From Ruminococcus flavefaciens (GTDB lineage: Bacteria; Bacillota; Clostridia; Oscillospirales; Ruminococcaceae): a stretch of 39,088 nucleotides of DNA. The notes beneath the pieces were generated by a model. The model ran no database searches. It saw nothing but the letters and a program-made list of their open reading frames with translations, and had not been told where the DNA came from. Shown here piece by piece: positions 1 through 39,088 of the stretch (the first letter of the stretch is position 1; every line of letters begins with the position of its first letter). The stretch spans positions 1-39,088 of the forward strand of contig CACWHY010000019.1 of NCBI GenBank assembly GCA_902760805.1. The letters run 5' to 3'. The translations under genes and the position numbers were made by a program.

Positions 1-32
1 TTACTATTCTACCATACTTGGAGGTTATTTTT

Positions 33-76
33 AAGCTTTTGCTAAAGCTTTTTTATTCCCCCAGTAGAACTGGGGG
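33..76 (+). terminator. Two short hairpins at the window edge
   Basis: An AAGCTTT/AAAGCTT stem followed by a T run (33-54), then a CCCCCAGT/ACTGGGGG stem (58-76). They could end a plus-strand gene lying to the left of the window. No coding sequence is visible in 1-98. Confidence 0.4.
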
Positions 77-98
77 TTTAGTTACGCTAAAGCGCCCA

Positions 99-130
99 AA
101 AAAAGAGCTGTTCCCATTTCTGGGAACAGC
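99..130 (-). terminator. Terminator of the BspA-like/short peptide unit
   Basis: On the minus strand there is a perfect 10-bp stem (GCTGTTCCCA with TGGGAACAGC), a GAAA loop and a following run of T. It lies 25 bases after the stop of the 41-residue peptide, so that peptide is the last gene of the unit. Confidence 0.85.
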
Positions 131-154
131 CCTGTAGTGTTCTGATGAAGCAGA

Positions 155-280
155 TTATTGGTCTATTATAACGTCCTCGCTGGTTTCGACTCCTGAAAAA
201 CCGCCTCCTCCGCTTGTTGTTATAACATCAGGCGTGTCAAAGATAATTACCTCGATCTCCGGTGCAATGTATTCTCTCAT
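155..280 (-). CDS. Short peptide of the Y-I-x-P / DVITTS family (41 aa)
   Basis: Function unknown. The ATG follows GGAGG at good spacing, and an in-frame stop just upstream fixes the start. The sequence opens with MREYIAPEIEV, continues with an acidic stretch to DVITTS, then four glycines and a second acidic segment ending in IIDQ. It has no signal peptide, membrane segment or cysteine. It starts 16 bases after the stop of the large BspA-like gene and ends just before a strong terminator, so the two are probably co-transcribed. A second peptide with the same pattern (Y-I-T-P-D-M-E-I and an identical DVITTS) sits at 15632-15739, behind a different large secreted protein. I recall similar short peptides in other Clostridia but know of no assigned role. 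That conserved pairing is the reason to trust it as a gene. Confidence 0.75.
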   Translation of the reverse strand: MREYIAPEIEVIIFDTPDVITTSGGGGFSGVETSEDVIIDQ

Positions 281-296
281 CTTTTAGTTCCTCCAT

Positions 297-3200
297 TTAG
301 CCCTGACAAACCTGGTCGTAGGTCTTGTCGAAAATTTCAGTGTAGTATGTCACGAGCTGACCATCCCGATCCTTCAGGATCATGTAGCCTCGCAGATAAA
401 CTTTCAGGTCAGTGTGGTCGCCGATATTCAGCGTATAGGCGTAGTAGCCCTGATTTGTATTGACGCCGGACTGGCTCATGTGTACCTTTTCCTTCAGCTC
501 AGTGGAGCCTTCATCATCGGTAAATCTGATCAGCTGGTCCCTTGTCTCAGGAGCTGCATCTGCAAACAGCAGCTTGCTGGTGCCGTAGAGGATACCGTTT
601 GAAACCACGGTATATCCGTCAGGAACGGATCTTGTCACCTCATAGGTGATCCTGTTTTGCGCTGCATTTACAGAAGTTATAACGATCGCCGGCTTATCAA
701 GTACCTCTTCCTGGCTGTCAACGTAGACCGCCTCGATGTCGGTGTCGCAGACTACTCTGAATGTGTAGCTCTGTCTGCTGCTGAGGAAGCTGTTCTCATC
801 GTCTGCAAGTCTCCAGTGTGAGAAGAACTTGCTCTCCACCTCTTCGGCGGTAACAGTGCAGTGCGCCTTGTCGGTGTAGATGTAGCAGCTGGTATAGTCG
901 TTGACAGTGCAGTTCACAATGTACTTCTTGTAGATGCTCCAGGGCCTTGTGATAGTGCCCTTGTAAGCACCGATACCTGTAACGACCACAGAATAGTCGC
1001 CGGACTCAGAAGCTTTATTTCCGGAAACAATGTAGTCAACGCCCTCTGTCAGCTTAACGCCGTTCAGTTTAACAGAAGCGATGGTGAGCGTCTGCTCCTG
1101 ACCGTTGTACTCGAAGGAGGTATTCCCAATATTCAGCCTTGCATTTTCGATGCTTGTGCGTTCAAGAGCAGGGATCTCCGACTGAACAGTGTCAGTATAG
1201 GTCTCGCCGTCAGCTTGAACAACAGCTGTATATTCTCTGATACCAGGATCGTCGTAGGTGGGCTCTAATGCAACGCTTGATGTGACCGCTGCTGTGTAGG
1301 AATGAGTATCGCCGCACTTGCTGCAAACCAGCTTCGCCACGCAAGAGGAATTATCCTCAGCCCATTCCCACTGAGCCTGATAGGAGTGTCCCTCGGCTGG
1401 GATGACCTCAGTCTGAATGTCTGTGAGCACCTCGCCGTTCAGTGTGATCGTCGCAGTGTAGGTGATAGTTCCTTCATTTACGCAGTCAGCCGGGATCTCG
1501 GAGCGCTGTACCTGAGCCTGGATCGGATCTGCCAGGTGGCCGCAGCGTGTGCATTTCAGCTCAGCACTGCACTGGCTGTGATCCTCGGACCACTGCCACC
1601 TGTTTACCTTGTGATCGTGTCCCAGAGCCTCCAGGACCACTGACTTCTTTTCAGTGTAGGTCATTCCTTCGTAGGTGACCTCAGCGATGAACACGTCAAG
1701 TCCGCTTTCTGTGCAGGCCGCAGGACTGGACTCCTCATCTGAATGTGTTATGTGAGCTGCTATTGGCTCGGCGGTCTCTCCGCACTTTGTACATTTCAGC
1801 ACCGCCTGACACTCTGAGCAGTCCTCTGACCAGCTCCACTCCGGCTGATAGTCGTGACCCTCTGCCGGGAGCGCAAAACCGTCGGAGGCGGTGAGCTTCT
1901 TGCCGTCCACCTGGATCTCAGCGTAGAATTCCTCGCTGCCTCTTTCTGTGCAGGTCGCAGGAGTTACGATGTGCTGAACATCAGCCTCTACGATCACGGG
2001 ATACATATTGCAGTTATGGCAGCTGTAAGCCATTGTGCAGGAAGAATGATCCTCTGACCAGACCGTGTCCGTCAGATAATGATCATGACCGGTAGCCTTG
2101 AGCTTTACGGTGGCGGTATCAGTATACTCTATTCCATAGAGCATGATCGAGCCGGTAAACTCCTTGTAGCCAGCCTCCTCACAGGTAGGATCCTTCCACT
2201 CCACTGTCACATCTGCGGGGAGCTCCTGAATAAATGTCTCATCTTCAAATGAACGAAGAACAACAGTTGCTGTGGGAGTGCCGGGGACGTTAAGGTCTCC
2301 CCATACCCACTTGATGTAAAGGTCATCAGGGATACCCTCAAGGTCGATCGCAATGAATTCGTTGCCGTTTGTCTTAGCATAATACTCTGCGGCGCTTCCC
2401 ATGTAGCCACGGATAGTGATATCGCTGGAAATTCCGCTGATCTCGGTGATGGATCTGGGGATAGTCAGCACATCCATGCCGTATATACCAACCATTGTTC
2501 CGCCCCGGATAACATTCACAGTCGCCCCGTAGATAGTTTCCGGAATGGTGAACTCTGAGCCGTTTCCGGCACAGCCGATAATAATCATGTTCTCGCCGTC
2601 GAACTGATATGCCAGTTCTTCGATAGGATAATAGACTTCCCCATCACTGCTGTTGAATGGTACACGATTATTAACTGCGTACTCCCAGATATTGCTGCCA
2701 TTCTCGCCGTGGATCATGACACTATTACGGCATATCAAATACTCCGGAACATCCTCCAGATCACCCTCAAAATAAATATCCTCAAGAGCGCTAAACGATA
2801 CGAAAGGAGAACCCTCAATAGTCTTCACAGAACTAGGTATAGTGATCTTTTTGACAGTATCGTTCCCATTTGTTTTATATTTGCAGATCTTCTCAACAGG
2901 TACACCGTAGATCGTTGACGGGATAGTTATATCGGTCTCAGTTCCACTATATTCTACAAAGCCCATGGTCTCGCCGTCATACTTGTACTCAAGATCCTCC
3001 GGTGGATAATATACAGCACCGTCACTTCCAGTGAATGGTACACGATTATTAACTGCGTACTCCCAGATCTTGCTGCCATTCTCGCCGTGGAGCATGACGC
3101 CTTCATCACAGATCTGATAATCTGGTACTTTCTCCAGATCACCCTCAATACACAGATCCGTCAGGCTGCTGCAATCGCAGAACGCATCTATTCCAATATC

Positions 3201-6200
3201 AGTCACGGACTCAGGGATCGTAACTGTCTTAATGTCCGAACAGCCTTCAAAGGCATATTTGCCTATGCTCTTTACAGGCACACCGTAAACGCTCTCCGGG
3301 ATAACCAGATCCTCGGGGATCTCAGTGCTCTCCTTGTTTAGTCCGGCTATTACCGCATAAATGGAGCCGTCGCTGTCGTCAGTCAAATAGTATTCCAGAT
3401 ACTCAGGACAGCTGTGATCCGTTCCTTCAAGGTCGTAGAAGTCGATGTGGTTTTCTGCTGCAAATCTGCTTGCTGCGCTGTCCAGCGGAGCATGGATCTG
3501 GCCGATATTTACAGAACTGTCTCCACCAGAGATCTCGCACTGGCTGTTATAAATTGTCAGCTTACCAACCGTAGTTCCGCTGATGCTCAAATACTCAACG
3601 CTCTCAGGAGCTATGATCTCATCGAAGGTGCCTTTGCAAGATATGCTTACCTCAGCCACTGGCAGTCCATACATTGACTCAGGGATAGTTAGGGTCGCCT
3701 GATCCAGCTGGACGTCGTAAGGGATCTCCATTCTGACATAGTCGCTGTTTGCATAAAATCTTGTTCCCTCAGGGATCTGGGGCTGGGTTTCAGCAGTGAT
3801 GTCAAAGAATGGCAAATTTTTGCTCTCAGCGTAGGTCATTGCGGAAGAATTGAGATATCCCACTATCTCCTGCAAGCTGCTGGGACTGTAGCTGTCAGAG
3901 AATTGGCAGTCCATAGCAGCAACAGTCAGCTTTTTCAAATTACTGTTCTGCTTCAGTGCCTCCCCAATGATCTCTCTTACCGGCACATTATTGATCATTG
4001 CAGGGATCTCTACCTCTTCGGCTGAGCCTATACCGGTTATTCTAATGCCAGGCTCCACAAAATAATCATGTCCAGAGTCATATGAACCTGAGAATGTATA
4101 GGGCTCATGGAACAGCTCATAGGTAAAGCCTTCGGGTGCAGGGTCGTTTTCATCAAGGATAGCATTGAACCAGATATCATGCTCCTTAGCATAGTCATAT
4201 GCTGTGCTCATGTAATATCCGGTTATGGTCTGAGCTCTCAGCTCCCCCAATATTTCTGTCTTAGGGTCAAGTATGGTGATATTCGGTACAGACGCACCTC
4301 CTATCCTCTCGATCCCCTTGGGCAGGATAAGCTCTTCTATGCTGCTCTCAGAATTTGAATCATAGTATTCATCGTATTCTCTTACCGTCTCAGGAACAAC
4401 GACCTTGCTTACGTTCTTCATGCCGTAAAACGCATTTCCACCGATCATGACAAGGTCAGCTTCTTCTTTGAAATAATACGGCACCTTCTCAGGGATGACC
4501 AGATCATAGCAGTCAGGATCAACTGCCCTGAGCTCGGCCTCATATCTCCTATTTTGGTTATCGTATGAATAAGCAGGAGTTCCTTCTCCTGAATAGTCGG
4601 AGCCGCTTCCTTCTTGGTCATCTCCAACTTCGTGTACGACCACGCTGTAATATGTAGGCGCACCGCTTACCTCAACAAAGGTCAGTCCGTGAGAAATGGC
4701 ATACTCCTCCACCTCACCGCCAGCAATGCCATGGATCTCTGCGAGCTGTTCACAATCCGAGAACAGTCCCTCAGGGATACTTGTAACTGAGCCGGGTATA
4801 GTAACAGAGCGCAGCTTGGTACAGCCTCTGAACGCATCAGCTGAGATCTCAGTGATCTTGGTCTTCCGATCAGAGCCATAGTATTCGTTACGCCCATAGC
4901 TTTCTGGAATAAACACGTCAACGGCGTTCACATCGCACCTTGTCACTGTGCTGCCAGACACGTCCAGATAAGATGGGATCTCATTTGGCAAAGGCAGCTC
5001 CGTGAACTTAAGGTCGTGCTCAGCGGCGTAGGCCTCAGCTGTGCTCCCACGATAGCCTTTGATCTCCTCCAGAGCAAGGCATTCCTCCAGATAACAGCCC
5101 TCTACATCGATATCTGAACCGAGGAAGGTTATAGACTTCAGCGCATTGCAGCAGCTGAGATCGACTCTGGTTATCTTGGTGCCCTTGATGTACTCCGGGA
5201 TAGTTGCATGAACGATGTCAAAGGAGCTGTATCTGACACTTCCAGATCCTTCGTATGATTCGTAAAATCCATTTTGGAAATAGGAAGTAGTATGATCATA
5301 CTCGTCAAGGGCATTGAATTTGATGTGATCTTCATAGGCCAGCTGCTGAGCACAGGTCCCGGCATAGCCGCTGACCTCAGATGCAACGTCACTGAGCCTA
5401 AACGACCCTTCGTTGTACTCTGTTCTAATATTCTCAACATATTTGGGGAATGTGATCTTAACACGGCTGCCAGAATAACTGTAGCTGTAGGAGTCGCCAT
5501 ATCCGTAATTGCCGCTGCCTCTTCTAAGCTCCACTCTCTTGACAGGAAGGCGCAGAGTTTCGCCGGAGGGATTTTCTTCCGTACTATAGTTATAGAAGCC
5601 ATGATAATTAGGGATCACTATATCTGCTGTACCGTCGATCGTAACATAAGCAACAGCGTATCTTCCGTTTTCGTCTTCATTTGTACTATACTGGATATAG
5701 CTTTCCTCTTGGTAATAATAGTCCTCGGAATACTCATCATCTATATAAATATCGTTTTCGCTTGCAAAATCATATGCAGCCGTTCCCTCAGAACACCTTA
5801 CAGTGATACGGTCAAAGAGCCTTGTATCCTCTTCCTCGGAATAGATGTTTTCCACGGTGTCAGGGATAACAAGAGTGTATCTATTGGAGTAGTCCCAGTA
5901 TGCGCCCTCCGGACGTCTGATATTCCAGCGGAAGGATGTTACAGGTTTGCCCTTGATAGTGGAGGGAAGAGTGATCAGTTCATCGTCGCCTGCGGTAACG
6001 CTGAGGATCTCGGCATGGTCATTATACAGCGCATAGGTGATGCCGTCAAGGATCTCTTCCTCAGGAAGCGCAACAAATCTGTGGTATTGTTCTCTTGCAT
6101 ACCGCTCAGCATAGCTTCCCTTGTAGCCGATGATAGTGGCCGTATTTCCGAGTTCGATCTCATTGACGGTTTTCGGTATCGTCACGCTGTTATAGGGCTC

Positions 6201-7400
6201 CGACAGAGACACCCACTCTATAGGCTTGCCGTACATCTCAGAAGGGATCACCACTTCGTCCATGTTGACTCTAAGGTCACATACTCCTACTTTTCCGTCT
6301 CTATATTCATAGACGAAATACGCCTCTTCAGGAAGTCCCTTGATCCTGTATTTCAGGCCATGCTCCTCAGCAAAAGCCATTGCATAGCTGCCCTTGTCAC
6401 AGTAAATGATCAGATCACCGGCACTTTCGCTCTCACCATAATAGTTGATCTGGTCAATACTGCTGGGGATAGTTATGCTGTCAAATCTTCTTGCGGAATA
6501 AATATCCATATATAAGGCCGTGACCGGAACGCCGTCTACCTTCTCAGGGATAACAAGATTACCTGAGCATTCCTCATCATCAAGAAGTCTAGCTATAACG
6601 TACTCGTTTCCGTCCTCGTCAACATCAGTTTGGTAGTTGATATTTGGGTTCTCGTCATGTACAGCGCTGAACTGAGCTGTTCTCCAGAACTTATGCTCTG
6701 CTATGTACTCAGCATAGCTTCCGCTAACGCCATAGACCGTGAGCTGTTCCGGATCATTCAGATCCCATGAGATACCGCTCTCCATGCCTTCATCATTGAT
6801 GACCGCAGTAACAGAAGCAGGGATCGTCAATGATGTAACGTAGGGAGCATAGCCCTCGGCCATTATGGCTGTCACCGGCATACCACGCCAGGTCTCCGGG
6901 ATAACGATGTTTTTCTTTATGGAATCCACTACAACTGCCGCACAGCCGTCAATGATCTTGAATGTGAACTCAGACTCCTCCTCAGGGATAGCCTCAAACC
7001 GCAGATTATATCTTTCGGCGAACTCCTGAGCGGTGCTTCCGGCATAGCCCTTTACGGTAAGATCAGGACTGCTATAAGATCCTTCTTGATAAGAGCTACA
7101 AGCTCCATCTTGATAATAAAGATCAGACAGATCTATAGAGTCATTCATGAAGGTGATCACAGAAGGAGTCTCGCCTGAGTAGATCGTTCCCCTCAGTTTA
7201 TTTATCAGCTTCCCGTTATAAGAGAAGGGGATCACATACTCTCCGCCGGCAGAAAAACGCAGCTCAAAGCCAGTCAGACCACCGTCATTTTCCTCAAGAT
7301 CCATAAAGCTGAGCGGATCCTGTTCAGTTGGCGTAAAGGCAGCACCGCAGCTCTTAGCAAATTCCCTTGCCTTGCTGTTATTAGAGCCGCAGATCTGCAT
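297..7400 (-). CDS. BspA-like leucine-rich repeat surface protein, 5'-truncated
   Basis: This is a very large repeat protein. Roughly residues 1-1,750 hold many LRR_5 (BspA/TpLRR) units. Each unit has a short strand such as LTIPxSV and a G-x-x-G-S-x-A-x-x-Y-A linker ending in an aromatic residue. About residues 1,760-2,130 hold four units with paired cysteines (CTKCG, CTRCG, CSKCG and a CHNC variant), each followed by an A-T-C-T-E/A-C-T-E-type strand. The C-terminal ~240 residues look like Ig-like and InlB-type modules. Such proteins act at the cell surface in adhesion or polymer binding. No signal peptide is present. The first codons (MQICGSNNSKAREFAK) already lie inside a repeat linker, and the frame stays open and repeat-like for 16 more codons upstream (AVYGGLNI) to a TAA at 7449-7451. 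No ATG, GTG or TTG lies in that stretch, and ribosome site and promoter are weak. The gene therefore looks like a 5' deletion product that may not be secreted. Confidence 0.85.
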   Translation of the reverse strand: MQICGSNNSKAREFAKSCGAAFTPTEQDPLSFMDLEENDGGLTGFELRFSAGGEYVIPFSYNGKLINKLRGTIYSGETPSVITFMNDSIDLSDLYYQDGACSSYQEGSYSSPDLTVKGYAGSTAQEFAERYNLRFEAIPEEESEFTFKIIDGCAAVVVDSIKKNIVIPETWRGMPVTAIMAEGYAPYVTSLTIPASVTAVINDEGMESGISWDLNDPEQLTVYGVSGSYAEYIAEHKFWRTAQFSAVHDENPNINYQTDVDEDGNEYVIARLLDDEECSGNLVIPEKVDGVPVTALYMDIYSARRFDSITIPSSIDQINYYGESESAGDLIIYCDKGSYAMAFAEEHGLKYRIKGLPEEAYFVYEYRDGKVGVCDLRVNMDEVVIPSEMYGKPIEWVSLSEPYNSVTIPKTVNEIELGNTATIIGYKGSYAERYAREQYHRFVALPEEEILDGITYALYNDHAEILSVTAGDDELITLPSTIKGKPVTSFRWNIRRPEGAYWDYSNRYTLVIPDTVENIYSEEEDTRLFDRITVRCSEGTAAYDFASENDIYIDDEYSEDYYYQEESYIQYSTNEDENGRYAVAYVTIDGTADIVIPNYHGFYNYSTEENPSGETLRLPVKRVELRRGSGNYGYGDSYSYSYSGSRVKITFPKYVENIRTEYNEGSFRLSDVASEVSGYAGTCAQQLAYEDHIKFNALDEYDHTTSYFQNGFYESYEGSGSVRYSSFDIVHATIPEYIKGTKITRVDLSCCNALKSITFLGSDIDVEGCYLEECLALEEIKGYRGSTAEAYAAEHDLKFTELPLPNEIPSYLDVSGSTVTRCDVNAVDVFIPESYGRNEYYGSDRKTKITEISADAFRGCTKLRSVTIPGSVTSIPEGLFSDCEQLAEIHGIAGGEVEEYAISHGLTFVEVSGAPTYYSVVVHEVGDDQEGSGSDYSGEGTPAYSYDNQNRRYEAELRAVDPDCYDLVIPEKVPYYFKEEADLVMIGGNAFYGMKNVSKVVVPETVREYDEYYDSNSESSIEELILPKGIERIGGASVPNITILDPKTEILGELRAQTITGYYMSTAYDYAKEHDIWFNAILDENDPAPEGFTYELFHEPYTFSGSYDSGHDYFVEPGIRITGIGSAEEVEIPAMINNVPVREIIGEALKQNSNLKKLTVAAMDCQFSDSYSPSSLQEIVGYLNSSAMTYAESKNLPFFDITAETQPQIPEGTRFYANSDYVRMEIPYDVQLDQATLTIPESMYGLPVAEVSISCKGTFDEIIAPESVEYLSISGTTVGKLTIYNSQCEISGGDSSVNIGQIHAPLDSAASRFAAENHIDFYDLEGTDHSCPEYLEYYLTDDSDGSIYAVIAGLNKESTEIPEDLVIPESVYGVPVKSIGKYAFEGCSDIKTVTIPESVTDIGIDAFCDCSSLTDLCIEGDLEKVPDYQICDEGVMLHGENGSKIWEYAVNNRVPFTGSDGAVYYPPEDLEYKYDGETMGFVEYSGTETDITIPSTIYGVPVEKICKYKTNGNDTVKKITIPSSVKTIEGSPFVSFSALEDIYFEGDLEDVPEYLICRNSVMIHGENGSNIWEYAVNNRVPFNSSDGEVYYPIEELAYQFDGENMIIIGCAGNGSEFTIPETIYGATVNVIRGGTMVGIYGMDVLTIPRSITEISGISSDITIRGYMGSAAEYYAKTNGNEFIAIDLEGIPDDLYIKWVWGDLNVPGTPTATVVLRSFEDETFIQELPADVTVEWKDPTCEEAGYKEFTGSIMLYGIEYTDTATVKLKATGHDHYLTDTVWSEDHSSCTMAYSCHNCNMYPVIVEADVQHIVTPATCTERGSEEFYAEIQVDGKKLTASDGFALPAEGHDYQPEWSWSEDCSECQAVLKCTKCGETAEPIAAHITHSDEESSPAACTESGLDVFIAEVTYEGMTYTEKKSVVLEALGHDHKVNRWQWSEDHSQCSAELKCTRCGHLADPIQAQVQRSEIPADCVNEGTITYTATITLNGEVLTDIQTEVIPAEGHSYQAQWEWAEDNSSCVAKLVCSKCGDTHSYTAAVTSSVALEPTYDDPGIREYTAVVQADGETYTDTVQSEIPALERTSIENARLNIGNTSFEYNGQEQTLTIASVKLNGVKLTEGVDYIVSGNKASESGDYSVVVTGIGAYKGTITRPWSIYKKYIVNCTVNDYTSCYIYTDKAHCTVTAEEVESKFFSHWRLADDENSFLSSRQSYTFRVVCDTDIEAVYVDSQEEVLDKPAIVITSVNAAQNRITYEVTRSVPDGYTVVSNGILYGTSKLLFADAAPETRDQLIRFTDDEGSTELKEKVHMSQSGVNTNQGYYAYTLNIGDHTDLKVYLRGYMILKDRDGQLVTYYTEIFDKTYDQVCQG

Positions 7401-7431
7401 GATGTTCAGACCGCCATAAACAGCCGTATGA

Positions 7432-7460
7432 TTGACTTTTTCCAGGCCTTATTGTATAAT
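7432..7460 (+). promoter_or_regulatory. SigA-type promoter of the 7505 gene
   Basis: TTGACT at 7432-7437, a 17-bp spacer, and TATAAT at 7455-7460. It overlaps the repeat-like remnant upstream of the BspA-like ORF. Confidence 0.75.
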
Positions 7461-7504
7461 AATACCATAGCCAAAAATCTCTCAGAAAAGGAAAGGTCAA
7501 AGCT

Positions 7505-7984
7505 ATGGAGACAAGTATTTCAGGAAACACTATCACTTACCGGCCAAAGCCTCATTTCATCAAAGAAATGGTCATCATGGGAGCAGCAGTCATTTTTTTC
7601 GGACTGATCTTCCTTGATATGGCAAGACGTATCTTTCTCCTAAAAAGAAGGTGCAAAGAAACGGTTCCCGCTAAGATACTCTCTATCCAAAAAAGCAAGA
7701 GCTCCGACGGCGGACTGAGATTTCGCTACGCAAGATCAACTGCACGCTACAGATATGAGTACAACGGCCAGTCCTATGACAGCAGCAACCGGCTCTTTGG
7801 AAACCCAAGGGCTTTAGGCAGTCACGGAGAAGGCAGCACTATCCTCATAAAGATCGACCCAAAGGATCCCCGGAAGGTCTATGATCCCTTTGCCGCCTCC
7901 GCCATGAGCTCCCACCTTATAACAGCGGTGATGCTGATCCTTTTGGGGCTGTTCATGATATTCGGACCCTTCATCGTAAAGTAG
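7505..7984 (+). CDS. DUF3592-like membrane protein (159 aa)
   Basis: A small inner-membrane protein. A hydrophobic helix lies at about residues 23-43 and a second near the C-terminus (about 136-156). Between them is a soluble domain with the Y-x-Y-x-Y-N-G-Q-S-Y pattern, a basic GSTILIKIDPKDP strand and a VYDP motif. This layout (helix, beta-rich extracytoplasmic domain, helix) is that of DUF3592 proteins, whose function is unknown. The gene has its own consensus promoter and is followed after 15 bases by the promoter of the next gene, so it is probably monocistronic. A second protein of the same layout lies at 9966-10472. Family assignment is from the pattern only. Confidence 0.75.
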   Translation: METSISGNTITYRPKPHFIKEMVIMGAAVIFFGLIFLDMARRIFLLKRRCKETVPAKILSIQKSKSSDGGLRFRYARSTARYRYEYNGQSYDSSNRLFGNPRALGSHGEGSTILIKIDPKDPRKVYDPFAASAMSSHLITAVMLILLGLFMIFGPFIVK

Positions 7985-7999
7985 CCCTCTCCTGCCTGC

Positions 8000-8028
8000 T
8001 TGACACAAAAAACAAGCTATGTTATAAT
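8000..8028 (+). promoter_or_regulatory. SigA-type promoter of the 8069 gene
   Basis: Perfect TTGACA (8000-8005) and TATAAT (8023-8028) separated by 17 bp. GGAG follows before the ATG at 8069. Confidence 0.85.
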
Positions 8029-8068
8029 ATTTATTGCACTTTATCAAAACTAAACAAGGAGAGATACT

Positions 8069-8875
8069 ATGAACGGATCTGACGTAAAGAAAAAAAGAAA
8101 ATGGCCAAAGGTTCTGCTGGTGATCCTGATCATCATCGGACTGCTCTGCGGCTTTATCGCCATGAACGCCTCAAAAAACATCAAGGTCATGAACAGAACT
8201 GTTGACTCCGGCATGGAGACACTTTCCTCTTTTGCAAAGGTAACTCCTGTTGACCCGGGCGAGTACAAGACCATCAAGATGTACGGCCTTATGAAGTTCA
8301 ACGTGGAGCAGTACGATGTGGAGGACATCGGCAACCTTTCAGTAATGACAGTCAATATGGGCTTCATGCAGATGGTATCCTACGTCATAACTCCCTATAA
8401 GAAGAATATGCCGCTGCTTTCCATGGACTTCATGTACATCATGGGAAAACGCAAGGCCTACGCTGAATTCTACGATCTTGTCCCCGACACTGCTGATCCT
8501 GAATACGCCAAGGTGCTGGAAAACATCAAGGGATTCCAGGATAAATACAGCGACCTAGAGGAGCTCCAGACAGATCCTGCTTGGTATGATGATCTGCTGA
8601 CAGTTGCAGTGCATAAGGCTGTTAAAAAATCAGACGACGCAAGAATGGAGGATATGTTCTGCGACGCTATCCGCTGCTATATGGAGACAGCCAGCGAACT
8701 TGAGCCTCTTACCGATGAGGAAAAGGCCGAAAAGCTGGAGATCACTCAGAAATACTGCGACGACCTGGTGGAAAAGGGCGGAGTTTCCACAGATGTGTTC
8801 AAAAAGGCGCTGGGAGAGGAAGCCACCAAGGACTTCTTCAACAAGGTATTCTTCGGAACAGAAAAATACCGCTAA
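8069..8875 (+). CDS. Membrane-anchored protein of unknown function (268 aa)
   Basis: Not recognised. The N-terminus is strongly basic (KKKRKWPK), followed by one hydrophobic helix (about residues 15-32, LLVILIIIGLLCGFIAMNA). The remaining ~235 residues are predicted extracytoplasmic, mostly helical and acidic, with no cysteine motif at the start, so it is an anchored protein rather than a lipoprotein. A perfect promoter and a clear AAGGAGAGATACT ribosome site support expression. A strong terminator follows within 40 bases, so it is transcribed alone. No conserved catalytic motif could be identified. Confidence 0.8.
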   Translation: MNGSDVKKKRKWPKVLLVILIIIGLLCGFIAMNASKNIKVMNRTVDSGMETLSSFAKVTPVDPGEYKTIKMYGLMKFNVEQYDVEDIGNLSVMTVNMGFMQMVSYVITPYKKNMPLLSMDFMYIMGKRKAYAEFYDLVPDTADPEYAKVLENIKGFQDKYSDLEELQTDPAWYDDLLTVAVHKAVKKSDDARMEDMFCDAIRCYMETASELEPLTDEEKAEKLEITQKYCDDLVEKGGVSTDVFKKALGEEATKDFFNKVFFGTEKYR

Positions 8876-8899
8876 TAGAGCTCGCAAAGGCAAATACAC

Positions 8900-8936
8900 A
8901 AAAAACAGGCAGCTTGATCGGCTGCCTGTTTTTTTG
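8900..8936 (+). terminator. Terminator after the 8069 gene
   Basis: A stem ACAGGCAGC with GCTGCCTGT, a short loop, and T runs on the plus strand. It also has an A-rich left flank, so it could work in both directions. Confidence 0.85.
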
Positions 8937-8994
8937 TGCGCTGGTCTCATTATCAATACCGGATGTAAGATGGCCGGCAGCAGTCTGAACAAAA

Positions 8995-9022
8995 GAAGTC
9001 CCGGCTCTTCTCCGGGACTTTT
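8995..9022 (-). terminator. Terminator after the DUF4253 gene
   Basis: A perfect 9-bp stem AAGTCCCGG/CCGGGACTT with a 7-base loop, lying 37 bases after the minus-strand stop at 9059. Confidence 0.65.
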
Positions 9023-9058
9023 CAGTATTTATACGCTGCTATAGCTACGCCTTTTATC

Positions 9059-9826
9059 TCAATCCCACCAGAAATACCAAACGCTTGAATCCATTATCAT
9101 GCTGGCCAGAGCTTTTATCGTGCCGGCTCCCTGATCCACGCTGTCGCTGCAAAAGCCGTAATGCTCCTCAGCCACCTTCAGCGCAGTTTCCTGCTCAGTG
9201 ACCGGCTCGGCAACGTACATCTGCAATTCATCGCTGGAGATCACTGCCGGAACAGCCTTGTACTTTTCATACCAGTATTTACAGGCAGCCATCATGTCCC
9301 TTGTGTCAGGACACTCGTTCCAGCCGCCAAAGGGCACCCACGCAAACACCTTCCAGGGCTGATCTGTGGGAACTCGCAGGAGCAGCAGTTTGCAGTCCTT
9401 AGCTTTGAAAAAGGTCTTTGCTGGCTTGATCTGATCGTCAAATTCTCCGTAAAGCTCCTCACCGTCAAAGTCATCCTCGAACATCTCCTTATTATCGTCA
9501 AAAAGCCTTTTCAGCAAAGCCTCTCCCTTGGAAACGTCTGCACTGAGCATCTTTTCCCGGTACAGCTCGGCGCTGCCGTGATCGTTATAATTGCATTCGA
9601 TTATCTCCTGGAGATGACCGTCCGGCACCAGCAGCACCGGCACATAGCCCTGGCTCTTGCCTGTTTCAAGCTCGTTTTTGTACAGCTCAAATATCTCCGG
9701 GCTGGAGAGGGGCTGGCTTATCTCCTGAAGCTGGCAGCCGATAAGCTCAGCAAGACTGTTTTTGCTGTCAGTTGGCTCCACAAAGCGCTCTTTGTTATCT
9801 CCGAATAGTTTTGAAAAGATCCCCAT
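9059..9826 (-). CDS. DUF4253 domain protein (255 aa)
   Basis: A cytosolic protein ending in the DUF4253 signature. The last ~115 residues contain LLLRVPTDQPW, a PFGGWNECP motif, an ACKYWYEKYKAVPAVIS segment, an A-x-x-x-A-E-E-H-Y-G-F-C region and the terminal WYFWWD. DUF4253 proteins are of unknown function and are often found near toxin-immunity or polymorphic loci. The N-terminal half has no recognisable domain. The ATG at 9826 is preceded by AAGGAGT at good spacing. The promoter lies 60-90 bases upstream and the gene ends at its own terminator, so it is a single-gene unit. Confidence 0.85.
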   Translation of the reverse strand: MGIFSKLFGDNKERFVEPTDSKNSLAELIGCQLQEISQPLSSPEIFELYKNELETGKSQGYVPVLLVPDGHLQEIIECNYNDHGSAELYREKMLSADVSKGEALLKRLFDDNKEMFEDDFDGEELYGEFDDQIKPAKTFFKAKDCKLLLLRVPTDQPWKVFAWVPFGGWNECPDTRDMMAACKYWYEKYKAVPAVISSDELQMYVAEPVTEQETALKVAEEHYGFCSDSVDQGAGTIKALASMIMDSSVWYFWWD

Positions 9827-9885
9827 AGCAATACTCCTTTTTGACAGATCCCGTAAAGGCTTTTCTGAGATCTGTTCTTTATAAT

Positions 9886-9914
9886 ATTATAGCATACTTT
9901 TTCATCAAGATCAA
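9886..9914 (-). promoter_or_regulatory. Promoter of the DUF4253 gene
   Basis: On the minus strand, TTGATC (9909-9914), a 17-bp spacer and TATAAT (9886-9891). Confidence 0.65.
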
Positions 9915-9965
9915 TATCTGCGCCTTGCGCAAAGAAGAGGTCTATTGCAGATACCCCCTCTTTCC

Positions 9966-10472
9966 CTACGCAAAAAAGCTCTCGTGCAAGAAGCTGCTCA
10001 GCCTTCCGCCGACAGCTTCATCAATGATACAGATCATTAGCAGTGTACAGAACAGCACACAGAACGCTCCTCCGAATAAGGCTGTGAAGCGGACTCTCTT
10101 GGCTGTGCTCAGGTTTTCCGGCAAATATGGACGGCTTAACGGATCACTCAAAAACACCAGGTCTACCGTTTTTGCCGAAGCATACCGCTTGCCTTTTCCG
10201 CTGCGTGTAGTGAGAGTGAAGGTCCTGGGCGAATTCGTTCTTGGGTCAACACAGGACACCGTAACATTGTACGCATCCTGTCTAAGACGATGGCCCAGCT
10301 TCTGGCTGCTTTCCGAATAGCCCGTTACCTCGGCTGAAACAGTAATGCCTTCTCGCTTTATCCTTCTGACGGCCTTAAAAGCCGAAACTGCGTTTGCTAT
10401 CGTGTAAGCAGAAAAAAATCCGTATAAAAGCAGCGGAAGAATAAGTTCCTTGATAAACTGCCCGATCTTCAT
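9966..10472 (-). CDS. DUF3592-like membrane protein (168 aa)
   Basis: Two hydrophobic helices (about residues 10-32 and 132-152) bracket a soluble beta-rich domain with ITVSAEVTGY, YNVTVSCVDP and VDLVFLSDP strands. The last pattern matches the D-P-x-x-P end of DUF3592 domains. The protein resembles the one at 7505-7984 in layout but not closely in sequence. The start is supported by GAGGTG about 9 bases upstream. The stop lies about 50 bases upstream of the DUF4253 promoter. No clear terminator is seen between them. Function unknown. Confidence 0.7.
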   Translation of the reverse strand: MKIGQFIKELILPLLLYGFFSAYTIANAVSAFKAVRRIKREGITVSAEVTGYSESSQKLGHRLRQDAYNVTVSCVDPRTNSPRTFTLTTRSGKGKRYASAKTVDLVFLSDPLSRPYLPENLSTAKRVRFTALFGGAFCVLFCTLLMICIIDEAVGGRLSSFLHESFFA

Positions 10473-10540
10473 TGCTGTCTCACCTCATATAACCATTTGT
10501 TTGAAAAGAAACTCAGCGCCTTCCGTGTCAGAAGGGGCCG

Positions 10541-11503
10541 TCATTCATTCTGCTCCGCTGAGAGAAATTCCTCGATAGTCAGATCTCCGCCTGTGGAGGT
10601 GTAGGCGTAGTATGCCAGAACATCCGATGCGTCGCTGGAGTCCACAAAACTGTCGCCATTCACGTCCGCAGCACGGGTCTGATGTTCATCGAACGAGGGA
10701 ACTGCTCCGGTCTGGCGCCGGGCGTACTCCGCAAGGATATCGGAAGCATCGGAGGAATCAACATAGCCGTCTGCATTAACATTGCCCATGCCATACCTCT
10801 CCTCTAATATGCTGATGTAGCCGGAGGAGATGCCCTTATTGAAAAGGAAGGCCATTTGGAGCTTTCCGGCATCATCTTTTGCTCTGTTGATGAACAAGTC
10901 GTTTCCGTCGTCGTCCACAACGTATTCGATCCCGACAGGGTAAAGGTTGCCCGGCTGCGCATCCTCGGGGATAAGAAAATCGATCGTGAAAAGAGTCCCG
11001 TCCTCTATCTGAGAATCCGGCGAGTATGCGAAGAATTTCAGCTCGCCCTCTTGAATGACCGACGAGCCAGTCAAGAAGCCTTTGAACATTCTCCCGGGAG
11101 TTATAACTGAGCCGTTTGAGTTTTCCTGGACCTTCAGACGGGTATCGTAAAAAATGTGAAGGCGGATCATCTCCACCGGCTCCTTAAAGTCGAAAGCGCT
11201 GCAATACATACGGTAAACAGTGCCCCTTGCGTAGTCAGCTGGGATCCCGACCTTGTCGAAAAACAATATAAGTCCGCCCTTGAATTCAGAGAGGTCGATC
11301 TCAGCATCGCCCCAATCACTGGGCTGCACCCATTTTGTCTTGTCGTAGCTGACCTCCTGATCGTCCTGCTTGTCATAGCGGTTTTCCGTTTCGGCGGCGA
11401 CGGAAGACGTGTCTTCTGCCGCAGCTAAGGCCGGAGCTGTAAACAGTGTACCGGTGACAGATAGCATAGCCGCAGCCGCTAGAGCAAGTATCCTATTTTT
11501 CAT
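10541..11503 (-). CDS. Secreted protein with cohesin-like domain and C-terminal dockerin
   Basis: A signal peptide (MKNRILALAAAAMLSVTG, cleavage after APALA) is followed by a linker and a ~150-residue beta domain. That domain (HIFYDTRLKV, GRMFKGFL, GELKFFAYSPDSQIEDGTL, PEDAQPGNLYPV) has the look of a cohesin or related carbohydrate-binding fold. The C-terminal ~75 residues are a type I dockerin with two calcium-loop repeats, NVNADGYVDSSDASDILAEY and DVNGDSFVDSSDASDVLAYY. The duplicated D-S-S-D-A-S-D helix is typical of Ruminococcus dockerins. The likely role is in the extracellular cellulosome or a related scaffold, as an adaptor with both partner types. I chose the ATG at 11503, which has GAGG at 7-base spacing, over the TTG two codons upstream. 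Having a cohesin-like domain and a dockerin together fits an adaptor scaffoldin, but the cohesin call is tentative. Confidence 0.85.
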   Translation of the reverse strand: MKNRILALAAAAMLSVTGTLFTAPALAAAEDTSSVAAETENRYDKQDDQEVSYDKTKWVQPSDWGDAEIDLSEFKGGLILFFDKVGIPADYARGTVYRMYCSAFDFKEPVEMIRLHIFYDTRLKVQENSNGSVITPGRMFKGFLTGSSVIQEGELKFFAYSPDSQIEDGTLFTIDFLIPEDAQPGNLYPVGIEYVVDDDGNDLFINRAKDDAGKLQMAFLFNKGISSGYISILEERYGMGNVNADGYVDSSDASDILAEYARRQTGAVPSFDEHQTRAADVNGDSFVDSSDASDVLAYYAYTSTGGDLTIEEFLSAEQNE

Positions 11504-11552
11504 TGTCAAACCTCATTTCGATAGATGTTTTTTATATAGTGTTTTTCAATTC

Positions 11553-11581
11553 ATTATACCATATATTTACGATGATTTCAA
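11553..11581 (-). promoter_or_regulatory. Promoter of the dockerin protein gene
   Basis: On the minus strand, TTGAAA (11576-11581), 17 bp and TATAAT (11553-11558). Confidence 0.7.
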
Positions 11582-11715
11582 GGTAGTCCCTGATCTGAGC
11601 CAGTCAAAAAGATCCCGGCTGCTGGATATTGACATGATCGGTGAGCTGATGTATGATATAAGTAATAAAAAGAAGCATACTGAGATAAGATATGCTCCGG
11701 AAAGGGATGTTCACC

Positions 11716-12021
11716 ATGAAAAACAAAAAGCAAGGCAATAACTGGACAGCATACTATGACAGCGACACAAGCCGTTACTTTGCGGAAATAATATACACCA
11801 GCCGTGAGGGCCGTGAGCAGTATGACTATGAGATAACTGCGGAGATCTACTCTCGTCTAGGCACATTCAGCGATGATATTGATAATGAAAGACTTATCAA
11901 AACTGCGAATAAAGTATACTCATTTGAGAACACCATGTATGGCACTCTCGGACCTGAAAAGACGGTCTGGGATGAAGAGGCTAATGAAGCAATGAACGAC
12001 TGCGTAAAAAAAGGTCGTTGA
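11716..12021 (+). CDS. Small hypothetical protein (101 aa), probably cut short by an in-frame TGA
   Basis: Not recognised. It is a soluble, charged protein opening with MKNKKQGNNWTAYYD. The ATG at 11716 has AAAGGGAT upstream, a better start than the ATG 8 codons earlier. The frame ends at a TGA (12019-12021). It then continues open without a pause as NEFTEDLQKAMTALGDDGNT, which has the same composition and helix-forming character. The real protein was probably longer and this allele has a premature stop. It is flanked by an opposite-strand dockerin gene and a hairpin at 12258. Confidence 0.55.
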   Translation: MKNKKQGNNWTAYYDSDTSRYFAEIIYTSREGREQYDYEITAEIYSRLGTFSDDIDNERLIKTANKVYSFENTMYGTLGPEKTVWDEEANEAMNDCVKKGR

Positions 12022-12227
12022 AATGAGTTTACCGAGGATCTGCAAAAGGCGATGACCGCATTAGGAGATGACGGCAATACAGAAAAAGATCTCAAAAGGC
12101 GGACAAGATGCTGTTTTTTAGCCTCATACTTATCCTCTGTTACCAACGATCGGAGTCTCTGGCAAGCTCAAAGGATGAAATTGACAGTTGGTCAGTACAT
12201 GAGAATGGTGATCAGAGCCGATATTGA
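12022..12227 (+). pseudogene. Continuation of the 11716 gene after TGA, then frameshift
   Basis: Directly after the TGA the same frame reads NEFTEDLQKAMTALGDDGNT. Near 12085-12100 the protein-like signal moves to another frame, giving ADKMLFFSLILILCYQRSE and ending at a TGA at 12225-12227. This fits decay of a formerly longer gene. Coding character alone supports it, so the confidence is limited. Confidence 0.35.
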
Positions 12228-12257
12228 TCTTTTTCAGAAAGCTGTTTATACACACAA

Positions 12258-12283
12258 AATGGCCGTTCCATTGGACGGCCATT
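12258..12283 (+). terminator. Hairpin after the 11716 locus
   Basis: A perfect 9-bp stem AATGGCCGT/ACGGCCATT with an 8-base loop. The following sequence is only moderately T-rich. Confidence 0.5.
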
Positions 12284-12300
12284 CTCTATTCTCTTCAGGC

Positions 12301-12378
12301 ACCACAAAGCCCCGGACTCTGGTCTGGGGCTTCATGGCTGAAAATCTATTGTACGCCAAATCGGTGTAGTTTTTCAGT
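12301..12378 (-). repeat. Dispersed ~78-bp 3' element, copy A
   Basis: On the minus strand it begins at the stop of the 12374-12727 gene. It runs through a conserved block (CTACACCGATT, GGCGTACAATAG, ATTTTCAGCCATGA) into a GC-rich hairpin and then GGGGCTTTGTGGT. A near-identical copy lies at 38654-38731. The hairpin part probably acts as a terminator. Confidence 0.7.
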
Positions 12379-12727
12379 TAGCAAGTGCAGGCTGAATGTT
12401 ATCATTCCTCTTCTTAGCGGACCTTCCGGCTGCAACTGCGCCGATGATGAAGAGGCCTACGAGTACTCCCTGAGCGACTAAAAGAACGTCTGTGGCGTCA
12501 GCGGCCTTATTCAGAAGGTCAAGGTAATCTGCCTCAGAGTAGGTCTCTCCCTCATAGCTGTAGATGTAGCCATCCTCAACCTGAGTTACCTGGCAGGCGT
12601 ATGAAGCGTGGTCAGTTTTGATCTTTTCAGTCTCTTTGTATGCACCGAACTTTGCTGCAAGGAAAAATCCCTCCATTAGAACTCCGATAATTGCGAATGT
12701 GATCATGATAATTTTGATTTCTTTCAT
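12374..12727 (-). CDS. Two-helix membrane protein (117 aa)
   Basis: Not recognised. Helices lie at about residues 5-26 and 79-101, with a ~50-residue loop between them containing one cysteine and the run DGYIYSYEGETYSEADYLDLL. The C-terminus is basic (GRSAKKRN). AAGGAG lies before the ATG, and the stop overlaps the dispersed 3' element. It lies 32 bases after the stop of the PKTG-type surface protein and is likely co-transcribed with it, so a role at the envelope is plausible but not shown. Confidence 0.75.
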   Translation of the reverse strand: MKEIKIIMITFAIIGVLMEGFFLAAKFGAYKETEKIKTDHASYACQVTQVEDGYIYSYEGETYSEADYLDLLNKAADATDVLLVAQGVLVGLFIIGAVAAGRSAKKRNDNIQPALAN

Positions 12728-12759
12728 TTTTAATACTCCTTTTCTAAATTACTCTTGAC

Positions 12760-13479
12760 TTAGTTTGACTTCTTTTTCAGGGTGAATGCAACTGCAACTG
12801 CTGCAATTACCAGACCGGCTGTGGGGATCGCAGGGAAAGGAACACCGGTCTTGGGTGAGCTGTTCTTGTCGGCAGCCTTTGTCGCCGGGGCTGTTGTTGT
12901 GGACTGGGCTGCTGTAGTTGTTGTCTGAGCTGCTGTAGTTGCGGACTGAACAGTAGTTGCCGGAGCTGCTGTTGTGGCGAAAATTGCGGACTCATCAATG
13001 TCTGTGCGGGTAACTGTGTCCCCTGCGACCTTGTAGATCCTGATGTCGTTGCCGTTCATTCTGCGGACTGTGATCGTCCAGAAATCGCCTGCGTTATCGT
13101 AAACGGCGGAAGTTACGCTGAAATCCTCAGGCTTATCGCCGGTATTTGCGACTGCACTTAACGCCTTAGCCTCGGCATCGGCTGAAGAAGGTGCCTGAAC
13201 GGGTGCTTCTGTGGGAGCCTCAGTGGGTGTCTCAGCTTCATCAGCCTGGAACTGAACTGCTTCGGTGTAAACTGTCTCGGTCTGGATCTGCTCAATTTCA
13301 GTGAAGCTCTCTGTTGCTGCCGGTATCTCAGAAGTGATCTCCTGAGCCGCAGAGACCTGCTGGTCATTGAGAATGCTGTAGCCGCCCATTCCGTCGTTGG
13401 CGGAGGCGCTTACTGCACCTGTGATTGCGATAGAGCCTGTGAGCGCTGCGGCTGCGATGATAGATACGAACTTTCTCAT
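12760..13479 (-). CDS. Secreted Ala/Thr-rich protein with PKTG-type wall-anchor C-terminus (239 aa)
   Basis: The ORF can be extended 31 codons upstream. The ATG at 13479 has GGAG at 9-base spacing and opens a clean signal peptide (MRKFVSIIAAAALTGSIAIT, cleavage near SASA), so that start is chosen. Next come a Glu/Thr/Pro-rich low-complexity segment (about 60-105), a compact domain of about 60 residues containing DFSVTSAVYDNAGDFWTITV and NDIRIYKVAGD, an Ala-Thr-rich stalk, then SSPKTGVPFPAIP, a hydrophobic helix and a KKKSN tail. That tail has the layout of a sortase substrate (a PKTG variant of LPxTG). The C-terminal part of a paralogue is at 38737-39088 with the same domain, stalk and anchor. 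Role unknown. Confidence 0.85.
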   Translation of the reverse strand: MRKFVSIIAAAALTGSIAITGAVSASANDGMGGYSILNDQQVSAAQEITSEIPAATESFTEIEQIQTETVYTEAVQFQADEAETPTEAPTEAPVQAPSSADAEAKALSAVANTGDKPEDFSVTSAVYDNAGDFWTITVRRMNGNDIRIYKVAGDTVTRTDIDESAIFATTAAPATTVQSATTAAQTTTTAAQSTTTAPATKAADKNSSPKTGVPFPAIPTAGLVIAAVAVAFTLKKKSN

Positions 13480-13550
13480 GATAATTTTCTCCTTTTTCAT
13501 TACAATTGATCTTCGTTTTCGGTGGAGGTCTTTCCCCCTTCCGTGATCAT

Positions 13551-13579
13551 ATGATAACACAGAACCCGGCAAGTTACAA
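13551..13579 (-). promoter_or_regulatory. Promoter of the PKTG protein gene
   Basis: On the minus strand, TTGTAA (13574-13579), 17 bp and TATCAT (13551-13556). This gives a leader of about 70 bases. Confidence 0.55.
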
Positions 13580-13664
13580 TATGCAATATTTCCCCGAAAT
13601 GTAGCCTAAACTACGGCATTTTATAGGGTTGTAGTTTAAGCTACAGAAGACGGTGAGATCGTAG

Positions 13665-14069
13665 TCGGATCAGTACAACGGAACAGGCGCAAAAGATGAC
13701 CGGGCTCTCTTTATTATGGGAGGACTCATTATATCTGTATAAAATGCGGCTTACAACTCCGTCAACAACGGTGCGGTCTACACCGCTGCTCCCGGCAATA
13801 CGACCATCGACATAACTCCCAATACTCCCGCAGCCGAAACTCCAGTGACCGACGACAGCGGCAAGGCAATCGAGCCGGATAAGGTGTGGAACCTTGGCGA
13901 CGTTAACGGCGATAAATCGGCAAATATCGCAGACGCCGTGCTGCTCCAGAAGTGGCTGCTCAATAAGCCGGATCCCGACCTTACTGAGTGGACCGCCGCC
14001 GACATCTACGAGGACGGCAAGCTTAACGTCTACGACCTCACCCTACTTAAGCAGCTCATAACCGAATAA
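13665..14069 (+). pseudogene. 3' remnant of a secreted dockerin-bearing protein
   Basis: One frame gives SDQYNGTGAKDDRALFIMGG, then a TAA at 13740. After that it continues with NAAYNSVNNGAVYTAAPGN, a Pro/Thr linker, and a C-terminal dockerin-like pair (DVNGDKSANIADAVLLQKWL and a second IYEDGKLNVYDLTLLKQLI repeat). No signal peptide, ribosome site or usual start exists. The only in-frame start after the TAA is a GTG at 13845 inside the linker. I read it as the tail of a cellulosomal enzyme that has lost its catalytic part. The catalytic family cannot be told from what is left. Confidence 0.65.
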
Positions 14070-14074
14070 CACGA

Positions 14075-14098
14075 ACAGGCAGCCTTTTGGCTGCCTGT
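14075..14098 (+). terminator. Terminator after the dockerin remnant
   Basis: A perfect 10-bp stem ACAGGCAGCC/GGCTGCCTGT with a TTTT loop. Its survival supports a once-functional gene upstream. Confidence 0.75.
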
Positions 14099-14189
14099 CC
14101 TCATTTCTCTTGTTTTTTCTCGATCGCACCTTACAGCGTGATCTGTGCCTGCGAGATCCTGTACCGCTCCCGTTCATAAACTACCTGAT

Positions 14190-14236
14190 AGAAAAAGCCT
14201 CAGAAATGGCGCAGATCCGCTTTTCCCGAGGCTTTT
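14190..14236 (-). terminator. Terminator after the CPBP protease gene
   Basis: Outer arms AAAAGCCTC/GAGGCTTTT with a T run on either strand and an inner GCG-AGATC-CGC pairing. It lies about 50 bases after the stop at 14287. Confidence 0.6.
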
Positions 14237-14286
14237 TTGCCATACGATGCTGTGAGATGTGCAGTGTCACTGTCCGGCTGCTGGCT

Positions 14287-15207
14287 TTAGCCAGAAAAGC
14301 TATCGCCGCCGAATAATTCATCCAGCTCCATCTGCTCACATTTGTACTGATACCAAACCAGAAACGCCGCACACGCAGCCATGGGCAGCATACCTATGAT
14401 CCCAATGTCAGACGGTCCGAATATAGACCGCTCCGGGTGGCCGTCGCCCTTGACTATTTCCGGACTGATCGAGGAATTTATCATTGCATGAAATATGGCC
14501 GGCAGCCATATACTGCCCGATCTGGTGTAGAGGAGATCTGAGACGATGCCCATAGACACGGTGAACATACAGAAGACCACAAGGCCCAGCACCGGTGCTC
14601 CGATATAATTCTTGCCGTACTCATAGCCAACAATGATCATTACCGGAAAGTGCCATGCTCCGTGTATCACTCCGCCGATGAGAAGACCTTTCGTCCTGCC
14701 GTAGTTTGTTTTCAGCTCAGGATACATAAAGCCTCTCCAGCCTATCTCCTCGCCAAGTGCATGAATTGTGGCGATCACGATCCCGAAGGAGGTCAGGGAG
14801 TCGATCATCACATCTACGATAAACGCCGCATAGGGACTGCCCTTCTCCTGGAATATCTTGAGATCCTCAGCGTCCATGAAGCGCCGGAACGCCTCAGCAG
14901 GAGCAAAGTCGTCCGGAAACACGATGTAGTAGAACAAGGCTCCGATGAACTGAAACACAGTTTGTGCCAGCCAGGCCAAGAGGAGGTATTTCCAGTTCTT
15001 GCTCAGCTTCAGCCGCCAGCCCATCTCCTTCATATCCGCTCCTGCCAGCAGGGCTCCCAGGGTGGGTATCATCATACACAGCGCCAAGGAATTGTCAAAG
15101 AATTCCCTGCCTGCTCTGCCTCCTTGGAGCTTTTCATAGCTTCCAAAACACTCCACTATCCATGCGACGATGAAGGTGAAGAGCAGGTATTTCTTCAGTT
15201 TTGACAC
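14287..15207 (-). CDS. CPBP family intramembrane metalloprotease (306 aa)
   Basis: A polytopic membrane protein with the CPBP (CAAX protease / bacteriocin-processing, formerly Abi) signature. Motif 1 is EEIGWRGF (E153, E154, R158), motif 2 is HGAWHFP (H182 and H186), and motif 3 is the later FHAMINSS histidine/asparagine. At least six hydrophobic segments are visible. These glutamate-type membrane proteases cut membrane proteins or peptides. In Gram-positive bacteria many relatives serve in bacteriocin self-immunity. The gene has its own promoter and terminator and is 10 kb away from the RiPP locus, so no link to that locus is claimed. The physiological substrate is unknown. Confidence 0.9.
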   Translation of the reverse strand: MSKLKKYLLFTFIVAWIVECFGSYEKLQGGRAGREFFDNSLALCMMIPTLGALLAGADMKEMGWRLKLSKNWKYLLLAWLAQTVFQFIGALFYYIVFPDDFAPAEAFRRFMDAEDLKIFQEKGSPYAAFIVDVMIDSLTSFGIVIATIHALGEEIGWRGFMYPELKTNYGRTKGLLIGGVIHGAWHFPVMIIVGYEYGKNYIGAPVLGLVVFCMFTVSMGIVSDLLYTRSGSIWLPAIFHAMINSSISPEIVKGDGHPERSIFGPSDIGIIGMLPMAACAAFLVWYQYKCEQMELDELFGGDSFSG

Positions 15208-15339
15208 ATCATATCATCTCCAGTCAGATCTAGATCTGGCCATTTCTTCTCAGTCTGGCGCAGCGTAAAGAGTCCTGGTATCACAGATCATCATAGGCAA
15301 GATCGAACATGATACCGGCTTCAATGCTTCTTCCATATC

Positions 15340-15367
15340 ATTATACCACTTTTTTTCATTTCGTCAA
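15340..15367 (-). promoter_or_regulatory. Promoter of the CPBP protease gene
   Basis: On the minus strand, TTGACG (15362-15367), a 16-bp spacer and TATAAT (15340-15345). It leaves a leader of about 125 bases. Confidence 0.65.
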
Positions 15368-15540
15368 GGCGTATAGCAGAACGGATCAGCATCGTTTGCA
15401 GGAGCAGATCAAAGCGTGCCCAGGAAAACACGGGACGGCGGACAGATCATTCCAGCGCTGACAAGAAAACTCCTCTCCGTTCTTCGGTCGGTACTAATAA
15501 ACAGCCATTATGTAAAGGCCTATACAGCGGGCTATAAGCA

Positions 15541-15579
15541 AAACAGGAAGGAACTTCATTTCGAGGTCTCTTCCTGTTT
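15541..15579 (-). terminator. Terminator after the secreted protein/short peptide unit
   Basis: Arms AAACAGGAAG and CTTCCTGTTT with a 19-base loop, lying about 50 bases after the short peptide stop. Confidence 0.7.
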
Positions 15580-15631
15580 TTTGCACATAATAGTCTTTTC
15601 TTACTTGCTTCGGAGCTGTCCGCCGATATAG

Positions 15632-15739
15632 TTATTTGATGAGACTGGTCTCGTCAGTTTCAGGGCTGGTGGTGATAACGTCCTCAGCCTCGAACTCTGT
15701 GATCTCCATATCCGGTGTGATATATTTTTCCTTATCCAT
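15632..15739 (-). CDS. Short peptide of the Y-I-x-P / DVITTS family (35 aa)
   Basis: Function unknown. It begins MDKEKYITPDMEI, continues through an acidic segment to DVITTS, and ends with an acidic tail and SLIK. It matches the 41-residue peptide at 155-280 at Y-I-x-P-[ED]-x-E, a phenylalanine, and the identical DVITTS. The ATG lies 13 bases after the stop of the 660-residue secreted protein with AAGAGG between them, and a terminator follows. This is the same order as at the left end of the window: large secreted protein, peptide, terminator. The upstream proteins in the two cases are unrelated in domain content, so the link may be to secretion or surface display in general. No signal peptide, cysteine or membrane helix is present. 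Confidence 0.75.
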   Translation of the reverse strand: MDKEKYITPDMEITEFEAEDVITTSPETDETSLIK

Positions 15740-15751
15740 AGTCATTACCTC

Positions 15752-17734
15752 TTATTCGGAATATGTTTTTGCAGCCTGTGCATACAGATACAGCGCCTTG
15801 CAGACGTTCTGCAAATCCTTATCGTAAGAGCCGCCGTTCAGGACATTGTAGCAGTAGGCCATTACATTGTATGTCATACTTTCGCCCTTAAATGTTACGG
15901 TGAAGTCGTTCTCCAGCTCGCTGGCCTTGATGCCTCTGATACGGGCAACCACATACTCGCCGTTCTTCACAGTCTCAACGGTCTTAGCGTTGCAGATGAA
16001 CTTTGTATCCGCAGGCAGTCCCTTGAAATAGAGGGAGAGCGTTGTCTCGGACTTCAGTGAAAGCGTTGCACCCTCGAAGGTCACGCCCACGGGGAGAGCT
16101 GTGCTGACTTCGTCAAACTTGAATGTATTCGGTACAGTAACATCTGTCATGTCCTGGACTTCTCCGACAGCTGTGCCTTCTTTGAAGTATCTCTGTGAAG
16201 CCGCACCGTAGTTGAGCATAGCCTTGACAAGCGGTTCTGCATTTGCGTATTCCTCGACCTCATTATGTTCAAGGATGTATTCCGCATAATCCTTGACGGA
16301 GTATTTGTATTCAGTACCTGCCTTGTCACCGTCTATGATCTGTGCCTTGATCTCGGAAGCCATATCCTTTGCGGAAACATTGCACTTGAACACATAGTAG
16401 GTCTTGCCGCCGACTGTTTTCTGTGCTGCCTCGCTGACAGGCACCTTCGGTGTGTCACTGTTCGGGAGCGTAAACTGCATATATGCGTTTTCACTTGCGG
16501 CAACGCTTTCATCAAGCTCCATGTAGAAGTTCACGCCGATGTCGCCCTCAAGACTAACGGAATAGCCCTTGAGACGCTCACCGATGCCGTCCGCATAGAC
16601 CTTTTTAATGTCCGCAGTGATCTCGGTGTCGCCCTCAACAGAAACAGTATAAACACCGTCCGCCGCTGTCAGGTCAGTGCCGTTCGCCTTGACATTGCTT
16701 GCTGCGTAGCCGTCCTTGACCTTAAAGCTGATCTCTGTGCCATAGTCAGCCTTGCCGTCTGTCAGCGTGATGCCGTTTGAGATCTCCATATTTTCGGGGA
16801 GGGTGACATTGTACTGATTGACGGTTTCGCTGTACTGTGCCGTATAGGTCACGCTGCTTGTGACAGCAGGCAGTGTATCGTGGAGACCATAGGTGTTCGT
16901 GCCGTTGCTCCAGCCGCTGAATGTATAGGTATACTGAGCATCGGCTGCTTTCACGGGTGTATCGCCGGTATACTGCAAAACATAGTTATTCGGAACGAAT
17001 TTGCTTCGAATCACGGTTCCGTCATCATTCTGCCATGTGACTGTATGCTCATTTCGTTCAAATCTTGCATTACTTGTATCGGCATCAACAAGCGTCACTT
17101 TACTCAGGTCTACTTTACAGGCGGGACGAACTCCGCATTTGTTACTTACAGCAAAACCATTGGTTATGATCGTACCGGTTGAATTACTTACACCCATAAC
17201 AGTAAAATTCAGAGTAGGCTTATTAGGATCGGCTGTGGCTATTGTTTGGAGCCACCAATCATTTAAATATCCAGCTCCTGTGTTCGCTTCTTTACATTTT
17301 CTTATACTATTTGGCAGCTTATTTGCTTCATTTTTAGTCAGAAGATAAAGATAATCCTCGCCATTGGGGACTAAGACATCATTCCAATCCTTCAGAAACC
17401 CAGTCAAAGTTAATTGCTTTTTTAAATATTCTCTCACCGTAGAGGTTGAATAGACAACATTCTTGCCAAATTCCATGTATGTGATTGGATCGACTTTGAA
17501 CAGCGTAACAGTTCCTTCATTTTCCGCAGTGGAGCCATCCGCAATGATGTACCAAGTACTGTTTGCAAACTGCACAGTCTCGGTATTATTCACATAACTT
17601 GAATACGGGTTTCCGTCATATGCCTGTGCCCACAGGCTGCCCGCAGAAAATGCCCCGATCATCGGTAATGATCCGATCACCATACCGATTGCGAGCAGTG
17701 TTCTGAGCAGCTTCCTTCCTGTCCTTTGTTTCAT
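15752..17734 (-). CDS. Large secreted protein with DUF6273-like and InlB-type repeat domains (660 aa)
   Basis: I chose the ATG at 17734, which has GGAGG at 7-base spacing and opens a signal peptide (MKQRTGRKLLRTLLAIGMVI, cleavage after AFSAGSLWAQA). The longer ORF start 15 codons upstream lacks these. The N-terminal domain has the WYIIADG, LYLLTKNEANKL, GYLNDWWLQT and GVRPACKVDL pattern of DUF6273, which is common in Clostridia surface proteins. Next is an InlB-type beta-repeat (YTYTFSGWSNGTNTY, then VTYTAQY). The C-terminal half has the YSVSLEGDIGVNFYMEL segment, DYAEYIL, and KAMLNYGAASQRYF patterns seen in many Lachnospiraceae/Ruminococcus secreted proteins of unknown role. It has no dockerin and no wall anchor. 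The likely start of transcription coincides with a tetranucleotide repeat (17839-17901). Confidence 0.9.
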   Translation of the reverse strand: MKQRTGRKLLRTLLAIGMVIGSLPMIGAFSAGSLWAQAYDGNPYSSYVNNTETVQFANSTWYIIADGSTAENEGTVTLFKVDPITYMEFGKNVVYSTSTVREYLKKQLTLTGFLKDWNDVLVPNGEDYLYLLTKNEANKLPNSIRKCKEANTGAGYLNDWWLQTIATADPNKPTLNFTVMGVSNSTGTIITNGFAVSNKCGVRPACKVDLSKVTLVDADTSNARFERNEHTVTWQNDDGTVIRSKFVPNNYVLQYTGDTPVKAADAQYTYTFSGWSNGTNTYGLHDTLPAVTSSVTYTAQYSETVNQYNVTLPENMEISNGITLTDGKADYGTEISFKVKDGYAASNVKANGTDLTAADGVYTVSVEGDTEITADIKKVYADGIGERLKGYSVSLEGDIGVNFYMELDESVAASENAYMQFTLPNSDTPKVPVSEAAQKTVGGKTYYVFKCNVSAKDMASEIKAQIIDGDKAGTEYKYSVKDYAEYILEHNEVEEYANAEPLVKAMLNYGAASQRYFKEGTAVGEVQDMTDVTVPNTFKFDEVSTALPVGVTFEGATLSLKSETTLSLYFKGLPADTKFICNAKTVETVKNGEYVVARIRGIKASELENDFTVTFKGESMTYNVMAYCYNVLNGGSYDKDLQNVCKALYLYAQAAKTYSE

Positions 17735-17838
17735 GATAATTCCTCCTTTACGCACAAAAGCGCACCCCACGGGACGCATTTATCCCATAGAGTACGCTTC
17801 TATTATCGTATGAAATTGTGAAAAGGGCGCAGTTATGC

Positions 17839-17902
<64 letters not shown>

Positions 17903-17903
17903 A

Positions 17904-17932
17904 ATCGTAGCACCCGAACATAACCCTGTCAA
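17904..17932 (-). promoter_or_regulatory. Proximal promoter of the secreted protein gene
   Basis: On the minus strand, perfect TTGACA (17927-17932), 17 bp and TACGAT (17904-17909). Transcription would start within or at the edge of the CTTG array. Confidence 0.65.
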
Positions 17933-17991
17933 CCCCTTTTGAGAGATCAGTTGTAAACTTTTGGTAAACAAAATCCACAACCTTTCCTAAT

Positions 17992-18020
17992 ATTTTACCA
18001 TATCTCAGCGGAAAAGTCAA
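17992..18020 (-). promoter_or_regulatory. Distal promoter of the secreted protein gene
   Basis: On the minus strand, TTGACT (18015-18020), 17 bp and TAAAAT (17992-17997). A transcript from here would carry the whole array in a 250-base leader. Confidence 0.6.
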
Positions 18021-18071
18021 TATAATTTGCCCGAAAGGTATAAAATAAGCATGAAAGGTCATCGTTTTGCC

Positions 18072-18100
18072 TTGCTTTTTTACTTTTGCTATGGTATAAT
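18072..18100 (+). promoter_or_regulatory. Promoter of the LURP-one-like pair
   Basis: TTGCTT (18072-18077), 17 bp and TATAAT (18095-18100). GAGGAG and the ATG at 18133 follow. Confidence 0.65.
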
Positions 18101-18132
18101 AGGGCTAACGCCTGAAATGAGGAGCAGAGCAT

Positions 18133-18636
18133 ATGGAAAAGCCAAAGAAAAACAAACTATATATGATGTATCTGGAACAGTCGCTTAGCGCTGTGAAGCC
18201 GAGGTATCATGCGTACCGTGACGGCATGAATGCTGTCTACACCATAGAGGGCGATGTGACAAGACACCGCTTTTCGGTGCGTCAGGGCGAGAATGAAGTG
18301 CTTGTGCTTCATAAAAAGATCGCAAAGCTGTTTGCAGAATACACCATAGAAAAGGACGGTCAGGAGATCGCACACATCAAAAAGGGACTGTTCCGCAGTC
18401 TGTCGGGGAATGTCTATGACAAAAGCCTTGAGATCCGTGTCGAATTTGAGTCCTACAACTTTGACATTCTGGTTGGAGGGCACAAGCTGTGCCGCATCGA
18501 GCAGAAAAGCGCCAGCTTCCGAGACAGCTATGAGATGATGATATTTGACAGCACGTTAGAAGAAGTTGCTGTGGCGCTTGCGGTGATATGCGACCATGTT
18601 TCCGACAAGGCGGACAGCACAAGATACAGTGATTGA
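18133..18636 (+). CDS. LURP-one/YxjI-like (tubby-like barrel) protein (167 aa)
   Basis: A cytosolic protein with the pattern of the LURP-one-related / YxjI fold. The order is QSLSAVKPRYHAYRD, then VYTIEGDVTRHRFSV, KKIAKLFAEYTIEKDGQEI, a VYDKSLEIRVEF strand pair, and DSYEMMIFD. It ends with VALAVICDHVSDK. The family forms a small beta-barrel of unclear function, possibly binding lipids or other ligands. The next gene carries a paralogous copy of the same domain with the same end, so the pair arose by duplication. The genes are co-transcribed (11 bases apart). Family assignment is by pattern only. Confidence 0.75.
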   Translation: MEKPKKNKLYMMYLEQSLSAVKPRYHAYRDGMNAVYTIEGDVTRHRFSVRQGENEVLVLHKKIAKLFAEYTIEKDGQEIAHIKKGLFRSLSGNVYDKSLEIRVEFESYNFDILVGGHKLCRIEQKSASFRDSYEMMIFDSTLEEVAVALAVICDHVSDKADSTRYSD

Positions 18637-18647
18637 AAGGAGTTTTT

Positions 18648-19559
18648 ATGGGATTTTTTGATTTTTCCGGCGGCGGAAATATGGGATTCGGCAGCGTAAA
18701 GAACGTGAAGGAATTCACGAATGAAGATCTGTTTGAGAAGCTGTCGGCAGTAAAGGTCAGCTTTGGTACGCCGATCATGGGAGATGTTTACGGAACACCG
18801 GCGGTGATGTACAAGAACGCCACTCCGTATTATGACATTTTCGTCCGGGTACATAAGGACAAGATCATCATGGGCAAGATCGGCACGGACGGAACGAGCA
18901 GCACAGATACTGCAATGCAAATGGAAGCTGAGCTGATCATGGGCGGCAAGGACGATGAGAACTCCTATGCAGACAGAGCCGTGGACGAGCTTCTTGATGT
19001 CGTCAAAAAGCTGGAAAACGGCGAATATATCACGATCACAGACCAGGCTATGCCTGCGGATACCGCAACAGGTGAGCCGATCTCGCTGTTCATGGAGCAA
19101 AAGCTGTTCTCCCTCAAGCCGAGATTCGATGTGTTCGATAAGGAGAAGAACGTGGTGTTCCATGCAGAGGGCGATATTACCAGCCACAGCTTCACCATTC
19201 AGCAGGACGGCAGAGAGGTCTTGAAGCTGAAACGAAGAATTGCGAAGATCATGGACGAATATGTTCTTGTCAGAAACGGTGAGACAATTGCTGAGCTGAA
19301 AAAGAAATTCCGCCTCGTAAACCCCGAAGTCAGCGGTACTATAAACGGCGCAGAACTCCGTATCGCAGGTGACCTGATGGGCATTGACTATGATATAAAG
19401 ATCGGCGGCAGGACAGTCGCTCACGTCGATCAGGACAAGGCACACTGGTCGGACTGCTACCGCATCACCATAAAGGACGAGAGCGTGCAGGATATCGTGA
19501 TCGCGCTTGCGGTCATCTGCGACCATGTTTCCGACAAGGATTCCACATGGCGGCATTAA
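18648..19559 (+). CDS. LURP-one-like protein with extra N-terminal domain (303 aa)
   Basis: The ATG at 18648 follows AAAGGAG and is preferred to the upstream in-frame codon. Residues 1-25 are Gly/Phe-rich (MGFFDFSGGGNMGFG). Residues ~25-145 form an unrecognised alpha/beta domain. Residues ~150-303 repeat the LURP-one-like domain of the preceding protein: QKLFSLKPRFDVFDKEKNVV, FHAEGDITSHSFTI, RRIAKIMDEYVLVRNGETIA and the shared VIALAVICDHVSDK end. The two genes probably form a functional pair, perhaps a heteromer. There is no signal peptide or membrane helix. A strong terminator follows directly. Confidence 0.75.
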   Translation: MGFFDFSGGGNMGFGSVKNVKEFTNEDLFEKLSAVKVSFGTPIMGDVYGTPAVMYKNATPYYDIFVRVHKDKIIMGKIGTDGTSSTDTAMQMEAELIMGGKDDENSYADRAVDELLDVVKKLENGEYITITDQAMPADTATGEPISLFMEQKLFSLKPRFDVFDKEKNVVFHAEGDITSHSFTIQQDGREVLKLKRRIAKIMDEYVLVRNGETIAELKKKFRLVNPEVSGTINGAELRIAGDLMGIDYDIKIGGRTVAHVDQDKAHWSDCYRITIKDESVQDIVIALAVICDHVSDKDSTWRH

Positions 19560-19562
19560 AAT

Positions 19563-19600
19563 GAAAAGAGGTCAGGACAAAGCGTTCTGACCTCTTTTGT
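19563..19600 (+). terminator. Terminator of the LURP-one-like operon
   Basis: Arms AAAAGAGGTCAG and CTGACCTCTTTT with a 12-base loop, beginning 3 bases after the stop. Confidence 0.85.
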
Positions 19601-19666
19601 TTTAACGGTAATTATACCATATACGTCCCGTTTGAAAGCTCCATCACATATTTTTCTGTCTTTATC

Positions 19667-19695
19667 TTGAACTTTTGTCGTATCTGTGATATAAT
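19667..19695 (+). promoter_or_regulatory. Promoter of the 19732 gene
   Basis: TTGAAC (19667-19672), 17 bp and TATAAT (19690-19695). AAAGGAG and the ATG at 19732 follow. Confidence 0.7.
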
Positions 19696-19731
19696 ATAAA
19701 AAATTTTGATTACTACAAAGGAGCATCAGGT

Positions 19732-20712
19732 ATGGAAGTGATCTTAGAAAAAATCAGGGCATTTATGAAACGATCGGGAGGCCGTGCAGAGCTGGCAATA
19801 GACATCTTGTGCCTTTTGGCCTCATATGGACTGATATTCATGCTTCCGCAAAAATTGAATATTCTATTCTGGATCATTTTTGGTATTTCGGCGTTTCTCT
19901 TCTGTATCGGCTTTTTCCGTATGGGCACTGTCATAGACAGATGCAAGGCAAAGAAAGTGAAGCGATCATCTGAGATCTTGCTGATAGCCTCCGGTATCGT
20001 GCTGAATTGTTCCGGGGTACTTGCGATATGGAAAGATCAGAGCATTGAACGTGGGATATGTATCGCAACATTGCTCCTGATCGAAGCGATCGTAATGTAT
20101 TCGGCCGCCGCGAGCCGTGCAGTCACACTGCGACTTCAGTGGATCATATCTTTGATCTTTCGGATCGCCGCAGTTCCTATGGCGATCGGCGGGATTGCCG
20201 CCATTGTTCATTCGATCATCTCCTCTTTTTCCGGCACAAATATCGCCATGGGAGTGTTTCTGATAGTGGAAGGGATCATATTCTGGGCGATCGGCAGCGG
20301 CAATGATCCCTTCGATCCATCATTCTCTCCGGTCAGAGCTGTACCCGGTATGAACAAAACTGTGCAGGAACTCTGCGATGCGCTTGCAGACACGGAAACA
20401 CAGCTCGGCTTCCCCTGGATAGGTAAAGTTGGAACTGCCAAAGAAGAAACGATCATCTACGGACCGACTGATGAGGACGTTTTCGTATACGGCCATTACC
20501 ATTCGGGCAGATTTTACATCGTATCCGGCGATGATATTTCCCTCTTAGATGCAAAGCAAGCCGATGCACATCGTATCACTGAGATACCCGACAGCAAGGG
20601 AAGCTGCCTTAGCGCTGAATTGCTCCCCGAAGCGTATTCCAATATGATAACTAGCTATCTGGAAAACGGGAAGGTCGTATGGAGCAGCAAAATAAACAAG
20701 CGTAAAGAGTGA
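19732..20712 (+). CDS. Multi-pass membrane protein with cytosolic C-terminal domain (326 aa)
   Basis: Not recognised. About six hydrophobic helices occupy residues ~20-190 (for example LCLLASYGLIFMLP, FWIIFGISAFLFCIGFF, ILLIASGIVLNCSG, MGVFLIVEGIIFWAIG). A soluble C-terminal domain of ~125 residues follows, with the strands ETIIYGPTDEDVFVYGHYH and RFYIVSGDDISLL. It has no known transporter or kinase motif. It has its own promoter. No clear terminator is seen in the 137 bases before the convergent SUKH-LRR gene. Confidence 0.75.
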   Translation: MEVILEKIRAFMKRSGGRAELAIDILCLLASYGLIFMLPQKLNILFWIIFGISAFLFCIGFFRMGTVIDRCKAKKVKRSSEILLIASGIVLNCSGVLAIWKDQSIERGICIATLLLIEAIVMYSAAASRAVTLRLQWIISLIFRIAAVPMAIGGIAAIVHSIISSFSGTNIAMGVFLIVEGIIFWAIGSGNDPFDPSFSPVRAVPGMNKTVQELCDALADTETQLGFPWIGKVGTAKEETIIYGPTDEDVFVYGHYHSGRFYIVSGDDISLLDAKQADAHRITEIPDSKGSCLSAELLPEAYSNMITSYLENGKVVWSSKINKRKE

Positions 20713-20849
20713 ACAAAGCATTTGTATAATAGACTCCATCATCATACGCTTCACGGTATTTCCCCGTACTTGCAAGGAATACACGATCTCACCTACCTGA
20801 CCTGAGTTTATTCCGATCCGATCATTTTTATAAACCGGCTGATGGATCG

Positions 20850-22886
20850 TCAGGGGAGGTCGAATACGACCTTTGCGGGCACGCAGAGCGAGGAGATAGT
20901 GTACTCATAGTCTGAGCTGTATGAGGCCTCCATTCGTGATGCACTAAGGTGTACTGTTGCGTATGGCACCTTTTTGAATGCCTGCGCACCGATGATCTCA
21001 GCACCCGGGAAATAAATATCCGTTATGCCGTTACCTGAATTCCATGCGTCGCCTCCGAATGCGTGCTCAAACACATATCTGACCGTATCATCAAAGAAGA
21101 TCCGTGTCGGTGGATCCTGTTTGACATAGCGGTAAAGCAGAGAACCATCCCTGCAAAAGCGGAGCATTTCTGCTTCGGGACGAAATATCTGCGAATCAGC
21201 CCATTTGTTCATCCAGAAGGAGCCATGGCCCAGCGATCTTAGCTCACCATTGCAGCGGAAGCCTATCATTGAAGGAGTATTGAAGAATGTATAGGCGCCA
21301 ATGGATCTGATACCGGCACCGATAGATACAGTCCGCAGGGAGATCGCATCTGCACAGAACAGATCTCCGATGGATATACATTTATCTCCAATGGCAAGGG
21401 TCTCCAGTCCCGATGCGCCACGAAAGGCTTCATTGCCGATGCTTTCCAGTTCCGCAGGCATTTTTATATGTCGGAGGTAGATGCAGCCCTTGAAAAAGAA
21501 GCTGCCGATACGATGTATCGTGTCAGGCATAATAAGAGTTTCGATGACTCTGCACAGGGAGACAGGATCGTTTGCAAAGGCGTTGTCACCTATCGAGGCA
21601 ACAGGCTTTCCGTTCAGCTCAGACGGAACAATGACCTTCTTCAGCGAATCCTTGTTGACGCAGCGGTCAATCACACAGCTGTCCCACTGCTCTGTTATAT
21701 CCCACTGACAGCCGTTAGCTTCAACAACGGAACGGACAGGCTCAGGCGGGAGCATACCAACAGGATCGTTCAGCATCTCGATGAATTCTTCGATGCTGTC
21801 AGCGATCAGTATCTTATCGTCGATCTCTTCATGGAAAACATAGTAGACCTGCTGTGTTTTGCTGCTCCAGAAGAAATGATTGCCGCCTTCATCCTCAGCA
21901 ATAGGATACCAGTCATCAGGAATATACCTGTTCATCGGCTCGGCACGATATATGCCGTCAACGAGCCATTCAAAACCACCGTCTTCATCTTCCAGTGTGA
22001 CCAGTCCATAGACTTCATAGCCGTTATCATCTATCTCAATATAACAGGTCCTCATGCCTAAACAATCTGTTTTGGAATAAATGTCCTTTAATATGTCAGG
22101 GAAAACTATGCCGTATTTCTGTTCGAGATAAGCTATACGGGCTTCACTTTTCTCTCTGTTGTCTATCTCCTTCTCCAGGAAGCTGTACTTTGAAGTTCCT
22201 TCAGATCTCTCAGCTCCATAGGACGTATTTACTGCATTTCCAAAATAGTAAAAATCATCATGCATCGCATACCAGCTGGTAAGCACTTCATGGCGTATCC
22301 CCCGGTCGTCAGTGTATATCAGCTGCATCTGCGATACATCGCCCTGGGCAGTCCATGTGCGGTAGAGTCTGTGTTTATCCTCATATTCTGTCCAGACTTC
22401 CTGGCCGTCGCCAAATTCTTCAAAGAAGCGAGCATCTGTTACTGTTTCAGGTATTACTTTATAAAGCTGATCTAGGGGAATAGTTTTTAACACCTTTACG
22501 GATATGATAGCGGAAAAATCGTCCGCACAGAGAACTTCCTCAAAGCGGCAAAGTACAGCACAGGCTTTTCCGATATCATCCGGACTTTCAGCACTATCCC
22601 AACCGTTAAGGAACATTTGCCACGGCTCGAAAACCGTAGTGAATGTATCGCCTACTTCCTCGTCAAAAGGTGCTGTGACCTTGAGTATACGCTTTTCTCC
22701 GACGACCGGGACCTGATCCGTGTGCAGCCATTGCCTTTTATTGACCGGCAGGGACAATTCTTCCTTTGAGCATTCCATCCATGCCAGATGATAGCCGATA
22801 TTATGGATACCTGCGCCTTGGATCAGATGACGTTTCTTGTTATCATTCGTGATACGCCTTTTGCAGCAAGAGCATAAAAAGTTCAC
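20850..22886 (-). CDS. SUKH (SMI1/KNR4) domain protein with C-terminal leucine-rich repeats (678 aa)
   Basis: A cytosolic protein. It begins with a CSCC cysteine cluster (residues 5-8, MNFLCSCCKRRI) and an unassigned region. At about residues 245-375 it has a SUKH domain (YLEQKYGIVFPDILKDIYSK, YEVYGLVTLED, WYPIAEDEGGNHFFW, DDKILIADSIEEFIEML). It ends with BspA-type LRR_5 repeats at about 410-660 (VIVPSELNGKPVASIGDNAF and following units). SUKH proteins commonly act as immunity proteins against toxins. The LRR_5 units here lack a secretion signal, so they work inside the cell. The start is a GTG with GGAG 8 bases upstream. It probably shares a transcript with the collapsed KptA gene, 55 bases before it. 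No toxin gene was recognised nearby. Confidence 0.85.
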   Translation of the reverse strand: MNFLCSCCKRRITNDNKKRHLIQGAGIHNIGYHLAWMECSKEELSLPVNKRQWLHTDQVPVVGEKRILKVTAPFDEEVGDTFTTVFEPWQMFLNGWDSAESPDDIGKACAVLCRFEEVLCADDFSAIISVKVLKTIPLDQLYKVIPETVTDARFFEEFGDGQEVWTEYEDKHRLYRTWTAQGDVSQMQLIYTDDRGIRHEVLTSWYAMHDDFYYFGNAVNTSYGAERSEGTSKYSFLEKEIDNREKSEARIAYLEQKYGIVFPDILKDIYSKTDCLGMRTCYIEIDDNGYEVYGLVTLEDEDGGFEWLVDGIYRAEPMNRYIPDDWYPIAEDEGGNHFFWSSKTQQVYYVFHEEIDDKILIADSIEEFIEMLNDPVGMLPPEPVRSVVEANGCQWDITEQWDSCVIDRCVNKDSLKKVIVPSELNGKPVASIGDNAFANDPVSLCRVIETLIMPDTIHRIGSFFFKGCIYLRHIKMPAELESIGNEAFRGASGLETLAIGDKCISIGDLFCADAISLRTVSIGAGIRSIGAYTFFNTPSMIGFRCNGELRSLGHGSFWMNKWADSQIFRPEAEMLRFCRDGSLLYRYVKQDPPTRIFFDDTVRYVFEHAFGGDAWNSGNGITDIYFPGAEIIGAQAFKKVPYATVHLSASRMEASYSSDYEYTISSLCVPAKVVFDLP

Positions 22887-22941
22887 AGTATCATCTCCTC
22901 TTCAGTTATAAGCTAATATGGAAGTTATGATCAGCTTCCTG

Positions 22942-23109
22942 TTATTTCTCATAGATCCTGTCACAAATATACTTCACCGGTACTTCTTCGGTACACCAGA
23001 CCTCGTTCTCGGTAACTCCGAACTCGTATCCGTGTTCGTCCATATCCAGCTCTGCTTTCTCTGGCTGATGCCGAAGGAGCAAACAAAGGTATTTCGACAA
23101 TTCGTTCAT
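22942..23109 (-). pseudogene. kptA: RNA 2'-phosphotransferase (KptA/Tpt1) gene with large internal deletion
   Basis: The 55-codon frame joins the family's N-terminus, LSKYLCLLLRHQPEKAELDM followed by DEHGY, to its C-terminus, ENEVWCTEEVPVKYI. About 130 residues in between are missing, including most of the NAD-binding part. Full-length KptA is about 180-200 residues and removes the 2'-phosphate of spliced tRNA with NAD. The frame, ribosome site (GAGGTG) and promoter are intact, so a short protein may still be made, but it cannot be an active enzyme. It is the first gene in front of the SUKH-LRR gene and may survive as the leader of that operon. Confidence 0.7.
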
Positions 23110-23150
23110 TTTATCACCTCATTACTTGTTATTTCATTTATTCTATACTC

Positions 23151-23179
23151 AGTATACCATAATAACACCTTAAAATCAA
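23151..23179 (-). promoter_or_regulatory. Promoter of the kptA remnant / SUKH-LRR unit
   Basis: On the minus strand, TTGATT (23174-23179), 17 bp and TATACT (23151-23156). Confidence 0.65.
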
Positions 23180-23201
23180 TAGAGATCTGGCATTAAAAAT
23201 C

Positions 23202-23227
23202 ACTCCCTGTGCGGAAACACAGGGAGT
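23202..23227 (-). terminator. Terminator after the patatin gene
   Basis: A perfect 10-bp stem ACTCCCTGTG/CACAGGGAGT with a 6-base loop and a T run on the minus strand. The 125 bases between it and the patatin stop hold no supported gene. Confidence 0.75.
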
Positions 23228-23356
23228 TTTGCCATTTTATAAACTTACCGAAGACATACTGAGCTGATGTCATTTCTCTGGGCGTACCATTCATGCAGGA
23301 TCTGTTCGTCTGACCTCCTGACGATATTATTCCATTGACAGCAGGCGTGATCGGCT

Positions 23357-24256
23357 TTATCCGGCAAGATACTCGTTCAATTCTGCCAGTCTGCTCTTCA
23401 TATCGTTGTAGCCCAGCCAGTACAGCGCTCCCAGTTTATCCATATCACCCTCAAAGCGTGTGACTTCAACCGGCTTTGACGGCGCTATCAGGAACATCTC
23501 GCCGTCTGCGGACTTTTCCTCGAACATATCCACCATTTCGTTGAAATCCTCATTGACTTTTGCCATACTGTCAAGAAGATTCGGATATTTGCGGTACATC
23601 ACCTTTGCCAGCCCCGGAAGTCCAGGCTTTCTGCGGTATCCAAGCTCTCTTGTGCGGACCACCATGACCTTCTTTTCTCCTGACTTTTCCGACCACGGGA
23701 ACGGTATCTTTTCAGCACAGCCGCCGTCAAGATAGGGCACACCGTTTATCATCACCGGCTTTGAAACGTAAGGAACTGTTGCTGATGCCTGTACAGCCTT
23801 TGACAGCCTGCATTTGCCCTTTTCAAAGTATTCGACCTTGCCTGTCAGAAGATTTGTGGCAGATACAGCTAATCTCCGTGACGGATCGGAAAAACGCTTT
23901 TTATCCAGAGGAAGATCCTTGATTATCTTGTTGAACAGGTATGTAAAGCCCGTGATGCCGCCGTCCGTTTTAAGCGCCCCGATCCCGCAGTAATTCGGAT
24001 CATGGCGGTAAGTAAGGTCTATCCTTGCGCTCCAGCCGATCTGTCCCGAAACATAGCCGATCGCAGATAAGGCTCCTGCGGAACAGCCCACAACAGAAGT
24101 GAAGTTTATATCATTCATCATCAGGCAGTCAAGAACTCCCACCGTATAGAGTCCTTTCCAGCCTCCCCCCTCAAGAACAAGGCAGCCCGGCGTCAGCTTG
24201 TCTCCGGCTCTGCCGGTGGGGAGTTTATCAAGATGCCTGTAAACTTTTTTATTCAT
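23357..24256 (-). CDS. Patatin-like phospholipase (299 aa)
   Basis: A lipid acyl hydrolase of the patatin/RssA type, cytosolic or membrane-associated. The oxyanion loop is GGGWKG (residues 30-35). The nucleophile elbow is GCSAG with Ser59. The second catalytic residue is Asp177 in the DGG motif (PYLDGGCAEK). The length is usual for bacterial patatins. The ORF can be extended to 24319, but that stretch contains the promoter (TTGAAA-17-TATAAT), so I place the start at the ATG at 24256. It sits just past the terminator of the RiPP operon and has its own promoter, so it is probably a separate unit, transcribed in the same direction. Confidence 0.9.
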   Translation of the reverse strand: MNKKVYRHLDKLPTGRAGDKLTPGCLVLEGGGWKGLYTVGVLDCLMMNDINFTSVVGCSAGALSAIGYVSGQIGWSARIDLTYRHDPNYCGIGALKTDGGITGFTYLFNKIIKDLPLDKKRFSDPSRRLAVSATNLLTGKVEYFEKGKCRLSKAVQASATVPYVSKPVMINGVPYLDGGCAEKIPFPWSEKSGEKKVMVVRTRELGYRRKPGLPGLAKVMYRKYPNLLDSMAKVNEDFNEMVDMFEEKSADGEMFLIAPSKPVEVTRFEGDMDKLGALYWLGYNDMKSRLAELNEYLAG

Positions 24257-24290
24257 TCCATCATCGCTTTCTAATAATACTATACTAACT

Positions 24291-24319
24291 ATTATAACAC
24301 ACATGGCCAAATTTTTCAA
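24291..24319 (-). promoter_or_regulatory. Promoter of the patatin gene
   Basis: On the minus strand, TTGAAA (24314-24319), 17 bp and TATAAT (24291-24296). This decides the patatin start. Confidence 0.75.
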
Positions 24320-24331
24320 TCCGTTGCAGCA

Positions 24332-24395
24332 AAAAAGGGCTCGGTCCCAGTGCTTTCACATTTCGTGAAAGCCACTAAAACCGAGTCCGGATCTT
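24332..24395 (-). terminator. Terminator at the end of the RiPP operon
   Basis: Outer arms GGCTCGGT and ACCGAGTCC with an inner GCTTTCAC/GTGAAAGC hairpin, followed on the minus strand by a run rich in T. It lies about 30 bases after the DUF4097 protein stop. Confidence 0.7.
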
Positions 24396-24425
24396 TGATC
24401 GCCAACAAGTTCCCAATATGTGAGA

Positions 24426-25238
24426 CTATATTTTATTGTTGTTAAATCTGATATTGCCAAGGCCAGTGCTGATCGCCAGCTCATTACCGGGGACCTCTTT
24501 GCTGCATATCGCTCCGTCCCTGAGCTCCAGCTGATCAGAGTTCACAGTGATGTTGCCCTGTACGGCCGAGAGCTCTCCCGAGCCATCAAGAGCCAATGAC
24601 TCAGCAGTGATATTGCCGAGCTGTGTCTTGAATACCGAACCGTCAGACGATCTTACTGTATCCAGGCTCACATTGCCCAGTGAGGTGTTCAGATCAAAAT
24701 ATCCTGAAACATTTTTCAGAGTAATATTACCTATAGATGTTCTAATACTTTGATCCTTAACGCTATCAGGTACTCTGACAGTCAGATCAGCAGACAAGTT
24801 ATAGCCCTCATAAAGCTCCTCGATAGAGCTGTTCAGTTTCACGCCGCCGCAGTAATAATCAATACTGAGAACACCGTCCTCAATGCTGCACTTTACATCG
24901 AGGCTGCCGCTGATAAGATCGCATATCTCCTGTGAGGGACCCTGGATCTCATAGCTCAGTTCGCAGCCTGCACCTTCTTCTCCGCCGCCAATGACAGTTA
25001 CATTTCCCAGCGAATCAAAACGGAAGCTGTTTACCTCCCCTGCTGCCTCTCTGTTGATGCTGCCGGAGGTTTTTTTTGAAGTATTCACATTGACCTTTAC
25101 ATTGGTGCTGACCTTTGCATTAGTCGTCACCTTGACGCCGGTCTTGACACCATTCGTGTCGTTGCCTAAGTGATGAAGCCCACCGGCAGTTATGGCAGTC
25201 ACCGCAGGCACGAGAAATGAAAGTATCTTTTTCAGCAT
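24426..25238 (-). CDS. Secreted DUF4097-type beta-repeat protein of the RiPP operon (270 aa)
   Basis: A signal peptide (MLKKILSFLVPAVTAITAGG) is followed by a segment at residues 31-56 that alternates Val with Lys, Thr and Asn (VKTGVKVTTNAKVSTN, then VKVNVNTSKK). The rest is a beta-solenoid-like region of the DUF4097 kind, with repeated G-N-I/V-T/S-L turns (SLGNVTVIGG, SIGNITLKNVSGYFDL, SLGNVSLDTV, QLGNITAESL, VQGNITVNS, GLGNIRFNN). DUF4097 proteins are extracytoplasmic and of unknown function. This is the last gene of the operon, 35 bases after the third group-II precursor. The Val-Lys segment closely resembles the C-terminal tails of the three precursors encoded just before it (TVKVTVKV, ITVKVKV). 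It may be a partner, carrier or receptor for the mature peptides, but that is inference. Confidence 0.8.
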   Translation of the reverse strand: MLKKILSFLVPAVTAITAGGLHHLGNDTNGVKTGVKVTTNAKVSTNVKVNVNTSKKTSGSINREAAGEVNSFRFDSLGNVTVIGGGEEGAGCELSYEIQGPSQEICDLISGSLDVKCSIEDGVLSIDYYCGGVKLNSSIEELYEGYNLSADLTVRVPDSVKDQSIRTSIGNITLKNVSGYFDLNTSLGNVSLDTVRSSDGSVFKTQLGNITAESLALDGSGELSAVQGNITVNSDQLELRDGAICSKEVPGNELAISTGLGNIRFNNNKI

Positions 25239-25273
25239 GATCTACTGCTCCTTTCTGACTACAGGCAGGCCTA

Positions 25274-25402
25274 TCAGACCTTTACCTTGACGGTGATCTT
25301 GGTATTACCCGATGAATTTGTATAGCTGTTGCAAGCGTTTGAGCTGCATCCGTTGCAGAATGCAAGCTCTGCTGCCATTTTAGGCTCAACGATAAATCTC
25401 AT
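25274..25402 (-). CDS. RiPP precursor peptide, group II (42 aa), copy 9
   Basis: The leader is MRFIVEPKMAAELAF and the core begins at Cys16: CNGCSSNACNSYTNSSGN, then TKITVKVKV at the end. Cysteines are at 16, 19 and 24. A GAAAGGA ribosome site precedes the ATG. It differs from copy 8 mostly in the tail. The leader is shared with all nine precursors of the locus. The core combines a short cysteine-bearing head, an Asn/Ser-rich middle and an alternating beta-type tail. It is too short to be found by length-filtered gene calling. Probable substrate of the radical SAM enzyme at 31245. Confidence 0.85.
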   Translation of the reverse strand: MRFIVEPKMAAELAFCNGCSSNACNSYTNSSGNTKITVKVKV

Positions 25403-25435
25403 GATGATAATTCCTTTCTGTGATCATTATTCAGA

Positions 25436-25564
25436 TCAGACCTTGACTGTGACCTTCACAGTCGTATTTCCAGATGAATTGGTATAGCTGTTGCAGGCGT
25501 TTGAGCTGCATCCGTTGCAGAAAGCAAGCTCCTCTGCCTTTTTAGGCTCAACGATAAATCTCAT
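25436..25564 (-). CDS. RiPP precursor peptide, group II (42 aa), copy 8
   Basis: The leader is MRFIVEPKKAEELAF and the core CNGCSSNACNSYTNSSGN, with the tail TTVKVTVKV. Cysteines are at 16, 19 and 24. AAAGGAGCTGAGATC precedes the ATG. Its leader codons are nearly identical to copies 7 and 9, showing recent tandem duplication. Spacing to the next copy is 33 bases. Likely co-transcribed with the ABC exporter upstream. Confidence 0.85.
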   Translation of the reverse strand: MRFIVEPKKAEELAFCNGCSSNACNSYTNSSGNTTVKVTVKV

Positions 25565-25599
25565 GATCTCAGCTCCTTTCACACATTATTTGTCAGCCG

Positions 25600-25734
25600 T
25601 CAGACCTTTACTGAAACGTTTACATCCACACCAGTGTTGCCTGATGAATTAGTATAGTCGTTGCAGGAATTAGATCTGCAGCCGTTGCAGAAGGCAAGTT
25701 CCTCAGCCTTATTTGGCTCAACGATAAATCTCAT
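25600..25734 (-). CDS. RiPP precursor peptide, group II (44 aa), copy 7
   Basis: The leader is MRFIVEPNKAEELAF and the core CNGCRSNSCNDYTNSSGN, with the tail TGVDVNVSVKV. Cysteines are at 16, 19 and 24. AAAGGAG lies before the ATG. It is the most diverged of the three group-II copies, and its tail is two residues longer. It lies 62 bases after the ABC exporter stop. No clear promoter is seen in that gap. Confidence 0.85.
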   Translation of the reverse strand: MRFIVEPNKAEELAFCNGCRSNSCNDYTNSSGNTGVDVNVSVKV

Positions 25735-25796
25735 GCTCTCAGCTCCTTTCAGGTTTACTTTTTCGATCTGTCAGCAATAAGGAAGACTCAAGAGCG

Positions 25797-27458
25797 TCAC
25801 CTTGAACAGCTTATCGTTCCGTCTGCGAAATCAAGATACACAGACGGCACGCTGAAGTTTGTCTCATCATGCGAGATGAGCAGCACCAGTTTATCTGATG
25901 CGATCTCTTCGATAAGCTGATTGACTATCCTTGTATTCTCGCTGTCAAGAGCCGATGACGGCTCATCGAAAACTATTATGGATGAATCCTTCAGCAGCGC
26001 CCTTGCAATGAGCAAGCGCTGCTTTTCGCCTCCCGAAAGATCGGCCTTTTCGCTTATGACCGTATCATAACCTTCTTCAGTGCTGCCGATCCTATCCGCC
26101 AGCTTGATCCTCTTGCAGATCTCATCGACACGCTGGCGTGAAACGTCCTTTAGTCCGTAGGTCAGGTTGTTGTAGAAGGTATCGTTCAGAAGATCAAGTT
26201 CCTGAGGAACATATGCGATATGGCTCCTAAGTGTCGCAAGAGACAGCTTGTTCACGTCACTATCCCCATAGAAAATAGAGCCGTCGCTTACCGGCAGAAG
26301 TCCCATGAGCATCCTGATAAAGGTGCTCTTTCCTGATCCGGACTCACCACGCAGTACCACCAGTCCCTTTCCCGGCAGATCAAATGAAGCCTTCTCAAAT
26401 ATGAGCTTCTTGGTCTTGGTCTTGTCGGGAGCCACAGTCTCATATTCAAATCTCAGATCCCGAATGGATATGCTGTCAAAGGTGAAATCAGGATCAACTG
26501 TGCCCAGTTCCTCCTGCTCGATGCTCTCATATTTTGTGATCCTTTCAAGAATTGGCTGTATAACATGGAAGTTGATGCCCATATTCGTAAGCTCGAACAA
26601 AGGCTGCTCAAGGAGCTGGAAATACAGACCCAGAGCAATAACGTTTCCGATAGTCAGCCTGCCATTGAGCACATAATAGGCGCCAAGTCCGTAGATGATG
26701 CCCAGGCATGAGATGATGATCATGCTGGTGACTCCTGTGCTGATACCACGGAAGGTGTCCATCTTCACATTGGTCCTTCTCATACGGTCTATGACAGAAT
26801 CATACTTCCTGATCTCAGCTTCCTCGGTATTATAGGCTTTTATGGCAAGAAAACCGTTGTATGACTGATTGATACATCCGCATATGTCGTCATAGTTCTT
26901 CTGCACCTGCTTTGAGAGCTTTCTGTTAAATCGGGTGAAATTGTAATTTACTATGAAGTATACAATGAATATGCCAAAGACCAACAGGGTTATCTGCCAT
27001 GACTTGATACACATACCCACAACGATGAGCATGATAAGCAGAACATCCTTTATAACAACGGAAAAGAGATTTGAGATGAAGCTGCTGGCTCCTCTTCCGT
27101 CATTCATGATGACTGAGAGTATATCACCGCTTTTCAGCCTTGAAAAGAAGGCGAAATCTGTCTTCATCAGCCGGCTGAACAGCCTCTTGCGGACGTCTGA
27201 GGTTATGTTCTCGGTCACTCGGATAAAGAAGAAGTCCCGAATGACTCCGGACAGCGGCTGTATAAGACATACCGCAACAAATATTATTATTCCGTATATC
27301 AGCTTTTTATACTGATCCGCTATGAGCACCTCGTCGATAAGGTATTCAGAAGCTACAGGCGTCAGGAAGGATCCTAGCGCTGCAAGCAAAGTGAACAGTA
27401 TGCCTACTATCTCAAGTCTGACATAGGGCTTTAGCATTTTTCTTAAAACCGAAAACAT
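25797..27458 (-). CDS. ABC exporter, fused membrane and ATPase domains (553 aa)
   Basis: A half-size ABC exporter. Six transmembrane helices lie in residues ~15-300 and an ATPase domain follows, with Walker A GESGSGKST (371-379), Q-loop, signature LSGGEKQR, Walker B IIVFDEP and the H-loop LLISHDE. It dimerises to pump substrate out of the cell. It lacks the N-terminal C39 peptidase domain found in many bacteriocin exporters, so leader removal must be done by another protein. The zinc protease gene immediately upstream ends one base before this ATG, and its last codons carry the ribosome site (AAGGAG), so the two are translationally coupled. The likely substrate is the modified peptides of this locus. 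Confidence 0.9.
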   Translation of the reverse strand: MFSVLRKMLKPYVRLEIVGILFTLLAALGSFLTPVASEYLIDEVLIADQYKKLIYGIIIFVAVCLIQPLSGVIRDFFFIRVTENITSDVRKRLFSRLMKTDFAFFSRLKSGDILSVIMNDGRGASSFISNLFSVVIKDVLLIMLIVVGMCIKSWQITLLVFGIFIVYFIVNYNFTRFNRKLSKQVQKNYDDICGCINQSYNGFLAIKAYNTEEAEIRKYDSVIDRMRRTNVKMDTFRGISTGVTSMIIISCLGIIYGLGAYYVLNGRLTIGNVIALGLYFQLLEQPLFELTNMGINFHVIQPILERITKYESIEQEELGTVDPDFTFDSISIRDLRFEYETVAPDKTKTKKLIFEKASFDLPGKGLVVLRGESGSGKSTFIRMLMGLLPVSDGSIFYGDSDVNKLSLATLRSHIAYVPQELDLLNDTFYNNLTYGLKDVSRQRVDEICKRIKLADRIGSTEEGYDTVISEKADLSGGEKQRLLIARALLKDSSIIVFDEPSSALDSENTRIVNQLIEEIASDKLVLLISHDETNFSVPSVYLDFADGTISCSR

Positions 27459-28058
27459 TTATTTCTCCTTGAAAGCTGTAATAGACTCTCTGAGAGTCTT
27501 GTCCCCTAGCGGCCCATGTGCTGAGAAATTCTCAGCATCATCAGCAAGGGCCAGTATACCGCCGATACTGCGGACACTGGTAAGAGCGTCCATTAGAAGC
27601 GAGGAATATCTGTAGAGCATTGGGTCTTCATACCCTATGCAGGCGATATCCTTCTCCTGAGGCGGCATCCCGATGGCTTCAGTGCTTCCTATCTGTCCTG
27701 CAAAGTACATCGCCAGCCCTTCATCGAGCCATCTTGGGATCCCTTTGCCGTATCTGGCATTTGCAAGGCAGTGAGCGCACTCATGCACAAGAAGATCATC
27801 ATAGCCGTTAGGCTCCGGCTCCAGCCAATAAGACTGTTCCAAAAAACAAACGCAGTTCCTGAAAGATAATGCCTTCACCCAGGGCGGGATATTGACCCCA
27901 AGTGCTTTTTGCATCGTATCCGGACAGGAAAATACCTTGACATACCATCGGTAGCTTTCTGCCCCGTAGATCTTGATCATCTTTTCGATCCTGCCTCTGT
28001 TCCGCATTACGGGACCGCATATCCGGCTAAGGGAAAACATATCTGAAAACCTGAACAC
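27459..28058 (-). CDS. Small cytosolic zinc protease (gluzincin, peptidase MA-like), candidate leader peptidase
   Basis: The active-site motif is HECAH (His92, Glu93, His96), with the third ligand in WLDEGLAMYF (Glu113), the usual gluzincin spacing. This is the peptidase MA-like arrangement. The protein has 199 residues, no signal peptide and no membrane helix, so it acts in the cytosol. It sits between the ATPase gene (7 bases upstream) and the exporter (coupled). The exporter has no peptidase domain, so this protease is the best candidate to cut off the 15-residue leaders. The start is a GTG at 28058 with GAGGC upstream; the ATG 6 codons later is also possible. The role is inferred from position and motif. 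Confidence 0.8.
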   Translation of the reverse strand: MFRFSDMFSLSRICGPVMRNRGRIEKMIKIYGAESYRWYVKVFSCPDTMQKALGVNIPPWVKALSFRNCVCFLEQSYWLEPEPNGYDDLLVHECAHCLANARYGKGIPRWLDEGLAMYFAGQIGSTEAIGMPPQEKDIACIGYEDPMLYRYSSLLMDALTSVRSIGGILALADDAENFSAHGPLGDKTLRESITAFKEK

Positions 28059-28065
28059 GCCTGCC

Positions 28066-28752
28066 TCAGTCCTCGAAAGGTGCCCTGTCCAGTCTGATCT
28101 TCTGCCTTTGGACAGTTATATGGACGTTGCCATAGTTTTTAGGGATGTCCGGATCATGAGTCACCATTACTATGGCAGTGCCAAACTCTTCATTGAGCTT
28201 ACGGAACACCTCCATGACTACCGCTCCCGTTTCGTCGTCAAGATTTCCCGTAGGCTCGTCAGCGAAAATAATATCCGGGTCTATAGCAAGAGCTCGTGCA
28301 ATTGCGACTCTCTGCTGCTGTCCGCCGGAGAGCTGATAGGGAAAGGCTCCAGAAAGCTCTGAGATCCCTACCACCTTCATGATATTGGCGATACGTCCCT
28401 TATCCTCAGCACCCACCCTGCGTTCAAAGGAGATCGGCAGGCAGATATTATCAAATACTGAGATAGAAGGGATAAGATTGTAAAACTGGAAAACAAAACC
28501 AAAGGACTTCCGCCGCAGCCGGCTCATTTCCTTGTCGCTGAGGCGGTTTATCTCCCTTCCGTCAAATATCACTGAGCCGCTGGTGGGCTGTTCAAGTCCG
28601 CTCATGGTATACAGCAGCGTGGATTTTCCGGAGCCTGATCTTCCAGTGACTACAGCGAAATCGCCCTTTTTTATCTCAAAGGATATATCGGTCAGCACCT
28701 GCGTTGTGACCGCACCTTCATACTGCTTTGATACATTTCTGACTTCTAACAT
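28066..28752 (-). CDS. ABC transporter ATPase, MacB/LolD type (228 aa)
   Basis: A stand-alone ATPase with Walker A GRSGSGKST (residues 37-45), Q-loop FQFYNLIPSISV, signature LSGGQQQRVAIARAL, Walker B DIIFADEPTGNLD and H-loop VMVTHD. The ADEPTGNLD form and the length put it with the ATPases of FtsX-type permeases (LolD, MacB, BceA). It pairs with the 812-residue permease encoded immediately before it. In RiPP loci such pairs give self-protection or export. Its stop is 7 bases from the protease start. Confidence 0.92.
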   Translation of the reverse strand: MLEVRNVSKQYEGAVTTQVLTDISFEIKKGDFAVVTGRSGSGKSTLLYTMSGLEQPTSGSVIFDGREINRLSDKEMSRLRRKSFGFVFQFYNLIPSISVFDNICLPISFERRVGAEDKGRIANIMKVVGISELSGAFPYQLSGGQQQRVAIARALAIDPDIIFADEPTGNLDDETGAVVMEVFRKLNEEFGTAIVMVTHDPDIPKNYGNVHITVQRQKIRLDRAPFED

Positions 28753-28804
28753 ATTCTTCCCTTTCAGATCTATCCTTTCCTATCAGCAAATATCATGGCA
28801 GATG

Positions 28805-31243
28805 TCACAAAGCCCTTTTCTTGATGTTCTCAACGATGTCAGCTCTGAAAAGCTCTCTTTTCAAAAGCACCAGCTTGCAGACCACATATGCTGCGGATAT
28901 CACTGCTGCGATAGCCAGGATATACATGGGGCTGCAAAAACGTGTGCTGCCCTCTCCGTAATAAAAGGAGACGATCCCCCGAACTATCCTGTTCAAGAAA
29001 TAAGCGAATGGCAGGGCATAGAGCATATTCACTGCCGCATTCACAGCAGATCCTATGAGCTCCGTGGCCGTAAGCAGGGCTTTGTCCGCACCCACAGTGC
29101 GAAGTATCACATAATTGCCCATCCTTCTTTGCAGACACAGCTTGACGGTGTTATAAAGGCAGATAAGTGCGACCAGACCCATGAAGCACGAGAGAGCCAC
29201 TATTATCCGTATCATCATCTGGTTTCTCTCGTTGTTATTTTGGAAAAGCTCCTCTGTTGTCTCTACGAAGATGTCCACAGAGAGCTCATCGGCCCTTTCC
29301 CTTATCTTTTCCACACAAGAGCTCGGAGAAGCGCATCTGAAAAGCACTACATCGAAGCTCTGTCCGTAGTCCATGCCTTCAAGAGTCTCATAGGAGGTAT
29401 AGATAACTCTGCCCATATTGTCATAGGTAGCAGCGATGCCCTTAACAGTGAGCTCAGTGCCGCAGCACATAAATCTATCGCCCTTCTCAAGGTCTAGGTT
29501 CTTGGCTGCTGTACTTGATATGATAACACTGTTCTTTTCCAGGAGCCGCTCAAAAAGCTCCTGGTGGCTGACTTTTTCACCATAGACATATTCATAATCC
29601 CTTTTGCTATAGTCCTCAGCAGGTACAGCCTCAATAGTATAGGTCTGACCGCTGAGCTCTGCCGAGGCCTTTCTCAGCCTAAGATGATCCTCCGCCGATA
29701 TATCCTCAGCAATGCTTTCCAGTTCATCATCTGTAAGCTCAGAATAGACCTCTGTATAAATGCTCTGATCCCCGTATATCTTGGAGATAGAGCGGTCAAG
29801 ATCAGACGAAACTGATCTGGCAACGATCAGAAGCACGATAACAAAGGCCGCCAGATCAAAGATGAGCGTATAGCTGGATCTTGATGAGCTTAACTGCTTG
29901 AGACCTATGGTATATCTGCTCAAACCCAGGTGCTCCGTAAGTGCCGTGAGGATCCCTACAGCTATTTCCGACAGCAGTATCATGGATATCAGCGTAAGCA
30001 CCAGCGCTGTCAGAAGTCCCACAAGCACGCCGCTGCTTGTGAAGTACAGAACCACAGCCGCAGCAAGGCATAACGCTCCGGCCGGACCCTTGTACAGCTT
30101 CTTCTTTTCCTCGCAGACACCTGATCGGAGTATGCTTATGACAGACATCGAGGCCTGCCTGTAGATACCGGCTATAACGCTCAGGATACAAACGATCAGT
30201 GCTCCGCCGTAGATGATCAGCAGCAATACCGGGCTCAAAGACAGTGTGCTGTCCCCGGGATACCCTACAAATATCCCAAGCATCGCCTTGATGAGCATCC
30301 TGCTCAAAAAATAGCTGAAGATACAAGCTGTCAGGTATGTTATCAGTGTCTGTTTCAGGACGAATGCGATGTACCCTTTCATTGACATACCTATGCTTCT
30401 AAGTACAGCCATTTCAGAGGACTGCTCATATATAAGAGTACGGTACAGTGAGAATATGAGATACACTGCCATGATGATCGCGAATACCACAAATATCCTC
30501 AGCGCCAGCACTATGGTAAACACGAATGAGTCAAAGAATGAGGAATCGTATTTCTGTGAGATCTCAACATCATGACCGTCCAGCACCTTATTCAGAGCAC
30601 TGACAGTATCGTCGATCAGCTCAGGATCTTCCAGGGAAACGTCGATCCGATCTGCTCCGCTGCCGATGATCTTTTCAGCCACCATACGGTCTGTGAGGAG
30701 ACAGGTGCTAAAATTATCGAACAGACTGCATTTCTCGTCACATATCGCAGATATCTCCAGAGTCACCTGTGACTCTCCGGTGGTTATCATCACCTGGTCT
30801 CCCACTGACAGCCCATACTTCTCAGCCAGCTCACGGCTTATCATAAGCCCGCTGTTCTCCTCAGTCCCGATCTCTCCGGAAACTACAGGGATCTCTGAAA
30901 GACTGTTCTGCACCCCGTAATCCACACCGTAAAGCGTGAACGCATCGCTGCTTATATCAGAAAACACCTGTGTAACTGTTTTGGGAACAGTAAGGTTGAC
31001 ATTATCAGCACTTTCTATGAGCGAGGCGATCTTCTCGGGATCCTCGCCTTCGCCTACAGAAATGATGATCTCTTCGTTCATAGTCATGTCAGCCAACTGC
31101 TTTATACGGATATCTCTTGTGATCTCCTCAAAGGATAGGGAAACTATAGCCGTAACAAGAGTTATAACTGAAATGACAAGTATGATGATGTGCTTGACCA
31201 GGTTTTTTTTCAGGTTGTGGAGCAGGATCCTGTTTTCGCCCAT
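28805..31243 (-). CDS. FtsX-type ABC permease with two FtsX domains (812 aa)
   Basis: A mechanotransmission-type permease. An N-terminal helix (HIIILVISVITLVTAIVSL) is followed by a large extracytoplasmic domain (to about residue 235). Then come an FtsX unit of three to four helices, four or so central helices, a second extracytoplasmic domain (about 480-660), and the closing FtsX unit (MMIRIIVALSCFMGLVALI, and TELIGSAVNAAVNMLYALP). This layout resembles two-domain FtsX permeases such as YtrF/SalY-like proteins. It works with the ATPase at 28066. Its ATG lies one base from the end of the radical SAM gene, so they are translationally coupled. Likely role: immunity to, or export of, the mature peptides. 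Confidence 0.88.
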   Translation of the reverse strand: MGENRILLHNLKKNLVKHIIILVISVITLVTAIVSLSFEEITRDIRIKQLADMTMNEEIIISVGEGEDPEKIASLIESADNVNLTVPKTVTQVFSDISSDAFTLYGVDYGVQNSLSEIPVVSGEIGTEENSGLMISRELAEKYGLSVGDQVMITTGESQVTLEISAICDEKCSLFDNFSTCLLTDRMVAEKIIGSGADRIDVSLEDPELIDDTVSALNKVLDGHDVEISQKYDSSFFDSFVFTIVLALRIFVVFAIIMAVYLIFSLYRTLIYEQSSEMAVLRSIGMSMKGYIAFVLKQTLITYLTACIFSYFLSRMLIKAMLGIFVGYPGDSTLSLSPVLLLIIYGGALIVCILSVIAGIYRQASMSVISILRSGVCEEKKKLYKGPAGALCLAAAVVLYFTSSGVLVGLLTALVLTLISMILLSEIAVGILTALTEHLGLSRYTIGLKQLSSSRSSYTLIFDLAAFVIVLLIVARSVSSDLDRSISKIYGDQSIYTEVYSELTDDELESIAEDISAEDHLRLRKASAELSGQTYTIEAVPAEDYSKRDYEYVYGEKVSHQELFERLLEKNSVIISSTAAKNLDLEKGDRFMCCGTELTVKGIAATYDNMGRVIYTSYETLEGMDYGQSFDVVLFRCASPSSCVEKIRERADELSVDIFVETTEELFQNNNERNQMMIRIIVALSCFMGLVALICLYNTVKLCLQRRMGNYVILRTVGADKALLTATELIGSAVNAAVNMLYALPFAYFLNRIVRGIVSFYYGEGSTRFCSPMYILAIAAVISAAYVVCKLVLLKRELFRADIVENIKKRAL

Positions 31244-31244
31244 A

Positions 31245-32573
31245 TCAGGCGTTATTAGCTACTGAAAGTCTTTGCAAGCAGATGACCTTCAATGAATCGA
31301 TGAGAGAATACTTCCAGCGCTCACATGATAGCTTATGATTTTCAACATAGTCAAACGGACATCCGCCCATGCAGATAGGGAGCACCTCACAGTTCCTGCA
31401 CTCCTCACGCTCCCAGGGATAATGAGTCATGTACTTGATGTCTCGGCTGATCATATCGTCAGTATATTCGGTCGTCTCCCAGAGGATATTTCCCACTGAC
31501 TGCTCGATACAGCCTACTTCGTTCCAGCACTTGTACTTATAGCCTTCGTGATCGATAACGAATGTGCAGATGGAATCAGCTCCGCAGTAATTCGCCTTGA
31601 TACCAGGATAATGAGGATATGCCTGAGCACAGAAGCCGCAGTCATGGAGCTTTTTCTGGAGCTCAAGCACCTCTACGGAATACTCCTTGGTGCTCATACA
31701 GTTGCTCTTGACCTTGCTGCTGTTATCAGTATTTGCTTTTACATGGCCGAAGGAGATATTGGTCTTGGTCTTGTCGATGCCTACCTCAGGACTTGCCAGA
31801 TATTCGATCAGCCTATTAGTGTTCTCGATATTGGTCTTATCAACATTGATCCTGATAACGACTCTGCTCTCGCTTCTGTTGAGCATCCTGACTGTTTCGA
31901 TGATCTTGTCAAAAGTTCCGATCTCGGGAGTCTTTTTGAGGATCCTTCGGGTATTGTGGACCTCTTTTGTTCCGTCGATAGTTATCTGTGCATATCTGAT
32001 ACGGTACTTGTTGAACTTCTCGATATCCTCTTCCTCGAAAAGATAACCATTTGTGATGATACCAGCAGTATATGGCACCTCATATCTGGAGCAGATCTCC
32101 ATAAATCTCTCGGAGAGATCATAGATGATGCTCTTTGCAAGGAGAGGCTCGCCGCCGTACCAGGTGATGTCGATGTTCTTTTTCTGGCTTGCATTCTGCT
32201 CTACCAGCTCCACTAGCTTATCCTGGACCTCCTTGGACATCATTCCGGGTCTTGCTGTCTCATAGCAGTAAGGACAGGCAAAATTACACTGGATCGTAGG
32301 AGCTATGACCAGTGAGAAGAAGCTGTCATTGAATTTACCACGGTTGTTCCTGTATTTGAGGATCTTCAGCTCATCTGAATCATCCCCCAGGATAAATCCG
32401 CCCTTCTTCATATCAGCGACTATCTGTCTGCTGTCGTCCTCGGAAATACTATCCAGAGAGTTATAGACGCTGAAGAACTCATCGTCTACCTCAGCAAGGC
32501 CGCAGGTCATGGCGTTGAAAGCGATCTTTCTATCCTCGTAATCAAAAAATATGTTGTACTTTGACTTTATCAT
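31245..32573 (-). CDS. Radical SAM/SPASM peptide maturase (442 aa)
   Basis: The modifying enzyme of the locus. The N-terminal ~80 residues are a separate domain of the kind that binds leader peptides. The radical SAM cluster motif is CNFACPYC (Cys96, Cys100, Cys103), followed by YGGEPLL, IITNGY and ITIDGTKEVHN. The C-terminal SPASM region holds further cysteines (NYCGADSIC, KCWNEVGC, CRNCEVLPICMGGCP, SCERW) for two auxiliary iron-sulfur clusters. This matches enzymes that build thioether (sactipeptide/ranthipeptide) or related crosslinks in Cys-rich peptides, including the maturase called CcpM. It has six precursor genes just upstream and three more downstream. The exact bond it makes cannot be told from sequence. 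Confidence 0.92.
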   Translation of the reverse strand: MIKSKYNIFFDYEDRKIAFNAMTCGLAEVDDEFFSVYNSLDSISEDDSRQIVADMKKGGFILGDDSDELKILKYRNNRGKFNDSFFSLVIAPTIQCNFACPYCYETARPGMMSKEVQDKLVELVEQNASQKKNIDITWYGGEPLLAKSIIYDLSERFMEICSRYEVPYTAGIITNGYLFEEEDIEKFNKYRIRYAQITIDGTKEVHNTRRILKKTPEIGTFDKIIETVRMLNRSESRVVIRINVDKTNIENTNRLIEYLASPEVGIDKTKTNISFGHVKANTDNSSKVKSNCMSTKEYSVEVLELQKKLHDCGFCAQAYPHYPGIKANYCGADSICTFVIDHEGYKYKCWNEVGCIEQSVGNILWETTEYTDDMISRDIKYMTHYPWEREECRNCEVLPICMGGCPFDYVENHKLSCERWKYSLIDSLKVICLQRLSVANNA

Positions 32574-32594
32574 TGTGTTCCATCCTTATTACGA

Positions 32595-32684
32595 TCATGT
32601 ATTTGGCTTGCACTTAACATTGCATGAGCAGATAACGCAGAAGCCGACCTCATAAATATTTGTGGGTTGGATAATATATCTCAT
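32595..32684 (-). CDS. RiPP precursor peptide, group I short form (29 aa), copy 6
   Basis: The leader is MRYIIQPTNIYEVGF and the core CVICSCNVKCKPNT. Cysteines are at 16, 19, 21 and 25. It is the shortest of the set, lacks the second C-N-C pair, and lies 21 bases before the radical SAM gene. The leader and the fixed Cys16 support it. The ribosome site is AAGAGG. Confidence 0.75.
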   Translation of the reverse strand: MRYIIQPTNIYEVGFCVICSCNVKCKPNT

Positions 32685-32698
32685 AACTTTACCTCTTT

Positions 32699-32812
32699 TC
32701 ACTTTGATGTAGTATATGTGGAGCCGCCGTTGCAGACACAGTATTCTCCATTACAGCCGCAGTAGCAGGCTGAAAGAACTGTAGTTTTCTTAGGTTCAAC
32801 AATATATCTCAT
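32699..32812 (-). CDS. RiPP precursor peptide, group I (37 aa), copy 5
   Basis: The leader is MRYIVEPKKTTVLSA and the core CYCGCNGEYCVCNGGS, with the tail TYTTSK. Five cysteines at 16, 18, 20, 25 and 27 give a C-x-C-x-C ... C-x-C arrangement. It ends in Thr/Ser-Lys like copies 3 and 4. It lies downstream of a 11-bp perfect hairpin in the transcript. Confidence 0.8.
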   Translation of the reverse strand: MRYIVEPKKTTVLSACYCGCNGEYCVCNGGSTYTTSK

Positions 32813-32865
32813 TTTGGGGACCGCCCTTTCGATAAATATTTTTCATAATAATAAGCGCAAATGTC

Positions 32866-32913
32866 CCAGAGAAGTGCTCATTAAGGGACTCTGTCGCAAG
32901 ATCACTTCTCTGG
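32866..32913 (-). promoter_or_regulatory. Stem-loop between precursor genes
   Basis: A perfect 11-bp stem CCAGAGAAGTG/CACTTCTCTGG with a 26-base loop and no T run. It is more likely an RNA processing or stability element than a full terminator. It separates precursor copies 4 and 5. Confidence 0.6.
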
Positions 32914-32924
32914 AACTGATACGA

Positions 32925-33065
32925 TCATTTTGTTGATGCATAATTGTTGTCGGTATGTCCTGTTACCTCGCCACGGCAATTGCAGTTTCCGCCTTCGCCG
33001 TTGCAGGAGCAGCCATAACAAAATGCCTTCATATCATTAAGATCGGGCTCAATAATGTAGCGCAT
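32925..33065 (-). CDS. RiPP precursor peptide, group I (46 aa), copy 4
   Basis: The leader is MRYIIEPDLNDMKAF and the core CYGCSCNGEGGNCNCRGE, followed by a polar tail with TGHTDNN and STK. Cysteines are at 16, 19, 21, 28 and 30. Its core is almost identical to copy 2 (CYGCSCNGEGGNCNCRGG, TGHTD), which shows duplication, although copy 3 lies between them. Confidence 0.85.
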   Translation of the reverse strand: MRYIIEPDLNDMKAFCYGCSCNGEGGNCNCRGEVTGHTDNNYASTK

Positions 33066-33083
33066 TTTCATTCTCCATTCTTT

Positions 33084-33104
33084 ACTGCGGATAAATGCCG
33101 CAGT
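33084..33104 (-). promoter_or_regulatory. Short stem-loop between precursor genes
   Basis: A perfect 7-bp stem ACTGCGG/CCGCAGT with a 7-base loop in the gap between precursor copies 3 and 4. A similar small stem (GGCC/GGCC arms, 33313-33330) lies in the next gap. Confidence 0.5.
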
Positions 33105-33123
33105 TTATAGTTTCGGATCAAGC

Positions 33124-33264
33124 TCACTTTGTGGTAGCAGTGTTAGAATTACCATACTGTGAACCGCTTCCATCACAATTGCAGTTACCATTGCCGCTTC
33201 CGTTGCAGTCGCACTTGCACATTGCAATGAAGGACTGGTCTGCGGGCTCAATAATAAATCTCAT
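33124..33264 (-). CDS. RiPP precursor peptide, group I (46 aa), copy 3
   Basis: The leader is MRFIIEPADQSFIAM and the core CKCDCNGSGNGNCNCDGS, followed by a Gly/Ser/Asn-rich tail ending ATTK. Cysteines are at 16, 18, 20, 28 and 30. The first cluster is C-x-C-x-C rather than C-x-x-C-x-C. GGAGGAAG precedes the ATG. Confidence 0.85.
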   Translation of the reverse strand: MRFIIEPADQSFIAMCKCDCNGSGNGNCNCDGSGSQYGNSNTATTK

Positions 33265-33343
33265 CCTTTCTTCCTCCTTCCAACGTCAGATAAGTATGAT
33301 ACCTAGGCACACGGCCCCTTCATAAAGGCCAGCGCCTACAGGA

Positions 33344-33481
33344 TCAGCTGTTTGCCACATTTGTATCAGTATGGCCTGTGCTGCCTCCACGACAGTTACA
33401 GTTACCGCCCTCGCCGTTGCAGCTACAGCCGTAACAGTAAGCATACACATCAGCGTAAGCAGGTTCTACGATGAACTTCAT
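33344..33481 (-). CDS. RiPP precursor peptide, group I (45 aa), copy 2
   Basis: The leader is MKFIVEPAYADVYAY and the core CYGCSCNGEGGNCNCRGG, with the tail STGHTDTNVANS. Cysteines are at 16, 19, 21, 28 and 30. GGAGGGG lies before the ATG. It is the only copy with Lys at residue 2. Confidence 0.85.
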   Translation of the reverse strand: MKFIVEPAYADVYAYCYGCSCNGEGGNCNCRGGSTGHTDTNVANS

Positions 33482-33519
33482 ATGATCCCCTCCTTTCGTA
33501 TGGGATGAAGTTTTTCGCC

Positions 33520-33666
33520 TTACTCCTCCGGCAATTCAGGTACTCGAACAGGCGAATACTTTTCAAAATCTCCAAAGCAGTTGCAGAAGCCCAGAGGCAG
33601 ATTACAACCGCAGCCGAAGCAGAATGAAAGTGTATTCTTATCCGTTGGCACAACGATATATCTCAC
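33520..33666 (-). CDS. RiPP precursor peptide, group I (48 aa), copy 1
   Basis: The leader is MRYIVVPTDKNTLSF, starting at a GTG with AAGGAGG at 7-base spacing. The core is CFGCGCNLPLGFCNCFGD with an acidic, Pro-rich tail (RVPELPEE). Cysteines are at 16, 19, 21, 28 and 30 as in copies 2 and 4, but the loop between the pairs is hydrophobic instead of Gly-rich and the tail is unique. It is the first precursor, 24 bases after the unrecognised 226-residue gene. Confidence 0.82.
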   Translation of the reverse strand: MRYIVVPTDKNTLSFCFGCGCNLPLGFCNCFGDFEKYSPVRVPELPEE

Positions 33667-33690
33667 ACAGATCCCTCCTTTATCTTTTTA

Positions 33691-34371
33691 TCACAGCACC
33701 CATACAGCGCCTAACGTGTATCTCTGATATGCTCCTTTGATAGGGTGCATACCCTGTTTCCTGCACAGCTTTTCCGTAGCCATGCTTTCCCGGGCCGTAA
33801 CGCCCAGATACCCAAGATCCACATCATTGCTGCCGAGCCGTGATGTCTCATGATCCTGAACGAAGCAGGATCCTGCCGGCTCGATAAGCAGACCGCCGCC
33901 GTGTTCAGTCCATTTCTGCAATACATCCAGATAAAGCTCCAAGGCTCTGAACTGGTTAGCCAGGGTGAGCCTATCCCTCCAGACGGAGGTCTGACCAAAT
34001 CCGGCCATGATATAGTTCTCTCTTGAGACAGCCTTTTCAGCTCCCGGAACTTGAGAAAGTGGAACTCTTTCAAGCCATTCCTCTTCACCTAAAGCTCTTT
34101 TCATCCAACACTGACAGTCCAGTATCTGCTCTCTCGTGCGATAGAAAAAAGTAGCCTTTCCCACCTCAAAGTCTCCGCCGTTTTCGGCAGCGCTCATCAG
34201 GAGAGTCGCAGAGCTGTCAGTATCAAAGTTGAGCCGGAAGTCATAGTCATTGCCGAAGGACTGTGAGGCATACTTCTGCTCATCTCCCATCAGCATCTTC
34301 ACGGTATATTTACTGTCTGAATGACTGTCAGCAGCCTGACTTATGATATCAAGAAAATCTCCGTAATCCAT
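33691..34371 (-). CDS. Unrecognised protein at the head of the RiPP operon (226 aa)
   Basis: It resembles no family I know. It is soluble and opens with MDYGDFLDIISQAADSHSDS. It contains strands such as DYDFRLNFDTDSSATLLMS, an aromatic-rich segment (KATFFYRTREQILDCQCWM), a helical region (LTLANQFRALELYLDVLQKW), and a C-terminal GGGLLIEPAGSCF/LGYLGVTARE part. The ATG at 34371 has AGGAG ten bases upstream, whereas the in-frame GTG at 34380 is too close to that site. It is the first full-size gene after the candidate LytTR-controlled promoter, and the precursor genes follow 24 bases later. Its place suggests a leader-binding, accessory modification or immunity role, but no motif supports any one of these. 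Confidence 0.8.
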   Translation of the reverse strand: MDYGDFLDIISQAADSHSDSKYTVKMLMGDEQKYASQSFGNDYDFRLNFDTDSSATLLMSAAENGGDFEVGKATFFYRTREQILDCQCWMKRALGEEEWLERVPLSQVPGAEKAVSRENYIMAGFGQTSVWRDRLTLANQFRALELYLDVLQKWTEHGGGLLIEPAGSCFVQDHETSRLGSNDVDLGYLGVTARESMATEKLCRKQGMHPIKGAYQRYTLGAVWVL

Positions 34372-34395
34372 AAAGATCACACTCCTGACCGCCGA

Positions 34396-34443
34396 TCAGC
34401 CGAAAAGCCATGCAAAGAAATTGATAATACATACTGAAATCAT
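34396..34443 (-). CDS. Possible 15-residue hydrophobic peptide (MISVCIINFFAWLFG)
   Basis: A 16-codon frame with GGAG at 8-base spacing, lying about 14 bases after the predicted transcription start and 24 bases before the next gene. The product is almost entirely hydrophobic with one cysteine. It could be a leader peptide, a membrane peptide or a signal for the neighbouring kinase, or it could be chance. No AgrB-like protease is in the window. Confidence 0.35.
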   Translation of the reverse strand: MISVCIINFFAWLFG

Positions 34444-34463
34444 GATCTCATCTCCGTATCAAA

Positions 34464-34516
34464 ATTATATTAAACAGCAATGAATAGAACTCTACAGGCA
34501 TCTTTCCGACTCTGCA
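34464..34516 (-). promoter_or_regulatory. Candidate LytTR-controlled promoter of the RiPP operon
   Basis: On the minus strand the -10 is TATAAT (34464-34469), but the box 17 bp upstream is GAGTTC, a poor -35. Two direct repeats on the plus strand, ACTCTACA (34489-34496) and ACTCTGCA (34509-34516), are 20 bp apart, about two helical turns. The first overlaps the -35. A weak -35 with paired repeats fits activation by a LytTR regulator such as the one at 35940. The match to known LytTR sites is loose. Confidence 0.5.
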
Positions 34517-34532
34517 TGAGCGCCATGCTGTG

Positions 34533-34579
34533 CTGAAAAAAAACTCAACTGCACGTTAATAATAACATGAGTTGAGTTT
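34533..34579 (-). terminator. Terminator after the kinase gene
   Basis: On the minus strand, a 9-bp stem AAACTCAAC/GTTGAGTTT followed by eight T. It separates the regulatory genes from the RiPP operon. Confidence 0.85.
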
Positions 34580-34629
34580 CATTTCAATGATTTGCCGTTT
34601 AACGGTCTTTCAATCCGTCTAAACGGTAT

Positions 34630-35928
34630 TCAGCCCCGTGAAGCAAAAGGGATAACGATCTCTACAGCGAAGCGGCCGTCTTTATACCTGTATTTCATAT
34701 CTCCGCCGTGTTTTTCAAGGCACTCCCGGACATTCATCATACCAAATCCGTGGTTTTCCTTATCCGACTTGCGTGTGATAAGTCTGCCCTTGCTGCTGCG
34801 CACACTGCCCACAAAATCGTTCTCGATCACCAGCATCATGCTGCCTGCCACGGTCTTTATCACTAGGCTCACATTTCCGCCGTCCGGACATTCCGCTGCT
34901 GCACAAAAAGCGTTCTCCAGCAGGTTTGAAAAAATGGTGCATACATCGGCATCGGAAATACTAAGCTCCTCAGGCATATGTCCCTTCAGCACCAAGTTCG
35001 TCTTGCTGTATCGTCCGGAAATATCGTTCAATATGGCATTTGCCACCACATTTCCCACCTGAAATTTCGGCTTGCAGTTGTTGATAGAGCCTACGAGCTC
35101 AGTGATATAGTCAGCGGCCTCATCGTATTTTTTCTCGTTGAGGAGCGAACGCACACACAAGAAATGATTTGAGATGTCATGCCTGAACTTCCTGGTATCC
35201 CTGTCGTTATTGTAAAGCAGGTCATAGTATTCCCTCTGAGTTTGAAGGAGATAATTATTGACTCTGTCAAGCTCCCGGTATCTATTTTTGGAAGTATTAT
35301 TGTATATGAGCAGCACCGCTATCACCATGAACATCACCGCATACACGATCACTGCAAGGCCCACGATCATGGCGTTTTTGTCGGAATGTCTGTATTCGGT
35401 AAGAGTATACGGGGCGCAAAGCATCAGCGAGGCCACCTGTCCGGCAATGATCAGAACAGTACAGATGCTGTCCACATTGTCAGGAGAATACTCGTGAAAT
35501 CTGCCCTTTTTATACACATATTTCTGCAATATGAACACTATCGCAGCAATAACGATGATGCTTGCAGAATCTATAGCCGACATGATGTAAGGGCGGTCGA
35601 TAACATCCGGCGGAAGGGAAAAGATCTTCCTGATGATCCAGAACAATGTATCATCTATGAGGCATATCCCGAAAAACGAGGATACCGCAAAAAGGAAGCG
35701 CCGCTTTCCCCTTACTGCCATGGTACAGACTACTGTTACAAAGAACGACAGCACCGTTATCATAGCGCTGTCCGGAGCATACAGACTTGCGCCCGCAGCA
35801 GTCAGCATAAGTACAGCGAAGGCTGCAAAGGCGTACCAGGACCACTTTAGTCTGAAGTTTAATATTCCGCAAAGGCAGAGCAGCAGCTTAATGTGCTCCA
35901 CCAGCATAGTGACAAGATCAACGATCAT
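34630..35928 (-). CDS. GHKL-type sensor histidine kinase, AgrC-like (432 aa)
   Basis: Six or seven N-terminal helices (to about residue 210) form the sensor. A helical dimerisation region with the motif FRHDISNHF (phospho-acceptor His250) follows, then a GHKL ATPase domain with FSNLLENAFCAA (N-box), MMLVIENDF and GFGMMNVRECLEKHGGD (G-box). This is the layout of AgrC/ComD-like kinases that usually sense peptides. The ATG at 35928 is preferred over the GTG three codons earlier because GAGGTG is then well spaced. It lies 11 bases after the regulator stop and ends at a strong terminator. Its ligand is unknown. A product of the downstream locus is one possibility. Confidence 0.9.
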   Translation of the reverse strand: MIVDLVTMLVEHIKLLLCLCGILNFRLKWSWYAFAAFAVLMLTAAGASLYAPDSAMITVLSFFVTVVCTMAVRGKRRFLFAVSSFFGICLIDDTLFWIIRKIFSLPPDVIDRPYIMSAIDSASIIVIAAIVFILQKYVYKKGRFHEYSPDNVDSICTVLIIAGQVASLMLCAPYTLTEYRHSDKNAMIVGLAVIVYAVMFMVIAVLLIYNNTSKNRYRELDRVNNYLLQTQREYYDLLYNNDRDTRKFRHDISNHFLCVRSLLNEKKYDEAADYITELVGSINNCKPKFQVGNVVANAILNDISGRYSKTNLVLKGHMPEELSISDADVCTIFSNLLENAFCAAAECPDGGNVSLVIKTVAGSMMLVIENDFVGSVRSSKGRLITRKSDKENHGFGMMNVRECLEKHGGDMKYRYKDGRFAVEIVIPFASRG

Positions 35929-35939
35929 ACCATTCACCT

Positions 35940-36641
35940 CTACAGCACTCTTGCGTTCTTTCTGACGAAATCCAGGTATTCGCTTTTGAATTTCGCAGTT
36001 TTCCGCCGTGATATGGTGAGTTCATCGTCTATGCAGGAAAGAGTCAGCTTGTTGTTCTCAACAGACTCGATATAAGCCAGGGATACCATATACGATTTAT
36101 GTATCTGGAAAAATCCCTTGTCATGCAGCTTGTTCTCCCACACCTTCAGCTGCACTGAACAGACGTAGGTATTTCCGTTCTTATCGTAGACATAGGTGCC
36201 GTCACCGAAGGCCTCGAACATGACCACATCCTTCAGCGGAAGGGTGACCTTCATATTTCTCTGGTTTATGACGATCTTTTCGGAATCACGAAGTTCCTCA
36301 TTTATGCAGTCCATGGCCTCGAAAAAGTCCTGCTTGACCAGAGGCTTGTTCAAGAAGCGGAAGGCCTTTACCTTAAAAGTCTCAAATACCTGCTCAGAAT
36401 GGCTGGTGATAAATATCAGATACGACTCCACGCCACGTCTTCTGAGCTCATGGGCTGTAGCGAGGCCGTTTATCTCGTCCATTTGAAGGTCTAGAAAGAT
36501 CACATCAAAATCCTGTTTATCCTTAAGAAGTGCAGCGCCGCTCTCAAATTCAAAAGAAAGAATGGTGGCATCGTATTCTTCCAGAAGCTCCAAAATTTGT
36601 TTTCTATGAAAAGCTTCATCATCACAGATCGCAACTCGCAT
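35940..36641 (-). CDS. LytTR-family response regulator, AgrA-like (233 aa)
   Basis: The receiver domain covers residues 1-120, with the acidic pocket CDDE (Asp7, Asp8), phospho-acceptor Asp51 in IFLDLQM, Thr/Ser in FITSHS and Lys in FRFLNKPL. The C-terminal LytTR DNA-binding domain (about 130-230) includes VVMFEAFGDGTYVYD, FQIHKSYMVSLAYIESVENN and the closing ISRRKTAKFKSEYLDFV. It is partner to the kinase encoded 11 bases downstream, and its probable target is the promoter at 34464. It has a strong promoter of its own, so the pair appears constitutively expressed. Confidence 0.93.
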   Translation of the reverse strand: MRVAICDDEAFHRKQILELLEEYDATILSFEFESGAALLKDKQDFDVIFLDLQMDEINGLATAHELRRRGVESYLIFITSHSEQVFETFKVKAFRFLNKPLVKQDFFEAMDCINEELRDSEKIVINQRNMKVTLPLKDVVMFEAFGDGTYVYDKNGNTYVCSVQLKVWENKLHDKGFFQIHKSYMVSLAYIESVENNKLTLSCIDDELTISRRKTAKFKSEYLDFVRKNARVL

Positions 36642-36757
36642 TATCCTGCTCCTTCCATGCGTTATTCATTATAAATAATATAGAAATATCAGTCGCAAGG
36701 CTAGTATTACCCCAAGTATAATACTCACCGCAGATAACTTTTAGTGTATTCCTATAT

Positions 36758-36786
36758 ATTTTAACATAGATCTTCGCTTTTGTCAA
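36758..36786 (-). promoter_or_regulatory. Promoter of the regulator/kinase pair
   Basis: On the minus strand, perfect TTGACA (36781-36786), 17 bp and TAAAAT (36758-36763). Confidence 0.75.
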
Positions 36787-36828
36787 TGAAAAACCCTATG
36801 ATCAGCACAGGATCATCTGGTAATATAA

Positions 36829-36860
36829 AAACCGCCGCAGCCAAAAGACTGCGGCGGTTT
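36829..36860. terminator. Strong GC-rich hairpin
   Basis: Arms AACCGCCGCAG and CTGCGGCGGTT with an 8- to 10-base loop, upstream of the regulator promoter. It insulates it from the gene at 37101. Confidence 0.75.
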
Positions 36861-36989
36861 GTTCCTCTAAAATTACCCGATCATGAAATTCCATAACATT
36901 ATATCGCCTTTTTTCGTGTGAATATTGACTGATTTTTCTTCACACGCAACTGCAAAAATGGAGTTCAAACTGCTTTCTGTATGTAACAG

Positions 36990-37033
36990 AAAAGCCTGTA
37001 TTTCGGTGCTTTCCTCGAAATACAGGCTTTTTG
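36990..37033. terminator. Second hairpin terminator
   Basis: Arms AAAGCCTGTATTTCG and CGAAATACAGGCTTT with a 10-base loop and flanking A/T runs. It can act on either strand. Confidence 0.75.
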
Positions 37034-37069
37034 ATCCTGTCTGTACTTAACAAAATTGATGACACACGG

Positions 37070-37093
37070 CAAAAGGCTATTTTAAGCCTTTTG
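37070..37093 (-). terminator. Terminator after the small LRR gene
   Basis: Arms CAAAAGGCT and AGCCTTTTG with a 6-base loop, 8 bases after the stop at 37101. Confidence 0.7.
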
Positions 37094-37100
37094 TCATAAT

Positions 37101-37598
37101 TTATGTATTCAGTTTTTTATTTTTGAAGGCATCAGGACTTATCTCGACATCGTCCTTATGAATAACCTCTTTAAGGTTATCACAACCGGCAAACGCCCAT
37201 GAATAGATTTTCTTCATTTCTGCTCCGCAAACGACTCTTTTCAGATTTTTACATTCCTTAAAAGCAAAAGGAGGGATCGATCTCATTTTATCCGGAAGCA
37301 CTATTTCTTCAATACCGCAACGACAAAAAGTGTATCCCCATAAATTACGTAACTCACTGGACAGCTTTATATATTTCAGATTATTACAGTCTTCAAATAC
37401 AAACTCTCCCATATCAGTTACCGTATCAGGTACTGTCACCGAAACTATCTCACTATGTCCTTTGAATACATTATCGCAAATAACCGTTACTTTTGTTCCG
37501 CCGTAGTTGTCAGGGATCACAACATTATCCTCATCCCCCTCATATCCAACTATGCTGTATGTATGATCCTCAATAGGATTAAATAAGAACTTTTGCAT
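37101..37598 (-). CDS. Small cytosolic BspA-type LRR protein (165 aa)
   Basis: An opening segment (MQKFLFNPIEDHTYSIVGYE, then NVVIPDNYGGTKVTVICDNV) is followed by about five LRR_5 units (VTVPDTVTDMGEFVFEDC, IVLPDKMRSIPPFAFKEC, and others). It has no signal peptide, so like the SUKH-LRR protein it appears to be used in the cell. GGAGG lies before the ATG. Such units form a curved binding surface. The partner is unknown. It is flanked by its own terminator and by mobile-element debris. Confidence 0.85.
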   Translation of the reverse strand: MQKFLFNPIEDHTYSIVGYEGDEDNVVIPDNYGGTKVTVICDNVFKGHSEIVSVTVPDTVTDMGEFVFEDCNNLKYIKLSSELRNLWGYTFCRCGIEEIVLPDKMRSIPPFAFKECKNLKRVVCGAEMKKIYSWAFAGCDNLKEVIHKDDVEISPDAFKNKKLNT

Positions 37599-37684
37599 TG
37601 CAGCCTCCAGAATTTTTAAGATATTATATCATTTAAGCCATTTTTTCATATATGTACTACTTTTCTATTCTTAAGACATTTAAG

Positions 37685-37929
37685 TTATTCTTCATCTAAG
37701 AACTTCCAATGATAACCTCCGGTTTTCTTTTTCCCTTACAAACATTAGATATATTTGTAACATTCTTTAAATTGCCAAATGTCTTTTCACTTGCTTCAGA
37801 TAAACTATTGAAAACACTACCTGTTTCTATACACACTACTTTCTTGTGGGCTTTAGGATGCCGATTCAGTGCCAGATCAGGCCGCATTGTTGCTAAATCA
37901 TTCTCTCCAATTATAAATGTTTTCCTCAT
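37685..37929 (-). pseudogene. NUMOD1-type DNA-binding protein (homing-endonuclease fragment) with a frameshift
   Basis: The frame starts MRKTFIIGENDLATMRPDLA, a treble-clef-like opening, and continues with VVCIETGSVFNSLSEASEKT and ISNVCKGKRK, the NUMOD1 pattern of intron-type endonucleases. After GKRK the frame runs into PEVIIGSS and a stop. In the next frame the same bases read TGGYHWKFLDEE and end at 37685, exactly the usual end of the domain (G-x-H-W-K-F). One missing A in the AAAA run at about 37730 explains this. No nuclease domain is present. Confidence 0.7.
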
Positions 37930-38027
37930 TACATACCTCTATTTTCGTGAGTCATCTCTTTAAAAATTTCTAGCTTATTCATATCCAGTCACTTCCTCAG
38001 AAATAGAAATCAAATATACATGGTCAA

Positions 38028-38075
38028 TTCCAATACTATTCCCTTTATTATACACCATATGTATTGGAAATTCAA
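38028..38075 (-). promoter_or_regulatory. Promoter with flanking inverted repeat (operator-like)
   Basis: On the minus strand, TTGAAT (38070-38075), 17 bp and TATAAT (38047-38052). Perfect 9-bp arms TTCCAATAC (38028-38036) and GTATTGGAA (38061-38069) flank the -10 box. It would drive the NUMOD1 fragment. Confidence 0.55.
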
Positions 38076-38088
38076 GGAATATCGTAAA

Positions 38089-38139
38089 TAAAAAGAAAAA
38101 GCGCCAACAGTCATAGGCAAACTTGCGCCATATGACTGT
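38089..38139 (-). terminator. Terminator after the recombinase remnant
   Basis: On the minus strand, stem ACAGTCATA/TATGACTGT with GCG-type extension and a following T-rich run (38089-38099). Confidence 0.6.
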
Positions 38140-38156
38140 CAGCGATAATTACTATC

Positions 38157-38261
38157 CTATTTCTCTACCTCAACTGTAACCTCAACTCCACCTTTGAATA
38201 TAATGGTTATTTCAGTCTTACTGTTGACTTTAATGCACTCTATCAGCTTTCTGACCAGCAT
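38157..38261 (-). pseudogene. C-terminal tail resembling a large serine recombinase (34 aa)
   Basis: The frame reads MLVRKLIECIKVNSKTEI, then TIIFKGGVEVTVEVEK. The helix plus I-x-V ... I-x-I-x-F-K-G-G strand pair is like the C-terminal end of large serine recombinases of Clostridia. No ribosome site or upstream domain exists, so it is a leftover of a mobile element. The assignment rests on a short match. Confidence 0.4.
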
Positions 38262-38480
38262 AATAAAATACGAGTTCGGTATGCAGCGATGAAGCTCTGC
38301 ATTTTACGCATATCAGCTTCACAATTATATGTACTATTTAACATAAACAAGTGGTGCTTTCAATTATTTTTGATTATTATTATCAACATCGGTCGCATAT
38401 CAGCAGAATTGACAAAAAACAACTCGCATTTTGTTGCATATAACAACTATTCACCGTCAGAATACTGGTCATGGAGAACG

Positions 38481-38605
38481 GTCATTGCTCGCAGAGGAGA
38501 AAACACTTATCACCGCAAGGACGGGCGTTGACCGGACTGCGAGAGAGGGGTCTGTTGTCTGATGTGGGACGACATAGACTTTGAAAAAAAGCATCCTGAC
38601 CGTCA
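38481..38605 (+). pseudogene. Tyrosine integrase remnant with internal deletion
   Basis: The first part reads ARRGENTYHRKDGR, the N-terminal arm typical of Tn916-type integrases (usually starting M-A-R-R-G-E-N-I-Y). Here the expected ATG is ATT, with GGAG 8 bases before it. It then jumps directly to TGLRERG and, in another frame, MWDDIDFEKK, which are the T-G-L-R ... W-x-D-I-D-F-E-x-K motifs of the catalytic domain. About 150 residues between are missing, and a frameshift follows. Confidence 0.6.
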
Positions 38606-38653
38606 GACGGACTGTTCAAAGGATACGCACCATAAGATCATCTGCCAATATAA

Positions 38654-38731
38654 ACCACAAAGCCCCGAACTTCTGTCCGGGACCTCATGGCTGAAAATCT
38701 ATTGTACGCCGAATCGGTGTAGTGTTTCAGT
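38654..38731 (-). repeat. Dispersed ~78-bp 3' element, copy B
   Basis: It matches copy A at 12301-12378 almost base for base through the block CTACACCGATT, GGCGTACAATAG, ATTTTCAGCCATGA. The hairpin arms differ but remain paired. It lies directly after the stop of the second PKTG protein. Confidence 0.7.
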
Positions 38732-38736
38732 AAAGT

Positions 38737-39088
38737 TTAGTTTTCTTTTTTCTTCAGTGTGAATGCAACTGCTACAGCGGCGATCGCCAGACCTGCTACA
38801 GGGATCGCAGGGAATGCAACTCCGGTCTTGGGAGAGCTGTTCTTGCTTGTGGACTTTGCTGCTGCCTTTGTTGCAGCGGCGGTTGTTGTGGACTGTGCCT
38901 TTGCTGTTGTTGTGGAAGCTGCTGTTGTGGCAATGATAGTTGACTCGTCGATGTCTGTGCGTGTTACTGTGTCGCCTGCGACCTTGTAAATTCTGATGTC
39001 GTTGCCGTTGTTTCTGCGGACTGTTATTGTCCAGAAGCCGCCTGCGTTGTCATATACAGCGGATGATACGCTGAAATCCTCAGGCTTA
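38737..39088 (-). CDS. Paralogue of the PKTG wall-anchored protein (5' end outside window)
   Basis: The visible 116 C-terminal residues begin KPEDFSVSSAVYDNAGGFW and contain NDIRIYKVAGD, IDESTIIATTAA, an Ala/Thr/Lys stalk, the SSPKTGVAFPAIP sorting signal, a hydrophobic helix and KKKEN. They match the protein at 12760-13479 closely, with a shorter stalk. The N-terminus and promoter lie beyond the right edge. The role is unknown. The two paralogues also share the 78-bp element downstream. Confidence 0.85.
   Translation of the reverse strand, partial: KPEDFSVSSAVYDNAGGFWTITVRRNNGNDIRIYKVAGDTVTRTDIDESTIIATTAASTTTAKAQSTTTAAATKAAAKSTSKNSSPKTGVAFPAIPVAGLAIAAVAVAFTLKKKEN

Follow-up and report, generated by a model that had tools for sequence, protein, structure and literature searches.

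A Clo7bot-like radical SAM peptide operon of Ruminococcus flavefaciens with a candidate short pheromone gene beside an AgrC-like kinase

The window, the whole 39,088-nucleotide stretch of Ruminococcus flavefaciens DNA analyzed here, carries a nine-precursor radical SAM RiPP locus that we read, with a probability of about 0.6, as a Clo7bot-type operon, most likely antimicrobial, that is auto-induced by a very short, leaderless, AgrB-independent peptide. The gene order given in a preliminary description of this DNA, all on the minus strand, was confirmed from the sequence and from domain searches, and profile matches bore out its view that a radical SAM RiPP system with several precursors stands here together with dedicated signaling genes of the peptide type. 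The locus is beyond chance, since its gene set was found again at other loci. Its features are as follows.

36758..36786, minus strand: sigma-70-like promoter 5′ of the regulator gene, TTGACA-17-TAAAAT (11/12 consensus matches; consensus only)
35940..36641, minus strand: LytTR response regulator (Response_reg and LytTR domains)
34630..35928, minus strand: AgrC-like GHKL histidine kinase (GHKL domain, 70.4 bits)
34595..34627, minus strand: LytTR-type direct repeat ACCGTTTAGACGG / ACCGTTAAACGG, 21 nt apart (from sequence)
34559..34587, minus strand: promoter-like TTGAAA-17-TATTAT, the -10 preceded by TG (10/12 consensus matches)
34536..34579, minus strand: A/T-rich hairpin with T run, its upper stem-loop containing the -10 (from sequence; absent from the terminator list)
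34396..34443, minus strand: 15-codon ORF MISVCIINFFAWLFG, candidate pheromone (from sequence; counterparts at other kinase loci)
33691..34371, minus strand: GNAT-fold protein (predicted structure)
33520..33666, minus strand: type A precursor 1, GTG start (TIGR04333, 18.3 bits)
33344..33481, minus strand: type A precursor 2 (TIGR04333, 14.9 bits)
33124..33264, minus strand: type A precursor 3 (leader motif; without TIGR04333 match)
32925..33065, minus strand: type A precursor 4 (TIGR04333, 15.0 bits)
32699..32812, minus strand: type A precursor 5 (TIGR04333, 20.2 bits)
32595..32684, minus strand: type A precursor 6, 29 aa (TIGR04333, 28.3 bits)
31245..32573, minus strand: radical SAM/SPASM maturase, CtpM-like (TIGR04334, 499 bits, cut-off 600; Radical_SAM domain)
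28805..31243, minus strand: FtsX/MacB-type permease (Pfam domain search)
28066..28752, minus strand: ATPase adjoining the permease (Pfam and NCBIfam)
27459..28058, minus strand: gluzincin metallopeptidase, HECAH ... E, candidate leader peptidase (co-occurrence, invariant residues, fold model)
25797..27458, minus strand: ABC exporter without peptidase domain (ABC_membrane and ABC_tran)
25600..25734, minus strand: type B precursor 1 (TIGR04333, 23.9 bits)
25436..25564, minus strand: type B precursor 2 (TIGR04333, 23.9 bits)
25274..25402, minus strand: type B precursor 3 (TIGR04333, 22.7 bits)
24426..25238, minus strand: DUF4097-like beta-repeat protein with hydrophobic N terminus, proposed immunity or envelope role (PF13349, 17.4 bits, cut-off 22.9; relatives at 5 other close loci)
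24336..24391, minus strand: inverted repeat with T run, likely operon end (from sequence; absent from the terminator list)
24291..24319, minus strand: promoter-like site 5′ of the downstream patatin gene (consensus)

Promoter-like sites are in no excess across the region (27, versus 22.5 [SD, 5.8] in shuffles). The exporter does lack a peptidase, as had been described: Pfam returned its ABC domains, and C39 was not among the matches.

The RiPP part of the locus is, by its profile scores, an outlying variant of the known Clo7bot kind. Among 56 NCBIfam matches to the maturase, the best was TIGR04334 (Clo7bot maturase CtpM) at 499.2 bits; because this lies under the cut-off, we file the locus as a Clo7bot-like variant. 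The maturase carries a CNFACPYC motif and a Cys-rich C terminus and falls in a six-row clade with support of 100/100. The likeness to CcpM suggested earlier was not upheld, as TIGR04068 gave only 78.6 bits (cut-off, 500) and TIGR04334 was far nearer; with 79 versus 499 bits, the CcpM assignment was dropped. For ranthipeptides and sactipeptides, which are defined by a thioether from cysteine to a carbon of a second residue, the PapB profile scored 124.8 bits (cut-off, 340). PADLOC, run on six proteins, returned viperin models for the maturase, phospholipase effector models for the patatin gene, and, with the permease, a weak match to a CARF/LolE model; we take none of these as defense. PHROGs, run on three proteins, matched only function-less families or generic radical SAM. 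TIGR04333 matches eight of the nine precursors, all under its 31-bit cut-off (best, 28.3 bits). The leader motif occurs eight times in the six frames of the whole window and in none of 200 mononucleotide shuffles, and the Cys-rich, leader-bearing precursors adjoin the maturase gene, as the Clo7bot system requires. The precursors had been divided into two groups; the division holds for the cores, which are of two types (A and B), but not for the leader, which is common to both.

Three further proteins accompany the maturase in related loci. A majority of the 15 close loci counted here were also used to build the profiles, and against that background the gluzincin is present at 14/15 close and 0/66 distant loci, the GNAT-type protein at 12/15 and 0/66, and the DUF4097-like protein at 6/15 and 1/66. 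The gluzincin (199 aa; structure model pLDDT, 92) scored under the cut-off of Pfam PF13485, while H92, E93, H96, and E113 are invariant across 14 sequences; HExxH with a downstream Glu in a predicted metallopeptidase fold places it among the gluzincins. The fold nearest to its model is the peptidase domain of collagenase. The protein at 33691 to 34371, earlier called unrecognized, indeed has no match in Pfam (E, 0.1) or NCBIfam (E, 0.01), but its model has a GNAT fold, with putative use of acyl-CoA. Each of the two models went through one fold search, and other folds may lie outside the matches listed. The DUF4097-like protein is under the PF13349 gathering cut-off, and four of its relatives have no PF13349 match at an E value of 0.01.

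The preliminary description had regarded this combination of genes as unlike any described system. A neighborhood table and a search against radical SAM subfamilies, two of the checks it had proposed, placed the peptide-maturase family TIGR04334 nearest and showed the gene set to recur. Other Clo7bot-type loci repeatedly carry the gluzincin, the DUF4097-like protein, and an array of many precursors, and a Paraclostridium bifermentans plasmid (NZ_CP079738.1) has nearly the same gene set, with annotated ctpM, eight leader-bearing peptides, an exporter, and HExxH, DUF4097, and GNAT proteins; the combination is therefore ordinary for the family. A plasmid search returned 127 records, the best of them ~50% identical (Paraclostridium), and viral contigs gave two maturase matches. 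The maturase of a Roseburia locus, L025, found itself and two matches at 35 to 36% identity among 397 genomes. Type B peptides, sought by regular expression over the fetched loci (the window being outside the scan), were found only at the places of L025 and of L026, from a Eubacteriales MAG.

A short Trp-containing ORF with a ribosome-binding site lies 3′ of the AgrC-like kinase at 16/98 kinase loci, compared with control counts of 1/98, 1/96, and 0/98. The criterion was fixed after six cases, and 10 of the 16 loci belong to the 92 unseen before then; the distance limit was moved from 330 to 340 nt after locus L215 was seen at +333, and with 330 nt the count is 15/98. A first count had given 7/68 loci (controls, 1/68 and 0/68). 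The ORF is missing at 82/98 kinases, some of them with repeats (L195, L200, L214, and L220). When nine loci were reread with looser rules, Trp-containing ORFs were added at L193, L199, and L210 and a short ORF without Trp at L194, while the other five gave no convincing short ORF. Counterparts follow related kinases at unrelated bacteriocin loci, and 7/16 modules adjoin RiPP or bacteriocin genes; no recognized bacteriocin genes were found beside the other 9/16. Among these neighbors, LanM identity was tested by Pfam for L155 only, and we take the C39 and LanM proteins of L232, L236, and L238, and the C39 protein of L156, to be such from size and motif. The peptides have little in common besides aromatic richness, and that of the window has one Trp only. 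Further short peptides are MKCDMFAWIWKWFM and MVCLSVLGDFWKWFFGN.

LytTR-type repeats lie between kinase and short ORF at 9/16 loci. The repeat pair of the window is not significant alone (70/300 shuffles equal it); in per-locus shuffles, repeats stand out at L026 (2/300) and L155 (15/300) and not in the window or at L154, L156, L157, and L188. A strict repeat pattern had no matches in the window's own genome because the first repeat has one extra base. By a looser measure chosen after the data were seen, CGTT pairs 20 to 22 nt apart, repeats occur at 9/16 loci with the short ORF, 9/82 without it, and 1/98 control stretches. By their domains, the AgrC-like GHKL kinase and LytTR regulator are of the agr kind, although the agr profiles scored only 24.1 bits (AgrC) and 42.9 bits (AgrA), both far under cut-off. 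AgrB (PF04647) was not found in the window's own genome, which is 96.5% complete, nor beside the module in 14 genomes. A reading of the short ORF as AgrD was dropped because the genome is without AgrB.

From gene identities, motifs, model folds, and co-occurrence, we infer the following biochemical steps and the antimicrobial role. The regulator and AgrC-like kinase would be driven by their own promoter, and the 15-aa peptide would exit the cell and be sensed by the kinase without AgrB. The phosphorylated regulator would then bind the direct repeats 3′ of the kinase gene and fire a promoter with the short ORF as first gene, so that a positive loop closes and the genes for the GNAT, the nine precursors, the maturase, transport, and immunity are expressed. 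The CtpM-like enzyme would crosslink cysteines in both core types, whose leader is common to the two, the cytosolic gluzincin would cut the leader off, and the GNAT protein may acylate the product, which the peptidase-less ABC protein would export. Protection of the producer would come from the FtsX/ATPase pair together with the DUF4097-like protein.

It is possible that the short ORF is instead a cis-acting leader peptide, for which TrpL and TnaC are models, with ribosome stalling at Trp or aromatic codons tuning the RiPP operon while the kinase senses something else. An ORF that is short, contains Trp, and stands first in the operon is consistent with this, but we consider it improbable given that the ORF is tied to one kinase group (16/98) ahead of quite different genes, that 24 nt (window) or 41 nt (L026) separate its stop from the next gene, leaving scant room for an attenuator (gaps are longer at other loci), and that no Rfam family was found in positions 22800 to 39088. 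Small connector proteins modulate kinases directly, and a hydrophobic, aromatic, leaderless peptide with no dedicated exporter seen might likewise be a small membrane peptide kept in the cell to modulate the kinase, the outside signal being another. We give this little credence, since bacteriocin genes, at whose loci inducing peptides are usual, adjoin 7 of the 16 modules and the sequences vary between loci, as in pheromones.

Alternatively, the RiPP products may be signals or agents of the producer's envelope rather than antimicrobials, the type B tails pairing with the DUF4097-like protein. Type B peptides occur only where that protein is present (window, L025, and L026), the similarity of the tails to the linker of the DUF4097-like protein was reached, in a comparison of low power, in 2/1000 linker shuffles at L025 and 11/1000 at L026, and SCIFF ranthipeptides are reportedly linked to quorum sensing in clostridia. 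However, the tails in the window are unremarkable (43 to 152 of 1000 shuffles), the pattern spans three loci only, and the transporter pair and regulation resemble a bacteriocin locus, which makes this role doubtful. An auto-induced, most likely antimicrobial operon remains our preferred reading.

More broadly, and at odds that we put a little short of even, leaderless Trp/Phe-rich peptides of 14 to 25 aa beside one AgrC-like kinase group may form an undescribed family of AgrB-independent pheromones in Clostridia, with regulator, kinase, repeat promoter, and short ORF as a portable switch for Clo7bot, lanthipeptide, and class II-type bacteriocin clusters. If so, AgrC-like kinases without AgrB would gain a ligand, and synthetic peptides could switch on silent bacteriocin clusters. 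Ordinary gene callers tend to overlook ORFs of 14 to 25 codons, and Clo7bot peptides are known by NCBI family names; in the open literature, outside which lie preprints and most subscription journals, we found neither Trp-rich short ORFs beside AgrC-like kinases nor a paper on Clo7bot, TIGR04334, or CtpM with radical SAM. The recurring kit of gluzincin, GNAT, exporter, and DUF4097-like protein offers concrete roles to test.

Among known systems, agr (AgrC-AgrA) quorum sensing shares with the window a GHKL kinase and a LytTR regulator with direct repeats but differs in its AgrB and in its AgrD, which a leaderless 15-codon peptide replaces here. Rgg/SHP systems use very short hydrophobic pheromones, and there too such a peptide gene controls a RiPP, although the sensor in the window is a membrane kinase and not an Rgg regulator. 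In the Clo7bot system of plasmid NZ_CP079738.1, as in the window, a precursor array precedes one CtpM, followed by the accessory genes; the window differs in that its maturase and peptides score under curated cut-offs, its type A and type B cores are unlike those of the plasmid, and it has an FtsX/ATPase pair and a regulator-kinase-short-ORF module, the latter missing in the part of the plasmid shown. With L025 and L026 the window has in common the maturase clade, type A and B peptides, and GNAT-type and DUF4097-like proteins, and with L026 also the regulator, kinase, and short ORF; these two loci differ from it in the order of their genes and in how many precursors they have (5 and 9). Finally, one report (PMC10885120) describes M1/M61 metallopeptidases, AplP and others, that trim lanthipeptides. 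These are likewise zinc gluzincin-type enzymes beside a RiPP, but the enzyme of the window has 199 aa, accompanies another modification enzyme, and is nearest in fold to the collagenase peptidase domain.

The gene series that the preliminary description placed on one strand of the window, which is a single contig (39,088 bp) from a draft genome of 2.73 Mb, was found to be present throughout, from the regulator through the DUF4097-like protein:

minus strand, in this order: LytTR regulator, GHKL kinase, 15-codon ORF, 226-aa protein
minus strand, after the 226-aa protein: six Cys-rich peptides (type A), radical SAM/SPASM enzyme, FtsX-type permease, ATPase
minus strand, after the ATPase: HExxH protein, ABC exporter, three further peptides (type B), DUF4097-like protein

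The leader motif occurs eight times in the six frames of the window and in none of 200 mononucleotide shuffles. Directly downstream of the locus, a patatin-like phospholipase with DUF6363 (23357-24319) has its own promoter-like site and is probably unrelated to the locus. Repeat-stretch proteins lie on either side (20850-22886 and 37101-37598) and, as read from their sequence, have a leucine-rich-repeat-like look.

Searched against radical SAM subfamilies, the maturase was nearest to the Clo7bot peptide maturase, TIGR04334, its best NCBIfam match at 499 bits (below the cut-off of 600 bits), followed by a runner-up family at 300 bits; CcpM, one of the RiPP types named in the preliminary description, scored only 79 bits. 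Eight of the nine peptides match the Clo7bot peptide family TIGR04333, every one under its cut-off of 31, and because of these matches type A and type B peptides look like substrates of one enzyme. Since the curated cut-offs are missed, the RiPP part appears to be a variant of Clo7bot rather than a curated member. The maturase groups with those of Roseburia (locus L025), a Eubacteriales MAG (L026), and three Peptococcaceae rows (support 100/100, internal order open). At an E value of ≤1e-60, TIGR04334 was found in 9/297 genomes of the family, including the window's own, and in 0/4 same-genus genomes among those listed. In two Peptococcaceae loci of this clade (L027, 5742-5930; L028, 5514-5654), the precursors are rich in His and Gly and poor in cysteine; the enzymes of the clade may therefore accept very different cores. 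Elsewhere (L097, 11894-12154), an 87-aa peptide carries a Clo7bot leader and an Asp/Gly-rich tail; usual precursors are 30 to 50 aa.

Profiles of accessory genes were run on the window and the best 80 of 181 loci from the maturase alignment, 14 of them close (42 to 56% identity), giving a close set of 15 with the window and 66 others. The gluzincin, the HExxH protein, was found in 14/15 close loci (missing in L034) versus 0/66 others; profiles were built from close-set members (e.g., 13 gluzincins), which match by construction, and the independent part of this result is the gluzincin of L083 and the absence from the 66 other loci. The window's GNAT-type protein occurs in 7/15 close loci and a second GNAT type in 6/15, together covering 12/15 versus 0/66 others. 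The DUF4097-like protein occurs in 6/15 close loci (on the opposite strand in L031) versus 1/66 others, that one weak. Several contigs are short, and absences of accessory genes are therefore lower bounds.

Type A and type B cores stand side by side in the window, L025, and L026, the only loci among those fetched with type B cores:

window: type B peptides, 25274-25734; DUF4097-like gene, 24426-25238
L025: type B peptides, 9141-9812; DUF4097-like gene, 7847-8692
L026: type B peptide, 9759-9899; DUF4097-like gene, 15184-16029

The tails of the type B peptides (V-x-V-x-V) are similar to a stretch of the neighboring DUF4097-like protein, its membrane-proximal linker, and in L025 and L026 tail and linker also agree in charge. 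In these two loci, the tail-linker score was reached in 2 and 11 of 1,000 linker shuffles, respectively; none of the window's three tails stood out (43 to 152 of 1,000).

The L026 kinase shares 31% identity with the window kinase by BLAST (22% in full alignment) and also has a short ORF behind it, which is preceded by a ribosome-binding site and reads MVCLSVLGDFWKWFFGN or begins two codons earlier. Among 98 distinct kinases, gathered from best-scoring loci only, 16 are followed within 340 nt of the stop by an ORF of 12 to 32 codons with ATG, a ribosome-binding site, one Trp, and three aromatic residues (e.g., MAFSIPDWLWRWLFP, MKCDMFAWIWKWFM, MNILLWSGFWGWFFG, and MHFFYANIFDDIWKKLFG), a count that is not a rate, since later kinase searches used profiles from positive loci. 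Controls gave 1/98 on the other strand, 1/96 further downstream, and 0/98 within the kinase. Six cases shaped the criterion, and ten of the 16 positives came from the other 92 kinases; an initial limit of 330 nt gave 15. By our count, 6/16 peptides end in FG or LG. Pairs of CGTT 20 to 22 nt apart past the kinase accompany 9/16 kinases with the ORF, 9/82 without it, and 1/98 control stretches. In the window, the repeats begin past the kinase stop, followed by TTGAAA-17-TATTAT with the -10 within an A/T-rich hairpin; L026 and L156 have a similar layout, the remaining loci less so. In the genomes of L126 and L128, other kinases are followed by AgrD-like peptides, which differ from the short Trp-containing ORFs.

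For each of the 16 ORF-positive loci, the neighboring genes were read. A regulator was recognized next to the kinase in 15 (the exception being L233), and RiPP or bacteriocin genes adjoin seven modules of regulator, kinase, and ORF; none were recognized in the surroundings of the other nine.

window and L026: module beside Clo7bot genes
L155: module beside LanM (by Pfam)
L232 and L238: module beside LanM-size genes and what we take to be C39-like exporters
L156: module beside double-Gly-like precursors and, presumably, a C39-like exporter
L236: presumed C39-like exporter within 2 kb of the module

AgrB was found in 6/14 genomes searched, in none of the 14 beside the module (the closest was 33 kb away, on one contig), and not in the window's own genome. 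One genome has three modules with different peptides, one at a Clo7bot locus (L026) and two near a lanthipeptide cluster (L154, L155), possibly parallel signaling channels. In L240 (4191-14356), the module carrying MILFDLLDLLLWLFGGRR is followed by an ABC pair plus further genes.

The reading that best fits the window locus is that of a Clo7bot-like RiPP operon with an antimicrobial product, which a leaderless peptide would auto-induce. The literature searched, of incomplete coverage, held nothing on such a short-ORF signal, and this part of the locus may be new. The preliminary description knew of no described system that combined the two precursor groups, the gluzincin, and the beta-repeat protein; a precursor array, a gluzincin, and a beta-repeat protein recur in close loci, including L026, with nine precursors (three ahead of the maturase and six behind the exporter), and on a Paraclostridium bifermentans plasmid. 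On the plasmid, ctpM is accompanied by eight leader-bearing peptides, seven of them annotated as Clo7bot. Also present are a protein labeled "hypothetical" that contains HEFIH...E, an exporter, a DUF4097 protein, and, further along, a GNAT. Given this gene set and the nine precursors of L026, a large number of precursors is a regular part of Clo7bot-type loci, and so are the stand-alone gluzincin and the beta-repeat protein.
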